Source: Blastomonas sp. SL216
Lineage (GTDB): Bacteria > Pseudomonadota > Alphaproteobacteria > Sphingomonadales > Sphingomonadaceae
Reading direction: 5' to 3'
DNA length: 64,000 nt
Assembly (NCBI GenBank): GCA_026625625.1
Contig: CP113055.1
Coordinates: forward strand, 3,269,001-3,333,000
Shown here: piece by piece, positions 1 to 64,000 of the stretch
Numbering within the stretch: the stretch's first letter is position 1
Layout: each line of letters starts with the position of its first letter
Position numbers and translations under genes: made by a program
The notes under the pieces: generated by a model
Told to the model about the DNA's origin: nothing
Databases searched by the model: none
What the model saw: only the letters and a program-made list of their open reading frames with translations

Positions 1-1191
1 GCGGCCGAAGCTGAACAGGCCGCGCACCGCAGCGCCCGATTTGGCGAACAGCTTTTCCAGCGCGCCGATCGGCTGGCCGCCCGGCACGAAGGCGACCTGA
101 TAGTACATCCAGGCGATCAGCGCGGAGAACAGGGCAAAGGGCATCCATAGCGCCAGGATCGGATCGACCAGCCCCAGTGCGCCGACATCCTCGCCATATT
201 CGTTGATCTTGTGATAGGTCACGATCATCACGATCGACAGGAACACGCCGAGGGCCGATGTCGAACGCTTGGGCGGGATCGCCAGCGCCACCGCCAGAAG
301 CGGCATCAGCAGCATCATGACGACTTCGACCATGCGGAAATGGAAATTGGCGCGCGTCTGGTTGCGCTGCGCTTCGGGAATATTGGTATCCGCGCCGATG
401 CGGACCAGTTCGGGAATGGTATATTCGCGGTCCTTGCCGCCGCCGCGCCTGCGGAAGGATTCGATCTTGGGCAGGTCGATCGGCAGGTCGTGGTTGCTGA
501 AGGAAAGCACACGCGGCGTTTCGTAATCGGGTGAATCGTGCACCAGCGTGCCGTTGGTCAGGCGGAAGATGATCGTGTTGGGATCATCGGTCGCCAGAAA
601 CTTGCCGCGCTCTGCGGTGACCGACAGCGAAGTGCCCGATTTGGCCTCGGCCCGCACGAAAATGCCGAACAGCTCGCGTCCGCCATCGCGGCTCTGCTCG
701 ATGCGCAGCGTCATCCGGTCGCCCAGCTGGGTGAATTCGCCGACCTTGATCGATGCGCCGAGCGCGCCCGAACGCAGCTCGAAGCCCAGTTCCTCATAGG
801 CATAGCGCGCCTTGGGCTGGATATAGCCGACCAGCGCCAGATTGACGAACATCAGCCCGACCGCAAACATATAGGGCACGCGCAGGAGCCGGTTGTAGCT
901 GAGGCCGACCGCGCGGAACACGTCGAGCTCCGACGACATGGCGAGCTTGCGGAAGGCGAGCAGGATGCCGAGCAGCAGTCCGATGGGAATGCCGAGCGAG
1001 AGATATTCGGGCAGAAGGTTGGCGAGCATGCGCCACACGACGCTGACCGGGCCGCCTTCTGCGGCGACAAAATCGAACAGGCGCAACATCTTGTCCAGCA
1101 CCAGCAGCATGGCTGCGAGGATCAGCGTGCCGACCAGCGGAAAGAAGACGAGACGGGCGATATAAGCGTCTGTGGCGGTTAGCAATTTCAA
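1..1191 (-). CDS. lptF: LptF/LptG-family lipopolysaccharide export permease (3' end off the window)
   Basis: Reading the minus strand from a TTG at 1191 gives an open frame of 397 codons that runs off the left edge. The N-terminus (LTATDAYIARLVFFPLVGTL) is a first membrane helix, followed by a MLANLLPEYLSLGIP loop and helix, an SSELDVFRAVG segment, a large soluble middle region and further helices near the left edge, the layout of YjgP/YjgQ (LptF/LptG) permeases. These form the inner-membrane part of the LptB2FG transporter that extracts lipopolysaccharide. An in-frame stop lies just upstream, so only TTG codons at 1191 or 1185 can start it. Length is near that of a full family member, so little is missing. 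LptF is preferred over LptG from the N-terminal sequence, but the choice is an inference; the partner would lie left of the window. Confidence 0.85.
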   Translation of the reverse strand, partial: MKLLTATDAYIARLVFFPLVGTLILAAMLLVLDKMLRLFDFVAAEGGPVSVVWRMLANLLPEYLSLGIPIGLLLGILLAFRKLAMSSELDVFRAVGLSYNRLLRVPYMFAVGLMFVNLALVGYIQPKARYAYEELGFELRSGALGASIKVGEFTQLGDRMTLRIEQSRDGGRELFGIFVRAEAKSGTSLSVTAERGKFLATDDPNTIIFRLTNGTLVHDSPDYETPRVLSFSNHDLPIDLPKIESFRRRGGGKDREYTIPELVRIGADTNIPEAQRNQTRANFHFRMVEVVMMLLMPLLAVALAIPPKRSTSALGVFLSIVMIVTYHKINEYGEDVGALGLVDPILALWMPFALFSALIAWMYYQVAFVPGGQPIGALEKLFAKSGAAVRGLFSFGR

Positions 1192-1318
1192 CTTATTGTC
1201 GCCCTGTCACCATGATTTGGCCGCAAACGCTTCCCATAAGCAGACGGTAAAGGGGGCTCATCGGCCTGTCCGCGCCAGCTGGGGCGGATCGGCTATAGCT
1301 TCTGGGATTGAATACGTC

Positions 1319-1846
1319 ATGTTGAAAATTGCGGCAAAATCACTGGCCATCGTGGCTGCGGGCGGCATCGCCTTTGCAGGCTTCGTGCCCGTGGCCAGCG
1401 CGCAGCGTGAGGAAATCACCAACGACATGCGCAAATGCGCCGGCGGATCGGCAGGTCCGGCCGTGCATGTCGAAGTCAGCGGCTTCAAGGCCAGCACCGG
1501 CCGCATCCGCGTCCAGGCCTATCCCGCCACCAAGGCGAGTTGGCTGGAAAAGGGCGCGTGGATCAACCGCATCGATACGGCGGTGGCCCCGCGTGGCGGC
1601 AAGATGAGCTTCTGCGTGCCGCTCCCGTCGACCGGTGCCTATGGCATTGCCGTACGCCACGATGTCGATGGCAGCGGCAAGTCCGGCTGGAACGATGGCG
1701 GCGGCTTTTCGAACAACCCCTCGCTCTCGCTGCTCAGCCTCAAGCCTTCTGCGGGCAAGACCGCCATCCGGGTGGGTCCCGGCGTTACGCGCATCCAGGT
1801 GGTCCTGAATTACCGCCAGGGGATGTCGATCAAGCCGATAGGATAA
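1319..1846 (+). CDS. Secreted DUF2141 domain protein
   Basis: The 175-residue product starts at an ATG followed by a clear Sec signal peptide (residues 1 to about 28, ending VASA before QREE). The frame is open further upstream, but those codons overlap the lptF start and lack coding character, so the internal ATG was chosen. The mature part has the DUF2141 pattern: HVEVSGFKASTGRIRVQAY near residue 50, then AYGIAVRHDVDGSGK and GWNDGGGFSNNP. DUF2141 proteins are small periplasmic or extracellular beta-rich proteins without an assigned reaction. It ends 6 bases before the lipid kinase gene, so the two are probably co-transcribed. Confidence 0.85.
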   Translation: MLKIAAKSLAIVAAGGIAFAGFVPVASAQREEITNDMRKCAGGSAGPAVHVEVSGFKASTGRIRVQAYPATKASWLEKGAWINRIDTAVAPRGGKMSFCVPLPSTGAYGIAVRHDVDGSGKSGWNDGGGFSNNPSLSLLSLKPSAGKTAIRVGPGVTRIQVVLNYRQGMSIKPIG

Positions 1847-1852
1847 GTCAGA

Positions 1853-2830
1853 ATGACTCTCGTTGCGCTCATTTCCAATCCGCGCTCGACCGGCAACAAG
1901 GCGATGTTGCCGGCGGTCCGCGATTATTGCGCGCGCAACCCGGACATTTTCCATTACGAGGTGGAAGAGGTCCACCAGATTGCCGATGCGCTGCGCGCCA
2001 TCGCGCTGGTCAAGCCGCGCGTGCTGGTGATCAACGGTGGCGACGGCACGGTGCAGGCGACGCTGACCGAGTTGTATCACGGCGGCCATTTCGGCAAGAC
2101 CCCGCCGGCGGTGGCGGTGCTGCCCAATGGCAAGACCAACCTGATCGCGCTGGACCTGGGCGCACGCGGGAAGCCGCTGGCGACGCTCGACCGGATCGTC
2201 GAGATCGCGCGCAACGACCTGGAAAGCCATATCGTCGTGCGCCAGCTGATCGCCTTGTCCGATGGCGAGGATGGTCGTCCGGTGCTGGGCATGTTCATGG
2301 GCGGCGCCGGGCTGGCTGAGATCATCCTGTATTGCCGCCAGAAGATCTATCCGCTGGGCCTGCCCAATTCGGTGAGCCATTTCATCGCGGCCGTGGCCGG
2401 GCTGTTCACCATGCTGTTCGGCCTGACCGCAAAGTTCCTGCCGATCACGCGTTCGGCGCTGCGCATCTCCTATTTCCGCAAGGGCGAACTCAACGGCAGC
2501 TTCCTGGTGGTCATGGTGACGACGCTCGAAAAGCTGCTGCTGGGCAGTCGCGCGGAGAGCGGGTCCTCCCCCAGCGGGCATCTGAAGTTCATCGCGGTCG
2601 AGCATAACCGTGCCGGCCTGACGACGATGCTGATCGACACGCTGATGGGCCGGTTCGGCACGCGGCGCGGGCGCGGCGTCCACCTGGCGCGCGAGGACAT
2701 GATCCGCATCGACAGCGACCGCACGCGCAGCCGGGTGATCCTGGACGGCGAAATCTTCGAGGCAAGCGCAGGCAAGCCGATCATCCTGCGCTCGACCGAT
2801 CCGGTGCCGTTCCTGCGCCTGGCGGCGTGA
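1853..2830 (+). CDS. Diacylglycerol kinase family lipid kinase
   Basis: A 325-residue protein of the DAGK catalytic family (YegS/DgkB type). It starts VALISNPRSTGN, carries the nucleotide-binding signature GGDGTVQ at about residues 62-68 and a second motif PNGKTN at 91-96, and ends with the beta-rich C-terminal lobe including VILDGEIFEA. Such enzymes use ATP to phosphorylate diacylglycerol or a related lipid at the inner membrane, giving phosphatidic acid. The next gene on the same strand looks like a phosphatidate cytidylyltransferase of the Tam41 type, so the pair could carry out successive steps. The exact lipid substrate cannot be told from sequence. Confidence 0.88.
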   Translation: MTLVALISNPRSTGNKAMLPAVRDYCARNPDIFHYEVEEVHQIADALRAIALVKPRVLVINGGDGTVQATLTELYHGGHFGKTPPAVAVLPNGKTNLIALDLGARGKPLATLDRIVEIARNDLESHIVVRQLIALSDGEDGRPVLGMFMGGAGLAEIILYCRQKIYPLGLPNSVSHFIAAVAGLFTMLFGLTAKFLPITRSALRISYFRKGELNGSFLVVMVTTLEKLLLGSRAESGSSPSGHLKFIAVEHNRAGLTTMLIDTLMGRFGTRRGRGVHLAREDMIRIDSDRTRSRVILDGEIFEASAGKPIILRSTDPVPFLRLAA

Positions 2831-2854
2831 TTGATCGCTGTGTGCACGATCCCG

Positions 2855-3017
2855 CCTCTCCCTCGATGGGAGAGGCAGCGAGACTTGGCGGCGAAGGCGC
2901 CTAGTCGCAGCGGTGAGGGTGATGGTGCGGCTGGGTGAAAGGTTTCGCAGTTTGACACCTTCAGCTACATTCCGAAAACGCACCCCCACCCAACCCTCCC
3001 CCATCGAGGGGGAGAGC
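2855..3017. repeat. Intergenic palindromic repeat, family 1 copy a
   Basis: The element begins with a CTCTCCC-GATGGGAGAG hairpin at 2855-2875 and ends with CCCTCCCCCATCGAGGGGG at about 2995-3013. Inside is CGAGACTTGGCGGC followed by GGCGCCTAGTCGCAGCGG. Copies with the same ends or core occur at 29861-29998 and 53559-53675. It fills nearly the whole space between the lipid kinase gene and the next gene and could serve as a transcription terminator. No gene is seen here. Confidence 0.8.
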
Positions 3018-3035
3018 TTTCAAACCTAGCTAGCT

Positions 3036-3938
3036 ATGGCCGAGACTCTCAAATCCCTGATCGCCGCCGAGGCCCTGCAGCCGGTTGATCCGCGCGTCAC
3101 CGGCTTTGCGCGGGAGATCATCCGTCCGTTTGGCGAGACGGCGCGGGCGGTGATCTTCTACGGCTCATGCCTGCGCGAGGCGCAGCTCGACGGGCTGATG
3201 CTCGATTTCTACGTTATCGTGTCCGATTATGGCGCGGCCTATCGCCAGGCTGGCAAGGCCGGGTGGATGGCGCGGGCCAATGCGCTGATCCCGCCCAATG
3301 TGTTCCCCGCCGCGCATGGCAATCTCGCTGCCAAATTTGCCGTGCTGTCCGAGGCGGATCTGGCCAAGGCCTGCTCGATGGAGGCAGGCGATGTCTCGGT
3401 CTGGGCGCGCTTTGCCCAGCCGGTGCGGATCGTGTGGAGCGCCGATACCGCCGCCGAGGCCCGGGCGCTCGACGCCCTGTGTGCCGCGCCGGTGACGCTG
3501 CTGCGCCATGCTGCGCCGGTCGCGGATGAGGGTTCGGCCGATCCGCTGCATTTCTGGCGCACCGGCTTTACCCGCACCTATGGCGCAGAGTTGCGCGCCG
3601 AGCGCGGCGATCGGCCCGACAAGGTGGTGGATTTCGCGCCCGATCATTATGCGGCGGTGGGCGAGGCGATTGCGCGCGAGATACCCGATCTTGCCGCCAT
3701 GCCGCGTGCCGAGGCCGAGGCGCGCTGGTCGCAGCTGCAAAGGCACGGCAAGCGCCTCACCGTCGCGCGGCTCGCCAAGGCGAGCTTCACCTTTGCCGGC
3801 GGGATCGATTATCTCGCCTGGAAGATCAACCGGCACGCAGGCACGCAGATCGCGATCCAGCCCTGGCAGCGCAAATGGCCGCTGGTTGCGGCGGTGTTCC
3901 TGGTGCCGAAACTGCTGCGATCCGGCGCGGTGAAGTAG
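3036..3938 (+). CDS. Nucleotidyltransferase-fold protein resembling Tam41 phosphatidate cytidylyltransferase
   Basis: The 300-residue soluble protein has a nucleotidyltransferase-like core: a YGSCLRE loop at residues 42-48 (compare the GSG/GS signature), then LDFYVIVSDY at 56-65 with acidic residues 57 and 64 placed like metal ligands. Further on, KFAVLSEADLAKAC and VWARFAQPVRIVW match by eye the 'KYGVIS..DL..DL...LYLAGRLHKPV' stretch of mitochondrial Tam41 (Mmp37), and FTRTYGAELRAERGDRPDKV resembles its 'LSY.GDFRM....KV' segment. Tam41 makes CDP-diacylglycerol from phosphatidic acid and CTP. The gene follows a diacylglycerol-kinase-like gene, which fits. The assignment rests on motif memory, not a search; another NTase function is possible. 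Confidence 0.55.
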   Translation: MAETLKSLIAAEALQPVDPRVTGFAREIIRPFGETARAVIFYGSCLREAQLDGLMLDFYVIVSDYGAAYRQAGKAGWMARANALIPPNVFPAAHGNLAAKFAVLSEADLAKACSMEAGDVSVWARFAQPVRIVWSADTAAEARALDALCAAPVTLLRHAAPVADEGSADPLHFWRTGFTRTYGAELRAERGDRPDKVVDFAPDHYAAVGEAIAREIPDLAAMPRAEAEARWSQLQRHGKRLTVARLAKASFTFAGGIDYLAWKINRHAGTQIAIQPWQRKWPLVAAVFLVPKLLRSGAVK

Positions 3939-3945
3939 TAAACGT

Positions 3946-4072
3946 CCTCTCCCCTCCCGCTTGCGGGAGGGGAAGGTCCGGCGTGCCGGACCGGGGTGGG
4001 CCTGTAATGACATACGCCCATTCAGGCCCACCCCGGCCTGCGGCCACCCCTCCCGCATGCGGGAGGGGAGAG
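3946..4072. repeat. Intergenic palindromic repeat, family 2 copy a
   Basis: Two hairpins of the form CCCTCCCGC-TT-GCGGGAGGG face each other at the ends (about 3951-3971 and 4048-4067), with GGTCCGG-CGTG-CCGGACC and inverted GTGGGCCTG/CAGGCCCAC between them. The whole unit is an imperfect inverted repeat. A close relative lies at 49673-49797. It sits between the Tam41-like gene and the Rrf2 regulator and holds no gene. Confidence 0.8.
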
Positions 4073-4124
4073 ATCGGCCCTCCAATCTTCACCCTTGATT
4101 TTCCAGCCCAAAACGGCCATTTCC

Positions 4125-4151
4125 CTAATCGGAACGATTCACTCCGATTAG
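4125..4151. promoter_or_regulatory. Perfect dyad upstream of the suf operon (candidate Rrf2 operator)
   Basis: CTAATCGGA at 4125-4133 is repeated inverted as TCCGATTAG at 4143-4151, a perfect 9-base dyad with a 9-base spacer. It ends 13 bases before the start of the Rrf2-type regulator that leads the suf operon, a position expected for an autoregulatory operator. That this regulator binds here is inference. Confidence 0.6.
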
Positions 4152-4164
4152 CCGGAAACGCCCT

Positions 4165-4638
4165 ATGCGCCTGTCCAGTCTAGCCGATTATGCCGTGGTG
4201 CTGATGAGCGCTGCTGCGCGCCACTGCGGCGGAATGCGCTGCAATGCGCGGGCGCTGGCCGAGGAAACCGGTCTGCCGTTGCCCACCGCGCAGAAGCTGG
4301 TCAGCAAGCTCTCCGCTGCCGGCCTGATCGAATCGGTGCGCGGCGCGGGCGGCGGCTTCCGCCTGTCGCGCCCGCCCGCCGCGATCACGCTCGCCGATAT
4401 CGTCGAGGCCGTGGACGGCCCGATCACCATCACCGTATGCAGCGGCGACCATGCCAGCGACTGCGCGATCGAGGGCAGCTGCCATGTCCGCCCGCACTGG
4501 CAGATCGTCAACCGCACCATCCGCGCGGCGCTGGCCGGGGTGACGCTCGCCAGCCTTGGCCAGCACGTTCCCAATCCTCTTTGGCCAGACCCGCGCCGCC
4601 CCGAACACTCACTTGATCTCAAAAGGACCGTTTCGTGA
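4165..4638 (+). CDS. Rrf2-family Fe-S regulator of the suf operon
   Basis: A 157-residue Rrf2 protein. The N-terminal winged helix ([14 protein letters not shown], then [22 protein letters not shown]) is followed by the GGGFRLSRP wing and three cysteines at about 92, 100 and 106 (VC-x7-C-x5-C), the spacing used by IscR/SufR-like proteins to hold an iron-sulfur cluster. Such proteins sense cluster supply and control Fe-S assembly genes. It is the first gene of the suf cluster and overlaps sufB by 4 bases, so it is translated with it. A perfect dyad lies just upstream and is the likely operator. Confidence 0.9.
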
Positions 4639-6131
4639 CCGATGACAGCAACACCGCTGAAAGCAAGGTGCGCGATGCGGACGCCTGGGCCGCAGCGGAA
4701 AAGGTGGGCACCTATGAATGGGGCTTTACCAGCGATATCGAACAGGAGCTCGCGCCCAAGGGGCTGACCGAGGATACCGTCCGCTATATCAGCGCCAAGA
4801 AGAACGAGCCCGAATGGATGCTCGAGTGGCGCTTGAAGGCGTTCCGCATCTGGCAGACGCTGGAGACGCCCGACTGGGCGAAGCTCAACGTCCCGCCGAT
4901 CGATTACCAGGACGCCTATTATTATGCCGCGCCCAAGGCCAAGCCCAAGCTTGGCTCGCTGGACGAGGTCGATCCCGAAATCCTGCGCGTTTACGAAAAG
5001 CTCGGTATCCCGATCGAGGAGCAGAAGGTGCTCGCCGGGGTCGAAGGCGCGCGCAAGGTCGCGGTCGATGCGGTGTTCGACAGCGTCTCGGTCGCGACCA
5101 CGTTCCGCGAGGAACTGAGCCGCGCCGGCGTGATCTTCATGTCGATCAGCGAGGCGATCCGCGAATATCCTGAGCTGGTGAAGAAGTGGCTGGGCAAGGT
5201 CGTGCCCGTGCGCGACAATTATTTCGCGTGCCTCAACTGCGCGGTCTTTTCCGACGGCACCTTCGTCTACATCCCCGAGGGCGTGCGTTGCCCGATGGAG
5301 CTGTCGACCTATTTCCGCATCAACGCGGAGAACACCGGCCAGTTCGAACGCACGCTGATCGTCGCCGACAAGGGCAGCTATGTGTCCTATCTCGAAGGCT
5401 GCACCGCGCCGCAGCGCGACGAGAACCAGCTGCACGCCGCCGTGGTCGAGCTGGTCGCGATGGACGATGCCGAGATCAAATATTCGACCGTGCAGAACTG
5501 GTATCCCGGCGATGCCGAGGGCAAGGGCGGCATCTACAATTTCGTCACCAAGCGCGGTCTGGCGCAGGGCGCGCGCAGCAAGATCAGCTGGACGCAGGTC
5601 GAGACCGGCTCTGCCGTGACGTGGAAATATCCCTCGTGCGTGCTGAACGGCGAGGACAGCGTCGGCGAATTCTACTCGGTCGCGGTGACCAACAATTACC
5701 AGCAGGCCGATACCGGCACCAAGATGATCCACAATGGTAAGGGCAGCCGATCGACCATCGTGTCCAAGGGGATCAGCGCGGGGCGCAGCAACAACACCTA
5801 TCGTGGTCTGGTTAGAGTGGCACCGGCGGCGGAAGGCGTGCGCAACTTCACCCAGTGCGACAGCCTGCTGCTCGGCGACCAGTGCGGCGCGCATACCGTG
5901 CCCTATATCGAGGTGCGCAATCCCAGCGCCACGATCGAGCATGAGGCAACGACCAGCAAGATCAGCGACGACCAGCTGTTCTACGCGATGCAGCGCGGGC
6001 TTTCCTCCGAGGACGCGGTGGCGCTGATCGTGAATGGGTTTGCGCGCGAGGTGTTGAAGCAGTTGCCGATGGAATTCGCGGTCGAGGCGCAGAAGTTGCT
6101 GGGGATTTCGCTTGAGGGGAGCGTGGGGTGA
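4635..6131 (+). CDS. sufB: Fe-S cluster assembly scaffold SufB
   Basis: The 498-residue protein carries typical SufB stretches: [55 protein letters not shown], and near the C-terminus [15 protein letters not shown]. SufB forms the SufBC2D scaffold on which clusters are built in the cytosol, using sulfur delivered through SufS. Length is normal. It starts inside the end of the regulator gene (ATG-overlap) and ends in overlap with a small membrane protein gene. Confidence 0.97.
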
Positions 6132-6337
6132 ACACCTTCATCCGCTTGCTGGTATTAGTTCCAGCGACAGTGTTGGTCATTTTGATCGCATGGCTAAGTA
6201 TTGGCTTTGCAGGCCTGAGCCTGTGGTCGGTACTCTTTTGCTTCTTGGTTTTAGCTTTTCCCGTTGGATTGGTCGTTTGGACAATTCGTGATCATCGCAG
6301 GCGGAAAGCACAACCACAAACGGGTCAGATACAATGA
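6128..6337 (+). CDS. Small two-helix membrane protein in the suf operon
   Basis: A 69-residue frame starts at a GTG that overlaps the sufB stop codon. Residues 5-29 and 31-53 form two hydrophobic helices ([20 protein letters not shown] and [20 protein letters not shown]), followed by a basic tail DHRRRKAQ. Its base composition is visibly less GC-rich than the genes around it, which may hint at separate origin. I do not recognise a family. Overlap with sufB and membrane-like composition argue that it is real, but it may be a species-specific insertion. Confidence 0.55.
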
Positions 6338-6386
6338 CGGGCACGATGAGTAAAAAGCCAGTCTTTGTGCACAAAGGTTTTGGCAG

Positions 6387-6698
6387 GTGATCCTGCTGGC
6401 CGCCCTGACCGTGATGCAGCCCGCGATGGCCCCGCCCGCTCCTGCGGACGAGATCGTCGTGGTCGCCGAACGGATGAAGCGGATCAAGCTGCGGCTGTCG
6501 CGCAAGAAGGGTGTGCTGAAAAGCTGCCGCGTGCGCGTTTCCAGCGGCGATCCGGTGATCGACGGCTATGCCTGTGAGGCGATCGGCACCTGCATGACCG
6601 AGGGCGCGGTCAAGCGCGGTCCGCTGGCCGATTGCGCGACCGACAAGGTGCTGGCGTTCTATATGCAGCGCCGCAGCGCTGCGGAGACGAGCGAGTGA
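6387..6698 (+). CDS. Small secreted protein of unknown function
   Basis: A 103-residue frame starting at GTG 6387; the next in-frame stop upstream is at 6351 and no other start lies between. It opens with a short signal peptide (MILLAALTVMQPAMA) and continues DEIVVVAERMKRIKLRL, then a cysteine-containing region (SCRVRVSSGD, YACEAIGTCM, DCATDK) with four cysteines that could pair in the periplasm. No family is recognised with certainty. It lies between sufB and sufC, separated from sufC by a repeat element. Confidence 0.6.
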   Translation: MILLAALTVMQPAMAPPAPADEIVVVAERMKRIKLRLSRKKGVLKSCRVRVSSGDPVIDGYACEAIGTCMTEGAVKRGPLADCATDKVLAFYMQRRSAAETSE

Positions 6699-6715
6699 TC
6701 CATCCAAGCCACATC

Positions 6716-6806
6716 CGTCATCCTGAACTTGTTTCAGGACCCATCGTGCCCCGGCAACCGAAGCCGCGTGGGGAGAAATGGGCCCTGAAACAAGTTCAGG
6801 GTGACG
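6716..6806. repeat. Inverted-repeat element, family 3 (TCATCCTGAACTTGTTTCAGGA type)
   Basis: GTCATCCTGAACTTGTTTCA at 6717-6736 returns inverted as TGAAACAAGTTCAGGGTGAC at 6785-6804, enclosing about 48 bases. This palindromic element is a well-known dispersed repeat of sphingomonad genomes. It lies between a small secreted gene and sufC, inside the suf transcription unit, where it would form a long RNA hairpin. Confidence 0.85.
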
Positions 6807-6843
6807 ACAGACAACCGATTTTGCCGAACGAGATGAATGACTA

Positions 6844-7584
<741 letters not shown>

Positions 7585-7595
7585 GGGGCGATGCG

Positions 7596-8147
7596 ATGAT
7601 GGATGCGAATGCCAGTCTGAAGGATCTGCGGGCCGATTTTCTGGCCGGGAGCTCCACGTCCATGCCGATCGTCGGTACATTCTACTGGCTGATCGTGCTT
7701 GTTGCGTCGCTCTATCTGCCCATCAACACCGTGGCCTATATCGTGCTGATCGGCAGCGGCATGATCCTTCCGGGCGGGCTGCTGCTCGACAAGGTGCGGG
7801 GCCTGAACAAGACCCAGCGCGGTGACCCGAAGAACCCGCTGATGCCGATGTTCATCAAGGGCACGGCGGTTGTCGTGCTCACCTGGCCATTGGTGATCAC
7901 CGCCGCACAGATTGCCCAGGACCCGAACATCATCATCCTGGGCGGTGCGGTGCTGATGGCTCTGGTGTGGATCCCTTATGGCTCTGCCGCCGATGACCCG
8001 GTCGGCATGCAGCACGCCGTCGGCCGCAGCATCGCCTGCTATCTCGCTTTCTGGTTCGCCCCTGCGCCGTACAAGGCCGCCGCCGTCAGCGCGGTGGTGG
8101 TTGCCAGCTATATGTTCACCTTTTTACGCATGAAGAGACCCGCATAA
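7596..8147 (+). CDS. Multi-pass membrane protein within the suf operon
   Basis: The product of 183 residues begins at ATG 7596, chosen because GAGGGG lies 7 bases before it; the frame is open slightly further upstream to a TTG overlapping sufC. After a polar start it shows about six hydrophobic segments, beginning IVGTFYWLIVLVASLYLPIN and ending VSAVVVASYMFTFLRM. It resembles small uncharacterised membrane families such as DUF7010, but I cannot assign it firmly. Its last base overlaps the sufD start codon, so it is translated with the suf genes. A direct role in Fe-S assembly is not known. Confidence 0.75.
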   Translation: MMDANASLKDLRADFLAGSSTSMPIVGTFYWLIVLVASLYLPINTVAYIVLIGSGMILPGGLLLDKVRGLNKTQRGDPKNPLMPMFIKGTAVVVLTWPLVITAAQIAQDPNIIILGGAVLMALVWIPYGSAADDPVGMQHAVGRSIACYLAFWFAPAPYKAAAVSAVVVASYMFTFLRMKRPA

Positions 8148-8914
8148 TGGCGTCGATCCACACCCTTCCGCTCCCCACCCGCAAGGACGAGGCCTGGCGC
8201 TATGCCGATCTCGATGCGCTCGCGCGCGTCTGGGGCGATGTACCGCAGGGCCCCGAGCGGATCGTGGTGCCTGCCGGTGAAACGCTTGGCCGACAGATCG
8301 TGCTGCCGGTGGCGATGTCGGGCGTGTCGATCACCGATCTGGAGGTGGTGATCGAAGCGGGCGCGACCTTCGCGCTGCACCTGCTCGCCACCGATAGTGA
8401 TTACGGCCGGATGAGCGTCAATGTGCTGCTGCACGAAGGTGCGCATTTCGAGATGGGCGGCGCGATCCTGGGCCATGCCGACCAGACGCTTGAGATCGTC
8501 ACCAGCGTCAACCATGCGCACCCCAATGCCACCAGCAACCAGGTCGTGCGCAGCGTGCTGGCAGGCCGGGCGACCGGATCGTTCCTCGGCAAGGTCGCGG
8601 TCGCGCGGCATGCGCAGAAGACCGATGCCTCGCAATCGGTGAAAGCGATGCTGCTCGACCGCACCGCAACCGCCAATGCCAAGCCCGAGCTGGAAATCTA
8701 TGCCGATGACGTGAAATGCGCGCATGGCGCGACCGTGGGCGAACTCGACAAGCAGGCCCTGTTCTACATGGCCGCGCGCGGCCTTCCGCCGAGCATCGCG
8801 CGCAAGCTGATGCTGCAGGCGTTCATCGCCGATGCGTTCGTCTCGCTGCAAGACGATGTGGCGCGCGAGGCGATCGAGACGCGTGCGCTGGCTGCACTGG
8901 AAGGGCTGGCATGA
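8147..8914 (+). CDS. sufD: Fe-S assembly protein SufD
   Basis: A 255-residue SufD-type protein, on the short side for the family. It has the N-terminal LPTRKDEAWRYADLDAL motif (the 'K..EWRYT' signature of SufD) and the beta-helix core ending DDVKCAHGATVGELDKQALFYMAARGL, a strong SufD signature containing the conserved cysteine-alanine-histidine-glycine. SufD pairs with SufB in the scaffold. Its stop overlaps the sufS start (ATGATG). Confidence 0.95.
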   Translation: MASIHTLPLPTRKDEAWRYADLDALARVWGDVPQGPERIVVPAGETLGRQIVLPVAMSGVSITDLEVVIEAGATFALHLLATDSDYGRMSVNVLLHEGAHFEMGGAILGHADQTLEIVTSVNHAHPNATSNQVVRSVLAGRATGSFLGKVAVARHAQKTDASQSVKAMLLDRTATANAKPELEIYADDVKCAHGATVGELDKQALFYMAARGLPPSIARKLMLQAFIADAFVSLQDDVAREAIETRALAALEGLA

Positions 8915-10137
8915 TGGCCACGCTCACCGCGTTTCGCCTGCTCGACCGTCGCGCCGATTTCCCCGGCCTGGTCACCGCGCAGGGCGAGCCCTGGCATTAT
9001 CTCGATTCCGCTGCCACCGCGCAGAAGCCGCGCGCTGTCATCGATGCCATCGCGCGTGCCTATGGCCCCGATTATGCGACCGTGCACCGAGGCGTCTATG
9101 CGCGTTCGGCGGACATGACGATCGCCTATGAGGCTGCACGCCGCAAGGCAGCGGCATTCATCGGCGGCCGCGAGGACGAAACCGTGTTCGTGCGCGGCGC
9201 GACCGAGGGGATCAATCTGGTCGCCTCCAGCTGGGGCGGGGCCAACCTGAAGCCCGGCGACCGCATCCTGCTCAGCCAGCTCGAGCATCACAGCAACATC
9301 GTGCCCTGGCAGCTGGTGGCAGAACGCACCGGTGCCGTCATCGATGTCGCTCCGCTGACCGAGGATGGCCGGATCGATCTGGATGCCGTCGAGGCGATGC
9401 TGACGCCGCAGCACAAGATGGTGGCGCTCGCCCATGTGTCGAACGTGCTGGGCAGCGTGCTCGATGCGAAGCGCGCGGCGGCGCTGGCGCATGCGGTCGG
9501 CGCGCTGCTGCTGCTCGACGGCTGCCAGGCGGTGCCGCGCATCCCTGTCGATGTCGCCGCGCTGGATTGCGATTTCTACGTCTACAGCGCGCACAAGCTC
9601 TACGGCCCGACCGGGATCGGCGTGCTCTGGGGTCGTGCCGCGCTGCTCGATGCCATGCCCCCCTGGCAGGGCGGCGGCGCGATGATCGACCGGGTGACGT
9701 TCGCGCGCACCACCTATGCCCCGCCGCCGCAGCGGTTCGAGGCGGGCACACCGCATATCACCGGCGCAGTCGGATTGGCGGCGGCGATCGATTATGTGGA
9801 AGGAATCGGGGTCGAGGCTATCCACGCGCATGAAAGCGCGCTGGTGGCCGAGGCGCAGGACGCGCTGGCGGGGATCAACACAATCCGCGTGTTCGGGCCG
9901 AAGGACAGCGCCGGCATCTTGTCGTTCGAGATGCAGGGGGTGCATCCGCATGACATCGGCACCATATTGGATGAGGCAAATGTCGCGATCCGCGCCGGTC
10001 ATCACTGTGCGCAGCCGCTGATGGATCATTTGGGCGTGCCCGCGACGGCGCGCGCGAGCTTCGGTATTTACAGCAACAGCGATGATGTCGCCGCCCTGGT
10101 GCGGGGACTGGAACGGGTCCGCAGGATTTTCGGGTGA
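8911..10137 (+). CDS. sufS: Cysteine desulfurase SufS
   Basis: A PLP-dependent class V aminotransferase-fold enzyme of 408 residues. The start ATG 8911 overlaps the sufD stop; the longer open frame upstream is sufD in another frame. It shows YLDSAATAQKP and YATVHRGVYARSADMT near the N-terminus, the PLP lysine in YVYSAHKLYGPTGIGVLWG, and the sulfur-relay cysteine in RAGHHCAQPLM, the SufS form of the active site. It removes sulfur from cysteine and passes it to the scaffold. No SufE is seen in the window, so the sulfur acceptor must be encoded elsewhere. Confidence 0.96.
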   Translation: MMATLTAFRLLDRRADFPGLVTAQGEPWHYLDSAATAQKPRAVIDAIARAYGPDYATVHRGVYARSADMTIAYEAARRKAAAFIGGREDETVFVRGATEGINLVASSWGGANLKPGDRILLSQLEHHSNIVPWQLVAERTGAVIDVAPLTEDGRIDLDAVEAMLTPQHKMVALAHVSNVLGSVLDAKRAAALAHAVGALLLLDGCQAVPRIPVDVAALDCDFYVYSAHKLYGPTGIGVLWGRAALLDAMPPWQGGGAMIDRVTFARTTYAPPPQRFEAGTPHITGAVGLAAAIDYVEGIGVEAIHAHESALVAEAQDALAGINTIRVFGPKDSAGILSFEMQGVHPHDIGTILDEANVAIRAGHHCAQPLMDHLGVPATARASFGIYSNSDDVAALVRGLERVRRIFG

Positions 10138-10616
10138 TGCATATGGAAGAGACAGGAAAGATCGTGATCGACGAGGTCGAGGCCGTGGCCAAGCCGCCCA
10201 AGGCGCGCGTGCAGGATGTGGCGGAGGACTCGGCGTCCGCTCAGCCGCGCCGCCGCGACTATCTCGACGGGTTTCTTGCCGAAAAGCCGCAGGGCGTAGC
10301 GCCGGGCGAGCCGGGCGGCGAGGTCTACGAGGCTGTGATCGATCGCCTGAAGGGCATCTACGATCCCGAAATTCCGGTGAACATCTATGATCTCGGCCTG
10401 ATCTATGGCGTCGAGGTGAACGAGGGCCATGCCGTCATCACCATGACGCTGACGACGCCGCACTGCCCGGTGGCCGAGTCCATGCCGGGCGAGGTCGAGA
10501 TGCAGGTCTGTTCGGTTCCCGGCATTGCCGATGCCGAGGTCAACCTGGTCTGGGACCCGCCCTGGGACCCGGGCAAGATGAGCGACGAAGCCCGGCTCGA
10601 AATGGGGATGCTTTGA
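10137..10616 (+). CDS. sufT: SufT-like Fe-S maturation protein (MIP18/DUF59 domain)
   Basis: The first 60 residues are low-complexity and basic; from about residue 65 the MIP18 (DUF59) domain follows: IDRLKGIYDPEIPVNIYDLG, then TMTLTTPHCPVAESMP with the conserved cysteine, and LVWDPPWDPGKMSDEAR at the end. SufT-type proteins help load Fe-S clusters onto target enzymes. Starts at GTG 10134, ATG 10137 or ATG 10143 are all possible; ATG 10137 overlaps the sufS stop. It is followed by the A-type carrier gene with near overlap. Confidence 0.92.
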   Translation: MHMEETGKIVIDEVEAVAKPPKARVQDVAEDSASAQPRRRDYLDGFLAEKPQGVAPGEPGGEVYEAVIDRLKGIYDPEIPVNIYDLGLIYGVEVNEGHAVITMTLTTPHCPVAESMPGEVEMQVCSVPGIADAEVNLVWDPPWDPGKMSDEARLEMGML

Positions 10617-10618
10617 CA

Positions 10619-10972
10619 ATGACCACCACCACCCGTGCCCGGCCTGCTGCGCTGACGCTGACCGCGTCGGCCGAAGCCCGTATCGCGCATCTGATGGCGA
10701 ACGCGCCTGAGGGGGCGATCGGGGTCAAGCTGTCCACCCCGCGCCGGGGCTGTTCGGGCCTGGCCTATTCGGTCGATTATGTCACCGAAGAGGTAAAGTT
10801 CGACGAGAAGATCGAGACGCCCGGCGGCGTGTTCTATGTCGATGGCGGATCGGTGCTGTACCTGATCGGATCGGTCATGGACTGGGTCGAGGACGATTTC
10901 ACCGCAGGCTTCGTGTTCGCCAACCCCAATGCCAAGGGATCGTGCGGCTGCGGCGAGAGCTTCACCGTCTGA
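10619..10972 (+). CDS. sufA: A-type Fe-S carrier (SufA/IscA family)
   Basis: A 117-residue HesB/IscA-fold protein. The three cluster-binding cysteines are present: one in PRRGCSGLAY (about residue 45) and two in GSCGCGESF (about 109 and 111). Such proteins carry Fe-S clusters from the scaffold to apo-enzymes. ATG 10619 was preferred over a TTG at 10613 that overlaps the sufT stop. It is the last gene of the suf operon and faces ribBX with only 19 bases between the two stop codons. Confidence 0.93.
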   Translation: MTTTTRARPAALTLTASAEARIAHLMANAPEGAIGVKLSTPRRGCSGLAYSVDYVTEEVKFDEKIETPGGVFYVDGGSVLYLIGSVMDWVEDDFTAGFVFANPNAKGSCGCGESFTV

Positions 10973-10991
10973 AGCCCTCGCCTGCCGGTCC

Positions 10992-12272
10992 TCAATCGAG
11001 CGGGATAGCGCGTTCGCCGACGATCGACAGGCCATAGCCATCGAGCGCCACCAGGCTGTGGTGCGAGTTGGTGAGCAATTCCATCTCGTTCACGCCCATT
11101 TCGGTGAGGATCTGCGCGCCGATGCCGTAATCGCGCAGCTCCTCCATATCGGGCACCGCCTCGCCCGATTTCATGCGCACCGCATTGCTCAGGCTGTTGA
11201 TCCCATGCCGGTTGAGCAGCACGACCAAGCCTGCGCCTTCCTCGCCGATCAGGTCCATCGCCTTGCCCAGCACGCCCGAGCGGGGCCCCGTCTCGCCGAA
11301 AATGTCCGAAAACGGGCTCAGCACATGCATCCGTACCAGGGTCGGCTTGTCGGGGTCGACATGGCCCTTTTGCAGCACGATCTGCTCGTTCTTCTCGGCC
11401 TTGTTGTAGAAGACGATCGCCTTCCACTCGCCGCCGTGCCGGCTGGTGAAGCGCGCTTCGGCGCGGCGTTCGACCAGATGGTCGTTGCGGCGGCGATAGG
11501 CGATGAGGTCGCGGATCGTGCCGATCTTCATGCCGTGGATGTGCGCGAATTCGATGAGGTCATCGAGCCGCGCCATGGTGCCATCATCGTTCATGATCTC
11601 GCAGATCACGCCTGAGGGGTTGAGCCCGGCGAGGCGCGAGACATCGACTGCCGCCTCGGTATGGCCTGCGCGCACCAGGACGCCGCCATCGCGCGCCATC
11701 AGCGGGAAGACATGGCCGGGGGTGACGATCTCTTCCGGGCCCTTGCTCGGGTCGATCGCCACGGTGACGGTGCGCGAGCGATCCGCCGCGCTGATGCCGG
11801 TGGTGACACCGGTGCGCGCCTCGATCGATACCGTGAACGCGGTTTCGTGGCGCGTGCCGTTGTTGCGCGACATGAGGTTGAGGCCCAGCTGCTCGACCCG
11901 GTCCTTGGTCATGGCCAGACAGATGAGGCCACGGCCGTATTTGGCCATGAAGTTGATCGCGTCGGGGGTCGCCATCTGCGCGGGGATGATCAGGTCGCCC
12001 TCGTTCTCGCGGTCCTCGTCATCGACGAGGATGTACATCCGCCCGTTGCGCGCCTCGTTGATGATCTCTTCCGCCGTTGCCATGACGCCGGCCGGGTCGC
12101 GTGACAGATAGCGCTCCAGCTTGCCCAGCGTTTCGGCAGTGGGGTTCCAGTCGGACTCGCCCAGCTTGCGCAGGGAATTGGCGTGAAGCCCGGCGGCGCG
12201 GGCTAGGCCGGCGCGGCTTTCCTGGCCGGTCTCGATGATTTCGACGATGCGTTCGATCAACTGGGCTGACAT
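10992..12272 (-). CDS. ribB: RibBX: HTH domain fused to DHBP synthase and a degenerate GTP cyclohydrolase II-like domain
   Basis: The 426-residue protein has three parts. Residues 1 to about 60 look like a helix-turn-helix (ESRAGLARAAGLHANSLRKL). Residues about 65-275 are 3,4-dihydroxy-2-butanone 4-phosphate synthase, with DDEDRENEGDL, RAGHTEAAVD and GVICEIMNDDGTM active-site motifs; this makes the four-carbon unit of riboflavin. The rest resembles GTP cyclohydrolase II (RDYGIGAQIL, LTNSHHSLVAL) but holds no cysteine at all, so the zinc site 'ECLTGD..GS..CDCG' is gone (here VRMHVLSPFSDIFGE) and activity is not expected. This matches the RibBX variant described in Proteobacteria; the N-terminal HTH is extra. 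AAAGGAT lies 6 bases before the start. Confidence 0.92.
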   Translation of the reverse strand: MSAQLIERIVEIIETGQESRAGLARAAGLHANSLRKLGESDWNPTAETLGKLERYLSRDPAGVMATAEEIINEARNGRMYILVDDEDRENEGDLIIPAQMATPDAINFMAKYGRGLICLAMTKDRVEQLGLNLMSRNNGTRHETAFTVSIEARTGVTTGISAADRSRTVTVAIDPSKGPEEIVTPGHVFPLMARDGGVLVRAGHTEAAVDVSRLAGLNPSGVICEIMNDDGTMARLDDLIEFAHIHGMKIGTIRDLIAYRRRNDHLVERRAEARFTSRHGGEWKAIVFYNKAEKNEQIVLQKGHVDPDKPTLVRMHVLSPFSDIFGETGPRSGVLGKAMDLIGEEGAGLVVLLNRHGINSLSNAVRMKSGEAVPDMEELRDYGIGAQILTEMGVNEMELLTNSHHSLVALDGYGLSIVGERAIPLD

Positions 12273-12299
12273 TGGAATATCCTTTCGGCGATTCCGATA

Positions 12300-12315
12300 T
12301 CACATCGCAATGTGA
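12300..12315. promoter_or_regulatory. TCACAT-N4-ATGTGA dyad upstream of ribBX
   Basis: A perfect inverted repeat with 6-base arms and 4-base spacer lies 28 bases before the ribBX start codon, in the 58-base gap after ribE. A further TCACATTG half-site overlaps the end of ribE (12331-12338). It is a candidate operator, possibly for the HTH domain carried by RibBX itself; this is inference. Confidence 0.45.
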
Positions 12316-12330
12316 GTCAAAAGTGGGAAA

Positions 12331-12945
12331 TCACATTGAAAGCGATTTTGCCTCGTTCATCCGCATCAGATAGCGCGCCAGCACGTCGATCTCCAGATTG
12401 ACCGGATCGCCGGGCTGCAGATCGCCCAATGTCGTCATCTCCCAGGTGTGCGGGATGATGTTGAGGCCGAAATGCACGCTGCCATCGCCCTGATCGGCAT
12501 GGCTGTTGACAGTCAGCGACACGCCATCGACGGTGATCGATCCCTTGGCGGCGATATAGGGGGCAAGGGCGGCGGGCGCGGAAATGGTGAAGCGGATCGA
12601 ATCGCCCTCGGCTTCGCGCGCAGCGACGGTGCCGACGCCATCGACATGGCCGGTGACGATATGCCCGCCCAGCTCGTCGCCGATCTTCAGCGCGCGTTCC
12701 AGGTTCAGCCGCTTGCCCTGTTCCCAGCGGTTGCCCGCAGTCTTGCTCACGGTTTCGGCGGAAATGTCGACGGTGAACCAGCCCTCGCCCTTGGTGGTCA
12801 CGGTCAGGCACGCGCCCGAACAGGCGATCGACGCGCCGATGGCCACGGTGCCCATGTCATAGCTGCAACGGATGCGCGCATGCAGGTCGCCGCGCTGCTC
12901 GACATGGTCGATGGTGCCGATATCGGTGATGATGCCAGTGAACAT
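12331..12945 (-). CDS. ribE: Riboflavin synthase alpha subunit
   Basis: A 204-residue protein beginning MFTGIITDIGTI, the invariant start of riboflavin synthase. It has two lumazine-binding barrels (about residues 1-97 and 98-195) with the paired motifs ACSGACLTVT and KGSITVDGVSLTVN and the GHIVTGHVDGVGTV joint. It joins two lumazine molecules to give riboflavin. It sits 32 bases after ribD and is followed by ribBX on the same strand, so these three form a riboflavin cluster; ribH is encoded separately at 36 kb. Confidence 0.96.
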   Translation of the reverse strand: MFTGIITDIGTIDHVEQRGDLHARIRCSYDMGTVAIGASIACSGACLTVTTKGEGWFTVDISAETVSKTAGNRWEQGKRLNLERALKIGDELGGHIVTGHVDGVGTVAAREAEGDSIRFTISAPAALAPYIAAKGSITVDGVSLTVNSHADQGDGSVHFGLNIIPHTWEMTTLGDLQPGDPVNLEIDVLARYLMRMNEAKSLSM

Positions 12946-12977
12946 GCGTGTCCTCGTGTCCTTTGAGCGGCGCAGCG

Positions 12978-13961
12978 TCAGCGCACCCGCTGGTAGCTTT
13001 CCATCCGGTCCTTGCCAAGCAGCCGTGTGTCGTCAAGCCGCCAGCGGCCATGCGCCTCGGCCAGATCGGTCAGGCCGATATCGCCCAGCGCTGCGCGCCC
13101 GCGCCCGATCAGCACGGGTGCGCGGTACAGTAGCAGCAGGTCGACCATGTCGCGCGCCAGGAACGCGGCGGCCACCTCGGCCCCGCCTTCGACCATCAGC
13201 CAGTCGGCCCCCTCGATCGATCCGATATCCTCGGGCGCTGCAATCGCCGTCCAGCCCGGCGGCGCATCGCCCATCCGGCTGAGCAGCACGCGGCGGGGGC
13301 TGCGATCCTCCAGCCCCGCGAGCCGGACGTCCAGCCGGGGCGCATCGGCACGCAGGGTGCCGCCGCCGACCAGGATCGCATCATGCTGCGCGCGCTCGAC
13401 ATGCACATGCGCGCGCGCGGCATCGCCGGTAATCCAGCGGCTGGTGCCATCGGAGAGCGCGATCTGCCCGTCGAGCGAGGTGGCAAGCTTGAGCGTGACG
13501 AAGGGCCGGCCAAGCCGCTGACGGGTGAGAAATCCTGCCAGGCTCGCGCTCGCCTCCGCCTCGGCGACACCGGTTTCGACGGTGATCCCGGCAGCGCGCA
13601 GCCGGGCGATCCCGGCACCATTGGTGCGCGGGTCCGGGTCCTGGCATCCGATCACGACACGCGCCAGCCCGGCGGCGATCAGCAGGTCGGCACAGGCGGG
13701 CCCGCGTGCACTGTCATGCGCGCAGGGTTCCAGCGTGACATAGGCCGTCGCGCCGCGTGCGGAATCCCCGGCCTGGTCCAGCGCCATCGCCTCGCCATGC
13801 GGGCGACCGCCGCGCGCCGTCCAGCCGCGCCCGGTGACGCGGCCCTGACGCACCAGCACGCAGCCGACAGAGGGATTGGGGCTCGACAGCGCCCGGCCGC
13901 GCCCCGCAAGCGCAATGGCGGCGCGCATCCAGTCGGCATCGGACCGGACGGCTGGAATCAC
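12978..13961 (-). CDS. ribD: Bifunctional riboflavin deaminase/reductase RibD
   Basis: The 327-residue protein has an N-terminal cytidine-deaminase-like domain with zinc ligands in RPHGEAMAL and in PCAHDSARGPAC, and a C-terminal reductase domain starting around residue 150 (FVTLKLATSLDGQIAL, SRWITGDAAR, ILVGGGTLRADAP, MVEGGAEVAAAFL). It carries out the deamination and side-chain reduction steps that follow GTP ring opening. Its start overlaps the stop of the upstream membrane protein gene (ATGA), so they are coupled. No FMN riboswitch was recognised upstream by eye. Confidence 0.96.
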   Translation of the reverse strand: MIPAVRSDADWMRAAIALAGRGRALSSPNPSVGCVLVRQGRVTGRGWTARGGRPHGEAMALDQAGDSARGATAYVTLEPCAHDSARGPACADLLIAAGLARVVIGCQDPDPRTNGAGIARLRAAGITVETGVAEAEASASLAGFLTRQRLGRPFVTLKLATSLDGQIALSDGTSRWITGDAARAHVHVERAQHDAILVGGGTLRADAPRLDVRLAGLEDRSPRRVLLSRMGDAPPGWTAIAAPEDIGSIEGADWLMVEGGAEVAAAFLARDMVDLLLLYRAPVLIGRGRAALGDIGLTDLAEAHGRWRLDDTRLLGKDRMESYQRVR

Positions 13962-14308
13962 TCGGTATCCATGCCCAGCTGTTCGGCCAGGCGGCGATAT
14001 TGCGCCTTGCGCTCTTCCTCGCGCCGCAACGCTTCTGCCTCGCGCTTTTCCTTGAGCAGCTGGTTCGCCTCGATTTCCTTGCGAATCTGCGCGTCGCTGC
14101 GCCCCGGCTCAAAGCTGGTCACCCAGGTGATCTCGGGCCGCTTCCACTGCACCTCGAAGCCGGATTCGCTGATGAACGCACCGAAAATGGCGATGGTGCA
14201 GGCAGCCGACAGAGCCAGAAAGCGCCATTTATGCTCCTGCTGGTCGAACCAATAGGCCTTGAGGTCCGTTGCTGCACGCACCGGCGATATGTCGCGAAAG
14301 AATCCCAT
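13958..14308 (-). CDS. Single-helix membrane protein of unknown function next to ribD
   Basis: A 116-residue protein starting at ATG 14308 (a TTG at 14317 is an alternative). After a cytoplasmic stretch ending QQEHKWRF it has one hydrophobic helix (LALSAACTIAIFGAFISESG, about residues 31-50), then EVQWKRPEITWVTSFEPGRS and a long charged helix rich in K, E and R (ANQLLKEKREAEALRREEER) that may form a coiled coil. I know of no function. The 4-base overlap with ribD shows it is in the same transcript. Confidence 0.75.
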   Translation of the reverse strand: MGFFRDISPVRAATDLKAYWFDQQEHKWRFLALSAACTIAIFGAFISESGFEVQWKRPEITWVTSFEPGRSDAQIRKEIEANQLLKEKREAEALRREEERKAQYRRLAEQLGMDTE

Positions 14309-14373
14309 GCCGGCCAAGATAGGCAGATTTGCCCGTCTTGACCAGTATGGGGCCGGTTTATGCGACCGATCGC

Positions 14374-17300
14374 CTATTTGACGAGCGGTTTGGTGCCATC
14401 ACCGAGCAGGATGAACGCCGCCCAGTAATAGGGATGCGATGTCAGCGGATCATCCATCGCAGCGCGCTGCGCCTTGGCCAGCGATTCGTTCATCGCGGTG
14501 CCCGGGCTGGCCTTGAACAGCGAGGAGATCAGATTTTCGGTGGCGTTGAAATCGTCCGGCACTGGCCAATGGCTGGCGAGAACCGAACGTGCACCGGCGC
14601 CCACGAACGCGCGGACCAGACCGTCGAGCGCGAAATTGCCGCCGGTCTCGATCCCCGCCTCGCGCGAGGCCGATACGGTGGCAAGCCCAGCCGTATCGCA
14701 GGCCGAGAGGATCACCAGATCGGCATCGAGCTTCAGGTCGAAAATCTCCTTGAAGCTCAGCAGCCCGTCAGAGCTCGCATCGCCGAACGATGTCACCAGC
14801 GCCGGGCGGGCCGGGCATTCGGGGCGCGGCGCAGTCACCAGGCCGTGCGTGGCAAAGTGCAGGATGCGATAATCGTTGAGATCGTCGCGGCCGAGCAGGG
14901 CGGTGTCGCTGAAGCTCTGCTGGGTCAGCACATTGGCGCGGCCTGCGCCCAGCACGCTTTGCGCCAGCTTGAGCTCGGCGGGCGAGATCGGGTCCATCCA
15001 GGTCGCGACCGGCCATTCGCAATCGGCGTCGCGGCTAGCCGAGGCCAGCTGGATGCGCTCGGGCGGCGGCGCGTTTTCACCCACGCCCAGATACGCCTGC
15101 TTGCCGCGCGCAGGCGCAATGGTGCGCACATCGGCGAATGAGCGCGGCGACACCGCGATCGAGAAGCGCCGGTCGCGCCCGAACCAGGCAACACCGGTAA
15201 AGTCGAACGGGTCGGCATCAAGCGCCGCAGACCGTTCCAGATAGGCATCGACGCCTTTCTGGTCCTCGACCAGCAGGCCCGGCGGCAGCTGCAGCAGCGC
15301 GCCATCGGGCTCGTAGACCAGATGCTCGATACCGGCCAGATCCTGTTTCAGGCCGGGGAACAGCGCATCATAGAGCTTGCGCGCCTCGACCACGTCGAAG
15401 GGATAGTTGGTCGGCTGGCCGTTTTCGATGACCACGATCGAATCGCGCAGCTTGGCGACGGTCTTGTCGAGATCGGACCGGGTCAGGTTGACGCTGACGG
15501 TGCGCACCTTGTCCGCCGTGATCAGCTGGCCATAGACCTTCGCGCCGACAAAGCTGACCTTGTAATAGCCCTCGCGCGGGCCGAGCAGCTTCTGCAGTTC
15601 GGGCAGCGTCACCGATGTCGGCGAGAGCACGCGATATTGCGAATACTGGCCCAGTCGCGATTGCAGCGCGGTCTGCTCGTTCTGCTGCGTGGTCAGCGAT
15701 TCGCGCGCCAGCGCCAGCGTCGCCACATCATCGGGCGTGGGCGAGGGCAGCGCTTCCAGCCGCTGGATTTCCGCGCTGGTGCGGGAGATTTCGCGGGTGC
15801 GGGTTACCGCCAGGCGGAACAGCGCAGAGGCCTCGTCATTGCCTTCGGAAAGCTCGCGGGCCAGCACCGCCTGGGTCTGGGCGACGCCGGGGCGCTGCAG
15901 CAGCTGGCTGGCGTTGAACATCCGCGCGGCGACCTGCTGGTCGCTGTCCGCGCGCACCGCCAGCTGGGCGAAATAGGGGCCCAGCATTTCCTTCATCGAT
16001 GCGCGCGCACTCGGCACGGCTTCGCCCTCGGCGACGATCTCGTCATAAAGCGCGATCGAGGCATCGGCCTCGCCCCGCCGCGCGAGGAACGCGGCGAGCC
16101 GCCCCTTGGCGCTGAGCAGGCCGGGTGATTGCGGATAATCGAGCTTGTAGATGTCGAGCGCCTCGGTGAGGCCGGCCCGCGCGCCTGCGAAATCGCCGCG
16201 CGATTCCTGGATCAGCGCACGCTGTGTCGCCACTTCCGCACGCAGCCAGCCGGTCGAGCTGATCCGGCCGTTGCGCACCGCGACGATCGTGTCGATACCC
16301 TGCTGCAAGGCGAGCAAGGCTGCGTCGCTCTGGCCCGACAGCCTGAGCGCGGTGCCGCGCAGCAGCAGCGCCTGGCCATCCAGAATCTGCGCGCGTTCCG
16401 GGCCGGTCAGGCTGGAATCGACCCCGCCCAGCCGCTTGAGGCCGGAGTTCTCGCGGTTGATCTGGTCGGCCAGCATCTTGGTGATCTCGCCCTGCGACAG
16501 GCGCGTTTCGCCCACCATCTCGGTATCGATCGAGACCGGGCGGTCGAGCACCTTGATCGCTTCGGCGGGGTCTCGCTGGTTGATCGCATCGATCGCGCGG
16601 AAGTTGCGGATCATGCGCTGGGTGACGCCGTCGCTCGACGCGACCAGCTTGTCCGCACGCGCGAACAGGGCGCCTGCTGTGGCGAAATCGCCCATGTTCG
16701 ATTGCTGCAGCGCCTGGTTGGCCAGGAACTCCGCCGTCCGCTCGGTCCCGCCCTGTTCGCGCGCGGCCAGCGTCTCGAAGAATTCCGAGGATTCGGCATA
16801 GGCGCCGTAATTGTTGCGGACATAGGCCTCGACCCGCGCCGATTCCTCGTCCAGCGTGCCGGCCTGGATGCGGGCAAAGGCGGCAGGATCGCTGACCTGG
16901 GTGGTGGCGACATCGACGGTGCCCGGCACCGCGCGGTCGGTCACCAGTGATGCCAGCGCCAGCTTGAGCGCGGAATCATAGCCCGAAAGCCCTTCGGCCA
17001 CGAACACCGTGTCACCGCGCACCGCGGCATAGATGCGGTAATCGACGCCGGCCTTGGGGTCGCGGCATTCGATGACGCTCGCGCCGCCCACGGTCTCGAC
17101 CTCGGTCACCTGCTTTTCGCCGCACGACAGCCGGGTCATCGCCGCCTGAAGATATTGTGCGAGCCGGTCGCCTTCGCCGCCGCGCAGCGCATAGAGCGAG
17201 GCGACGGGGCTGGCAGCATCGCGGCACACCACGCGATAGCCGCGATCGAACATGCTGGTCAGCGCAGCATCGGTCGGGCGATATTGCGCGGTGCACAGCA

Positions 17301-17463
17301 CCCCTGCCGATCCGACACGAAAGCTGTCGCGCAGCGCGATCGACGGCTGGGTCTGGGCCAGGGCAGGTGAGGTGATGCCGGCGGCCAGCGCCAGCAGCGC
17401 CGTGCCGCCATGGCGCAAGGCACGGCCAAACGTGCCGGGCTGCAACGACGGGGTGCGGATCAT
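14374..17463 (-). CDS. Secreted TPR-CHAT caspase-like protease of the TPS locus
   Basis: A 1029-residue protein with a signal peptide (residues 1 to about 36, ending SPALA). The middle (about 200-560) is helical with repeat-like TPR character (FLANQALQQSNMGDFATAGA, AELRRGEADASIALYDE-like units). The last third is a CHAT peptidase domain: catalytic His in YRILHFATHGL (about residue 873) and Cys in DLVILSACDTAG (about 922), both intact, followed by GARSVLASHWPVPD. CHAT proteases cut partner proteins. The start overlaps the tpsA stop by 4 bases, so it is co-translated with the exoprotein, which is its most likely substrate. Export suggests action in the periplasm or outside. Confidence 0.9.
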   Translation of the reverse strand: MIRTPSLQPGTFGRALRHGGTALLALAAGITSPALAQTQPSIALRDSFRVGSAGVLCTAQYRPTDAALTSMFDRGYRVVCRDAASPVASLYALRGGEGDRLAQYLQAAMTRLSCGEKQVTEVETVGGASVIECRDPKAGVDYRIYAAVRGDTVFVAEGLSGYDSALKLALASLVTDRAVPGTVDVATTQVSDPAAFARIQAGTLDEESARVEAYVRNNYGAYAESSEFFETLAAREQGGTERTAEFLANQALQQSNMGDFATAGALFARADKLVASSDGVTQRMIRNFRAIDAINQRDPAEAIKVLDRPVSIDTEMVGETRLSQGEITKMLADQINRENSGLKRLGGVDSSLTGPERAQILDGQALLLRGTALRLSGQSDAALLALQQGIDTIVAVRNGRISSTGWLRAEVATQRALIQESRGDFAGARAGLTEALDIYKLDYPQSPGLLSAKGRLAAFLARRGEADASIALYDEIVAEGEAVPSARASMKEMLGPYFAQLAVRADSDQQVAARMFNASQLLQRPGVAQTQAVLARELSEGNDEASALFRLAVTRTREISRTSAEIQRLEALPSPTPDDVATLALARESLTTQQNEQTALQSRLGQYSQYRVLSPTSVTLPELQKLLGPREGYYKVSFVGAKVYGQLITADKVRTVSVNLTRSDLDKTVAKLRDSIVVIENGQPTNYPFDVVEARKLYDALFPGLKQDLAGIEHLVYEPDGALLQLPPGLLVEDQKGVDAYLERSAALDADPFDFTGVAWFGRDRRFSIAVSPRSFADVRTIAPARGKQAYLGVGENAPPPERIQLASASRDADCEWPVATWMDPISPAELKLAQSVLGAGRANVLTQQSFSDTALLGRDDLNDYRILHFATHGLVTAPRPECPARPALVTSFGDASSDGLLSFKEIFDLKLDADLVILSACDTAGLATVSASREAGIETGGNFALDGLVRAFVGAGARSVLASHWPVPDDFNATENLISSLFKASPGTAMNESLAKAQRAAMDDPLTSHPYYWAAFILLGDGTKPLVK

Positions 17464-20400
17464 GGCTGTCCTCCGGTATCGGGTGCGGGATCGATCAGGG
17501 GCTGATCAAGCTGCAGATTGGGGTTGCCGCCGCTGGTCACGGGTTCATCGATGACCGGCTCGACGCCAAGGCGGCGGGTGTTGACGATGGTGACCGGCGG
17601 CATGATCGGGCGGCGCGGTGCCGCCTCGCCACGGGCTGCCTCTTCGGCTGCCGCTTCGGCTTCCTCCTGCTCCTGCTTGGCCTCACGCTCGGCCGCGGGC
17701 GTCGGCGGGGGCGGCCCGGCGTGCGAGATCACCGTCGGGCTCTGCTCGGTCACGCCGCCGCCACCGCATGCCACCGCCGACAGCAGACAGCCGTTGACGC
17801 TGGAATTGCTGGTAAAGCCGCTGGGCCCGCCACTGTCCTGTCCGGTGCTGCTGGCCGAGCGCGGGAAGATCAGGTCGCGCACCGACGTGCCGTTGCGCAC
17901 CAGATCGCCGGTGTCGAGCAGCTGGCCGTAGATCACCAGGTCGATCAGCTGCGACGACGCGCTCTGCTGTGAGCTGCGCGGCGTCACCTGGAAGCTGCCC
18001 ACGCGGCCGAAGAAGCCGGCATTCAGCAGCGACGTGCCGGTGTTCTGGATCAGCAGCGTGCTGCCCACCGTGAACTGCAGGCGCGAGGCCTGGATCACGC
18101 CATCAGGCCGCGATGTGGCGATCGGCAGGCCGAGTGCCGTGTCGCGTCCGGCGAAGTTCACGTTCGATGCCAGCTGTTCGAGCAGCGATGCGCTGGCGAT
18201 GTGGATGTTGTTGGCATTGATCGCCAGCGTGCCGCCCGGCGAACTGCCGTTGAGGAAGATGCCGCCGGTATCGGCGTTGATCTCCACCCGATTGGCATTG
18301 AGCGCCACCCGGTTGGTGGTGGCCATGGCGTTGAACACCGCATTACCATTCACGCGGATGGTGCCCGACGTGTTGATCGTCAGGCTGCCTTCCGAACCGT
18401 TGAGGTTGACCCCGCTGGCCGCTGCCGATCCGTTCATCGTCAGCGCACGGATTTCGACCCCGGTGCCGGTGGAAGAGACATTGGGGGCGTTGATGACGAT
18501 GTTCTGCGCGCGGATGCGCGAGATCTCGCTGCCATCGAGCGTGTAGGTCCCGCTGCTCTGGCTGTCGCTGGTGGTGCCGCCGATGATCACCGCGCCGCTG
18601 CGATTGGCGGTCAGGGTGATCGTGCCGGTGCTGGCATTGCCCAGGCCGCCTGCCTGCGAGAAGGCGATATCGCCCGAACTGATCGCGATTGTCGGCGCAG
18701 TGGCCAGGCCGCCGAACACCGCCGTGCCGCCGACATCCAGGCTGATCCGCGTGCCCGCCGTGATCGTGCTGCTGGCCGAGAAGCCGCCGGTCGAGCCGGA
18801 GAGCAGGGTACCGGTCGTGACCGGACCGCCGATCGACACGCTGCCGCCCGCGCGCGCCGGGGTGGCAGCGAGCAGGGCATTGAGGTCGATCGCGCTCAGC
18901 GTCGTCGTGGACGAGACGCCGGAACTGTTGGCGAGCAGGGCGGTGCCGCTAGTGCCGGTGGCGATGCTGCCGGTGTTGATGCTTTGCGAGGCGAGCAGCA
19001 GCGCATTGCTGCCGGTGGTGACATTGCCGGTATTGAGGTTGCCGTTCAGCGCTGCGGCAAAGACCGCATTGGTGGCATTGAGCGCGCCGGTCGTGATGCT
19101 GCCGCCACGCACGCGGATCTCGTTGGTCGAGCTGACATTGCCGGTGACGATGGCCTGGTTGGCGCGCACGAGCACGCTGCCGCCCGCCGTGATCGCGCCG
19201 GTGGTGATGCTCACCGCATTGCCGAAATTGCCCTGGCCATCGTCCGAGCCGATTCCCAGCAGGCCGAAGCTGTTGATCGTGCCGGTGACAATCGTGCCAT
19301 TGGCACCCAGGCCGATGCTGAAGCCGGTGGAGGTCGTGCCTGCGCCATTGGTGCGCAGATTGCCCAGCGTCATGTTGCCGCCAACGACCGTGCCGATCGA
19401 CGAGCCTGCGGTAATGTCGCCGCCGGTCACCGATCCGCTCACGTTGAACTGCGTGTTGGTGGCGGAATTGAGCGCGCCGAAGCCCAGATTGCCGCCCGTG
19501 GCGCCGATGGTGATGCCGCCACTGGTCGAGGTGACATTGGCCAGTGTCGCGGCTGTGCCGCTGATATTCACCACGGATGCGGTGATCGCCCCGGTCGAGG
19601 TGAAGCTGGCTGCGCGCGAGCGCAGCTGCGCCGCGCCGGTTGCGGTGACCCCGCCGATGCTGACCGCGCCCTGGCCATCCACGGTAACCGCGAGGTTCGC
19701 CGACGTACCAGTCAGCAGCGCGCCTGCGGTGATCGTGCCCGCAGAGGTCAGCACGATATTGCCGCCGGTTGCGGTAATCGCGCCGGTGCCGAGCGCTCCG
19801 CTGGTGGTGGTGAGGTTGACGCCCAGGGCCGCGTTCATCGCCTGCGCAGCGATGCTGTTGGCGGTGATGGCGATGCTGCCCGTCGCTGCGGTCACGGTGC
19901 CGCCGAAATTGGCACCCGTGCCGACGCCGGCGCGGATGTTGCCGGCAGAAACCGGTCCGTTCACCGTCAGGCTGCCGAGCGTACGCACCGGAGTTGCGGC
20001 GAAGATCGGAGCCGGGTCGCCGCCGACGAACGACGCATTGCCGCCCGCACCGTTATTGCCGCCGTCTCCGAACAGCGACTGCATCGACGAATTGCCGACA
20101 TAGAAGAAGCGATCGTTCGCCGTGCCAGCGGTTGCGCCGCCGTTGATCTGGATATTGCCATCGACCAGCAGCAGGATGCTCGAACCGGTGGACAGCGCGC
20201 CGCTGGTGAAGCTGCTGGTGGTCAGTGCGCCGATATTACCCACCGACTGCACGGTGCCGATCTGGATCGCGCCATTGCTGGCCAGGCCCGTGCCGAAGAA
20301 TTCGCCGGTAAACACGCCGCGCGTCACGATATTGCCGCCGGTGATGGTGCCTGCCGCGAGCACGCTGAGGTTCAGGCCCGCATCGACATTGCCGAACGTC

Positions 20401-23400
20401 GCATTGCCGATGGCCTCGATATCGGTTTCCTGGCCCGATCGCAGGTTGCCGACGGTGATGTTGCCTGCCCCCGTCTCGAGCGCGATATAGCCGCCTGCGG
20501 TGACGTTGCCGATGGTCAGATTGCCGGCATTGACGAGGATATCGACATAGCCAGTGGTGGCGGTGGCGGTGGACAGGGTCAGCCCGTTCCTCGCCGTCAT
20601 CGCGATAAAATTGGCCGCGGTGACAGTGCCTGCATTGATCGCGCCCGATGTCGCGGTCAGGTTGATATGGTTGCCCGAGGTCAGGTTGCCGAGCTGCAGC
20701 GAGCCGCCCTGCATGCCGATCACGCCACCGGCATTGATGTTGCCCAGATTGATCGCGCCGGTTCCCACCGCCGTGAAACTGCCCGGGGTGGCGAGGCTGG
20801 CGGTGACGATGATGTTGCCCGCCGACTGCAGATTGATCGCGTTGGCCGTGATCGTGCCGATATTGGTCGGGCTGGTCACCACGGTGTCGGCCACGAAGGT
20901 GCCCGCCTGGATGCCGAATGCCCCCGCGTTCAACGCGCCGTTGTTGACCAGGACCGAAAGCTGGCCCGGCGTGATGAAGGTGAAGCTGCCCGTCACATTC
21001 ACGGCGGCGTCGGTGATGCGGACATAGTCTTCGACAATATCGGTGGGATCAGGCGCATCGCCGGCATTGCCGATATTGTAGACGATGCTGTTGGCGGTGA
21101 CATCACCATTGGTCGCCCGGAAGAACGATCCCGTCCCATAAGTCGTGGTGCCATTGACCGCACCCGTCCCGGCGGTTCCCCGGGCGATCGCGGTGATGTC
21201 GCGCGCGACCAGGCGTCCCCGGTTGGTCGGAGCCTGGAACTGCTCGGTGCTCTCCACGCCGATGGTGCCGCTTGTGGCATTGCCGCCATTGCCGCGCACT
21301 GCGCCGGTGCCGCCATTGCCGCCATTGGCATTGGCAAGCAGGGTCAGGTTGTTCACCTCGACCAGCGAACCGCGCGAGGCGAAGAAGAGGTCGCCGCCCA
21401 CGCCCAATCCGCCGTTGCCGCCATTGCCACTTCCGGTGGTGCCGGTGCCGCCATTGCCGCCCGCGCCGCCAAAGCCATTGGCCTGGATCAGCGCATCGGT
21501 CATCTTCATGAAGCCGGTCGGTGTCGGGTTCGGACCATTGGTGATGGTGGCGCTGACCGTGCCCATCTGGGCGCTTCCGCCGGTGCCGATGCCGCCCGCG
21601 CCGCCATTGCCGCCCCGGCCTGCGGACCCTGTGCCGCCTGCGCCGCCTGCACCTGCAAAGCCGTTCATCGAAGCCTGGAGGTTCAGGATGTCGAGCTGAC
21701 CGTTGCGCGCGGTGCCGATCGCCTGCGTTCTGCCGCCGGTGGCATTGCCGCCAGCGCCGCCTGCGCCGCCGGTCGTGCCATTGGCACCCGCACCGCCTGC
21801 GCCGCCAAAGGCGTCGGCCACCAGCGTGGCATTGTTGAAATCGAGCAGGCGTACGGTTGTGCTCGCACCGGAAATCAGGGTGGCAAGGCCGCCGATTGCA
21901 TCCCCGCCGCGTCCGCCAAGCGCGCCATCGCCGCCGCGACCCACTGCGGCGATGAACAGGTCACCGCCGACCATCTGGCTGTCGTTCGAACCGAAGCGCG
22001 ACGTGCCGCCCGATCCTGCGCCGCCATTGCCAGCCAGCAGCGCGTTGCCGCCGGTGCCGTTGGCGGACATCGATATGGTCCCACCGAAATTGAAGCTGCC
22101 GACGACGGCGATCGTGCCACCTTCGCTCAGCCCGCCGGTGCCGGTGCCGCCATTGCCGGTCTGCGCCGAACCGCCAAAGCCGTTCGATGCCATGGTCAGC
22201 GCGCCGCCCAGGGTCATCTGGCCATTGCCGGTGCCGAAGATCACCGCCGCCGTGCGCCCGCCTGCTGCATTGCCGCCATTGCCGGTGACCGTGCTGTTGC
22301 CGCCGAACGCGCTGGCATCCAGCGTGGTCGATCCGGTGATGGCGAGCGTGCCCGATTGCACCTGCAGCGTCGCCGTGCCGCCCAGGGCTTCGCCGATAAT
22401 GCCGGTCAACGCAGAGCCGGTATCGGCAATCGCATCGGCCAGCAGGTTGCCGTTGATCGTGATGTTGCTGCCAGCATCGCGCGCTTCGACAATCACGATG
22501 CCGCCGGTGGCGTTGCCCACATTGCCCGCACCGTCGCGCACGTTCCCGCTGAGCCCCTGGGCCGACATGAACGCATCCTGGTTGAGCGTGATCCGCCCGT
22601 TGCCCAGCGCAATGATATTGGAGTTGCCGCCGAGCGCTGCCCCGCTGTTGCCGCCCGCGCCTCCCGAGCCGCCAAAGGCGCTGGAGTTCATGTTGGTCGC
22701 GCCGCCGATGGTGACGGACCCGGTATTTTCGGCAAAAATCTGCGTGTCGCCGCCATCGCCAAGGCCACCTGCGGTGCCGACGCCCGATCCCTGGCCGCCA
22801 AAGCCCTGCGCGCTGACTTCCGCCGCGCCGGCAATCTGGATGATGCCGCCGACGATCGACCCGATCACCGCGCGTCCGCCGGTGCCGATGCCGCCCGATC
22901 CCGTGCCGCTCAGCGCCGATCCGCCGGTGCCGTCGGCATTGGCCGTGCCGGTGCCGCCGATGGACAATGTGCCCGCGCCCGCGCCCAGATTCGCAAGCCC
23001 GCCGGTGCCGTTGCCGCCGCGAATGCCGCCAATGCTGTTGCCGCCGAAGCCGCGCGCATCGGTGACGGCATTGCCGGTGATGGTGATGCTGCGATCATTG
23101 ACCGCGATCCGCACATCGCCGCCGGTGCCGTTGCCCGCAATGCCGTCACCGCCGCCGCTATTGTTGTCGCCGGTGCCGGTCGCTGCAACAAAGGCGTTGC
23201 CGGTGATGCTGATCTGGCCACCGGTATTCTGCGAAATCGATGCGTTGCCGCCGATGCCATCGCCGCCATCAATTCCGGTCAGCGCCGAGCCGAACACAGC
23301 GCCATTGGCGTTGATATCGACATTCCCGGTAACATTGATCGCGCCATTGGCCAGCGCGACCATCTGCGCTGTGCCGCCGCGGCCATTGCCCGACCGGCCC

Positions 23401-25730
23401 TGTCCCGATGTGGTGGCCGATCCGCCCACGCCGCCTGCGCTGATCCCGGCCCCATTGCTGAGCGTCATCACGCCGCTGGTATTGGTGCTGATCACCGCGA
23501 TGCCGCCCGTGCCATTGCCGCCGATGGTACCCTGGCCGCCAGCCGCGAAGGCGCTGACATCGGCCGTACCGGTGACGTTGAGCGATCCGCCTGTTCCGTT
23601 GATGACCAGTTGCGCCTGGCCGCCGGTCGAATTGCCGCCGGTTCCACCCGGAACGCTCGCATTGCCGCCGTTCCCGATGGCCTGGATCGTCACGTTGGCG
23701 CCAGCGTTGAGCGTGCCACCATTTCCGAAGATCTGGACAAAGGCCGATCCACCCGTGCCGACGCCCCCGGTGCCGGTCGCCGCATCGGTTTGTCCGCCGA
23801 TGCCGAAGGCCGTCACCAGCAGATTGCCGAGCACGCCGGTGGTGCCGCCCAATCCCGCTCCGAAACCGGCCGTGCCGCCCGTGCCATTGCCGCCAATGCC
23901 GATGCTGGAATTGCCGCCAAAGCCATCCGCATGCAGCGTGGCCGTGCCTCTGACGGTGAGGAAATTGCCCGAGCCGGGCGTCGCGGTCGGGTTGCCCGCA
24001 GCGACCGAGATAGTGCCGCCAAAGCCGTTTCCGGCGGTGCCCGAACCCAGGTCCCTGCTGCCCGTGCCATTGGCAGTCGCCAGCAGATTGCCGTTGATCA
24101 GCATATTGGCGTTGCTGCCGTTATTGGAGACAACCACCAATCCGCCACGGCCAAAGTTGCTCCCGAAAATGCCCGCAGTTTCGCTGTCGCCAGCAAAGCC
24201 GTCCGCAGACAGCGTGGCATTTCCGCCAATCGTCAGGTTGCCGCCATCGTCAGCTTGCAGCAGCGCCCTGCCGCCGGTGCCGCTGCCGACAGACGCTGCC
24301 GTGACCGCCGTGCCGCCAAAGGCGTTGGCGGTGATACTGGCTGATCCGAAGATATTGATCGAGCTGCCATTGAAGGCGCGGATCTGGGCCTCTCCGGCGG
24401 TGACGTTTTCGCCTTCCGCGATCGCGAAGGCGTCCGCCGAGACCGAAGCATTGCCGAGCACCGTCAGCGTGCCCGCCGCAGCGCCGTTGTTGCGCGAGGT
24501 GATCCGCGCTGCGCCGCGCGAATAGAGCGAAACATCGCCCGCAAAATCGAGCGTCCCGCCAAAGGCATCGGCAATGGCTTCGGTCACACCCGCGCCGAAC
24601 AGTCCGGAGGTGATCAGCGAGTTGACGATGAACAGCCGCGCCTGCTGCGTCGGGTTGACCGGCGCGCTATTGTCGATGTTGTCGCCGAAGACATTGTAGC
24701 CGGCGGACAGGATGATCGAATTGCCGACGATATTGGCGGCACCTGCGACGTCGAAGCCAAGAGTGCTGCCCTGGCCGATCAGGTTGTAGATCGCGTTGTT
24801 CTTGGGCACCGCGACCATGTAGATGCGGTGATTATCCCCCGTGCCGCTGCTGACCGGGCCGCCTGTGGTTCCACCATGGAAAATGGCAGCGTTGCCCGTT
24901 GCCGGGTTGTTGGTGGCCGGGTCGCCATTGGTACCCGTGGTGATCTGGATATCGAACAGGCCGCCGGTGCCGAAGGTGATCGTCGCCGCTTCTGCGCCGA
25001 CCATCAGTGCTGACCCATTGACATCGACCGTGCCGTTCTGCCGGATGATCGGTGCGACCATGGCAATGTAGCTGTTTTCGGGAGTCGCCTGGATCAGCGC
25101 GCCCGGATCGACCTGGACATAGCTGGTGGGGGAAGCCCCGGCCCCGCCCAGTGTGAACGAACCTGACGCGTTGATGAAATTGCCCGTCGCGTCGCGCACC
25201 GGGTCAAGGCTGGTCAGCAGTAGCCCGCCGACATCGATCACCCCGGTCGAGCCGATGACGATGCCGCCCGGGCTGTAGAACCACACATTGCCGCCGGAAA
25301 CGAGGCCCGCACCGGTCTGCAACTGGCTGATGATGGTGCCATTCATCGCGATCGCGCGGGTGGGATCGGTGGGGATGATGCGGTTGAGGACGGTGAACTG
25401 GTTCTGCGCGGTCGGGTTGTTGCGGAAGAACGCGGTGCGGCCATTGGGCAGGAAGTTGATCACTCCGCCACCGATCGCGGTGTCGTTGGTCGTCCAGTTG
25501 ATCACAGCCTGGTTGGTATCGACGCGGATATTGTCGGTATTGGTTCCGCGGGTGATGTTGACCCCGCCAGAGACGACCGTGGGCGTTCCCTCGAATGCAC
25601 CGCTGCCTGCAGCCGCCTGGGCAAAAGCCGGCCCGGCACAGCCGATCGCCAGGCCCGTGGCCAGTGCAAGCGCAGAGGTCGCCTTTGCCAGCAGGACGCG
25701 GCGGGCGGTCAGGTTGCGATCATAAGCCAT
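17460..25730 (-). CDS. TpsA: giant two-partner-secretion exoprotein (haemagglutinin-type)
   Basis: A 2756-residue protein. It begins with a signal peptide (to about residue 38, ending PAFA). The TPS secretion domain follows: PTVVSGGVNITRG, VINWTTNDTAIGGG, NVWFYSPGGIVIGSTG and DVGGLLLTSLDP, the pattern of filamentous-haemagglutinin N-domains. Residues about 440-1500 are a very glycine-rich array of GNGTGG units; about 1550-2400 is beta-helix sequence with GNLTIGNVTAGG-like units. The C-terminus changes to NGCLLSAVACGGGGV, a proline linker and an EQEEAEAAAEEAARGE charged stretch. It should be secreted through TpsB and form a long beta-helical fibre. One base overlaps tpsB and four overlap the CHAT gene. 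Confidence 0.92.
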   Translation of the reverse strand: MAYDRNLTARRVLLAKATSALALATGLAIGCAGPAFAQAAAGSGAFEGTPTVVSGGVNITRGTNTDNIRVDTNQAVINWTTNDTAIGGGVINFLPNGRTAFFRNNPTAQNQFTVLNRIIPTDPTRAIAMNGTIISQLQTGAGLVSGGNVWFYSPGGIVIGSTGVIDVGGLLLTSLDPVRDATGNFINASGSFTLGGAGASPTSYVQVDPGALIQATPENSYIAMVAPIIRQNGTVDVNGSALMVGAEAATITFGTGGLFDIQITTGTNGDPATNNPATGNAAIFHGGTTGGPVSSGTGDNHRIYMVAVPKNNAIYNLIGQGSTLGFDVAGAANIVGNSIILSAGYNVFGDNIDNSAPVNPTQQARLFIVNSLITSGLFGAGVTEAIADAFGGTLDFAGDVSLYSRGAARITSRNNGAAAGTLTVLGNASVSADAFAIAEGENVTAGEAQIRAFNGSSINIFGSASITANAFGGTAVTAASVGSGTGGRALLQADDGGNLTIGGNATLSADGFAGDSETAGIFGSNFGRGGLVVVSNNGSNANMLINGNLLATANGTGSRDLGSGTAGNGFGGTISVAAGNPTATPGSGNFLTVRGTATLHADGFGGNSSIGIGGNGTGGTAGFGAGLGGTTGVLGNLLVTAFGIGGQTDAATGTGGVGTGGSAFVQIFGNGGTLNAGANVTIQAIGNGGNASVPGGTGGNSTGGQAQLVINGTGGSLNVTGTADVSAFAAGGQGTIGGNGTGGIAVISTNTSGVMTLSNGAGISAGGVGGSATTSGQGRSGNGRGGTAQMVALANGAINVTGNVDINANGAVFGSALTGIDGGDGIGGNASISQNTGGQISITGNAFVAATGTGDNNSGGGDGIAGNGTGGDVRIAVNDRSITITGNAVTDARGFGGNSIGGIRGGNGTGGLANLGAGAGTLSIGGTGTANADGTGGSALSGTGSGGIGTGGRAVIGSIVGGIIQIAGAAEVSAQGFGGQGSGVGTAGGLGDGGDTQIFAENTGSVTIGGATNMNSSAFGGSGGAGGNSGAALGGNSNIIALGNGRITLNQDAFMSAQGLSGNVRDGAGNVGNATGGIVIVEARDAGSNITINGNLLADAIADTGSALTGIIGEALGGTATLQVQSGTLAITGSTTLDASAFGGNSTVTGNGGNAAGGRTAAVIFGTGNGQMTLGGALTMASNGFGGSAQTGNGGTGTGGLSEGGTIAVVGSFNFGGTISMSANGTGGNALLAGNGGAGSGGTSRFGSNDSQMVGGDLFIAAVGRGGDGALGGRGGDAIGGLATLISGASTTVRLLDFNNATLVADAFGGAGGAGANGTTGGAGGAGGNATGGRTQAIGTARNGQLDILNLQASMNGFAGAGGAGGTGSAGRGGNGGAGGIGTGGSAQMGTVSATITNGPNPTPTGFMKMTDALIQANGFGGAGGNGGTGTTGSGNGGNGGLGVGGDLFFASRGSLVEVNNLTLLANANGGNGGTGAVRGNGGNATSGTIGVESTEQFQAPTNRGRLVARDITAIARGTAGTGAVNGTTTYGTGSFFRATNGDVTANSIVYNIGNAGDAPDPTDIVEDYVRITDAAVNVTGSFTFITPGQLSVLVNNGALNAGAFGIQAGTFVADTVVTSPTNIGTITANAINLQSAGNIIVTASLATPGSFTAVGTGAINLGNINAGGVIGMQGGSLQLGNLTSGNHINLTATSGAINAGTVTAANFIAMTARNGLTLSTATATTGYVDILVNAGNLTIGNVTAGGYIALETGAGNITVGNLRSGQETDIEAIGNATFGNVDAGLNLSVLAAGTITGGNIVTRGVFTGEFFGTGLASNGAIQIGTVQSVGNIGALTTSSFTSGALSTGSSILLLVDGNIQINGGATAGTANDRFFYVGNSSMQSLFGDGGNNGAGGNASFVGGDPAPIFAATPVRTLGSLTVNGPVSAGNIRAGVGTGANFGGTVTAATGSIAITANSIAAQAMNAALGVNLTTTSGALGTGAITATGGNIVLTSAGTITAGALLTGTSANLAVTVDGQGAVSIGGVTATGAAQLRSRAASFTSTGAITASVVNISGTAATLANVTSTSGGITIGATGGNLGFGALNSATNTQFNVSGSVTGGDITAGSSIGTVVGGNMTLGNLRTNGAGTTSTGFSIGLGANGTIVTGTINSFGLLGIGSDDGQGNFGNAVSITTGAITAGGSVLVRANQAIVTGNVSSTNEIRVRGGSITTGALNATNAVFAAALNGNLNTGNVTTGSNALLLASQSINTGSIATGTSGTALLANSSGVSSTTTLSAIDLNALLAATPARAGGSVSIGGPVTTGTLLSGSTGGFSASSTITAGTRISLDVGGTAVFGGLATAPTIAISSGDIAFSQAGGLGNASTGTITLTANRSGAVIIGGTTSDSQSSGTYTLDGSEISRIRAQNIVINAPNVSSTGTGVEIRALTMNGSAAASGVNLNGSEGSLTINTSGTIRVNGNAVFNAMATTNRVALNANRVEINADTGGIFLNGSSPGGTLAINANNIHIASASLLEQLASNVNFAGRDTALGLPIATSRPDGVIQASRLQFTVGSTLLIQNTGTSLLNAGFFGRVGSFQVTPRSSQQSASSQLIDLVIYGQLLDTGDLVRNGTSVRDLIFPRSASSTGQDSGGPSGFTSNSSVNGCLLSAVACGGGGVTEQSPTVISHAGPPPPTPAAEREAKQEQEEAEAAAEEAARGEAAPRRPIMPPVTIVNTRRLGVEPVIDEPVTSGGNPNLQLDQPLIDPAPDTGGQP
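21270..24420 (-). repeat. Internal glycine-rich coding repeat array of tpsA
   Basis: Dozens of degenerate units encode G-rich turns (GGNGTGG, GNGGAGGN, GFGGN) roughly every 35-45 residues. On the plus strand they read as recurring CCGCCGGTGCCG and GCCATTGCCGCC. The composition keeps long reading frames open on the other strand too. Unit number may vary between strains. Confidence 0.8.
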
Positions 25731-27496
25731 CAGCGGGCTCCCCAGGGCAAAAGCAGAGTGGTGAGGGTGAACAGGATGCGCGGGTCGGGTGTATCGGTGA
25801 GCAGGCCGGCGCGCTCGGTCGGCACTGCGACGGTGACATCCAGCCGGAACCGGTCGTTGAGGCGCGCGCGGGCACCGATGCCGACCGAGCTCAACCGCTG
25901 CGGATCGCCGGGGCGGCCATCATCCCAGGTCCAGGCGACATCCATGAAGGCAAAGGGCTGGAACGAGAAGTCGACATTCTTGATCGGCGTGACCTGCGGT
26001 CCGCGCAGCTCCGCCTGAAAGCCGACGCCATCGTCGCCGACGATCGTGCCCGGATCATAGCCTCGCCCGATGGTGAAGTTGCCGCCCGAATATTCCTCGA
26101 AGCTGAGCACCGGATCGAAGGCCAGCTGACCGCGCCCGCGGATGAAGATCGACGCATCGTCGCCGAGCGCCGCCTCGGCGGAAAGTTCGCCGCGGATCAG
26201 CGTCGAAGTCGGGTCGCCATCGCCGCGCGTGGTCGGCGTGCGCACCAGCGCGCAGACGAAATTGCACGGATCGCTCGCACCCAGGATCGACAGGCCTTGG
26301 CGGAATTCCAACTGGCCCGCCATGCGCCAGCGCGGCGCGGCACCATTAGCCATGTCGATCGCCTCGCCGGTGATCTGGGCATAGGCAATGCGGATGCGGT
26401 CGCGCGACAGCGGGCCGATGAAGTCAATGTCCTGATTGACATAATCGAGGCCCACCGCGCCATAGAAGGATGCCGCCTGGCTGCGCAGCAGCGGATAGCG
26501 CGCCTCTGCACTGGCGAGCAGCGTGGTCGCCGTGATCTTCGCGGCGACGCCGGCGGGCAGGTTGATATCGGGCTCGGTCCAGGCATAGGTGAAGCGGCCT
26601 GCCAGCGTCAGGCCTTCGCTGCCGACGCGGAATTCATGCCCCGCCTGGACGATCTGCTGTTCCTGGAAATCGAGCGTCGAATAGGCCGAGACATAGGTGC
26701 GGTCGCCCATGCCGGTCAGGCCATAGAATTGCGCGCGCAGCTGTGCGCCATAGGGCCCGGCGTCGCGTGCTGCCATGTTCTGGACGTTGAGGTCGAGCTC
26801 GAACGGGGTGCGGCGCACGGTCACATCGCCGATCAGCTCGCCCGGGCCGGTGCCCGCAGGGACCAGGGTCAGCCGGATGTCATAGCCCGGCAGGTCGCGC
26901 GCCAGCAGCAGATAGCGTTCGGCCAGCTTCTGGTTGAACACCGTGCCCTCGGTCAGCCGCTGCAGATAGCTGGCGACCAGCTTTTCGCCATTGCCGGCAT
27001 CGCCGCGCACGCGGATGGAGGTGAGCTTGGCGTAGAGCACCTCGAACTGCACCACGCCATTGTCGATGCGCTGGGTGGGTACCTGGACCGCTGCGATATA
27101 ACCGTCGCGGCGCAGCTTGGTCGCGACGGCATCGCGGATCTCGCACAGCACGGCCACCGGCTGTTCCGTGCCGATATAGGGTTCGTACAGCGGCCGCAGC
27201 TCGATCGGCGCGACAGGGCCCAGATTGTTGAAGCGCGCTTCGCTGAGCGTCAGCTTGACATTGGCATAGGCAGGGTCGGCCAGCGGGCAGGGCGCGCGCT
27301 CGATATCGCCATCGACGGTCAGGCGCGCGGGTCGCTCGCTGCGCTGCTGCACCGGCCGCTCGATTTCCTCGCGGGTGGGGGGAGAGGGAACATTGACCTG
27401 CTGGGCATGGCCCGCCGTCGTCCACAACAGCCCGGCGCAGGTAACACTGCCCAGAATCAGCTGTCGCGTGCGGAAAAAGCGTGTCGCCAAGATCAC
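25730..27496 (-). CDS. TpsB: outer-membrane transporter of the two-partner secretion system
   Basis: A ShlB/FhaC/HecB-type protein. From GTG 27496 it gives 588 residues with a signal peptide ([20 protein letters not shown] then TTAGHA); the frame stays open to an ATG at 27592, but those codons do not look coding. A POTRA-like region (about residues 110-190; [20 protein letters not shown]) precedes a C-terminal beta-barrel with [16 protein letters not shown], which fits the conserved 'RGY/RGF' segment of FhaC loop 6, and a final aromatic-poor strand ending LLLPWGAR. It would export TpsA across the outer membrane. Stop and tpsA start share one base (TGATG). Confidence 0.9.
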
Positions 27497-27592
27497 CCCC
27501 TGTAGCCTGTGCAGACCCCGGGGAGAAAAGGACACCAACCCATCACCCCGGACCATATTCTGGACCATACAGCGGTTGTTCCGCTTGCACAC

Positions 27593-27840
27593 TCCCGGGC
27601 GACCTTGCGGATGTCTTAACTCACCCTCAAAGCGGGGGCAACCCGCAAATCCCCGGCGTTCCAGAATTGTCCAAACTTAACATACGCTTGGCACAATGGC
27701 CGATCATCCGGTCAAAGATTGTAACGGGTATTGATTTTGTTAAGCATTTTCGCAGCTCTGCAGATTGGAGGACACAGTCTGGCCGCTTCGATCCGCTCGC
27801 CGCTTCCCTCATCGCCCGACTCGCGCTATGCGCGCGCCCC
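27593..27840. other. Intergenic region between divergent tpsB and hisC
   Basis: About 250 bases, less GC-rich than the surroundings (for example ATTGATTTTGTTAAGCATTT near 27729-27748), as expected for divergent promoters. I could not fix a convincing -35/-10 pair or any RNA gene. The open frame that runs through it in the hisC direction is an upstream extension of hisC without coding character. Confidence 0.5.
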
Positions 27841-28941
27841 ATGACCAGCCAGCCTCAGCCCAAATCCTGGATCGCCGCGATCCATGCCTATGTCCCCGGC
27901 AAATCGACCGGAGAAGACGGACGGCCGCTCGTCAAACTGTCGGCGAACGAGAACCCGCTGGGCACCAGTCCGGCGGCGCTCGAGGCGCGGCTCAAGGGGG
28001 CGGCGCTCGCGCCTTCGCTCTATCCCGATCCGGACAGCGCGGCGCTCCGCGAGGCGATCGGCAAGGCGCATGGGCTCGATCCGGCGCGGATCGTCTGCGG
28101 TACCGGCTCGGACGAGCTGCTCAACCTCGCCGCGCAGGGCTATGCCGGGCAGGGCGATGAGGTCGTCTATGTCCGCTACGGCTTTTCGGTCTATGATATC
28201 GCGGCGCGGCGCTGCGGCGCGACCCCGGTAGTTGCGCCAGACAACTTCTATGCGACCGATGTCGATGCGCTGCTCGCCTGTATCACGCCGCGGACCCGCG
28301 TCGTCTATCTTGCCAATCCCAACAACCCCACCGGCACGCTGACATCACGGGCAGAGATTGCGCGGCTGCATGCCGGGCTGCGCTCGGACGTGCTGCTGGT
28401 GCTCGACCAGGCCTATTCCGAATATCTCAGCGCCGAAGAGGATGATCACGGCCTCGAGCTGGCCGCTGCGCACGACAATGTGCTGGTCACGCGCACCTTC
28501 TCGAAAATCTATGGCCTGGCTGGCGAACGCATCGGCTGGGGCTATGGCGCGCCGGGGATCATCGACACGCTCAACCGTATCCGCGGCCCCTTCAACGTGA
28601 CGCTGACCGGCCAGGCCGCGGCGCTCGCTGCGCTTGAGGATACCGATTTCGTGACCCGCTCGCGCGAGCATAATGCGCACTGGCGGCACTGGCTCGCGGG
28701 TGAGCTCGCCCAGCTCGGCAATCATGGCGTGACCGTCGTCCCCAGCCATGCCAATTTCCTGCTGGTGCTGTTCGAAGGCGCGGTGAGCGCGGAAGCGGCC
28801 TATGAGGCATTGATGCAGGCAGGCTATATCGTGCGCTGGCCGAAAGGCCAGGGCCTGGGCCATGCGCTGCGCATCACCATCGGCGAAGAGACGCATATGC
28901 GCGCGATCGCCCAGGTGTTGCGCGATCTGGTGACCGCATGA
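27841..28941 (+). CDS. hisC: Histidinol-phosphate aminotransferase
   Basis: A 366-residue class I/II aminotransferase starting at ATG 27841 ([20 protein letters not shown]). It carries [43 protein letters not shown] and the PLP lysine in [15 protein letters not shown]. HisC transfers an amino group in histidine synthesis; members of this subfamily next to prephenate dehydrogenase genes often also act on aromatic precursors. The gene overlaps the prephenate dehydrogenase gene by 4 bases, so a role in tyrosine/phenylalanine synthesis is likely as well. Confidence 0.93.
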
Positions 28942-29849
28942 GCCAGCCGTTCGCCACCATCGCGATCGTCGGGCTGGGGCTGATCGGGTCGTCGATCGCG
29001 CGTGCGGTGCGCCAGGCGCTGCCCGACACCCGCATCCTGGGCTATGACCGCAGCGCCGATGTCTGCACGCGGGCCGAGGCGATCGGGCTGTGCGATGCCT
29101 ATCATGCCGAATTCGGACCTGACCTGGCGAGCGCCGAAATGGTGATCCTGTGCGTGCCGGTGGGCGCCATGACCGCCGCCGCCGCTGCCATGGCACCGCA
29201 TCTGTCGGCGCAGGCGATCATCAGCGACGTCGGCTCGTGCAAGGCGAGCGTGCTGACCGCTTTGCGCGCGTCGCTTCCCGATGCCATCATCGTCCCCGCG
29301 CATCCGGTGGCAGGGACCGAGAATAGCGGGCCGGAAGCGGGCTTTGCCTCGCTGTTCAAGGGCCGCTGGTGCATCCTCACCCCCGACGATCAGGCCGATG
29401 CCGGGGCCTGCGACCGCGTCGCCGGATTCTGGCAGGCGCTGGGGGCGAATGTCGAAACGATGGAGGCCGCGCATCACGATCTGGTGCTCGCGGTCACCAG
29501 CCACCTGCCGCACCTGATCGCCTATACCATCGTGGGTACCGCCAGCGATCTGGAGGGTGTGACGCAGAGCGAGGTAATCAAATATTCTGCCGGCGGTTTC
29601 CGCGATTTTACCCGCATTGCCGCGTCCGATCCGGTGATGTGGCGCGACGTGTTCCTGTCGAACAAGGAAGCCGTGCTCGAGATGCTCCAGCGCTTCTCAG
29701 AGGACCTGTCCGCACTGCAACGCGCGATCCGCTGGGACAAGGGCGACGAGCTGGAAGAACTGTTCACCCGCACCCGCGCGATCCGCCGCTCGATCATCGA
29801 ACAGGGCCAGGACGACGCGAAACCCGATTTCGGGCGCGAGCATAAATAG
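28938..29849 (+). CDS. tyrC: Prephenate/arogenate dehydrogenase
   Basis: A 303-residue NAD-dependent dehydrogenase. The Rossmann motif is [14 protein letters not shown] at about residues 11-24; later come [26 protein letters not shown] and [16 protein letters not shown], the usual TyrA signatures containing the catalytic histidines. It oxidises prephenate (or arogenate) to the tyrosine precursor. No chorismate mutase or ACT domain is attached. It overlaps hisC (ATGA), forming a two-gene aromatic amino acid unit. Confidence 0.94.
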
Positions 29850-29860
29850 GGTCTTACAGC

Positions 29861-29998
29861 CCTCTCTCCTTCAGGGGAGAGGGAGGAGCCGCGCAGCGGC
29901 GGAGGGAGAGGGGAATGCGCCTTGCCGAGCCCCTCTCAACTCCGGCTAGCCAGACCAGCTGGCAAGCCTTCGTATCTCTCCCCTGAAGGGGAGAGAGC
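29861..29998. repeat. Intergenic palindromic repeat, family 1 copy b
   Basis: CCTCTCTCCTTCAGGGGAGA at the left end and CTCTCCCCTGAAGGGGAGAG at the right end form two hairpins that are also inverted copies of each other. The core holds GCCGCGCAGCGGCGGAGGG. It lies between the convergent tyrC and M24 peptidase genes and could end transcription from both sides. Confidence 0.8.
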
Positions 29999-30006
29999 TG
30001 CTTGCA

Positions 30007-31437
30007 TCACTCCCCCACATCTGCGACCGGTTCGGTCGGCAGCGCTTCGGGTGCGGGCGCTGCCATTGGCGCGTCCGCGGCGCCGCGGATCAGGTGGAAG
30101 CGGTCCTGCCGCCCATCCAGATACGCGACCTTCTCGCCGTCGAAGAACATGTCCTCCTCGGTGCGGAACGAGACCGCCTTGTCGCCCCATTCGGGCACGT
30201 TGTTGGTGACCGCCAGTTCGATCGACCAGGCGGTGCTGGCGCGGACCAGATAGTCGCCTGCGGGGCTTGCCTCCTGATTGTCCCAGAAACCGATCGCGGG
30301 GCCTGCGCCATGGCCGTGAAAGCCGATGGGGTGCGAATAGATGCTGGGCTGGTATCCCGATGAGATCGCGCGGGCCCGGGCGGCGGCAAGCAGGTCGTTG
30401 CCGGTGCGGCCGACGCGGAACTCTGCGGTCAGCGCATCCTGCACCGCATTGGCGGCGGCAAGGCCCGCTTTCAGGCCCTCGGGGGCATCGCTCTCACCGG
30501 GTTTCAGCACATAGGCGAGATGCTGCGTATCGGTGTTGAGGCCGAGATAGGTGATGCCGAAATCGGTCCAGATCATGTCGCCCGGCTGGATCACCGCATC
30601 GCCGGTCAGCTCGCCCGCCTCGCTGGCGCGGAAGATGTTGATCGAGGGCTGGAACCAGGTCTTGAGGCCCAGCGCGCTGATCTTTTCGCGCATCCACCAT
30701 TGCACGTCCTCCGCCGTCGTCTGGCCGGGGGTGATCACCTTGTCGGACAGCGCCTCGGCAATGATCGCATGCGCCAGGCGGACGATGGAGGGATAGACCT
30801 CCATCTCGGCGGGAATGCGGCTTTCCAGCCAGCCGATGGCGAGCGGCCCTGCCGGTACGATGCGGCTGCGCAGCTCCTCGGGCAGCGCGGCCATGAAATC
30901 CTCGTGCTGGCTGTGGCTGAGGCCATCGGCGAGCGCGGTCTGCGACGAGATGTTGAGCGCGATCTTCTGCGGATTGCGCTCGGCGACGATCTCGGCAAGG
31001 CGCTTCCACTGGTCGGGCTGTTGCTCGGGCGTCCAGACCGGGGCGAACATGCCCGCCAGGCCATAGCGGCTGACCGTCAGCCGCTCGATCGGCTTGCCCT
31101 CGCCCGGATCGAAGAACACCAGGATCGTGCGCCGCCGCGCGTGCATCGATCGCGCATCGAGCATGGTCGCAACGACCGGGTCCTCGTCATATTCGCGCGC
31201 GATCAGCACCCACATGTCGACGCCCTGTTCGCGCATCAGCGCCGGCACCACCGTCTCCAGCCGCTGGGCGAGCCATGCATCGCGCAGCTTGGCCTGTTCG
31301 CGCAAGGGCAGCACTGCCGGGTAATCGGGCGCTTCGGCCTCGGCGGTATTGCCGGGGGCCTGGGCGAGCGCCTGGGGCGCGGCAAAGGCGAGGCTGGCGG
31401 CCAGCGCGGTGGACAGCATGGATGCGACGGTTTTCAT
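30007..31437 (-). CDS. Secreted M24-family metallopeptidase (Xaa-Pro aminopeptidase-like)
   Basis: A 476-residue protein with a signal peptide (to about residue 25, APQALAQA). The C-terminal half has the pita-bread fold metal ligands of M24 enzymes: Asp in MIWTDFGITY, Asp in LNTDTQHLAY, His in IGFHGHGAGPAIG, Glu in TAWSIELAVTN and Glu in FRTEEDMFF. The N-terminal part matches creatinase/prolidase N-domains (LIAREYDEDPVV). It should cleave amino-terminal or proline-containing peptides in the periplasm. The C-terminal tail (APMAAPAPEALPTEP) is low complexity. It stands alone on this strand. Confidence 0.9.
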   Translation of the reverse strand: MKTVASMLSTALAASLAFAAPQALAQAPGNTAEAEAPDYPAVLPLREQAKLRDAWLAQRLETVVPALMREQGVDMWVLIAREYDEDPVVATMLDARSMHARRRTILVFFDPGEGKPIERLTVSRYGLAGMFAPVWTPEQQPDQWKRLAEIVAERNPQKIALNISSQTALADGLSHSQHEDFMAALPEELRSRIVPAGPLAIGWLESRIPAEMEVYPSIVRLAHAIIAEALSDKVITPGQTTAEDVQWWMREKISALGLKTWFQPSINIFRASEAGELTGDAVIQPGDMIWTDFGITYLGLNTDTQHLAYVLKPGESDAPEGLKAGLAAANAVQDALTAEFRVGRTGNDLLAAARARAISSGYQPSIYSHPIGFHGHGAGPAIGFWDNQEASPAGDYLVRASTAWSIELAVTNNVPEWGDKAVSFRTEEDMFFDGEKVAYLDGRQDRFHLIRGAADAPMAAPAPEALPTEPVADVGE

Positions 31438-31472
31438 GGGCTTCCCCGTTCAGCGGGTTGTAAAGCCTTTGC

Positions 31473-32189
31473 CTAGCCTGTGACGCCCTGTTGCGCCACC
31501 CCGCGCGGCGGGGCCAGCGTGCCGGGCCAGTCGAGCTCGGGCCAGCCGCGTTCGCGCGCTGCCAGCCGCATCGGCATATGCGCGTTGGTGACAAAGGCCT
31601 CATCCGCCATTTCCAGCATCGGCAGGTCGGACACATGGTCCGAATAGCAGCGGATGGTGCATTGTGCCGGGTCCAGCCGATGCTCGGCCATCCAGGCGGC
31701 GATCATCTCGGCCTTGTGCGGGCCATAGCAATTATGCCCTGCAATCTGCGCCAGCACCGTGCCGCGCGAGGCATGCAGATCGGTGGCGATCACGTCATCG
31801 ATGCCCAGCCGCCGGGCGATCGCCTCGACATAGAGCCGGTAGGATGCGGTGGCGATGATGATGCGATAGCCCTCGGCCCGGTCGGCGGCGATCCGCTCCA
31901 GCGCGCCGGGGCGGATATTGGTTGCAAAGACATGCTCGGCATGCGCCGCCATCGGGCCGGCCAGCGTCGCCACCCGCAAATGGCCCAGCAGCAGCTTCTG
32001 GTTGATCTGCTTGAGCTCGTCGCGGCTGACGATGCGTGCGACATAGGCGAGGGCAGCGATGAGCGAAAGCGGCAGCAGCAACAGCCGCCATGGCGCCTGG
32101 CGCAGCGCCATCCACAGCAGAAAGCGCGCATAGGTGGGGTGGACGGTAATCGTCCGATCCATATCGTAAAAGGCCAGCCTCTCCCCCAC
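31473..32189 (-). CDS. HAD-family phosphatase (HAD-IB, SerB-like)
   Basis: The product starts at GTG 32189, giving MGERLAFYDMDRTIT with the catalytic DMDRT motif; the frame is open further upstream but without coding character, and a TTG start nearer 32225 is possible. Motif II appears in IIIATASYR, and motif III/IV in CYSDHVSDLPML. Residues about 25-50 are hydrophobic (LLLLPLSLIAALAYVARIVS) and may anchor or form the cap. Members of HAD-IB dephosphorylate small phosphomonoesters, but this substrate is unknown. It is divergent from the mla genes. Confidence 0.82.
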   Translation of the reverse strand: MGERLAFYDMDRTITVHPTYARFLLWMALRQAPWRLLLLPLSLIAALAYVARIVSRDELKQINQKLLLGHLRVATLAGPMAAHAEHVFATNIRPGALERIAADRAEGYRIIIATASYRLYVEAIARRLGIDDVIATDLHASRGTVLAQIAGHNCYGPHKAEMIAAWMAEHRLDPAQCTIRCYSDHVSDLPMLEMADEAFVTNAHMPMRLAARERGWPELDWPGTLAPPRGVAQQGVTG

Positions 32190-32331
32190 AGGCTTCAGCC
32201 TTAATGCCAAATCGGTGCGAAACAAGCATGGGCGTGTAACTTGTTGATCGCGCTTTGGCGGGTCGCGGTGCGACGGATCGTGCGCCAAGGTGCTTGTGAT
32301 TGCACCGTTTATCGCACAAGAAGGGCGGTAT

Positions 32332-33444
32332 ATGGGTGCCCCGGCCGACTTTGCGATCGAAGAGCGCGGTGAGACCGGCGCGGTGCTGCGCTTTTCCGGA
32401 AACCTCGACATCACCACCATCGCCGCGCTCGACAAGCGGCTGAAGCAGATCGACCAGCCGATCGGGCTGATCGACATGGCCGATGCCGGGCATATCGATA
32501 CCGTGGGCGCGTGGGTGGTCTACCGGCTGGCGCGCGACCAGCGCTGCGAGATCGTCAATCTCGGCGAATCGGGCAGCCGCCTGGTCGAGGCGGTGGGCCG
32601 ATCGGACATCAGCGATGTCGAACCGCCCCAGCGCCCCAATGCGCTGATCCGCATGACCGCCAGTGTCGGCGAGGCCGTGGTGATGGCGCTCGGCTCGCTG
32701 CTGGGCATGCTCAGCTTTTTCGGTGCGCTGGTGCGGTCGATGCTGTCGTTGATGGCGCACCCGCGCCGCATCCGCTGGGCCGCGACCGTGCGCCATTTCG
32801 AGCTGGTCGGCGTCTCGGCACTGGGCATTGTCGGGCTGATGAGCTTCCTCATCGGTATCGTGATCGCGCAGCAGGGCGCGGTGCAGCTGCGCCAGTTCGG
32901 CGCCGAGGTATTCACGGTCAATCTTGTCGGACGACTGACGATCCGCGAGCTGGGTGTGCTGATGACCGCGATCATGGTCGCAGGCCGGTCGGGCAGCGCC
33001 TTTGCCGCGCAGATCGGGACGATGAAGCTGACCGAAGAGGTCGATGCGATGCGGACGATCGGCGTGTCGCCGGTCGAGGCTTTGGTGCTGCCGCGCGTTA
33101 CGGCCGCCGTGCTGATGATGCCGCTGCTCGGCTTCTATTCGATGATCGTCGCGATGATCGGCGGCGCGTTCCTGTGCTGGGTCGTGCTCGAGATTCCGCC
33201 GGCAACCTTCATCGTGCGCATCCAGGAAGTGGTGCCGATCACCGACTTTTATGTCGGCATGATCAAGGCACCGGTATTCGGCCTGATCATCGCGCTCGCT
33301 GGCTGCTATCAGGGCATGCAGGTGCGCGGCAATGCCGAGGAAGTCGGCGCACGCACCACTGCGGCGGTGGTCCAGGCGATCTTCATGGTCATCGTGCTCG
33401 ACGCCTTTTTCGCGGTGTTCTTCACGGAGATCGGCTGGGGATGA
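32332..33444 (+). CDS. mlaE: MlaE-family lipid ABC permease with N-terminal STAS domain
   Basis: A 370-residue protein starting at ATG 32332 (preceded by AGAAGGGCGG); a start 42 bases earlier is possible. Residues 1 to about 95 form a STAS domain (GNLDITTIAALDKRLKQID, MADAGHIDTVGAWVVY), corresponding to MlaB fused to the permease. The MlaE part follows with LMSFLIGIVIAQQGAVQL, GRLTIRELGVLMTAIMVAGR and TIGVSPVEALVLPRV. It is the membrane subunit of a transporter moving phospholipids between the inner and outer membrane. Overlaps the ATPase gene by 4 bases. Confidence 0.94.
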   Translation: MGAPADFAIEERGETGAVLRFSGNLDITTIAALDKRLKQIDQPIGLIDMADAGHIDTVGAWVVYRLARDQRCEIVNLGESGSRLVEAVGRSDISDVEPPQRPNALIRMTASVGEAVVMALGSLLGMLSFFGALVRSMLSLMAHPRRIRWAATVRHFELVGVSALGIVGLMSFLIGIVIAQQGAVQLRQFGAEVFTVNLVGRLTIRELGVLMTAIMVAGRSGSAFAAQIGTMKLTEEVDAMRTIGVSPVEALVLPRVTAAVLMMPLLGFYSMIVAMIGGAFLCWVVLEIPPATFIVRIQEVVPITDFYVGMIKAPVFGLIIALAGCYQGMQVRGNAEEVGARTTAAVVQAIFMVIVLDAFFAVFFTEIGWG

Positions 33445-34289
33445 GCGCGGCACGGGACAAAGAATGCGATGTCGCCATCCGCATCACCGGGCTGAAGAAC
33501 AGCTTCGGCGAGCAGGTGGTGCATGAGGATCTGTCGCTCGACGTGCGCCATGGCGAGATTCTGGGCGTGGTTGGCGGATCGGGCACCGGCAAGTCGGTGC
33601 TGATGCGATCGATCATCGGCTTGCAACGGCCCGATGCCGGGCAGATCGAGGTGCTCGGCGAATCCATCCTCGATGGCGAGGAGGAGGATGTCTCGATCCG
33701 CAGCCGCTGGGGCGTGCTGTTCCAGGGCGGGGCGCTGTTCTCGACGCTCACCGTGGCCGAAAATGTCATGGTGCCGCTGGCCGAATTCTATCCCAAGATC
33801 GATCACAAGCTGCGGCGCGAGATCGCGCTGTACAAGATCGCGCTGTCGGGCCTGCCCGAGGATGCTGCGGACAAATATCCGTCCGAGCTTTCGGGCGGCA
33901 TGAAGAAGCGCGCAGGCCTTGCGCGCGCGCTGGCGCTCGATCCCGATGTGCTGTTCCTCGACGAGCCCACCGCCGGGCTCGACCCGATCGGCGCGGCGCG
34001 TTTCGATGCGCTGACCCGCGAACTGCAGCGCACGCTTGGCCTCACCGTGTTCCTGATCACGCATGACCTCGATACGCTGCACGAGATCTGCGACCGGGTG
34101 GCGGTGCTGGCTGATCGCAAGGTGATCGCCATCGGCACCATTCCGGAGCTGCTAGCGACCGACCATCCGTGGATCCAGGAATATTTCAACGGCCCGCGCG
34201 GCCGCGCCGCCGCTGTCAGCCATGCCGACGAGGAGCGCAAGAAGACGCGGCTTCCGGCCAGCAGCAAGAGCCGGGGGTTTCTAAGGTGA
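33441..34289 (+). CDS. mlaF: MlaF-family ABC transporter ATPase
   Basis: A 282-residue ABC ATPase starting at ATG 33441, overlapping the mlaE stop. Walker A reads GGSGTGKSVLMR, the signature LSGGMKKRAGLARALALDP, and Walker B VLFLDEPTAGLDP, the MlaF form with MKKR after the signature. It supplies ATP energy to the lipid transporter. A basic C-terminal tail (EERKKTRLPASSKSRG) follows the domain. The MCE gene starts 67 bases later. Confidence 0.95.
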   Translation: MSAARDKECDVAIRITGLKNSFGEQVVHEDLSLDVRHGEILGVVGGSGTGKSVLMRSIIGLQRPDAGQIEVLGESILDGEEEDVSIRSRWGVLFQGGALFSTLTVAENVMVPLAEFYPKIDHKLRREIALYKIALSGLPEDAADKYPSELSGGMKKRAGLARALALDPDVLFLDEPTAGLDPIGAARFDALTRELQRTLGLTVFLITHDLDTLHEICDRVAVLADRKVIAIGTIPELLATDHPWIQEYFNGPRGRAAAVSHADEERKKTRLPASSKSRGFLR

Positions 34290-34356
34290 CCCGCCGGAAC
34301 GACCATGCCGCTTTGGCGGTAGACAGCATCAGACCATCAGGGGCATAACCAAAGCC

Positions 34357-35304
34357 ATGGAAACACGCGCCAATCATGTCTGGGTGGGGACCGTCACCCT
34401 GGTGCTGCTTGCGGGCATTGCCGCCTTTGTCATCTGGCTGGCGGGCCTGGGCGAGACCGATCGCAACAAGTACGACATTTTCTTCAAGACCTCGGTCGAC
34501 GGCATCGCCAAGGGTTCGGTCGTCGCCTATTCGGGCGTGCCATCGGGCCAGGTGACCGAGATCGCGCTCTGGGCCAAGGACCCGCAATTCGTCCGCGTGC
34601 GGATCGAGGTCGATGCGCATGCGCCGATCCTGGAAGGCACCACCGCGACGATCCAGGGGGTGGGCTTTACCGGCGTGTCGCAGATCCAGCTTGATGGCGC
34701 CAAACAGGGCGCGCCCGCGATTACCGAGCCGGGACCGGAGGGCGTGCCGGTGATCCCGACCAAGCCGGGCGCGCTGGGCGAACTGCTCAACAACGCGCCG
34801 CTGCTGCTCGAACGGCTCGCGACGCTGACCGAACGCTTCACGCAGGTGCTGTCCGACGACAATCAGAAGTCGATCGCGGTGCTGCTGAAGAACAGCGGGC
34901 GGCTGACCGGCGAACTGGCCGATTCCGCGCCGCAGATGCGCGCGGCGCTCGCCGAATTGCGCGTGACGCTGGCCAAGGCAGGCGTCGCTGCCGAGCAGCT
35001 GGGCATGACCGCGCAATCGACCAAGGACGTGCTCGACAGCGAAGGGCGGCCGCTGGCGCGCCAGCTCGCCAAGACGCTGGCGGATACCGACAAGGCGCTG
35101 ATCAAGCTGACCGAAACGATGGAAGAGGCCAAGCCCGGCCTGCGCCAGTTCTCGACCACGACCCTGCCCGAGACCGAGGCGCTGGTGCGTGACCTGCGCG
35201 TGACGGCGCGGGCGCTGTCGGCGATTACCGAAAAGATCGATCAGGAAGGCGCGGGCGGTCTGCTGAGCGCGCCGCCTCTGCCCGACTACAAGCCGAAGAA
35301 CTGA
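34357..35304 (+). CDS. mlaD: MlaD-type MCE-domain lipid-binding protein
   Basis: A 315-residue protein with one N-terminal membrane helix (WVGTVTLVLLAGIAAFVIWL) followed by an MCE domain: VDGIAKGSVVAYSGVPSGQV, RVRIEVDAHAPILEGTTATI and QGVGFTGVSQIQL. The C-terminal half (about 150-300) is helical with coiled-coil character (NSGRLTGELADSAPQMRAAL). MCE proteins form hexameric rings in the periplasm that pass lipids to and from the permease. It fits the mlaE and mlaF genes directly before it. Confidence 0.94.
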   Translation: METRANHVWVGTVTLVLLAGIAAFVIWLAGLGETDRNKYDIFFKTSVDGIAKGSVVAYSGVPSGQVTEIALWAKDPQFVRVRIEVDAHAPILEGTTATIQGVGFTGVSQIQLDGAKQGAPAITEPGPEGVPVIPTKPGALGELLNNAPLLLERLATLTERFTQVLSDDNQKSIAVLLKNSGRLTGELADSAPQMRAALAELRVTLAKAGVAAEQLGMTAQSTKDVLDSEGRPLARQLAKTLADTDKALIKLTETMEEAKPGLRQFSTTTLPETEALVRDLRVTARALSAITEKIDQEGAGGLLSAPPLPDYKPKN

Positions 35305-35315
35305 GAGGGGCCGAT

Positions 35316-35942
35316 ATGACCGCCCAGCCGAACAGGAAAGCCCAGCGCATGGCCGCACATATTCGTATCCTGCTGCCTGCGGGAGCCGCCTGCCTGTTGC
35401 TGGCCGGGTGCGTCAGCTTCGGCGCCAAGGCTCCGCCGCAGCTGCTGACGCTGACGTCCAGCGCGACGCCCAGCGCAGGGTCGATGGCCTCTGCGTCGGT
35501 TACCGACGCGATCGTGGTCGATGTGCCCACGGTCGAGCGCACGCTCGATCAGGTGCGGGTGCCGGTGCAGGTCAGCGACAGTGCGATCGCCTATGTCAAG
35601 GACGCGATCTGGGCCGACAAGCCCGCGCGGCTGTTCCGCACCGTGCTGGCAGAGACGCTGGCGGCCAAGAGCGGCCGGCTCGTGCTCGACCAGGTCGAAA
35701 CCGGGGCAGAGCGCAGCACGATGCTGTCGGGCCAGCTCCACCGCTTCGGTTATGACGAGGACGCCCGCGTGGCGATCGTCCGCTTCGATGCCGTCGTGCG
35801 CAAGCCTGGCAGCCCATTGCGCAAGCAGCGCTTCGAGGCGAGCGTTCCGGTCGCCGTGGTCGACGCGGTGACCGTCGGCGCGGCACTCAACCAGGCGGCC
35901 AACAGCGTCGCCGCGCAGGTTGCCGCCTGGACCGTCGGCTGA
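35316..35942 (+). CDS. ABC transporter-associated lipoprotein (PqiC/ABC_trans_aux type)
   Basis: A 208-residue lipoprotein: after a basic start and a hydrophobic segment the lipobox LLAGC places the lipidated cysteine near residue 32. The mature part ([78 protein letters not shown]) follows the ABC-type auxiliary family seen in MCE/Pqi operons. It probably bridges the periplasm at the outer membrane, in place of the soluble MlaC of other systems. GAGAGGGG precedes the start. Confidence 0.88.
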
Positions 35943-35985
35943 ACCACCACCTTCTTCCTATCCGCTAGATTACGGGGCACGAAAC

Positions 35986-36408
35986 ATGGCGCATTTCCTC
36001 ATCGTCGAGGCACGCTTCTACGATCATCTCAACGACCTGCTGCTCGAAGGCGCGCGCGCCGCGATCAAGGCGGCGGGGCACAGCCACGAGACGCTGACCG
36101 TTCCGGGCGCGCTCGAGATTCCGGCGGCCATCGCCATGGCATCGGAAACGCAGCGCTATGACGGCTATGTCGCGATCGGCGTGATCATCCGCGGCGAGAC
36201 CTATCATTTCGAGGTCGTTTCGAACGAAAGCGCGCGCGCGATCATGGCACTGACGCTGGACGGCCTGCCGATCGGCAACGGCATCCTGACGGTCGAGAAC
36301 GAGGCGCAGGCGCTGACCCGCGCGAAGAAGGACGAGAAGGACAAGGGTGGCGACGCTGCCCGCGCCGCCATCACCATGCTCGAAATTTCCGAAAAGCTAG
36401 CCGGCTGA
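35986..36408 (+). CDS. ribH: 6,7-dimethyl-8-ribityllumazine synthase
   Basis: A 140-residue protein starting at ATG 35986 ([19 protein letters not shown]); the frame continues upstream into the previous intergenic gap but without coding character. It has the [15 protein letters not shown] loop, the [20 protein letters not shown] active-site stretch with catalytic histidine, and [13 protein letters not shown]. It condenses the RibB product with the pyrimidine to form lumazine, the substrate of RibE. It is separate from the ribBX-ribE-ribD cluster at 11-14 kb and faces motB. Confidence 0.96.
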
Positions 36409-36428
36409 GCCCGGCCCGCGCCGCCCCC

Positions 36429-37445
36429 TTATTTGGAGGAGAGCGGTGCGGGGACGGGCCGTGGCGGCATGCCGCCCGGTGCCCTGCCGCCCGGTCCCTT
36501 GGCGCCAGTCGGCGCTGCCGCTTCGCCCGCCGGCGGCGTGGTGAACGCCAGCGTGATCGAGATGCGCCGGTTGGCAGGGTCGTTGCGGTCGATCGGGTTA
36601 TAGGGCTCGTTGTCGGCCACGCCCTCGATGCGATGGACGCGTCCGGGGTTGATCCCGCCCACCACCAGCGCCCTGCGCGTCGCTTCGGCGCGGCTGGTGG
36701 ACAGCATCCAGTTGTTCATCGTCTTGCCCGATGCGTAAGGCAGCGAGTCGGTATGGCCGCGGATGATGACCGGGTTGGGCATGCCGTTGATCACCTGCGC
36801 CACCTCGCGCAGCAGTTCGGCCGCCTTGGGCACCAGCTTGTCGGTCGACAGCGCGAACATGCTGAAATTGGCCTCGTCCACCAGATCGATGCGCAATCCT
36901 TCGCGCGTATCGGTGAAGCGGACATTCTTCATCAGCTTGGCGAGTTCCTCGCTGCTGCCCAGGCGCTTTTCGAGCTGCTCCTTGAGCTTCTCGAACTGCT
37001 CGCGTTCGGCCATCTGCTGGGCCTTCTTGATCGCCGCCTTCTGCTCTTCGGTCATCGACGCATAGGCGCTATTGCCTGCTTCGTCGGCGGTACCGGTGGC
37101 ATCCTGCGGAATGGTGATCGACTGCGTGCCCGTCTGGCCGGCGCGATTGGGATAATCGTCGCGGCCGACGATGGACTCACCGCCGAACAGGCCGTTGGAC
37201 CCGGCGCTGCCCGATTTCAGCTCGACAATGGTCGGCGCGAAATAGTCGGCAATCGCCTTGCGGTCCTTTTCCTCGGTCGCGCCGAGCAGCCACATCAGCA
37301 GGAAGAACGCCATCATTGCCGTCACGAAGTCAGCATAGGCCACCTTCCAGGCGCCGCCATGATGGCCGCCATGCCCTTCTTCGATGATCTTCTTGACGAT
37401 GATCGGGCGGACATTCTCCACCGGATCGGGTTTGCGCTTCGCCAT
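36429..37445 (-). CDS. motB: Flagellar stator protein MotB
   Basis: A 338-residue protein. A basic N-terminus leads into one helix with the proton-accepting aspartate, AYADFVTAMMAFFLLMWLLG (Asp about residue 39). After a helical linker (about 130-180) the OmpA-like peptidoglycan-binding domain follows: VIIRGHTDSLPYASG, NWMLSTSRAEATRRALV and DRNDPANRRISITL. The tail is glycine/proline rich. With MotA it forms the torque-generating ion channel. It starts 3 bases after the motA stop. Confidence 0.96.
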   Translation of the reverse strand: MAKRKPDPVENVRPIIVKKIIEEGHGGHHGGAWKVAYADFVTAMMAFFLLMWLLGATEEKDRKAIADYFAPTIVELKSGSAGSNGLFGGESIVGRDDYPNRAGQTGTQSITIPQDATGTADEAGNSAYASMTEEQKAAIKKAQQMAEREQFEKLKEQLEKRLGSSEELAKLMKNVRFTDTREGLRIDLVDEANFSMFALSTDKLVPKAAELLREVAQVINGMPNPVIIRGHTDSLPYASGKTMNNWMLSTSRAEATRRALVVGGINPGRVHRIEGVADNEPYNPIDRNDPANRRISITLAFTTPPAGEAAAPTGAKGPGGRAPGGMPPRPVPAPLSSK

Positions 37446-37448
37446 GGC

Positions 37449-38312
37449 TTAGCGGCCCCGCATGCCGTCGAACACGTCGGCAAAGGTCGGCTGGTTGGCA
37501 TGACCCAGGCTGGAGCGTGCGGCTTCGATCACCAGCGGCTGCGGATGGCCGTGCAATGATGCGATGATGATCTGCTTGGCGACATGGTACATCGCGCCAT
37601 CGGCCTCGATCACCTGCTTGCAGCGGTTGGCCAGCGGACCCACCAGGCCATAAGCCAGGAAAATCCCGAGGAACGTACCGACGAGCGCCGATCCGATCAT
37701 CTCACCCAGAATTTCCGGCGGCTTGTCGATCGAGCCCATGGTCTTGACGATCCCGAGCACGGCCGCGACGATCCCGAGTGCGGGCAGCGCGTCGGCCAGG
37801 TTCTGCAGGCCGTCGGCCGGGCCGACCGCTTCGTGATGGTGCGTCTTGATCGCCTGATCGACGACATCCTCCACCGCATGCGGATCGAGCTGGCCCGACG
37901 AGACGACGACCAGCCGCAGCGAGTCGCAGATCAGGTGGATCAGCGTCGAATCCTTGAGCAGGGTGGGATATTCGGAAAAGACCGAGGAGCTCTTGGGGTC
38001 CTCGATATGCGGCTCCAGCGCCACCGGGCCTTCGGTGCGCAGCATCTTCATCAGCTTGGATACCAGGAAGATGCAGTCGAGAAAATCCTGCTTCTTGTAC
38101 TTGGATCCCTTGAACGCGGTCATGACACCGCCGCCGATCGCCTTGATATGCGCACCGGAATTGCCGATCAGCATCGAGCCTGCAGCTGCGCCGCCGATGA
38201 TCATCATTTCCAGCGGAAGGGCGTGCAGAATGACGCCCATGCTGCCCCCGGCGAGAATGAAACCGCCGAAAACCATGACAATCAGAACGACAAAGCCAAT
38301 AGCTGCGAACAT
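37449..38312 (-). CDS. motA: Flagellar stator protein MotA
   Basis: A 287-residue membrane protein with four helices: the first two near the N-terminus (FAAIGFVVLIVMVFGGFILA and MEMMIIGGAAAGSMLIGN-like), and the last two around ALPALGIVAAVLGIVKTMGS and GTFLGIFLAYGLVGPLANRC, joined by a large cytoplasmic loop containing ADGLQNLADALP. MotA and MotB form the stator. A sigma-28-like promoter lies about 78 bases upstream, consistent with late flagellar expression. Confidence 0.96.
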   Translation of the reverse strand: MFAAIGFVVLIVMVFGGFILAGGSMGVILHALPLEMMIIGGAAAGSMLIGNSGAHIKAIGGGVMTAFKGSKYKKQDFLDCIFLVSKLMKMLRTEGPVALEPHIEDPKSSSVFSEYPTLLKDSTLIHLICDSLRLVVVSSGQLDPHAVEDVVDQAIKTHHHEAVGPADGLQNLADALPALGIVAAVLGIVKTMGSIDKPPEILGEMIGSALVGTFLGIFLAYGLVGPLANRCKQVIEADGAMYHVAKQIIIASLHGHPQPLVIEAARSSLGHANQPTFADVFDGMRGR

Positions 38313-38389
38313 GGCGGTTCCCTTGATCCTCGCACCGCGCCGCTGTGACTGGGCGCAATGAGGGCCGAAAATCGGCCCGTTCAGATCGT

Positions 38390-38416
38390 AGAACGGCTTT
38401 TGCCGATCGTGGTTAA
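38390..38416 (-). promoter_or_regulatory. Sigma-28 (FliA) type promoter of motAB
   Basis: On the minus strand TTAA is followed by 15 bases and then GCCGTTCT. The spacing equals that of the E. coli FliA consensus TAAA-N15-GCCGATAA and matches the elements before flgM and the flagellin genes in this window. Confidence 0.65.
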
Positions 38417-38467
38417 GCGCAAAACAGGGTTAATATGAAGGGCTTATTCGTTAACCACGAACAGGCG

Positions 38468-39328
38468 TCAGCGAAGATAGTCGAGCAGCGACTGCTGCGA
38501 AATCTTGGCATAGACGGCTTGCGTCGCCTGCAGGTTGGTCAGCAGCGTCTGCAGCCGGGTCAGCGCTTCGGAAACATTGGCATCCACCAGTTCCGATTTG
38601 CGCGATGCGAGCGAGAGTTCGCTTTGCTGCAGTTCCTCACGCGCGCTCTCGATCGATCCCTTGACCACGCCCTGCCGGGTGAGCAGCTGCGTCATCCGGT
38701 CGATGGCACCATCCAGCGCGGTCAGCTGCGCATCGCGCGCGGCCTGACCGGTGGGGGTCTGGTTGTTGATCGCGGCTGCGGTATCGGACATGATCTGGGA
38801 AAGCGTCCTGGTCGTGCCGCCGCCCACGTCGATATTGTCGTGCACCTCTTCCAGATTGGGCGCGGCAATGACAAAGCGGGTATCGCCCATCGGCACGCGG
38901 ATCGCCTGGCCGGTGCCGAACAGCTGGCCGCCGAAATTGTCGCGCTGGCCCAGGGCATCGTTGAAGTCATTGGCAATGCCGTTGACTTCGAGCGCCAGAA
39001 CCTGCGGGTCGGTGGGGCTGATCGTGCCGGTATTGGCAGAAAGCAAAAGCTCGCGCGTGCGGATGAGCCCGCTGACGATGGTGTTGAGGCTGGCTTCGGC
39101 CTGGTTGGCGCGCGTGTCGGCGCGGCCCAGATTGTTGGTCCACGCCTCCTCGTCCGACTGGAAGCGCGAGATATTGGCCGCTTCCAGCCAGGCCTTGGGG
39201 TCGTTGGAGGGGCGCGCGATGCGGCTTTCGCCGCCCACCAGCGCCTGCTGGTCAGCGATCGCGCGGCTGAGGCGGACCTGCTGCGTCACCTCTTGCGGAG
39301 CGCGATAGCGATTAACGGACTGGACCAT
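38468..39328 (-). CDS. flgL: Flagellar hook-filament junction protein FlgL
   Basis: A 286-residue flagellin-like protein beginning MVQSVNRYRAPQEVTQQVRL and ending with a matching helical region (LTNLQATQAVYAKISQQSLL). It has SGLIRTRELLLSANTGT and VNGIANDFNDALGQRDNFGG, typical of FlgL. It links the hook (through FlgK) to the filament. It follows flgK by 17 bases and is the last gene of the flg operon on this strand. Confidence 0.92.
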   Translation of the reverse strand: MVQSVNRYRAPQEVTQQVRLSRAIADQQALVGGESRIARPSNDPKAWLEAANISRFQSDEEAWTNNLGRADTRANQAEASLNTIVSGLIRTRELLLSANTGTISPTDPQVLALEVNGIANDFNDALGQRDNFGGQLFGTGQAIRVPMGDTRFVIAAPNLEEVHDNIDVGGGTTRTLSQIMSDTAAAINNQTPTGQAARDAQLTALDGAIDRMTQLLTRQGVVKGSIESAREELQQSELSLASRKSELVDANVSEALTRLQTLLTNLQATQAVYAKISQQSLLDYLR

Positions 39329-39345
39329 ATCGACTTACCCCGGCC

Positions 39346-40677
39346 TTAAAACACGTTCAGAATGGTTTGCATGGTGTCGCGCGCCACCTGGATTACGCGG
39401 GCAGAGGCTTCATAGGCCTGTTGCAACCGGATCAGGTCAGCGGCTTCGCGGTCCAGATCGACCCCGGACATCGCATCGCGGCGACGGCGTGCCCCCTCGT
39501 CGAGCGCGGTGGCGGCCTCGGATTCGCTGCGCACGGCGGACAGGTTGGTGGCGAAGCCCGCCATGAAATTGTTCCACTTGGTCTCGACGCCATCGGTGGT
39601 GCGCAGTGCAGGCAGCGTCAGCAGATTGCCGTTGGGCGTGCCGTCAGCCGCCGCCAGTGCCAGCTGGGCGGTGTCGCGCGTGGTCACTTCCAGGGTCGAG
39701 ATGTCGCCCGGCATGGTCAGCAGCGGTGCGCCGACCGCGCCGCTGAGCGTGCGGCCCTGTGCCTGCCAGGCGTTGATATCGGTGACCAGCTGCTGCGCGA
39801 GCGCGTTGAGATCGTTGAGCCGACCCTGCGCGGTGGCACCGGCGCGGCTGAGCCCGGCCAGCGATCCTTCGCTGGGCACGGCCACCGCGGTGCCATCGAC
39901 CTGCAGGGCCAGGCTGCCATCGGCATTGCTCGATGCGGTCACATTGGCAAAGAAATTCACCCCGGCCAGCTGCTGGCCGCCATAAGAGATGGTGGCGGTG
40001 CCGTTGGGGGCCAGGCTGATCGTGGCGTTGAGCTTCTCGGTGATCGTCGCCAGCATCGCATCGCGCGCATCGAGCAGGCCGGCATGCGCATCGGTGCCTT
40101 CCTTGGTGCGGGTAATGTCCAGGTTGATCTTGTTCAGGTTTTCCAGCGCGGCATTCAGCGTATTGGCCTCCTGCGTCGCGCCCTGGGTGACCTGCTGCGC
40201 GGTCAGCGTCATGTTGCTCGACGTCCGGCGGAAGGCATCGACCACCGCATCGAGTTCGGTCAGCAGGGTGAGCTTGAGCGAGTTGTCGAACGGCGCTGCC
40301 GCGACTTCCTCGGCCCGGCCGAAAAAGGTGTTGAGCCGTGTGCCGACATTCGACCCGGCATTGTCGAGATTGGTCTCCAGCCGCTCGAGCCAGCTCAGCT
40401 GGGTTTCCGCACGAATGCGCGCCGCTCCGGTCTGACGCACCTGCGCCTCGACGAATTCGTCCGATGCGCGCACCGTCTGTGCAATGCGCACGCCGTTGAG
40501 CCCGGTCTGCGACAGATAGGCCGGATTGAGCGATCCCGAAACGGTGGCGTCGCTCATCTCCACGCTGCGGCGGACATAATCGGGGTTTTCGGCATTGGCG
40601 ATGTTGTGCGACACCGTCTCCATCGAGCGGGCAAAGGCGCGCAGGCCCGAACGGCCGATGTTCAGCAGGTTGCTCAT
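39346..40677 (-). CDS. flgK: Flagellar hook-associated protein FlgK
   Basis: A 443-residue protein with the rod/hook family N-terminus LLNIGRSGLRAFARSMETVS and HNIANAENPDYVRRSVEM, and the C-terminus DLDREAADLIRLQQAYEASA, RVIQVARDTMQTILNVF. Domain order and length fit FlgK. It forms the first hook-filament junction ring. Its start overlaps the flgJ stop by 4 bases. Confidence 0.95.
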   Translation of the reverse strand: MSNLLNIGRSGLRAFARSMETVSHNIANAENPDYVRRSVEMSDATVSGSLNPAYLSQTGLNGVRIAQTVRASDEFVEAQVRQTGAARIRAETQLSWLERLETNLDNAGSNVGTRLNTFFGRAEEVAAAPFDNSLKLTLLTELDAVVDAFRRTSSNMTLTAQQVTQGATQEANTLNAALENLNKINLDITRTKEGTDAHAGLLDARDAMLATITEKLNATISLAPNGTATISYGGQQLAGVNFFANVTASSNADGSLALQVDGTAVAVPSEGSLAGLSRAGATAQGRLNDLNALAQQLVTDINAWQAQGRTLSGAVGAPLLTMPGDISTLEVTTRDTAQLALAAADGTPNGNLLTLPALRTTDGVETKWNNFMAGFATNLSAVRSESEAATALDEGARRRRDAMSGVDLDREAADLIRLQQAYEASARVIQVARDTMQTILNVF

Positions 40678-41036
40678 GGCTTATCGATCCCGAACTGCTT
40701 GAGCACCATGTCGGCGATGCCGAAGCTCTGCTTGCCTGCCATGTCGTCGGCGACGCGCGCGTCCATCAGGTCGCGGAACTGGTCCGTGGCGGTCGAGCCG
40801 AGCAGCGTGTCGCCGTCGGTTGCGGTGCGCATCGCCCCGATCATCTGGCGCAGGAAGATCGCCTCGAACGATTGCGCCGCCTTGCGCAGCTCGGCCTTTT
40901 CGGCCTCGCTCTTGCCGGGCGTCGCGCCATCGGCACCGCGCGCAGCCTCCGCCGCCGCCTTTGCCTGTTTGTCGAGCGGCAGTGCAGCGCTGGTGCGGGC
41001 CAGCGGAAAGGCGGCAGAGGCGGGCATGACGGTCAC
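40674..41036 (-). CDS. flgJ: Short FlgJ: rod-binding domain only
   Basis: A 120-residue protein holding only the rod-binding half of FlgJ: AAQSFEAIFLRQMIGAMRTA, then STATDQFRDLMDARVADDMA and GIADMVLKQFGIDKP. The muramidase half present in enterobacterial FlgJ is missing. The enzyme is probably supplied by the transglycosylase encoded at 49869. It overlaps both flgK and flgI by 4 bases. Confidence 0.93.
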   Translation of the reverse strand: MTVMPASAAFPLARTSAALPLDKQAKAAAEAARGADGATPGKSEAEKAELRKAAQSFEAIFLRQMIGAMRTATDGDTLLGSTATDQFRDLMDARVADDMAGKQSFGIADMVLKQFGIDKP

Positions 41037-42145
41037 AGGATCACGAGCTCCGCCTTGAGCGAGCCGGACTGCTTCAGCGCTTCCAGGATCGCGGCGAGAT
41101 CGCTCGGCGAAGCCCCGATGGCGTTGATCGTTTCGACAATCTCGGACAAATTGGCACCTCGCTTGATCTCGAATGCCGGGTTGGTCTCTTCCTCGATCGC
41201 GACCTGGCTGCGCTGTTCGACCGCGGTCTGGCCCTGGCTGAACGGCGCGGGCTGGACGACGGTGGGCGCTTCCTGGACCTTCACGGTCAGCTTGCCATGG
41301 CTCACTGCCGCAGGGCCAATCCGCACCGCGCCATTGATAACGACCGTACCGGTGCGCGCGTTAACAATTACTTTAGCCGGGGCCTCGGCAGGGGTGACCG
41401 ATATGTTCTCGATTCGGGACATCATCTGCACGCGTTCCTGCGCGGTGACGGGCGCGGCGATCCGCACCGAAACCGCATCATTGGCGACCGCGAGCGCATA
41501 GCCGAACTGGCTGTTGATGGCGTCGGCCACGCGCATCGCGGTGGTCAGATCGGCATCGGCCAGGTTGAACATCAGATAGGGGCTCTGTTCGAACCCGGTC
41601 TCGACCGCGCGCTCGACCGTCGCGCCGCCGGCAATGCGGCCGACCGAGGGAATGTTGACCACGGTGCTCGATCCGTCGGCGCCGCTGACACCCAGTCCGC
41701 CGACCGCCAGATTGCCCTGCGCCATCGCGTAGATCTGGCCATCGGCACCCAGCAGCGGCATCATGATCAGCGTGCCGCCGCGCAGCGACTTGGCGCGGCC
41801 CAGCGCCGAGACGGTGATGTCGAGCCGCTGGCCGGGCTTGGCCATCGGCGGCAGTTCTGCGGTGACCAGCACCGCCGCTGCATTCTTGGTCGCCGGGTTG
41901 ATGCCCGGAGGCAGCGTCAGGCCGAAGCGGTTGGTGACCCCGCGCATGCCGACGGTGGCATATTCCAGCGCGTCATCGCCAGTGCCGGCCAGGCCGACGA
42001 CGATGCCATAGCCGGTCAGCTGGTTGGCGCGCAGACCCTGAAAGCCGCCCAGATCCTTGATCCGTTCGGCATGTACCGGCTGCATCGCGGCCATCAGCGC
42101 CAGCATCAGCGTGGCAATCAGGCGAAGGGGCGTGAAGTGGGTCAT
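41033..42145 (-). CDS. flgI: Flagellar P-ring protein FlgI
   Basis: A 370-residue protein beginning with a signal peptide (PLRLIATLMLALMAAMQPVHA) at ATG 42145; a longer frame upstream overlaps flgH and is not used. The mature start ERIKDLGGFQGLRANQLTGY and later GVTNRFGLTLPPGINPATKN, ISVTPAEAPAKVIVNARTGT and the C-terminal DLAAILEALKQSGSLKAELV are FlgI hallmarks. It forms the periplasmic P ring around the rod, assembled with FlgA. Confidence 0.96.
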   Translation of the reverse strand: MTHFTPLRLIATLMLALMAAMQPVHAERIKDLGGFQGLRANQLTGYGIVVGLAGTGDDALEYATVGMRGVTNRFGLTLPPGINPATKNAAAVLVTAELPPMAKPGQRLDITVSALGRAKSLRGGTLIMMPLLGADGQIYAMAQGNLAVGGLGVSGADGSSTVVNIPSVGRIAGGATVERAVETGFEQSPYLMFNLADADLTTAMRVADAINSQFGYALAVANDAVSVRIAAPVTAQERVQMMSRIENISVTPAEAPAKVIVNARTGTVVINGAVRIGPAAVSHGKLTVKVQEAPTVVQPAPFSQGQTAVEQRSQVAIEEETNPAFEIKRGANLSEIVETINAIGASPSDLAAILEALKQSGSLKAELVIL

Positions 42146-42158
42146 GTCAAAAGGGCCT

Positions 42159-42854
42159 TCAGAACGGGCTGACGATTTCAAAGAAGCGCTGCAACCAGCC
42201 CTTCTGGCTGGCGCGCGCGATCTCCCCGGTGCCGCCATAGACGATCTGCGCATTGGCGACGCGCGAGGAGGGGATGATATTGTCTGCAGCCACATCGATC
42301 TGGCGAACGATGCCGCTGAAGCGGATATGTTCTGCGCCGCGGTTGAGGCTCATCAGCTTCTCGCCGCGCACCAGCATGGTGCCGTTGGGATAGACCTCTG
42401 CGATGGTCACGGTGATCTGGCCCTGCAGCGAGTTGGACTGCTGCGCGGTGCCGGTGCCCTGGAAGGTGGTGTTGCCGCCTGCGGAGACGTCGCTGGGGTT
42501 GAAGAAGCTCAGCGGGCCGGTGGTTGGCGGGGTCAGGCCGATGCTGCCATTGCGGTCGGTATTGGCACCGTTCGACTTGACCGCCTGGGTCCGTTCGACC
42601 AGCGCGATGGTCAGCACATCGCCGACCATCGCGGCGCGCGCGCCGTTGGTCAGCGCCGAATAGCCGTTGCTCGCCTGGAAGATCGCACCATTGGGTGCAG
42701 CCGGGGCCTGGCGCGGCATCGACAGGGTCGGCGCATATTCCGGATCCGGCTGGATCGGCTGCTTCTTCTTCTTGGCGTAAGCGGGGCTCGACGCGCACAG
42801 CGCGAGAACGAGCGCTGCGGCCAGCATATTGCGGAGCGGTGCGGTGGACATCAT
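42159..42854 (-). CDS. flgH: Flagellar L-ring protein FlgH
   Basis: A 231-residue protein with a signal peptide and FlgH motifs AAMVGDVLTIALVERTQA, GSIGLTPPTTGPLSFFN, TVTIAEVYPNGTMLVRGEKL and IRFSGIVRQIDVAADNII. It forms the outer-membrane L ring. FlgH is normally a lipoprotein, but here the only cysteine of the leader lies in ALVLALCASSPAYA, with leucine just before it, which is a poor lipobox; cleavage at AYA before KKKK is an alternative. Confidence 0.95.
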   Translation of the reverse strand: MMSTAPLRNMLAAALVLALCASSPAYAKKKKQPIQPDPEYAPTLSMPRQAPAAPNGAIFQASNGYSALTNGARAAMVGDVLTIALVERTQAVKSNGANTDRNGSIGLTPPTTGPLSFFNPSDVSAGGNTTFQGTGTAQQSNSLQGQITVTIAEVYPNGTMLVRGEKLMSLNRGAEHIRFSGIVRQIDVAADNIIPSSRVANAQIVYGGTGEIARASQKGWLQRFFEIVSPF

Positions 42855-42863
42855 GCTCTACCC

Positions 42864-43655
42864 TCAACCCATCTGCTGATTGGCGAACTGGAGCATTTCG
42901 TCGGTCGCCTTGATCATCTTGGAATTCACCTCATAGGCGCGCTGGGTCTCGATCATGTCGACCAGCTCCTCGACGATATTGACGTTCGATCCTTCAAGCG
43001 CGCCCTGGCGCAGCGTGCCGCGGCCTTCCAGCCCGGCCAGACCCACAACCGGCGCGCCGCTGGCGGCGGTTTCGGCAAGAAGATTGCCACCCAGCGACCT
43101 GAGGCCCGCCGGATTGACGAAGCTGGCCAGTTCGATCTGGCCCAGTTCATTGGCTTCGGCCTGGCCGTCGATCGTCGCCGAGACGGTGCCATCCTTGCCG
43201 ATGGTGATGCTGGTAACGCCCTGCGGAACCTGGATATTGGGCACCAGCGGCAGGCCTTCGGGCGTTACCACCTGGCCTTCGGCGGTCAGGTTGAAATTGC
43301 CCGCGCGGGTATAGGCGTTGGTGCCGTCGGGCATCTGCACCTGAAAATAGCCCGCGCCCTCGATCATCAGGTCGAGCGAATTTTCGGTGATCTGCGCACT
43401 GCCCTGCGTATCGATGCGGCTGGTGCTGGTCAGCTTCACGCCGGTACCGACCGAAAGCCCGGTGGCGAACTGGTTCTGCGCATCGGCGCGCGCGCCGGCG
43501 GCGATCTGCTGCTGATAGGCCAGCGTCTCGAAATTGGCGCGGTCACGCTTGAAACCGGTGGTGTTCACGTTCGCCAGGTTGTTGGCGATGACGCGCATCT
43601 TGGTGTTCTGCGCATCCAGCCCGGTGCGGGCGACCTGAAGGGCTCCGTTGCTCAT
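42864..43655 (-). CDS. flgG: Flagellar distal rod protein FlgG
   Basis: A 263-residue protein with ALQVARTGLDAQNTKMRVIA, NNLANVNTTGFKRDRANFE, DLMIEGAGYFQVQMPDGTNA and the C-terminus VNIVEELVDMIETQRAYEVN with MIKATDEMLQFANQQMG. Length and motifs are typical of FlgG, the distal rod subunit that passes through the P and L rings. It lies between flgF and flgH on the same strand. Confidence 0.96.
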   Translation of the reverse strand: MSNGALQVARTGLDAQNTKMRVIANNLANVNTTGFKRDRANFETLAYQQQIAAGARADAQNQFATGLSVGTGVKLTSTSRIDTQGSAQITENSLDLMIEGAGYFQVQMPDGTNAYTRAGNFNLTAEGQVVTPEGLPLVPNIQVPQGVTSITIGKDGTVSATIDGQAEANELGQIELASFVNPAGLRSLGGNLLAETAASGAPVVGLAGLEGRGTLRQGALEGSNVNIVEELVDMIETQRAYEVNSKMIKATDEMLQFANQQMG

Positions 43656-43680
43656 CTCATTTCACTCCGTTTCGCGAGGC

Positions 43681-44424
43681 TTAGCTGGGCATCCGCATGA
43701 TGGATGCGCCGCCATCGTCCATTTCCTGCGCCGTGGTCAGCATCTTGACCTGGGTTTCCCAGGCGCGGCTGGCTTCGATCATGTCGACCAGCGCCTGGGT
43801 CATGTTCACATTCGATCCCTCGAGCGCCCCGGTGGTGACCGTGGCATCGGGGTCTTCGGGCAGCGCGCCGTCGCCCGGCACGCGGAACAGGCCATCGAGG
43901 CCCTTCTTGATCTCGCTGCCCTGGGGGCTGACCAGCTTGAGCCGGCCGACCTCGATCTGCTGGGCGGGGTCGCCGCCTGCCGGGACGATCGAGATCGCGC
44001 CATTGGCAGCGATGCTGATCTTGTCGGCGGGCGGCAGCGTGATCGGGCCGCCCTGGCCAAGCACGGGGAACCCGTCGCCAGTGGTCAGCAGCCCGCTTTG
44101 ATTGACCATCAGGTCGCCGCGCCGGGTATAGGCCTCTGCGCCATCGGCGGCCTGCACGCCCAGCAGCGCATCGCCATTGAGCGCGACATCGAGCGCGCCG
44201 CCGGTATTCTCGACCGTGCCGGCATGCATGTCCGCGCCGGTCACCGCCTCGCTGGTCGAGGCGCGGCTGGCCAGGCCATTGCCCTGCACATAGAGCGCGC
44301 GGGCGTTGACGACCTCTGCCCTGAACCCGGTCGTGTCGGCATTCGCCATATTGTTGGCGATCGCCGTCTGGCGGTTCATGATGCCCTGCATGGCTTTCAG
44401 GTTGATGTGGATCATCTTGTCCAT
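43681..44424 (-). CDS. flgF: Flagellar proximal rod protein FlgF
   Basis: A 247-residue rod protein: IHINLKAMQGIMNRQTAIAN, NMANADTTGFRAEVVNARAL, GDALLGVQAADGAEAYTRRG, and a C-terminus with VNMTQALVDMIEASRAWETQ. The DM-xx-SR ending is FlgF-like. It contributes to the proximal rod. It lies 26 bases before flgG in the same operon. Confidence 0.94.
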   Translation of the reverse strand: MDKMIHINLKAMQGIMNRQTAIANNMANADTTGFRAEVVNARALYVQGNGLASRASTSEAVTGADMHAGTVENTGGALDVALNGDALLGVQAADGAEAYTRRGDLMVNQSGLLTTGDGFPVLGQGGPITLPPADKISIAANGAISIVPAGGDPAQQIEVGRLKLVSPQGSEIKKGLDGLFRVPGDGALPEDPDATVTTGALEGSNVNMTQALVDMIEASRAWETQVKMLTTAQEMDDGGASIMRMPS

Positions 44425-44473
44425 GTCAGGGCACCTTGGTGTTTCGCATTACAATCGGGTTAAGGGCGGATCA

Positions 44474-45304
44474 TCAGGTCTGCAGGTTGACGATCGTCTG
44501 GGTCAGCGTGTTCGCGGTTTCGAGCGCCTGGGCATTTGCCTGGAAGTTGCGCTGCGCTGCGATCAGCGAGACGAGCTCTTCGGTCAGGTCGATATTCGCC
44601 GCTTCCAGCGTTCCCGAACGCACCGTTCCGAGCGGGCCGTTGCCGGCCTGGTTGATCAGCGGGGTGCCCGATACGCCGGTCGACTGCCAGTGCGCATCGC
44701 CGATCGGGCGAAGGCCTTCGGCAGCGGCAAAGCTGGCCATCGCGACCGCGCCGATGCGGGTCTGGCTGCCGTTGGAGAAGGTGGCGCTGACCACGCCTTC
44801 GTCGCTGATCGTGATGTTCGACAGCACCGCGTTCGGATCGGCAGGATCGCTCTGCGGCAGGACGAAATCGAACAGGTCGGCCTGGTTGGTCGAGGTCACG
44901 CGGCCCGCGGCGTCCACCGGCAGCATCTGCACGCGGTTGCCGATATTGTCGACAACCTCGCGGTTGACGTTGACGAAGAACGATCCGTTGCGGGTGAAGC
45001 TCTGTGCCTGGCGGGGCGAGGAGCCTTCGACGATGAAGAAGCCGTCGCCTGCGATCGCAAGGTCCAGCGTGCGGTCGGTCGAGTTGAGCGAGCCTTGCGT
45101 GAACTGCTGCACGATCCCGGTCAGACGCACACCCTGGCCCGCGACCGACTTGGTGCTCTGCGTCGGCGCAGAAGCGAACAGGTCACCGAACGTGGCCTTG
45201 GACTTCTTGAAGCCGGTCGAGCTCGAGTTGGCGATGTTGTTCGAGACGGTGGCCAGATCCGTCTGCGCTGCCTTGAGGCCGCTGAGCGAGGTGATGAAGG
45301 ACAT
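44474..45304 (-). CDS. flgE: Flagellar hook protein FlgE (short form)
   Basis: A 276-residue protein with FlgE ends: SFITSLSGLKAAQTDLATVS and NNIANSSSTGFKKSKATFGD at the N-terminus, TLDLAIAGDGFFIVEGSS in the middle, and EAANIDLTEELVSLIAAQRN with FQANAQALETANTLTQTIV at the C-terminus. Hook proteins are usually about 400 residues or more, so the outer D2-type domain is missing or reduced. Position between flgD and flgF fits the hook gene. The reading frame shows no break. Confidence 0.92.
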   Translation of the reverse strand: MSFITSLSGLKAAQTDLATVSNNIANSSSTGFKKSKATFGDLFASAPTQSTKSVAGQGVRLTGIVQQFTQGSLNSTDRTLDLAIAGDGFFIVEGSSPRQAQSFTRNGSFFVNVNREVVDNIGNRVQMLPVDAAGRVTSTNQADLFDFVLPQSDPADPNAVLSNITISDEGVVSATFSNGSQTRIGAVAMASFAAAEGLRPIGDAHWQSTGVSGTPLINQAGNGPLGTVRSGTLEAANIDLTEELVSLIAAQRNFQANAQALETANTLTQTIVNLQT

Positions 45305-45360
45305 TTGAGCTTACTCCTCAGTGAAATCTGTTCGTATTCGGGTTGAATGGTTCGGGCAGG

Positions 45361-46017
45361 TCAGGCGATGCGTCTGGCGCTGCTGGCGGAAATCGAGCCG
45401 GCGGGGGTCACCAGCATGGCGTCGGCGCCGGTGCTGCTGGATTCGACCGCTGTCACCGGCAGCCAGGTCGAAACGGTGGTCGCGGCGGCACCCTTGATGC
45501 GCACCTTGAGCGGGCCGATATTGACAGGGTTGCCGTTGTCGTCCTCGCTGAGCAGCTGGAACGGCACCTTGCCCGCCGGGACATTGCCCATGTCCTGGGT
45601 GTGGACGACATTGCCCGCGCTATCGAGCCATTCGAGCGAGACGTTGCTCGCCGGATTGGTCAGCGTGAATTCTCCGGCATAGCGGCCCTGTGCGTCGGAA
45701 TAGGCAGTATCGCCATCCTGCAGCACCGAACGGCCGATGAAATTGGCGGCTTCGGCAAGGCGCGAGGTGCCGAAGGACCCTGCGATCGCCTTGAGCGAGG
45801 CATTCATTTCCGAAATGCCCGCAACCTGACTGAACTGCGCCATCTGGGCGACCATGTCCTTGTTCTCGACCGGATTGAACGGGTCCTGGAACTTCAGCTG
45901 CGCGGTCATCAGCTCCAGAAACGCGGTCTGATCGAGCGATTCCTTGCTGTTGTTGCTCGGAATGCTGTCGGTCTTCTTCTGCAGGCTCGACACGAAATCA
46001 TTGGTGATCGTCGTCAT
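45361..46017 (-). CDS. flgD: Flagellar hook assembly protein FlgD
   Basis: A 218-residue protein with the FlgD core LDQTAFLELMTAQLKFQDPF and NPVENKDMVAQMAQFSQVAG, then a C-terminal beta region (GRYAGEFTLTNPASNVSLEW, VHTQDMGNVPAGKVPFQLL). FlgD caps the growing hook and is discarded after assembly. It overlaps flgC by 4 bases and precedes flgE. Confidence 0.95.
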   Translation of the reverse strand: MTTITNDFVSSLQKKTDSIPSNNSKESLDQTAFLELMTAQLKFQDPFNPVENKDMVAQMAQFSQVAGISEMNASLKAIAGSFGTSRLAEAANFIGRSVLQDGDTAYSDAQGRYAGEFTLTNPASNVSLEWLDSAGNVVHTQDMGNVPAGKVPFQLLSEDDNGNPVNIGPLKVRIKGAAATTVSTWLPVTAVESSSTGADAMLVTPAGSISASSARRIA

Positions 46018-46418
46018 TTGCCCATCCTCACGGTATCGAGGATCAGCGACTTGGCGGTCTGCATCACCTGCACGTTGTTCTGATATTGCCGGGCGGTCTC
46101 CAGCATATCGATCAGCTCGGCGGTCTCATCGACCCCGGCATCCCAGACATAGCCTTCGTCATCGGCGAGCGGATTGGTCGGGTCGTGCCGCTTGACCGGC
46201 TTGATGTCCGACTGGATGACCTTTTCCACCTGCACGGTGGCGACGCCGGGGCGTTCCTCGATGGTCTTGAACACCGGCTTGATCGCGCGATAGGCCTCTT
46301 TTTCGCTCGCATAGGTGGTGCGCGCGTTGGCCAGGTTCGATGCGGTGGTGTTCAGACGCGACAGCTGGGCCGACATGGCGCGGCCCGAAATGTCGAAGAC
46401 GCTCATGGGACCGGGCAT
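46014..46418 (-). CDS. flgC: Flagellar proximal rod protein FlgC
   Basis: A 134-residue rod protein: MSVFDISGRAMSAQLSRLNT with TASNLANARTTYASEKEAYR, a KPVKRHDPTNPLADDEGYVW stretch typical of FlgC, and a C-terminal ELIDMLETARQYQNNVQVMQ helix. It lies 3 bases after flgB and overlaps flgD. Confidence 0.95.
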   Translation of the reverse strand: MPGPMSVFDISGRAMSAQLSRLNTTASNLANARTTYASEKEAYRAIKPVFKTIEERPGVATVQVEKVIQSDIKPVKRHDPTNPLADDEGYVWDAGVDETAELIDMLETARQYQNNVQVMQTAKSLILDTVRMGK

Positions 46419-46421
46419 GGC

Positions 46422-46772
46422 TTATTCTCCCTTGATCGCGCGGGTCAGCGTCGCGACGCGGCCCTCGAGGAAGGAAAGCGTGGTCGAATAGCCGATGGCG
46501 TTTTCGGCAAACAGCGTCTGCTCGGTCGAAAGCTCGACCGTGTTGCCATCCATCGACGGCTGCAGCGGCACGCGGTACCCGGCATTCTCGCCCAGCGCAG
46601 CGTCCAGCGTGTCGCCGCCCTGCACGCGCTGCATGGCCTTGTCGAAGTCCAGGTCGCGCGCCTTGTATCCGGGTGTTCCGGCATTGGCGATGTTCGATGC
46701 CAGCATCGACAGCCGCTGCGATCGCAGCTGCAGCGCCGTGCCGTGCATTCCGAAAAGCCTGTCTGCCCCCAT
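46422..46772 (-). CDS. flgB: Flagellar proximal rod protein FlgB
   Basis: A 116-residue rod protein starting at ATG 46772 (MGADRLFGMHGTALQLRSQR), preceded by AAGAGGAAT. Further motifs are LSMLASNIANAGTPGYKARD and the C-terminal AIGYSTTLSFLEGRVATLTR. The frame is open far upstream but enters the promoter region. It is the first gene of the long flgBCDEFGHIJKL operon, with a sigma-54 promoter about 75 bases upstream. Confidence 0.95.
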   Translation of the reverse strand: MGADRLFGMHGTALQLRSQRLSMLASNIANAGTPGYKARDLDFDKAMQRVQGGDTLDAALGENAGYRVPLQPSMDGNTVELSTEQTLFAENAIGYSTTLSFLEGRVATLTRAIKGE

Positions 46773-46846
46773 GGGACCATTCCTCTTAACCTGTGGCTGC
46801 ACCTGCCGTCTTAAGAGAAGGACAGAATGCGTCGCCCAAGGCAGAA

Positions 46847-46861
46847 GCAAAGCCTGTGCCA
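46847..46861 (-). promoter_or_regulatory. Sigma-54 promoter of the flgB operon
   Basis: On the minus strand the sequence reads TGGCACAGGCTTTGC, which keeps all invariant bases of the -24/-12 consensus TGGCAC-N5-TTGC with correct spacing. Transcription would start near 46836 and lead into flgB. Confidence 0.75.
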
Positions 46862-46934
46862 TTTCGCGAAAATGCCGGATTTCCGCTGCTTTCGCTGAGA
46901 TGATCGGGGTTTGACCAGGCCTGTGCCTGGGGCA

Positions 46935-46975
46935 GGGCGGCAAGTTTCTGCCGGTCGGGCGGCAAGTCATTGCCG
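46935..46975. promoter_or_regulatory. Pair of dyads, candidate sigma-54 activator sites
   Basis: GGGCGGCAAGTTTCTGCCG at 46935-46953 and GGGCGGCAAGTCATTGCCG at 46957-46975 are nearly the same 19-base dyad, with starts 22 bases apart (two helical turns). They lie 74-128 bases upstream of the flgB sigma-54 promoter and also upstream of the divergent MotA-like gene. A related site occurs at 57788-57806. Confidence 0.6.
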
Positions 46976-47017
46976 CCTGCGCCGCCCTGGCAGTCGAGAG
47001 GTTTGAACGGTTAGATA

Positions 47018-47731
47018 ATGTCGATTGCCGCTTTTATCGATCCTGTCGCGCTAGTGGGTGTGGTCGGCAGCAGCTTTGCCGTCGCCTGGGCGCAGAACGG
47101 TACCGCTGCAGCGCTTAGCGGGCTGAGCGCGCTGCGCCGCGAGCTGTGGATGAAGGTGCAGGAACAGGCCGATGAGGCGCACCGTGCGGTGCTGCGCATC
47201 GAGCATGTCGTCGACAGCCGCGGCATCAGCTGCGCCGACCGGGTGAAGTCGGGCGGCAGCTTCGTCTCCGCCGCCGCCGATGCCATGGCCAACCACCGCT
47301 CGCTCGACGGTTTTCAGGCCGCGATGATCCGGCTGGCAGCGCAGCGCCGCGCGCGGTTGACCGCGACGGTCCGCTTCTGGGAAAATGTCGCCGATTGCGC
47401 GCCTGCGATGGGCATGCTGGGCACCGTGGTCGGCCTGATCATGCTGTTCGGCAATGTCAGCGATGCCGCCTCGATCGGCCGGGCGATGGCGGTCGCGCTG
47501 CTGACCACCTTATATGGGCTGGTGCTCGCCAATGTGATTGCCGGGCCGATTGCCCAGCGCCTGGCCCGTATCGCGGGCGAGCAGGTCGGCTGGGAAGAAG
47601 ACGCCGCGCGGCGTCTGGTCGATATCGGTCGCCGCGAATATGCGGACATCGCCGCTGCTGCCCAGCACAGCCATGACCAGGCCCCCGCGCCCGGTCATCC
47701 GCACCCGCGCCATCCGGTGGAGCATATATGA
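47018..47731 (+). CDS. MotA/TolQ/ExbB-family protein, second MotA-like subunit
   Basis: A 237-residue membrane protein. It has an N-terminal helix (VALVGVVGSSFAVAWA), a cytoplasmic region with AADAMANHRSLDGFQAAMIR, then two helices, ENVADCAPAMGMLGTVVGLI and AMAVALLTTLYGLVLANVIA followed by GPIAQRLARIA. These match the MotA/ExbB channel motif 'P.LGMLGTV.GLI' and the final MotA helices. It is clearly distinct from the MotA at 37449. The C-terminal tail is His/Pro rich. It overlaps the next gene, a small MotB-like protein, by 4 bases. Role unknown; location inside the flagellar cluster suggests a stator or motor link. Confidence 0.85.
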   Translation: MSIAAFIDPVALVGVVGSSFAVAWAQNGTAAALSGLSALRRELWMKVQEQADEAHRAVLRIEHVVDSRGISCADRVKSGGSFVSAAADAMANHRSLDGFQAAMIRLAAQRRARLTATVRFWENVADCAPAMGMLGTVVGLIMLFGNVSDAASIGRAMAVALLTTLYGLVLANVIAGPIAQRLARIAGEQVGWEEDAARRLVDIGRREYADIAAAAQHSHDQAPAPGHPHPRHPVEHI

Positions 47732-48210
47732 CCCCCGCGCAGCGCACGACGCTGTCCTTTCTCGACCTTGCGCTGATCATGACCGGCGTGATGGCGATGA
47801 TCGCCAGCGTGGGCGATCGCCACCCTGCGGTGGCCGAGGCGCTGTCCGACAGCTTCGGCAGCCAGCAGGCAGCCAGGTCGCAGCAGGTGGCATTGCCGCT
47901 GTCCAGCCTGTTCGAACCGCAGGAAGCGCGGATGACGGCAAAGGGCATGCAGGCGATTGCCGCTCTGGGCGGCAAGAACCGGCAGGCGCAATTCGTGATT
48001 GCCGTGCCGGTGCTTGATAACAAGGCCGTATCGCGGCTGGACCGCTGGGAGCTCGCCGCCGCGCGCACCGCCGCGATCATGCGCGTTCTGGCCGATCAGG
48101 GCGTGGCCGATCAGGCGATGCTGCCCGATCTGGCGCGCCCTGCAGATGGCAAGGCGGGCGCAGCCGGCAAGGTGCGGCTGATCATATCCGAACAGCCTGG
48201 CGCACGATAA
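47728..48210 (+). CDS. Small MotB-like protein
   Basis: A 160-residue protein with a single N-terminal helix, LSFLDLALIMTGVMAMIASV, whose aspartate at residue 13 aligns with the MotB proton-binding aspartate. The remainder looks like a shortened OmpA-like domain (QFVIAVPVLDNKAVSRLDRW, ELAAARTAAIMRVLADQGV), lacking much of the usual peptidoglycan-binding fold. It overlaps the MotA-like gene, so the two should form a complex. Half the length of the MotB at 36429. Confidence 0.75.
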   Translation: MTPAQRTTLSFLDLALIMTGVMAMIASVGDRHPAVAEALSDSFGSQQAARSQQVALPLSSLFEPQEARMTAKGMQAIAALGGKNRQAQFVIAVPVLDNKAVSRLDRWELAAARTAAIMRVLADQGVADQAMLPDLARPADGKAGAAGKVRLIISEQPGAR

Positions 48211-48218
48211 GGCGGTTC

Positions 48219-48233
48219 TGGCACGGACCTTGC
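48219..48233 (+). promoter_or_regulatory. Sigma-54 promoter of flgA
   Basis: TGGCACGGACCTTGC is a full match to the -24/-12 consensus TGGCACG-N4-TTGC, 33 bases before the flgA start codon. Transcription would begin about 48245. Confidence 0.75.
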
Positions 48234-48266
48234 TCTGATCGGGGCACAGTCATCAAAGGACCGTTC

Positions 48267-48812
48267 ATGCCCGTACGCAAAGCCCTATTGGCGATCGCCA
48301 TTGCCACGCCGCTGCTGGCGCAGGCCGTGCCCGCCCAGGCGCAGGCCATTCAGGACCTCAATGAAATCGACGTCCTGGTCGCCGCGACCATGGGCGCAGG
48401 CATTGGCGAACCCGGCGGCGCGCGTGCGCCCGTCGATCGCCGGCTCAAGCTCAAGGCCTGCCCGGTCGCGCTCGAAGTCACCGGTCCCGATCTTGGCGCT
48501 GCTGCAGTCCGCTGCCCGACGCTGGGCTGGCGCATCCGCGTGCCGCTCGATCTGGCCGCCGAGCGCGAACAGGCCGCAACCGCGCGCAGCCCCCAGGGTC
48601 GCGCCGTAGCCGGTCAGGGCGTGGAAGGCGTCAAGCGGGGCGAACCGATCCTGCTCACCGTCGACCGGCCGATGTTCTCGCTGTCGCGGGTGATGATCGC
48701 CGACAAGGACGGCCGCGTGGGCGAGGTTATCCCGGTGCGCGACGACCCCAAGGGCAAGCCCATTTTCGTGCGGATCGTCGAGCCGGGCCGCGCCACCATA
48801 TTGAGTAACTGA
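48267..48812 (+). CDS. flgA: Flagellar P-ring assembly chaperone FlgA
   Basis: A 181-residue periplasmic protein with a signal peptide (residues 1 to about 25, AQAVPAQAQA). The mature part has the SAF-like/FlgA pattern: RRLKLKACPVALEVTGPDLG, CPTLGWRIRVPLDL and VKRGEPILLTVDRPMFSLSR. FlgA helps P-ring protein FlgI assemble. It follows the small MotA/MotB-like pair and precedes flgM. It has its own sigma-54 promoter. Confidence 0.9.
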   Translation: MPVRKALLAIAIATPLLAQAVPAQAQAIQDLNEIDVLVAATMGAGIGEPGGARAPVDRRLKLKACPVALEVTGPDLGAAAVRCPTLGWRIRVPLDLAAEREQAATARSPQGRAVAGQGVEGVKRGEPILLTVDRPMFSLSRVMIADKDGRVGEVIPVRDDPKGKPIFVRIVEPGRATILSN

Positions 48813-48864
48813 CGCGTTTACCAACCCCGGCTAATCCGCGTTAACCTTTCATCAAAAAATCGCC

Positions 48865-48891
48865 TTAAGCAACTGCTGCCAAGGCCGTTAA
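48865..48891 (+). promoter_or_regulatory. Sigma-28 (FliA) type promoter of flgM
   Basis: TTAA at 48865-48868, 15 bases, then GCCGTTAA at 48884-48891: the same element as before motA and the flagellin genes. Transcription would start about 48898, leaving a 30-base leader before the flgM ATG at 48928. Confidence 0.7.
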
Positions 48892-48927
48892 AGGACGTAA
48901 GTGATGCTAGAACGAGGTCTTTATTCC

Positions 48928-49215
48928 ATGTCCCGCATTTCAGCCTATGGCAGCCCGACCGTCGGTGCGACCCGTAAGGGCGGCAGCACCGAGAAGACCG
49001 TTGGCGCAAGCGCGGCCGCGACGGCGACTGACAACACCCTGCGCAACGCCGCATCGGTGAGCAGCTTCCTGCAGACCGCATCGGCCTCTGCGCCGATCGA
49101 CGAGGGCCGTGTGGCGGCGATCCGCGATGCGCTCGCCAATGGCAGCTATGTCATTGATGCGGAAAAGCTTGCCGCCAAGATGATGGAACTCGACCTCGGC
49201 GTCGTGGCCAACTGA
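48928..49215 (+). CDS. flgM: Anti-sigma-28 factor FlgM
   Basis: A 95-residue protein: SRISAYGSPTVGATRKGGST, a flexible alanine-rich middle, and the C-terminal helical region DEGRVAAIRDALANGSYVID followed by AEKLAAKMMELDLG, which is the FlgM sigma-binding signature. The ATG at 48928 is preceded by GAGG and lies 30 bases after the predicted start of transcription; an upstream ATG at 48904 would leave almost no leader. FlgM holds FliA inactive until the hook is complete. It shares one base with the next gene. Confidence 0.9.
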   Translation: MSRISAYGSPTVGATRKGGSTEKTVGASAAATATDNTLRNAASVSSFLQTASASAPIDEGRVAAIRDALANGSYVIDAEKLAAKMMELDLGVVAN

Positions 49216-49523
49216 TGCAGGGCGAACTGCTTGAGCGCTTTGCCGACACGCAAAGCGCGCTGATCGCCGCGCTGGACGCTGGTGATACCGAAGCCATGAT
49301 CGCGCATACCCGCGATCTGGGCGGAATCACCGATGCCCTGCGCACCCAGGGCGTGCTGCGCGCCGATGCCAGCACCCGCACCCAGCTGGAAACGCTGATG
49401 AAGTACAATGCCGCTGCCGCGCAGCGTCTGCGCTTCCTGCGCGACCATGTCGAACGCCGCGTCGCCGCGATCCAGGGCGAACAGGCGCTTGGCACCTATG
49501 GAGGCCCTGCCGGCCGCCGCTGA
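49215..49523 (+). CDS. flgN: FlgN-like flagellar export chaperone
   Basis: A 102-residue, mainly helical protein (LLERFADTQSALIAALDAGD, ASTRTQLETLMKYNAAAAQR, LRFLRDHVERRVAAIQGEQA). Its position directly after flgM, with TGATG overlap, and its size and helicity fit FlgN, the chaperone of FlgK and FlgL. Sequence signatures of FlgN are weak, so context carries the call. It is followed by a strong terminator. Confidence 0.7.
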   Translation: MQGELLERFADTQSALIAALDAGDTEAMIAHTRDLGGITDALRTQGVLRADASTRTQLETLMKYNAAAAQRLRFLRDHVERRVAAIQGEQALGTYGGPAGRR

Positions 49524-49550
49524 TCAATTTTTCCGAAAGACCTCGATCTG

Positions 49551-49584
49551 GCCCTTCGCCCTTAGCGGGCGGGGGGCTTTTTGT
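49551..49584 (+). terminator. Rho-independent terminator after flgMN
   Basis: GCCCTTCGCCC and GGGCGGGGGGC pair around a short TTAGC loop, followed by TTTTTGTTT. This ends the flgMN transcript 28 bases after the flgN-like stop. Confidence 0.8.
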
Positions 49585-49611
49585 TTGGACCACAGGGTGC
49601 AACGACCACCT

Positions 49612-49797
49612 CTAGCCCTCCCCCATCAAGAGGGAGGGCTTCGGGTCGTGCGAGCCTGGCATGACGCGCATCCCCTCTCCCCTCCCCGCTGGGGAGGGGC
49701 AAGTCCGGTTTGCCGGACCGGGGTGGGGCAGGAGCACGACCATCGGCGCAGGCCCACTCCGCCCTTCGGGCACCCCTCCCGCACGTGGGAGGGGAAA
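49612..49797. repeat. Intergenic palindromic repeats (family 2 copy b plus a hairpin)
   Basis: The 345-base gap from 49524 to 49868 holds, after the terminator, a hairpin CCCTCCC-ATCAAG-GGGAGGG-type at 49617-49639 and then a family 2 element at 49673-49797: CCCCTCCCCGCTGGGGAGGG, GTCCGG-TTTG-CCGGAC, GTGGGGCAGG and GCAGGCCCAC, CACCCCTCCCGCACGTGGGA. The core matches the element at 3946-4072. No gene is seen in it; a sigma-54 promoter follows at 49821. Confidence 0.75.
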
Positions 49798-49820
49798 AGG
49801 GGGCGGCAACATCCTCAAAT

Positions 49821-49835
49821 TGGCACAGCTTTTGC
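49821..49835 (+). promoter_or_regulatory. Sigma-54 promoter of the flagellar transglycosylase gene
   Basis: TGGCACAGCTTTTGC keeps the invariant bases and spacing of the -24/-12 consensus. It lies 33 bases before the TTG start of the transglycosylase gene. A GGGCGGCAA half-site resembling the 46935 dyads is found at 49801-49809. Confidence 0.7.
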
Positions 49836-49868
49836 TGTGTTGGTCTCCAGTAATCCTGGAGAGCAATT

Positions 49869-50663
49869 TTGTCCTCGTATCTTGGCAGTGTCGGCAACAG
49901 TGGAGATCGCGTCACCCGCGCGATTGCCGCGTCTGCGCGCCGCACCGGCGTGGATTTCGACTATCTGCTCGGCCAGGCGCGGATCGAAAGCGGTCTGAAC
50001 CCCGATGCCAAGGCGGGCACATCGTCTGCCACCGGCCTGTACCAGTTCATCGACCAGAGCTGGCTCGGCGTGATCGAAAAGCACGGGACCAAGCACGGGC
50101 TGGACTGGGCCGCCAACGCCATCCAGCGCGATGGTCGCGGGCGCTATCGCGTGGCCGATGCCGAAACCCGCCAGTCGATCCTCGCCTTGCGCAAAAACCC
50201 CGAAATTGCGTCGCTGATGGCGGGCGAATTCGCTGCCGACAACCGCGACTATCTGGAATCCTCGTTGGGCCGCAGCGCCGCTCCGGTGGACCTCTACCTC
50301 GCGCATTTCCTGGGCCCTGAAGGCGCCCGCCAGTTCCTGGCTGCGCACGATGCCAATCCCGATGCCGCTGCCGCGCCGATGTTCGCGCGCGCCGCCGGGG
50401 CCAACCGGTCGATCTTCTACGATCGGTCGGGCGCGCCGCGCAGCTTTGCCGAAATCCGCGGCCGCTTTGCCGACAAGCTCGGCGGGGCGGCAGCCGGCGG
50501 CAGCCGCTTGCCGCGCGATGGCAATGATCTGCCGCAGGTTCAACCTGCCGATTACGTCCGGCTCGCCAGTGCGCGCGCCGCCCGACCCGAAATGACCGCG
50601 AACCTCAGCGGAAACGACAATGCGCGGCTGGCTTACATGCTGCTCGCCGCGATGGGAGCCTGA
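49869..50663 (+). CDS. Lytic transglycosylase with SLT domain, flagellar type
   Basis: A 264-residue protein starting at TTG 49869 (preceded by GGAGAG; no ATG nearby fits). The SLT-like domain lies in the first 150 residues: ARRTGVDFDYLLGQARIESG with the catalytic glutamate, then SATGLYQFIDQSWLGVIEKH. A second part (VDLYLAHFLGPEGARQFLAA) follows. No signal peptide is visible, so export may use the flagellar apparatus or another route. Together with the short FlgJ it probably opens the cell wall for the rod. It lies 5 bases before flhA. Confidence 0.85.
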   Translation: MSSYLGSVGNSGDRVTRAIAASARRTGVDFDYLLGQARIESGLNPDAKAGTSSATGLYQFIDQSWLGVIEKHGTKHGLDWAANAIQRDGRGRYRVADAETRQSILALRKNPEIASLMAGEFAADNRDYLESSLGRSAAPVDLYLAHFLGPEGARQFLAAHDANPDAAAAPMFARAAGANRSIFYDRSGAPRSFAEIRGRFADKLGGAAAGGSRLPRDGNDLPQVQPADYVRLASARAARPEMTANLSGNDNARLAYMLLAAMGA

Positions 50664-50668
50664 CCTAG

Positions 50669-52780
50669 ATGATACCTGCGCCCAGCAAGCTTGCCAATAT
50701 CCTCGCCATGTCGCGCGGCTCGATCCTGCCGCTCGCCACCCTCTTGCTGGTGGTGTTCCTCGTGCTGCCCGTGCCCGCCCTCGTGCTGGACATCGGTTTC
50801 ATCTTCAACATCATGATCAGCCTTGCGGTGCTGATGGTGGCCCTGAACGTCACCAAGCCGCTCGACTTTTCCAGCTTCCCCACCGTACTGCTGTTCGCCA
50901 CGCTGCTGCGCCTCGGCCTCAACGTCGCCTCCACCCGCGTGGTGCTGGTGCACGGGCATGAAGGCGGCGCTGCGGCCGGCCATGTGATCGAGGCCTTTGG
51001 CAGCCTGCTGATCGGCGGCGACTATGTCGTCGGCATTTTCGTCTTCGCCATCCTGATGATCATCAACCTGGTCGTTATCACCAAGGGCGCCGGCCGCGTG
51101 TCCGAAGTGTCCGCGCGCTTCACCCTGGATGCGATGCCCGGCAAGCAGATGGCGATCGACGCCGATCTCAACGCCGGTCTGATGACGCCCGAAGAGGCCA
51201 AGGCCCGCCGCGCCGAGGTTGCGACCGAAGCGGACTTCTACGGTTCGATGGACGGTGCGTCCAAGTTCGTGAAGGGCGATGCGGTCGCAGGCGTGCTGAT
51301 CCTGGTGGTCAATATCGTCGGCGGCATCATCCTGGGCATGGCCAGCCACGGCCTGGGCATCAGCGAAGCCGCCTCCAACTACACGATGCTCGCCATCGGT
51401 GACGCGCTGGTCGCACAGGTGCCCGCGCTGCTGCTGTCGATCGCCGCTGCGTCGATCGTGACCCGCGTCAACTCGCCGCTCGACCTGCCCGGCCAGATTT
51501 CCGGCCAGTTCGCGATCGCCAAGGCCTGGACCCCGGTGGCGGCGATCCTGGGCATCATGGGCCTGCTGCCCGGCATGCCGCACCTCATCATCCTGCCCGC
51601 TGCCGCTGCTGCCGGGTTCATCGCCTGGAAGCTGTCGCGCCCCAAGCCGGTGGTCCCCGAAAGCACCGCGCCTGCCGTGCCCGAAAACCCCAATGCCATC
51701 GACTGGGAGGACGTGTCCGACGGCGCGATGCTGGGGATCGATGTCGGCTTTGGCCTGGTGCCGCTGGTCGACGAACGCCGCGATGCCCCGCTGATGCGCC
51801 GCGTCACCGGCATCCGCAAGCAGATCTCCAAGGAACTGGGCTTCGTCATCCCGCTGGTCCGCATCAAGGACGACATGCTGCTGGCCGCCAACAGCTATCG
51901 CATCACCATCGGTGGCACGATCGTCGCCGAGGACGAGATCTGGCCTGACGATCTGCTCGCGCTGGACAGCGGCGATATCGACAGCCCGATCGACGGCCGT
52001 CCCTGCAAGGACCCGACCTTCGGCATGGATGCGGTGTGGATCAGCGCCGACAAGCGCGCCGAGGCGATCGTCGCAGGCTATACCGTGGTCGATGCCGCAA
52101 CCGTTATGGCGACGCATCTCAACCAGATGGTCCGCCTCAACGCCGCGCAGCTGTTCGGCATGGACGAGACCAAGAAGCTGCTGGAAACGCTCAAGGAAAA
52201 CTCGCCCCAGCTGGTCGACGGCCTCACCCCGCAGCCGCTTTCGCTGTTCACCATCTCCGCCGTCTGCCGCGAACTGCTGCGCGAGGGCGTGCCGCTCAAG
52301 GACTTCCGCCGCATCTGTTCGGCGATGGTCGAGGCTGCCGCCGAGGGCACCACGGTCGCGCAGATCGTCGAGGGCGTGCGCCAACGGATCGGTTCGATCA
52401 TCATCCAGTCGCTGGTGCCGGTGAACCTGCCGCTGCCGGTGGTCACGCTGGATGCCGAGCTGGAAACGCTGCTCGCCCAGTCGCTGCGTGTCGCCGGCGA
52501 TGCCGCCTTCCCGATCGAACCGGGGCTGGCGCAGCGCATTCTCGGCGCGATCGAACAGGCGGCGCGGCCGCTGATGCTCGAGCAGCGCAATTATGCACTG
52601 GTTACCTCGCCCCAGGCCCGCAAGCCGCTCGCCGATCTGCTGCGCCCGCGCTTCCCCGATACGCCGGTGCTCTCGTTCCGCGAGCTGCCTGACGACAAAC
52701 CGGTCGAGGTGGTCGCCACCGTGGGCGGGCAGGCGGGCTATCGCACGCCCCAGGCCGAACATTCCTTCTCGCGCGGCTGA
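50669..52780 (+). CDS. flhA: Flagellar type III export gate protein FlhA
   Basis: A 703-residue protein with eight N-terminal membrane helices and a large cytoplasmic domain from about residue 330. Signatures are MISLAVLMVALNVTKPLDFS, FPTVLLFATLLRLGLNVAST, GDYVVGIFVFAILMIINLVV and DLNAGLMTPEEAKARRAEV; the C-terminal export-chaperone platform includes LVPLVDERRDAPLMRRVTGI. FlhA is the core of the export gate. It precedes fliA in the same direction. Confidence 0.97.
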   Translation: MIPAPSKLANILAMSRGSILPLATLLLVVFLVLPVPALVLDIGFIFNIMISLAVLMVALNVTKPLDFSSFPTVLLFATLLRLGLNVASTRVVLVHGHEGGAAAGHVIEAFGSLLIGGDYVVGIFVFAILMIINLVVITKGAGRVSEVSARFTLDAMPGKQMAIDADLNAGLMTPEEAKARRAEVATEADFYGSMDGASKFVKGDAVAGVLILVVNIVGGIILGMASHGLGISEAASNYTMLAIGDALVAQVPALLLSIAAASIVTRVNSPLDLPGQISGQFAIAKAWTPVAAILGIMGLLPGMPHLIILPAAAAAGFIAWKLSRPKPVVPESTAPAVPENPNAIDWEDVSDGAMLGIDVGFGLVPLVDERRDAPLMRRVTGIRKQISKELGFVIPLVRIKDDMLLAANSYRITIGGTIVAEDEIWPDDLLALDSGDIDSPIDGRPCKDPTFGMDAVWISADKRAEAIVAGYTVVDAATVMATHLNQMVRLNAAQLFGMDETKKLLETLKENSPQLVDGLTPQPLSLFTISAVCRELLREGVPLKDFRRICSAMVEAAAEGTTVAQIVEGVRQRIGSIIIQSLVPVNLPLPVVTLDAELETLLAQSLRVAGDAAFPIEPGLAQRILGAIEQAARPLMLEQRNYALVTSPQARKPLADLLRPRFPDTPVLSFRELPDDKPVEVVATVGGQAGYRTPQAEHSFSRG

Positions 52781-52824
52781 TGCAGACGCGATCTTGAACA
52801 TTCTCATGAAGCTGGACAAAGACT

Positions 52825-53550
52825 ATGCAGCATCTACCCATTGAGACGATCACCTACGGCCGCAAGCCTGCCGCGGTGCCACCCGGCAAGCTGATCGAGG
52901 CGCATCTGCCGCTGGTCCGCAAACTGGCCTGGCATGTGCGCGGCATGGCGCCGGGGGTCATAGAGATCGAGGACCTGGTCCAGATCGGCATGGTCGCGCT
53001 GGTCGAGGCGGCGAACAATTACGAGGATCGCGGCCACGGCTTTGCCACCTATGCCAGCATGCGCATTCGCGGCGCGCTGATCGATCATCTTCGCGCCAAC
53101 AGCAACATGTGCCGTTCCGCGATGGATTTCCGCAAGCAGCTGCGCCGGGTGCAGGAAAAGCTGGTGCGCGAACTCGGCCGCAACCCGACCGAGCAGGAGG
53201 TCGCCGCTGCGCTGGGCATGGACGCCGCCGAATTCCGCATGCGGTCCGATGCGGCGCAGGACGTGAAGTTCGAATCGATGGACGAGGTCTATTCCGAACA
53301 TTCGATGTGGTTTGCCGATAGCGAGGATTCGGCCGAAACCCGCATGGAGGCGGACAATCTCAAGAAGCTGCTCAATGCCAGCATCGGCACGCTCAAGGAG
53401 CGCGAGCAGCTGATCCTGCAGCTGCATTATATCGAGGAGATGAACCTCGACGAAATCGGACTGGTGCTGGGCATCACCGCCGCGCGCGTGTGCCAGATCA
53501 AGAAGTCCGCGCTGGAAACGCTGCGCAAGCGGCTGGCCAGCTCGCGGTAA
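52825..53550 (+). CDS. fliA: Flagellar sigma factor FliA (sigma-28)
   Basis: A 241-residue sigma factor. Region 2 contains IEIEDLVQIGMVALVEAANN and FATYASMRIRGALIDHLRAN; region 3 follows with LVRELGRNPTEQEVAAALGM; region 4 contains LKEREQLILQLHYIEEMNLD and EIGLVLGITAARVCQIKKSA. This is the FliA layout. The TTAA-N15-GCCGTTAA elements before motA, flgM and the flagellin genes are its likely targets, and FlgM its inhibitor. Confidence 0.96.
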   Translation: MQHLPIETITYGRKPAAVPPGKLIEAHLPLVRKLAWHVRGMAPGVIEIEDLVQIGMVALVEAANNYEDRGHGFATYASMRIRGALIDHLRANSNMCRSAMDFRKQLRRVQEKLVRELGRNPTEQEVAAALGMDAAEFRMRSDAAQDVKFESMDEVYSEHSMWFADSEDSAETRMEADNLKKLLNASIGTLKEREQLILQLHYIEEMNLDEIGLVLGITAARVCQIKKSALETLRKRLASSR

Positions 53551-53558
53551 GGCATCTG

Positions 53559-53675
53559 CTCTCTCCCCTTCAGGGGAGAGAAGCGAGGCTTGGCGGCTTG
53601 CCGCCTAGCCGCAGCTGAGAGGGGCTGCCGTTGCGCCACCCCCTCTCCCAACCCTCTCCCCTGAAGGAGAGAGGG
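53559..53675. repeat. Intergenic palindromic repeat, family 1 copy c
   Basis: CTCTCTCCCCTTCAGGGGAG and CCTCTCCCCTGAAGGAGAG hairpins flank a core CGAGGCTTGGCGGC/GCCGCCTAGCCGCAG that closely matches copy a at 2855-3017. It lies between the convergent fliA and first flagellin gene. Confidence 0.8.
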
Positions 53676-53701
53676 CTTTCTGCCCACTGCCCCCAAGAAC
53701 G

Positions 53702-53734
53702 AAAAACCCCCCTCCCGTTTAGCCGGGAAGAGGG
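53702..53734 (-). terminator. Rho-independent terminator after the last flagellin gene
   Basis: On the minus strand CCCTCTTCCCGG-CTAAA-CGGGAGGGGGG is followed by TTTTTC. It lies about 90 bases beyond the stop codon of the flagellin gene at 53825. Confidence 0.8.
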
Positions 53735-53824
53735 TTGATCGAATATCAGCTCAGGCCATTGAGTTGTCGGTAACGGCCGTTGCGTCCCTTCCTACGGTTG
53801 AACCGCAGTCGGGTTCCTGACCAA

Positions 53825-54646
53825 TTAACGGATCAGGCTCAGAACACCCTGCTGGCTCTGGTTGGCCTGGGCCAGCATCGCGGTCGATGCCTGGCTCAGG
53901 ATCTGGGCCTTGGCGAGGTTGGTCGATTCCTCGGAGAAGTTCGCATCCTGAATACGCGAGCGGGCTTCCGACAGGTTGGTCGAACGGTTGACCAGGCTCG
54001 ACACGGTCGCCTGCAGACGGTTCTGGCTGGCACCCAGGCTTGCCTGTGCGGTGGTGATCGTGTTCAGCGCAGTATCGAGCGCGGTCAGCGCGGCGGCCGG
54101 ATCACCGGTGCCGCTGAGGTCGCCGATGTCGACGGTATCGATGCCCAGGCCAACGGTCGTGACGTTGGTGAGCGCGATATTCACGGTGTCGCCCGAGGCG
54201 ATTCCGGTCTGGATCGCGACCGGGGTTGCAGTGTTTAGCAGCGCAACGCCGTTGAAGTTGGTCTTGTTGGCAACATCGTTGACCTGCGCCTTCAGCGCGG
54301 TGACTTCCGCCTGGAGGTTCGTACGGTCGCTGTTGGCCAGCGTGCCCGAAGCCGATTGCACGGCCAGTTCACGCATACGCTGCATCATGTTGACGATTTC
54401 GTTCATGCCGCCTTCAGCGGTCTGCGCCAGCGAGATGCCGTCGTTCGCGTTACGGACGGCCTGGTTGAGGCCGCGGATCTGCGAGGTCATGCGCGTGGAA
54501 ATGGCATTACCGGCAGCGTCATCCGCCGCGGAGTTGATGCGCTTGCCGGTCGACAGGCGATCGATCGACTTCGACAGGCTCATCTGAGCCGAGGACGAAG
54601 CATTGGCAGCGCGCAGCGCTGCAACATTGGTTCCGATAACAGTCAT
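53825..54646 (-). CDS. fliC: Flagellin (copy 1 of 4)
   Basis: A 273-residue flagellin with N-terminal TVIGTNVAALRAANASSSAQ and SKSIDRLSTGKRINSAADDA, and C-terminal ARSRIQDANFSEESTNLAKA with ILSQASTAMLAQANQSQQGV. The central part is short, so only the D0/D1 core is present with a small variable loop. It is the last copy of a tandem array; its own promoter-like element at 54707 is weak in the upstream half (CTGG for TTAA). A terminator follows at 53702. Confidence 0.96.
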   Translation of the reverse strand: MTVIGTNVAALRAANASSSAQMSLSKSIDRLSTGKRINSAADDAAGNAISTRMTSQIRGLNQAVRNANDGISLAQTAEGGMNEIVNMMQRMRELAVQSASGTLANSDRTNLQAEVTALKAQVNDVANKTNFNGVALLNTATPVAIQTGIASGDTVNIALTNVTTVGLGIDTVDIGDLSGTGDPAAALTALDTALNTITTAQASLGASQNRLQATVSSLVNRSTNLSEARSRIQDANFSEESTNLAKAQILSQASTAMLAQANQSQQGVLSLIR

Positions 54647-54706
54647 TTGTGGTTCCTTCCACTGGTCTCAGGGGTGGCCCCTGTTCCAAGGACGACCTCA
54701 AGAGGT

Positions 54707-54733
54707 TTGACGGCTGGGCTGACGGGCAGCCAG
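54707..54733 (-). promoter_or_regulatory. Sigma-28-like promoter of flagellin copy 1 (weak)
   Basis: On the minus strand GCCGTCAA occurs 15 bases after CTGG, at the same place relative to the gene as in the other copies. The -10 part fits, the -35 part does not, so expression may be lower. Confidence 0.4.
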
Positions 54734-54804
54734 GCAACTTGCGTCATGAAATTGGCAGACGCTTCGTTATCCTGACCTGGCCGCCGTCAGCCCAACGTCG
54801 TCGT

Positions 54805-55617
54805 TTATCGGATCAGGCTCAGCACACCCTGCTGGCTCTGGTTGGCCTGGGCCAGCATCGCCGTCGACGCCTGGCTCAGGATCTGGGCCTTGGCGAGGTT
54901 GGTCGATTCATCCGAGAAGTTGGCGTCCTGAATACGCGAGCGCGCTTCCGACAGGTTGGTCGAGCGGTTCACCAGGCTCGACACGGTCGCCTGCAGACGG
55001 TTCTGGCTTGCACCAAGGTTCGCCTGTGCGGTGGTGATCGTGTTGAGGGCGGTGTCCAGAGCGGTCAGCGCCGTGCCGGCACCAGCGGCAGTGCTGATGT
55101 CGATGGCGTTGATCGACAGGCCGGTCGCGGTCACGTTGGCAAGGCCGATATTGACCGTGTCGCCCGAGTTGATGCCGGTCTGGATGGCCACGGGGCCAGC
55201 CGTGTTCAGCAGCGAGACGCCGTTGAAGTTGGTCTTGCCGGCAACGTCATCGACCTGCGCGAGCAGGGCGGTAACTTCCGCCTGCAGGTTGGTGCGGTCA
55301 CCAGCTGCCAGCGTGCCCGATGCCGACTGCACCGACAGTTCGCGCATACGCTGCATCATGTTGACGATTTCGTTCATGCCGCCTTCGGCCGTCTGGGCCA
55401 GCGAGATGCCGTCGTTCGCGTTACGCACAGCCTGGTTGAGGCCGCGGATCTGCGAGGTCATGCGGGTAGCAATCGCATTACCGGCGGCGTCGTCGGATGC
55501 GGAGTTGATGCGCTTGCCGGTCGACAGGCGATCGATCGACTTCGACAGGCTCATTTGAGCCGAGGTCGAAGCGTTTGCAGCACGCAGTGCTGCGACGTTC
55601 GTTCCAATTACGGTCAT
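54805..55617 (-). CDS. fliC: Flagellin (copy 2 of 4)
   Basis: A 270-residue flagellin sharing the D0/D1 ends of its neighbours almost completely (NASTSAQMSLSKSIDRLSTG; SQASTAMLAQANQSQQGVL). Differences collect in the middle around residues 140-190 (GINSGDTVNIGLANVTATGL). A promoter element TTAA-N15-ACCGTCAA lies about 60 bases upstream. Near identity of the ends with copies 1 and 3 invites gene conversion. Confidence 0.96.
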   Translation of the reverse strand: MTVIGTNVAALRAANASTSAQMSLSKSIDRLSTGKRINSASDDAAGNAIATRMTSQIRGLNQAVRNANDGISLAQTAEGGMNEIVNMMQRMRELSVQSASGTLAAGDRTNLQAEVTALLAQVDDVAGKTNFNGVSLLNTAGPVAIQTGINSGDTVNIGLANVTATGLSINAIDISTAAGAGTALTALDTALNTITTAQANLGASQNRLQATVSSLVNRSTNLSEARSRIQDANFSDESTNLAKAQILSQASTAMLAQANQSQQGVLSLIR

Positions 55618-55677
55618 CGTGGGTTCCTTTCACTTCTTCCCTGCGACCACCTTCTTCCATAGGTGGCCTCAAGCACG

Positions 55678-55704
55678 TTGACGGTGGGGCTGACGGGGGA
55701 TTAA
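55678..55704 (-). promoter_or_regulatory. Sigma-28 type promoter of flagellin copy 2
   Basis: On the minus strand TTAA, 15 bases, ACCGTCAA. The spacer contains CCCGTCAG, as in copies 1 and 3. Confidence 0.6.
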
Positions 55705-55776
55705 GCAAAAAGCGTCAGAATTTTGTCGGGCGCGTCATTTTATTGACTGCTGGCCCGTCAGCCCGACCCTCATTTC

Positions 55777-56589
55777 TTACCGGATGAGGCTGAGGACGCC
55801 CTGCTGGCTCTGGTTCGCCTGGGCGAGCATCGCGGTCGATGCCTGGCTCAGGATCTGGGCCTTTGCGAGGTTGGTCGATTCATCCGAGAAGTTGGCGTCC
55901 TGGATGCGCGAGCGCGCTTCCGACAGGTTGGTCGAGCGGTTGACCAGGCTCGAGACGGTCGCCTGCAGACGGTTCTGGGCAGCGCCGAGGTTCGCCTGTG
56001 CGGTGGTGATCGAGTTGAGCGCGGTGTCCAGCGCGGTCAGCGCGGTGCCCGCGCCAGCGGCGGTGCTGATGTCGATCGTGTTGATGGCCAGGCCCGTGGC
56101 GGTCACGTCGGTCAGTGCGACGTTCACCGTGTCGCCCGCGTTGATGCCGGTCTGGATGGCGACGGGGGTTGCGGTGTTCAGCAGCGCAACGCCGTTGAAG
56201 TTGGTCTTGCCGGCGACGTCGTTGACCTGCGCCAGCAGGGCGGTGACTTCCGCCTGCAGGTTGGCGCGGTCACCGTTGACCAGCGTGCCCGAAGCGGACT
56301 GAACCGACAGTTCGCGCATACGCTGCATCATGTTGACGATTTCGTTCATCCCGCCTTCGGCCGTCTGTGCCAGCGAAATGCCGTCATTGGCATTGCGGAC
56401 GGCCTGGTTCAGGCCACGGACCTGAGAGGTCATGCGGGTGGCAATGGCATTGCCGGCGGCATCGTCGGATGCGGAGTTGATACGCTTGCCGGTCGACAGG
56501 CGATCGATCGACTTCGACAGGCTCATCTGTGCCGAGGTCGAAGCATTGGCAGCACGGAGAGCCGCAACATTGGTTCCGATAACAGTCAT
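55777..56589 (-). CDS. fliC: Flagellin (copy 3 of 4)
   Basis: A 270-residue flagellin, closest to copy 2: the first 100 residues differ at only a few positions (SQVRGL for SQIRGL), and the middle reads GINAGDTVNVALTDVTATGL. C-terminal D0 is the same as in copies 1 and 2. Promoter element TTAA-N15-GCCGTTAT lies about 60 bases upstream. Confidence 0.96.
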   Translation of the reverse strand: MTVIGTNVAALRAANASTSAQMSLSKSIDRLSTGKRINSASDDAAGNAIATRMTSQVRGLNQAVRNANDGISLAQTAEGGMNEIVNMMQRMRELSVQSASGTLVNGDRANLQAEVTALLAQVNDVAGKTNFNGVALLNTATPVAIQTGINAGDTVNVALTDVTATGLAINTIDISTAAGAGTALTALDTALNSITTAQANLGAAQNRLQATVSSLVNRSTNLSEARSRIQDANFSDESTNLAKAQILSQASTAMLAQANQSQQGVLSLIR

Positions 56590-56646
56590 CTGTTGTTCCT
56601 TTCAATCCAAGGGCGGCTCGGTCCCACCAAAGCGGCCTCGAAAGGA

Positions 56647-56673
56647 ATAACGGCGGTGAATGACGGGCTTTAA
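56647..56673 (-). promoter_or_regulatory. Sigma-28 type promoter of flagellin copy 3
   Basis: On the minus strand TTAA, 15 bases, GCCGTTAT, a close match to the FliA consensus in layout. Confidence 0.65.
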
Positions 56674-56743
56674 GTCAAAATCTCACCAGTATTTTGACGC
56701 CCGTCATTTTCCCGACGATGCTGTTATCTTTTGATCCACCTGA

Positions 56744-57568
56744 TTATCCGCGGATCAGGGTGAGGACGCCCTGCTGGCTCTGGTTCGCCTGGGCGAGCAT
56801 CGCGGTCGATGCCTGGCTCAGGATCTGGGCCTTGGCGAGGTTGGTCGATTCATCCGAGAAGTTGGCATCCTGGATGCGCGAGCGGGCCTCGGACAGGTTG
56901 GTCGAGCGGTTGACCAGGCTCGACACGGTCGCCTGCAGACGGTTCTGGCTGGCGCCAAGGTTGGCCTGTGCGGTCGAGATGGTGTTGAGCGCGGTATCGA
57001 GCGCAGTCAGTGCCGCGCCTGCACCGGCAACGGTGCTGATGTCGGAGGTGCCGATGGCCAGACCCGTCGTGGTCACGTCTGCCAGGCCGATGTTCACCAC
57101 GTCACCAGCTGCAAGGCCGGTCTGGATGGCGATCGGGGTTGCTGCTGCAGCGGCATTGAGCAGCGGGACACCGTTGAAGTTGGTCTTGCCGGCCACATCG
57201 TCGACCTGAAGGATCAGCGCCGCGACTTCCGCCTGCAGGTTGGTGCGGTCGCTGTTGCTGAGCGTGCCCGATGCCGACTGCACGGCCAGTTCCCGCATAC
57301 GCTGGATCATGTTGGTGATCTCGTTCATGCCGCCTTCGGCCGTCTGGGTCAGCGAGATACCGTCGTTCGCGTTGCGGACCGCCTGGTTGAGACCGCGGAT
57401 CTGCGAGGTCATGCGGGTGGCAATGGCGTTGCCGGCAGCATCGTCAGCGGCCGAGTTGATGCGCTTGCCGGTCGACAGTCGGTCGATGGCCTTGCCCAGC
57501 ATGGCCTGGGCCGCGGTCGATGCATTGGCAGCGCGGATAGCGCCGATATTCGTTCCGATAACAGTCAT
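56744..57568 (-). CDS. fliC: Flagellin (copy 4 of 4)
   Basis: A 274-residue flagellin, the most distinct of the four: it starts TVIGTNIGAIRAANASTAAQ with AMLGKAIDRLSTGKR instead of MSLSKSIDRLSTGKR, has a 4-residue insertion (AAAAATPIAIQ) and ends LTLIRG. It is the first copy next to the regulator gene and has a well-formed sigma-28 type promoter. It may be a minor or basal filament subunit. Confidence 0.96.
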   Translation of the reverse strand: MTVIGTNIGAIRAANASTAAQAMLGKAIDRLSTGKRINSAADDAAGNAIATRMTSQIRGLNQAVRNANDGISLTQTAEGGMNEITNMIQRMRELAVQSASGTLSNSDRTNLQAEVAALILQVDDVAGKTNFNGVPLLNAAAAATPIAIQTGLAAGDVVNIGLADVTTTGLAIGTSDISTVAGAGAALTALDTALNTISTAQANLGASQNRLQATVSSLVNRSTNLSEARSRIQDANFSDESTNLAKAQILSQASTAMLAQANQSQQGVLTLIRG

Positions 57569-57631
57569 CAGTCATTCCTTTCGCTTCGTCAATCTTGCAG
57601 CCCACTGCCTCTGTCAGCGGCCTCGACATGG

Positions 57632-57658
57632 TTAACGGCACGGTCGGAAAGCCATTAA
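57632..57658 (-). promoter_or_regulatory. Sigma-28 type promoter of flagellin copy 4
   Basis: On the minus strand TTAA, 15 bases, GCCGTTAA, identical in both boxes to the flgM promoter. Confidence 0.7.
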
Positions 57659-57787
57659 GAAGTTTTCACACACCTTTCTCAGAGGTTGTCATTTGGCTGA
57701 CAGCCGTCAATTTCTTGACGCTCCGGCCCGGCAAAACCCGTCAAGATTTTGGCAGGGGTGCTGTGCCTTATATATATAGGGGGGTGT

Positions 57788-57806
57788 GGGCGGCCATTTT
57801 CTGCCG
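57788..57806. promoter_or_regulatory. Dyad near the sigma-54 regulator gene, candidate activator site
   Basis: GGGCGGCCATTTTCTGCCG matches the site at 46935-46953 at 17 of 19 positions. It lies 11 bases before the sigma-54 promoter at 57818. The 333-base gap between the flagellin and regulator genes also holds the flagellin promoter (57632-57658) and an A/T-rich TTATATATATAGG stretch. Confidence 0.55.
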
Positions 57807-57817
57807 TTTTCCCGATT

Positions 57818-57832
57818 TGGCACGGCGATTGC
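57818..57832 (+). promoter_or_regulatory. Sigma-54 promoter of the sigma-54 activator gene
   Basis: TGGCACGGCGATTGC is a full match to TGGCACG-N4-TTGC. It lies 69 bases before the ATG at 57902, so the activator gene itself seems to be sigma-54 dependent and could be autoregulated. Confidence 0.75.
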
Positions 57833-57901
57833 TTTGTTTGGACCTGCGGGGGCCAGTTTAACGGCTGGCCCAGCGATCCATTAAGTCGGGGGACTGAAAA
57901 A

Positions 57902-59206
<1,305 letters not shown>

Positions 59207-59228
59207 TCGATCACGGGAACGCTAGATC

Positions 59229-59573
59229 ATGAGCACCAATATCAGCAGCTCCATCATGGCCGCGCGCAATGCCATTCTGCAGCAGAACAGCGCGCTGCAG
59301 CAGCTCAGCAAAAAATCCCCCATGCTGGGCACCGAGACGACCGAGACCAAGCCCGACGGCTTTTCCGGCACGCTCAAGACGGCGCTCGACCAGGTCAACC
59401 AGGTGCAACACGCCTCGTCCGACGCGGCGACCGCCTATGAAATGGGCCAGACCACCGACATCGCAGCGGTGATGATGGCCAAGCAGAAGGCGTCGATCGG
59501 TTTCGAAGCGACACTTCAGGTCCGTAACAAATTGCTGTCCGCGTATCAGGACATCATGAACATGCCGGTGTAA
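59229..59573 (+). CDS. fliE: Flagellar basal body protein FliE
   Basis: A 114-residue protein with the FliE core GFSGTLKTALDQVNQVQHAS and the C-terminal MMAKQKASIGFEATLQVRNK followed by LLSAYQDIMNMPV. FliE connects the MS ring to the rod. It is first in the fliEFGHI run and 3 bases before fliF. Confidence 0.95.
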   Translation: MSTNISSSIMAARNAILQQNSALQQLSKKSPMLGTETTETKPDGFSGTLKTALDQVNQVQHASSDAATAYEMGQTTDIAAVMMAKQKASIGFEATLQVRNKLLSAYQDIMNMPV

Positions 59574-59576
59574 TCC

Positions 59577-61349
59577 ATGTCCGATATCACCATTACCCCG
59601 AATTCGATCGATGGATCCGCCCCGGCGGTCATCCCCGGCACCCCCGGTACGGGCGCAGGCGCTTCGGCGCGTGTGCTGAACGGCACCGCCATTCCCGCGC
59701 AGGTCCGCAATTTCATCAGCCAGCCCGCCGTGGCCAAGGCGATGCCGCTGATGGGCTTTCTGGGCGTGGTGCTGCTTTCGGTGCTCGCCTGGGCGGCATT
59801 GCGCGAACCGCCGCAGCGCGATCTGTTCCGCGGCCTGCCCGATAGCGACAAGGCTGCGGTCATTGCCGCGCTCGACAGCTCGACCATTCCGTACAGTTTC
59901 GAGGAAAGCTCGGGCACGATCATGGTGTCCGAAGAGGATTACCATAAGGCCAAGATTGCGCTGGCCGCACAGGGCCTGCCCAAGAGCGCACCCAGCGGCG
60001 ACGAGCTGATCTCGTCGATGCCGATGGGTGCCAGCCGCGCGGTGGAGAATGAAAAGCTCCGCGCCGCGCGCGAGCTGGACCTTGCACGCAGCATCGAGGC
60101 GATGGAATCGGTCGTCTCCGCACGCGTCCATCTGGCGGTCGAACCGCCCAGCGTGTTCATCCGCGATCGCAACGAGCCTGCTGCCTCGGTGGTGCTGCAG
60201 CTCGCCAATGCCGGACGCCTGCCTGAATCGCAGGTGCAGGCGATCGTCCATCTCGTGGCGAGCTCGGTCCCCGGCCTGTCTGCCGACAATGTGTCGGTGG
60301 TCGACCAGAACGGCCGCCTGCTTTCGGGCGATGGCACGGCCGGCATGACCGGTGTCGAACAGCAGATCGAGATGAAGGAAGCGATCGAGGAACGCTATCG
60401 TCGCCAGCTCAACGCGCTGCTGACGCCGGTGCTGGGTGCAGGCAATTTCGTCGCCGAGGTCTCGACCGAGGTCAACATGACCGAACGCCAGGCGACGACC
60501 GAAACCTTCCCCGCCGATGAAGCCCGGGTGAAGAGCGAACAGACTTCGATCTCGACCGAGGCCAATCCGGCGCCTGCCGGTGGTGTTCCGGGGGCACTGG
60601 CCAACCAGCCGCCCGCCGATCCTAATGTGACGCCCGAAGCCGGTGCCCAGCTGCAGGGTGCAGAGGCAGCAGCGCCCGGTGCGACCACGACCCGCAACGA
60701 GCAGACCAACCGTAATTTCGAGCTTGGCCGTCAGATCGCGGTGACCAAGGAGCCTTCGGGCAAGGTCACCCGCATCTCGGTTGCCGTCGCGGTCAAGAAC
60801 CTGCCCGGCGGCAAGGAGCGCAGCGCGCAGGAAATTGCCGCCATTGAGGCGCTGGTCAAGGGTGCGATCGGCTTCGACACCGCTCGCGGTGACCAGGTGG
60901 CCATCTCGTCGCGCAATTTCGAACCGGTGACCAAGGTTGAAGAGCCGTTCTACGAGGCGAGCTGGTTCAACATGGTGGTGCGCAACGTATCGGCGCTGCT
61001 GGTTGCACTGGCGCTGATCTTCGGCATCGGCCGCCCGCTGCTGAAGCGCTACACCCGCCAGAAGGCCGACGACAAGGCTGCGGCTGACGCGGCCAAGGCG
61101 GCCGAGACCGGCGAAATGCTGACCCAGGCCCTGGCCAGTGAAGGCAAGGATGGCAATGGCGGCGCAGCCCGCGCCCAGAAGGAAAACGAGCCGGTGACGC
61201 TCGACATGATCAACGCCGCTGCCACCTATCAGGAGCGTGCCCTGCTGATCCAGAACTTCGTCCGACAGAATCCGGACCATGCCACGCTGGTCGTCCGCGA
61301 ATTGCTGAAGGGCAATGCCGATGCCGCCAAGGAGCCTGCAAATGCCTGA
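59577..61349 (+). CDS. fliF: Flagellar MS-ring protein FliF
   Basis: A 590-residue protein with two membrane helices, AMPLMGFLGVVLLSVLAWAA near residue 60 and VRNVSALLVALALIFGIGRP near 475. Between them are the ring-building motifs GLPDSDKAAVIAALDSSTIP, LDLARSIEAMESVVSARVHL and NVSVVDQNGRLLSGDG. The C-terminal cytoplasmic end (QNFVRQNPDHATLVVRELLK) is the FliG-binding segment. It overlaps fliG by 8 bases. Confidence 0.96.
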   Translation: MSDITITPNSIDGSAPAVIPGTPGTGAGASARVLNGTAIPAQVRNFISQPAVAKAMPLMGFLGVVLLSVLAWAALREPPQRDLFRGLPDSDKAAVIAALDSSTIPYSFEESSGTIMVSEEDYHKAKIALAAQGLPKSAPSGDELISSMPMGASRAVENEKLRAARELDLARSIEAMESVVSARVHLAVEPPSVFIRDRNEPAASVVLQLANAGRLPESQVQAIVHLVASSVPGLSADNVSVVDQNGRLLSGDGTAGMTGVEQQIEMKEAIEERYRRQLNALLTPVLGAGNFVAEVSTEVNMTERQATTETFPADEARVKSEQTSISTEANPAPAGGVPGALANQPPADPNVTPEAGAQLQGAEAAAPGATTTRNEQTNRNFELGRQIAVTKEPSGKVTRISVAVAVKNLPGGKERSAQEIAAIEALVKGAIGFDTARGDQVAISSRNFEPVTKVEEPFYEASWFNMVVRNVSALLVALALIFGIGRPLLKRYTRQKADDKAAADAAKAAETGEMLTQALASEGKDGNGGAARAQKENEPVTLDMINAAATYQERALLIQNFVRQNPDHATLVVRELLKGNADAAKEPANA

Positions 61350-62397
61350 TGCGCTCGACACCATGGCCGAAGACGGCGGTGCACCTGCGCCCGAAGCCCG
61401 CCGCCCGATCCCCGGCCAGCAGGCCGCGGCGATCCTGATGCTGCTCTTCTCCGAAGAACAGGCCGCAGAAATCCTGACCCGACTGGAGCCCGACGAGGTC
61501 CGCCAGCTTAGCGAGATGATGTACACCGTCGCCGATATCGGTGCCGAGGACATCAACGAGGTGCTGGACATGTTCATCGACAAGGCCCGCAACCGCACCA
61601 TGCTGGGCTACAAGGCCGAAGAGCAGATCGAGGGCATGCTCAAGCGCGCGCTCGGCGATCGCCGCGCCGAAACCATGCTGACGCGGATCGCGCCGAAAAA
61701 GGCAGGCGGCGGGCTGGAAGCGCTGAAATGGATGGATCCGGTCGAGATCGCGCTGCTGGTCGAGCATGAACATCCCCAGATCGCAGCCGTCGTGCTGTCG
61801 TTCCTGAAGCCCGAAATCGCCGCCAATGTGCTGCAGCTGCTGCCCCCCGATGCGCAGGAGGACGTCGTGTTCCGCCTCGCCACGCTGGGTCCGGTCAGCC
61901 CCGAGGCGGTCGAGACGATCGAGGCGCTGCTCGTCAGCCAGGGCGGTGCGCCGCGTGGCGGCGGTGGTGCATCCTCGTCGGGCGGCACGTCCGATGCGGC
62001 AGCGATCATGAACATCATCAACAAGCGCGAAAGCCAGCGCATCATCCGCGCCGTCACCAAGCGCGACAAGGAAATCGCCCGGCGTATCGAGGACGAGATG
62101 TTCGTCTTTGCCGACCTTATCCGGCTCGACGCCAAGGATCTGGGCACGCTGGTCCGTTCGATCGAATCCAAGCTGCTGGTTCCGGCGCTCAAGGGTGCGG
62201 AAGACAAGCTGCGCGACAAGATGTTCGGCTGCATGTCCAGCCGCGCTGCGCAGTCGATTGCCGACGAGATCAACGATCGCGGACCGATGCCGATGTCCGA
62301 AGTGCTCGAGGCGCAGCGCGCCATCATCCAGGCCGCCAAGCGCATGGCCGATGCGGGCGACATCGTGATCGGTGGCGGTGGAGACGAATATGTCTGA
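61342..62397 (+). CDS. fliG: Flagellar motor switch protein FliG
   Basis: A 351-residue protein starting at ATG 61342 inside the end of fliF (AAGGAGCC just upstream). It has GQQAAAILMLLFSEEQAAEI, the middle-domain EHPQIAAVVLSFLKPEIAAN and the C-terminal charged torque helix region VFADLIRLDAKDLGTLVRSI. A glycine/serine loop (GGGGASSSGG) joins the middle and C-terminal parts. It forms the rotor face that interacts with MotA. Confidence 0.96.
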   Translation: MPDALDTMAEDGGAPAPEARRPIPGQQAAAILMLLFSEEQAAEILTRLEPDEVRQLSEMMYTVADIGAEDINEVLDMFIDKARNRTMLGYKAEEQIEGMLKRALGDRRAETMLTRIAPKKAGGGLEALKWMDPVEIALLVEHEHPQIAAVVLSFLKPEIAANVLQLLPPDAQEDVVFRLATLGPVSPEAVETIEALLVSQGGAPRGGGGASSSGGTSDAAAIMNIINKRESQRIIRAVTKRDKEIARRIEDEMFVFADLIRLDAKDLGTLVRSIESKLLVPALKGAEDKLRDKMFGCMSSRAAQSIADEINDRGPMPMSEVLEAQRAIIQAAKRMADAGDIVIGGGGDEYV

Positions 62398-63070
62398 TCG
62401 CCCGATCTCGATTATGGCCACCGGTGAAGCCCAGTTCATGCCGGTCTGGCAGATGCAGCCGGCGGCCAGCGCCTTTCGCCCGTCGCCGATCTTCTCGTCG
62501 ATGGCCGATCTGGCCGAGGCCGATCTGCATGCCCAGCCGATGGATTATGGGCTCGACGCCATGGCCGATGACGACATGATGGTCGAGGAAGGTCCCTCGC
62601 CCGAGGAAATGCTCGTCCAGGCCTATGATCAGGGTGTCGCCGATGGCATCGCCCAGGCCCAGGCCGAGATGCAGGCGAGCGATGGCGCAACCCAGGCGCT
62701 GGCCCAGGCGATCGTTGCGCTGCGGCCCCAGCTTTCGCAGGGGCTTTGCGCGATGCTGCTGCACGCGATGAAGCAGATGCTCGAACGCTCCAGCGGTTTT
62801 GCCGAGCCCGATGCCGCCGTGCTGGAAAAGCATTGCCGGTCGCTGGCGACGCTGGTCACCCGCGACATGCGCGGCAGCACTTTGCACCTGCACCCTGACG
62901 ACCTGAAGCTGCTCGGCGATGCCGAATGCGGCCTGGTGCTGACCCCCGATGCATCGATCCGGCGCGGCACGGTTTCGCTTAACCATGCCGATGGATGGAT
63001 TGAGCAAGGAACCCAGCCGATGCTCGACGCCCTGCAGGGGCTGATCGACGATCTGGAGGGCGACCAATGA
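62390..63070 (+). CDS. fliH: Flagellar export ATPase regulator FliH
   Basis: A 226-residue protein starting at ATG 62390, overlapping fliG by 8 bases. The N-terminal third is acidic and low in order; then AYDQGVADGIAQAQAEMQAS begins the helical FliH stalk, with alanine-rich repeats, and the C-terminal part (RDMRGSTLHLHPDDLKLLGD, RGTVSLNHADGWIEQGTQP) matches the FliH/YscL globular domain. It binds and regulates FliI. Sequence similarity is lower than for its neighbours, so position helps. Confidence 0.88.
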   Translation: MSDRPISIMATGEAQFMPVWQMQPAASAFRPSPIFSSMADLAEADLHAQPMDYGLDAMADDDMMVEEGPSPEEMLVQAYDQGVADGIAQAQAEMQASDGATQALAQAIVALRPQLSQGLCAMLLHAMKQMLERSSGFAEPDAAVLEKHCRSLATLVTRDMRGSTLHLHPDDLKLLGDAECGLVLTPDASIRRGTVSLNHADGWIEQGTQPMLDALQGLIDDLEGDQ

Positions 63071-64000
63071 TCGCGGCACAGGAAGAGGCGGTTCGCCAGT
63101 TCACCGACAAGGTGGCGTCGCTGGAAGCGGGGCCGCGCCGGGTCGGACGGCTGGTCGCGCATGAAGGCGGCATGCTGGAAGTGACCGGCTTCGATTATCC
63201 GATCGGCTACGGCGGATCGGTGCGCGCCGCCGATGGCCGCCGCATCCGCGCCGAAATCGCCGGTTTTCGCGGTTCGCGCGCGATGATGGTGCCGCTGGAA
63301 AGCGATGCGGCATTGCGCAGCGGCGCGCGCGTCGAACCCGACGCCCAGGCCAATATGGCGGTTGTCGGCGATGCCTTGCTCGGCCGGATCATCGGCCCGA
63401 TGGGCGAACCGCTCGACGGCCTGGGGCCGATCATCGCGCACGACCGCTGGCCGCTCGCCGGCAAGCGCGAGAATGTGCTCAACCGTGGCCGCGTGACCAA
63501 GACGATCGACCTCGGCGTTCGTGCGATCAACGCGCTGCTGACCGCAGGGCATGGCCAGCGCATCGCCGTGGCGGCTGGTTCGGGCGTCGGCAAATCGGTG
63601 CTGATCGGCCAGATCATCGGCTTTGCCGAAGCGGACATCATTGTCGTCGGGCTGATCGGCGAGCGCGGCCGCGAGGTCAGCGATTTTGTCGAGACCAAGA
63701 TGTCGGGGCCGATGAAGTCGCGCACCGTTACCGTTGCGGTTCCCGCCGACCACAGCCCGATCCTGCGCCTGCGCGCCGCCTTCCGCGCGACCGCGATCGC
63801 CGAATATTTCCGCAAGCAGGGCAAGAAGGTTTTGCTGATCATCGACAGCCTCACCCGCGTCGCGCATGCGCAGCGCGAGATCGGGCTGGCGCTGGGCGAG
63901 CCGCCGACGATGAAGGGCTATCCGCCTTCGGCGCTCGCGCTGATCCCCAAGCTGGTCGAGCGCGCCGGCAATGACAAGGAAAGCGGCGGATCGATCACCG
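63067..64000 (+). CDS. fliI: Flagellum-specific ATPase FliI (3' end off the window)
   Basis: The first 311 codons of FliI. The N-terminal domain is followed by the ATPase core with Walker A AAGSGVGKSVLIG (about 169-181), VGLIGERGREVSDFVE, and Walker B VLLIIDSLTRVAHAQREIGL. These are FliI forms of the F1-beta-like ATPase that energises flagellar export. It overlaps fliH by 4 bases and runs off the right edge; later export genes should follow. Confidence 0.96.
   Translation, partial: MIAAQEEAVRQFTDKVASLEAGPRRVGRLVAHEGGMLEVTGFDYPIGYGGSVRAADGRRIRAEIAGFRGSRAMMVPLESDAALRSGARVEPDAQANMAVVGDALLGRIIGPMGEPLDGLGPIIAHDRWPLAGKRENVLNRGRVTKTIDLGVRAINALLTAGHGQRIAVAAGSGVGKSVLIGQIIGFAEADIIVVGLIGERGREVSDFVETKMSGPMKSRTVTVAVPADHSPILRLRAAFRATAIAEYFRKQGKKVLLIIDSLTRVAHAQREIGLALGEPPTMKGYPPSALALIPKLVERAGNDKESGGSIT

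Follow-up and report, generated by a model that had tools for sequence, protein, structure and literature searches.

In the 64,000-nucleotide stretch of Blastomonas sp. SL216 DNA analyzed here (the window), a giant exoprotein, an export pore and an exported-looking, caspase-like protease form a three-component secretion operon. The exoprotein, TpsA, carries a conserved tag near its C terminus, and across the Sphingomonadales genomes surveyed this tag is genetically coupled to the gene for the protease, a CHAT protein. The coupling of a conserved TpsA tag to CHAT is a new point of analysis and suggests, on comparative grounds, that the protease reads the tag to process or release TpsA.

Organization of the operon

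All three genes lie on the minus strand, and positions are those of the window. The first, tpsB (25730–27496), encodes 588 residues from a GTG start chosen by reading, with a signal peptide likewise assigned by reading, and its matches to Pfam POTRA_2 (1.2e-5) and ShlB (8.9e-11) identify a POTRA domain and a ShlB/FhaC-type barrel. It is followed by tpsA (17460–25730; 2756 residues) and by the CHAT protease gene (14374–17463; 1029 residues), with an overlap of 1 base (TGATG) between tpsB and tpsA and of 4 bases (ATGA) between tpsA and the CHAT gene. These overlaps confirm the first-pass annotation of this DNA, in which tpsB, the 2756-residue tpsA and a TPR-CHAT gene had been described as a single overlapping unit. 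Nine flanking frames of the window were scanned; matches were to rib, aminotransferase, prephenate dehydrogenase, peptidase M24 and HAD families, and one frame was without a match.

Alone, the window TpsA has no match in Pfam or NCBIfam at E 0.1. A profile of 25 TpsA sequences (A3; the window and 24 relatives) matches EtpA (4.2e-11), the HMW1 pro-piece (1e-7) and HxuA (1.7e-7) in the PDB, and Pfam TPS (PF05860) is matched by 14 of its 25 rows, the window not being among them. For this reason the N terminus of the window protein, which also contains Gly-rich repeats, is taken to be a diverged TPS secretion domain (approximately residues 41–325; 24756–25610), an assignment made through the 25-row profile and not from the window sequence alone. 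The adjacency and overlap of the two genes suggest that TpsA is exported through this TpsB. The locus was also considered as a CDI or polymorphic toxin system and rejected as such, since TpsA has no Pfam match and the downstream gene is CHAT.

In its TpsB POTRA domain and barrel, its TPS domain and its C-terminal Cys pair, the two-partner system resembles the type Vb systems HMW1 and HxuA. Their C-terminal Cys pair is a disulphide anchor according to the excerpted text of PMC5422565, and the pair that resembles it here is CLLSAVAC (residues 2648–2655; 17766–17789). What differs is the tagged tail past the Cys pair and the presence of a CHAT gene in the operon. The Cys pair (residues 2648 and 2655), proline-rich linker and charged stretch that had been noted at the end of TpsA are all present.

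A conserved tag in the TpsA tail

Tail alignment and tag profiles identify the tag EPVTSGGNPNL (residues 2729–2739; 17514–17546), which is followed by the final 17 residues of TpsA; by reading, the last 100 residues of the protein consist of a low-complexity linker and the tag. It had been overlooked in the first-pass annotation. The consensus is approximately P-V-[T/A]-[S/G]-x-G-[N/D]-x-x-L, near the C terminus. A strict pattern, composed after the tails had been inspected, matches 61 of 71 of them at 6–26 residues before the end, against 0.011 matches expected per 130 residues, and a chance low-complexity match is therefore rejected. The Asn/Asp position is near-invariant (68 of 69 tails from the best 80 of 109 matches; the alignment leaves out L008, L024, L034, L049, L068, L072, L086, L059, L076, L062 and L079), and the switch between the two residues corresponds to one change on the CHAT tree, with ten of 78 labels assigned by eye; a single change is too little to inform on covariation of this position with the CHAT pocket. 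Our own tag model found 65 of 79 loci from the best 80 of 109 matches; the 14 that it missed comprise five that show the tag by eye (L024, L034, L036, L064 and L067), three with degenerate tags (L048, L055 and L084), three whose TpsA tail lies outside the locus (L049, L068 and L086) and three at a contig edge or gap (L059, L076 and L079).

Could something other than the peptide itself maintain the tag? A constraint on DNA or RNA at the CHAT start was rejected, since the tag codons vary synonymously (66 tails) and the tag is kept where no CHAT gene lies downstream. Moreover, the tag is found in both gene orders, TpsB-TpsA-CHAT and CHAT-TpsB-TpsA, which argues that it is not a by-product of the overlap with the CHAT start.

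The window has an HMW1-type Cys pair, as do 51 of 69 tails from the best 80 of 109 matches. Three of the 18 tails without one are contig-edge fragments, which leaves 66 evaluable tails, and of the 15 among these that are missing the pair, 13 keep a clear tag. Given these 15 tails, the Cys pair is not favoured as the CHAT target, and the earlier proposal that the C-terminal end of TpsA is the target segment gains from the conserved tag and loses its appeal for the inconstant Cys pair. Beyond the Cys plug the tail is acidic and proline-rich and extends for 76–129 residues in 49 of 51 cases; two other two-partner systems of the same genome, both without CHAT, end 5 and 14 residues past their Cys pair and have no tag.

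Co-occurrence of the tag and the CHAT gene

Adjacency of CHAT and two-partner secretion genes, on which the first-pass annotation had made its reading depend, is not rare elsewhere. Of 98 TpsB loci in 147 Sphingomonadales genomes, 42 are accompanied by a same-strand CHAT gene no more than 30 kb away, and the order of the genes is not always the same; 42 of 85 CHAT loci are paired with TpsB, the other 43 having no TpsB nearby in the order survey. Blastomonas natatoria DSM 3183 (locus L014) is one laboratory strain that has the operon. The tag profile (A1) matches 34 of the 42 CHAT-linked TpsB loci versus 0 of the 56 CHAT-less ones, such that the 98 loci divide into 34 with both tag and CHAT, 8 with CHAT and no tag match, 0 with a tag match and no CHAT, and 56 with neither (Fisher p 5e-19, a value that ignores kinship; the tag-bearing loci represent 13 genus codes of one family). 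A match was counted only in a frame longer than 1500 residues; the count used 39 tag matches, including every one in such a frame, and took two ShlB fragments of G027 as one. Because A1 was built solely from CHAT-linked tails, its matches among near relatives are partly circular; it contained no tag from a CHAT-TpsB-TpsA locus and none from the second order described below. All 32 matches up to E = 0.0022 fall in TpsA-sized frames (1907–7555 residues) of CHAT-TpsB loci, and for this reason no second substrate is seen.

Two of the 8 CHAT-linked misses show divergent tags by eye (NPLVGRGNEGL and DPLVGTNNEGL). In genome G051, a TPS pair occurs together with CHAT and a cyclase-like gene but shows no clear tag; the CHAT gene of G092 is truncated by unknown letters and scores just E 0.001; and in G120 a weak tag match (E 0.72) falls in a 1530-residue frame that lies near no CHAT or TpsB gene. 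As a control, 20 CHAT-less TpsB loci were scanned: among 16 complete neighbouring frames (11 of them TpsA by reading), none matched the strict pattern within its final 75 residues; a looser pattern matched one TpsA (L179) and one non-TpsA frame. In a scan of 16 loci, the N-terminal domain of CHAT was found at 7 of 9 tagged loci (one miss being a locus edge) and 0 of 7 untagged loci, and the TPR profile at 9 of 9 tagged and, weakly, 2 of 7 untagged loci. Repeated independent rearrangement of gene order is not claimed, since a quickly built tree, in which some branches are long, requires no more than one change between the two orders.

In a second order of Alphaproteobacteria, each of the 13 frames that end at a related CHAT gene carries LVNQGNE[DE][LF] or a close variant; these tags share the core N-E-x-[L/F], and 12 of 13 contain G-N-E. 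Five of the 18 CHAT matches in that order (L157–L161) have no upstream TpsA. One hypothesis is that CHAT and the two-partner genes are mere neighbours and that the tag has its role with TpsB or at the cell surface. Operons do contain many unrelated genes, and the evidence here is all comparative; however, the tag profile is silent at every CHAT-less TpsB locus, and tag and CHAT stay together through a change of gene order and again in the second order, so that we consider this hypothesis very improbable. The tag instead lends strong support to the dedicated CHAT–TpsA relation that had been proposed from the window sequence, in which the TpsA C terminus would be the target.

Other CHAT loci define the range of this arrangement. 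The CHAT N-terminal domain occurs in 3 of 190 genomes of the class, two of them from the window's own family, and CHAT genes of Niveispirillum (L143), Agrobacterium (L145) and Nostoc (L144) were seen with no tag-bearing TpsA. Four loci of another type (L087, L131, L136 and L137) and a cyanobacterial locus on a Fischerella plasmid (L187) likewise have CHAT beside a filamentous haemagglutinin-like TpsA and TpsB; they differ in that the TpsA tail is of another kind, in several cases with Cys followed by GLPP, and has no tag, and in that CHAT of the four L087-type loci is shorter and lacks the N-terminal domain. A search of the literature found no paper pairing CHAT with two-partner secretion.

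Between CHAT and TpsB, several CHAT-TpsB-TpsA loci encode a small exported protein as well as a cyclase-like protein, which in L126 matches Pfam CHASE2 plus cyclase; this would suit a signalling role in which TpsA binding switches CHAT onto another target or a cyclic-nucleotide pathway and TpsA stays uncut. The TPR-CHAT of Craspase is activated by a partner and then cuts Csx30, according to published abstracts and PMC11106740. However, CHAT lies immediately upstream of TpsB with no cyclase at L127, L130, L068 and L086, and the nine flanking frames scanned in the window include no cyclase or other candidate substrate; we therefore give signalling a low probability.

Domains and predicted fold of the CHAT protein

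The CHAT peptidase domain (residues 694–1022; 14398–15384; Pfam 6.1e-53) contains the motifs LHFATHG and ILSACDTAG, and the intact His/Cys dyad noted earlier is borne out: the presumed catalytic His873 (14845–14847) and Cys922 (14698–14700) are each conserved in 78 of 78 aligned CHATs (the window and 77 relatives, from the best 80 of 109 matches; the set holds 79 CHAT loci, and the broken frames L062 and L079 were left out) and are invariant in a 6-row alignment (A5) with four distant relatives. A CHAT domain with this dyad places the protein among clan CD peptidases. Besides CHAT it has weak TPR and SNAP matches and nothing else in Pfam, which does not place it in the LapG family. By a crude score, 75 of 77 CHATs have a hydrophobic N-terminal segment and just 1 of the 77 has a lipobox-like match, in agreement with the signal peptide of the first-pass annotation and with predicted export. 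The remainder comprises a helical TPR region (residues 193–604; 15652–16887; profile evidence) and an N-terminal domain (residues 38–178; 16930–17352) with four invariant Cys and a weakly PsbP/Eag-like predicted fold, whose model has no PDB match at E 0.001 or better and a TM of ~0.4.

A PDB sequence search with a single CHAT sequence gave chance matches only. In Foldseek, the predicted model aligns with the Craspase TPR-CHAT 8d9f_A over 884 columns (E 3.5e-10, target TM 0.57, rmsd 10.8), which spans most of its length. DdvA (8rw5, 5.0e-11) and separase (9hma, 1.5e-10) share the top E-values with Craspase, at low whole-chain TM (0.18 to 0.27). Separase is the eukaryotic enzyme that cuts cohesin. 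DdvA is a myxobacterial protein, and the title of its PDB entry (8rw5) describes a transmembrane anti-sigma factor. Like Csx29, the TPR-CHAT of Craspase (type III-E CRISPR), the window protein has TPR and then CHAT with a His/Cys dyad; it differs in its exported look, its extra N-terminal domain and its giant exoprotein partner. A CRISPR-Craspase reading of the locus, in which TPR-CHAT would accompany gRAMP (Cas7-11) and a CRISPR array, was rejected, as the window has no CRISPR-like direct repeats of at least 22 bases within 120 bases and the nine flanking frames scanned contain no Cas domain. The description of a secreted counterpart of TPR-CHAT would hold at the level of predicted fold, provided that secreted is taken to mean exported, most likely to the periplasm. 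The best reading of the protein is that of a caspase-clan protease in the periplasm that serves a single exoprotein.

An alternative hypothesis is that CHAT acts chiefly as a tether or chaperone, binding the tag so as to hold TpsA or guide it, with cleavage absent or rare. TPR regions bind peptides, the modelled N-terminal domain is weakly similar to Eag chaperones and PsbP, and since the 13 plug-less tails retain a clear tag, those TpsA proteins may have another anchor. A scaffold would be expected to lose its dyad in places, however, and the invariance of the dyad described above leaves this hypothesis distinctly unlikely.

A proposed model for processing of TpsA

How might an exported protease act on its partner exoprotein? 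We consider it probable that a dedicated, exported CHAT docks on the tag and cuts TpsA, thereby processing or releasing the adhesin, and within this reading we infer tag binding, cleavage, the cut site, the periplasmic location and release as the purpose. TpsA would pass the outer membrane via TpsB and stay attached, with the Cys pair as a plug in most relatives, and the acidic, proline-rich tail past the plug would stay in the periplasm and display the tag. CHAT, exported by its own signal peptide, would bind the tag through its N-terminal domain, its TPR domain or both, and with its His/Cys dyad it would cut TpsA, either close to the tag or at the plug. Since the tag lies past the plug, cutting there and nowhere else would leave TpsA attached, and release would need a cut upstream of the plug. 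In Craspase, the substrate Csx30 is recognized through its C-terminal part and the cut sites have no sequence conservation, as far as the available part of PMC11106740 describes them. By this comparison, the conserved tag would point to docking and not to a cut site.

The cut might process the adhesin or free TpsA from the cell, as LapG does with CdrA. LapG belongs to a different protease family than CHAT, and we know of no tag for LapG-CdrA. In the excerpted text of PMC5422565 and PMC4694147, this periplasmic protease of Pseudomonas aeruginosa cleaves the TpsA adhesin CdrA off the cell surface, and it differs in being controlled by c-di-GMP (PMC5422565). A LapG-style periplasmic cut that frees the adhesin is proposed here by analogy.

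The same components could serve quality control, in which CHAT would recognize the tag only on TpsA whose tail is retained in the periplasm and degrade stalled or mis-secreted protein instead of releasing finished adhesin. The tag lies at the far C-terminal end of TpsA, presumably the last part to be exported, and CHAT has an exported look by the crude score, both of which are consistent with such a role; DegP acts in this way on HMW1 and FhaB when their secretion is hindered (PMC5422565). However, a general protease would suffice for this purpose, the pairing of a dedicated enzyme with a conserved tag points to regulation of a more specific kind, and anchored TpsA would also display its tail permanently; we regard quality control as rather unlikely. 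A further variant draws on the GPI transamidase PIG-K and PorU of type IX secretion, which are clan CD enzymes that read C-terminal signals: the tag may be a sorting signal, with CHAT cutting after its Asn/Asp and transferring TpsA to an envelope acceptor. There is only a slim chance of this, and if true it would constitute a caspase-clan sorting system for two-partner secretion.

Docking of CHAT on the tag followed by cleavage is the reading we prefer. Two-partner secretion has been described as a two-gene pathway with maturation proteases encoded elsewhere; here a protease and a tag travel with the pair, and all occur together in 13 surveyed genera of one family and again in another order of Alphaproteobacteria. 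For the exported side of the TPR-CHAT/separase superfamily, this supplies a specific predicted substrate together with a handle of ten residues, which make the substrate question directly testable for many non-CRISPR CHAT proteins. For environmental sphingomonads, the operon may provide a route by which giant adhesins are shed or kept.

Results

The CHAT gene and its TPS partners

In the window, whose source genome is a single contig of 3.86 Mb, the operon occupies the minus strand in the order tpsB (27496-25730; Pfam POTRA_2 and ShlB domains), tpsA (25730-17460) and CHAT gene (17463-14374; Pfam CHAT, 6.1e-53). The TGATG overlap of tpsB with tpsA and the ATGA overlap of tpsA with the CHAT gene confirm the first-pass annotation in describing one overlapping unit, and the scanned frames on both flanks are housekeeping genes, with ribD, ribE and ribBA to one side and genes for an aminotransferase and for prephenate dehydrogenase to the other. 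Searched singly, the window TpsA matched no family; the TPS domain was recognized through a profile of this protein and 24 relatives, which matches the solved structures of EtpA, the HMW1 pro-piece and HxuA and in which 14 of 25 rows match Pfam TPS.

Scanning the species-genome collection by pattern for CHAT relatives provided 79 distinct loci, the best of 109 stretches, all labelled as sphingomonads save one named merely alphaproteobacterium; the closest relatives, in the scan and on the CHAT tree, are Blastomonas, which makes the window's source probably a Blastomonas-like sphingomonad. A frame of at least 900 residues, read as TpsA, ends at or near the CHAT start in 66 of the 77 of these best loci with an open CHAT frame (a 954-residue frame at L086 was left out), and the remainder lie at contig edges or place CHAT first (L049, L068, L086). 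Within the same set, the overlap is exactly four bases in 43 of 70 TpsA/CHAT pairs. Adjacency in other genomes had been set as a test of the first-pass proposal, and it recurs: with 147 genomes drawn evenly from the order, a same-strand CHAT gene lies no more than 30 kb away at 42 of 98 TpsB loci.

The association extends to a second alphaproteobacterial order. Among 190 genomes of the class, the CHAT N-terminal domain was found in two genomes of the window's family and at two loci in one genome of another family. When the 76 genomes of the latter's order were searched with a CHAT profile (E 1e-60 or better), 14 genomes gave 18 matches; 13 of these matches have an upstream frame terminating at the CHAT start, with a four-base overlap in 12; the other five have no TpsA upstream. 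By reading, the 13 frames are probably TpsA. They were cut at the locus edge, and fetching L146 and L147 further gave lengths of 2194 and at least 3207 residues.

A conserved tag near the TpsA C terminus

The end of TpsA is divergent and of low complexity apart from a tag, approximately P-V-[T/A]-[S/G]-x-G-[N/D]-x-x-L, which in the window reads EPVTSGGNPNL and is followed by 17 residues. Across 69 aligned tails its columns hold Pro in 66, Gly in 65, then Asn in 42 or Asp in 26, and Leu in 58; the Asn/Asp switch is one change on the CHAT tree. A tag profile, A1, was built from 28 tails; in the 147 genomes it has 32 matches up to E = 0.0022, each within a 1907-7555-residue frame that has CHAT and TpsB close by. 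The two largest tag-bearing open frames of this search are those of G099:C100 (L111, L134; 7555 residues) and G112:C1 (L110; 5862 residues).

Over the TpsB loci, 34 have CHAT and tag, eight CHAT without a tag match, none tag without CHAT and 56 neither (Fisher 5e-19, kinship ignored). Of the eight unmatched loci, two (G023, G127) have divergent tags by eye, four have a shorter CHAT and a different TpsA tail (the L087 type), and two (G111, G051) combine CHAT and TPS genes with a cyclase-like gene; TpsA runs off the contig in G111 and is complete with no clear tag, by reading, in G051. A strict pattern composed after inspection of TpsA tails found no tag in 11 TpsA from CHAT-less loci, and a looser one matched one of them. 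Two further TPS systems of the window genome, which are without CHAT, have no tag and end 5 and 14 residues past a Cys pair.

The 13 second-order tails, collected independently of the tag, all have a motif resembling NQGNE[DE][LF] close to the C terminus (NE in 13, GN in 12) and share a G-N-E-D-L core with sphingomonad tags (...VTGAGNEDLW) from CHAT-TpsB-TpsA loci.

The tag occurs in two gene orders, TpsB-TpsA-CHAT and CHAT-TpsB-TpsA; no tag was found in a third, CHAT-TpsA-TpsB. The third is that of a second operon of the window genome, about 100 kb past the window end (L087:7304-14081), with a short CHAT and a 918-residue TpsA that has a canonical TPS domain and a tail resembling cyanobacterial haemagglutinin-like proteins. 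The same genome encodes an exported-looking TPR-CHAT protein, 1372 residues long (L088:8476-12594), that stands alone, with no TPS genes recognized adjoining it. On cyanobacterial plasmids, too, TPS genes have CHAT or TPR-CHAT-like neighbours (Fischerella L187, Nostoc L186), and the TpsA tails are of other kinds, so CHAT-TPS neighbourhoods are wider than the tagged family.

At some CHAT-TpsB-TpsA loci, CHAT and TpsB are separated by a cyclase-like gene and the gene of a small exported protein. At L126 (9571-12421) the large gene adjoining CHAT is a CHASE2-cyclase and the small protein has no Pfam match; by reading, such a large gene beside CHAT and a small exported protein also occur at L128, L135, L049 and L142. 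The cyclase gene raises the possibility of a cyclic-nucleotide link to adhesin control. Cytochrome c554-like genes directly follow the tag-bearing TpsA at L135:14808-16184 and L142:27535-30890, the latter with an HbpS-like protein as well. Deep-branching TPS-CHAT loci lie beside type VI secretion genes at L122 (TssA, ImpA_N, after CHAT; 16237-17433), L123 (PAAR and DUF4123; 14369-15285) and L147 (OmpA-like, TssA, TssB and TssC; 2402-7091).

The CHAT protein

The intact His/Cys dyad noted in the first-pass annotation holds among the relatives, His873 and Cys922 being kept in 78 of 78 aligned sequences (from the best 79 of 109), and a crude score gives 75 of 77 proteins a hydrophobic N-terminal segment. 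In the AlphaFold model, made from 55 sequences (mean pLDDT 82.9, pTM 0.81), a mixed N-terminal domain is followed by a long stretch of helical repeats and then by the peptidase. In Foldseek its best E-values are to the anti-sigma factor DdvA, human separase and the Craspase TPR-CHAT, among which Craspase chains reach the highest TM (8d9f_A: E 3.5e-10, 884 columns, TM 0.57 on target, rmsd 10.8). Folded alone (pLDDT 92.7), the N-terminal domain has no structure match at E 0.001; it is weakly nearest PsbP, then the Eag effector chaperones EagT6 and SciW and DcrB (best E 2.2e-3, TM about 0.4). Its four invariant Cys (31 sequences) would fit an exported protein.

Discussion

Operon, coupling, tag, dyad and fold are established comparatively. 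How might the CHAT protein act on TpsA? HMW1 and HxuA are locked in their TpsB by a disulphide knot that leaves the C terminus periplasmic (PMC5422565, PMC3297439). Most CHAT-linked TpsA resemble them: 51 of 69 tails contain a Cys pair ahead of the C terminus, and the distance from the first Cys to that terminus is 84-137 residues in 49 and 203 and 240 residues in two. TpsA would be locked in TpsB by this disulphide, its tail left in the periplasm, and on such a topology the tag, located beyond the Cys pair, would face the periplasm. The pair is absent from 15 of 66 evaluable TpsA, 13 of which keep a clear tag, so such a plug cannot apply throughout.

We infer that the presumably exported CHAT protein meets the tag in the periplasm, binds it and cleaves TpsA. 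Craspase TPR-CHAT recognizes its substrate via a C-terminal region, and its cut site is not conserved (PMC11106740); by that precedent the tag would be a docking site, with the cut at or upstream of it.

Literature searches, with subscription journals mostly outside them, found no paper on the CHAT domain with two-partner secretion or (filamentous) haemagglutinin, or on secreted separase/TPR-CHAT. Searches on CHAT in Sphingomonas gave just a paper that its abstract identifies as a cyanobacterial genome study; those on secreted or periplasmic caspase-like CHAT peptidases gave just one on diversity-generating retroelements; and, judged by titles and opening lines of abstracts, the CHAT-TPS pairing appears in none of the matches listed for CHAT/caspase/FHA/ShlB/TPR. 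A 2017 TPS review states that the genes of TpsA maturation proteases seem to lie outside TPS operons (PMC5422565), and its main text has no word starting with CHAT. In polymorphic toxins, according to a survey, caspase-like releasing peptidases are located within the toxin proteins, whereas CHAT here is a separate operon gene.

The closest precedent for the purpose of the pair is LapG, a periplasmic protease by which the TpsA adhesin CdrA is cleaved from the cell (PMC4694147; PMC5422565). By this precedent, the CHAT protein would serve to release TpsA from the cell.
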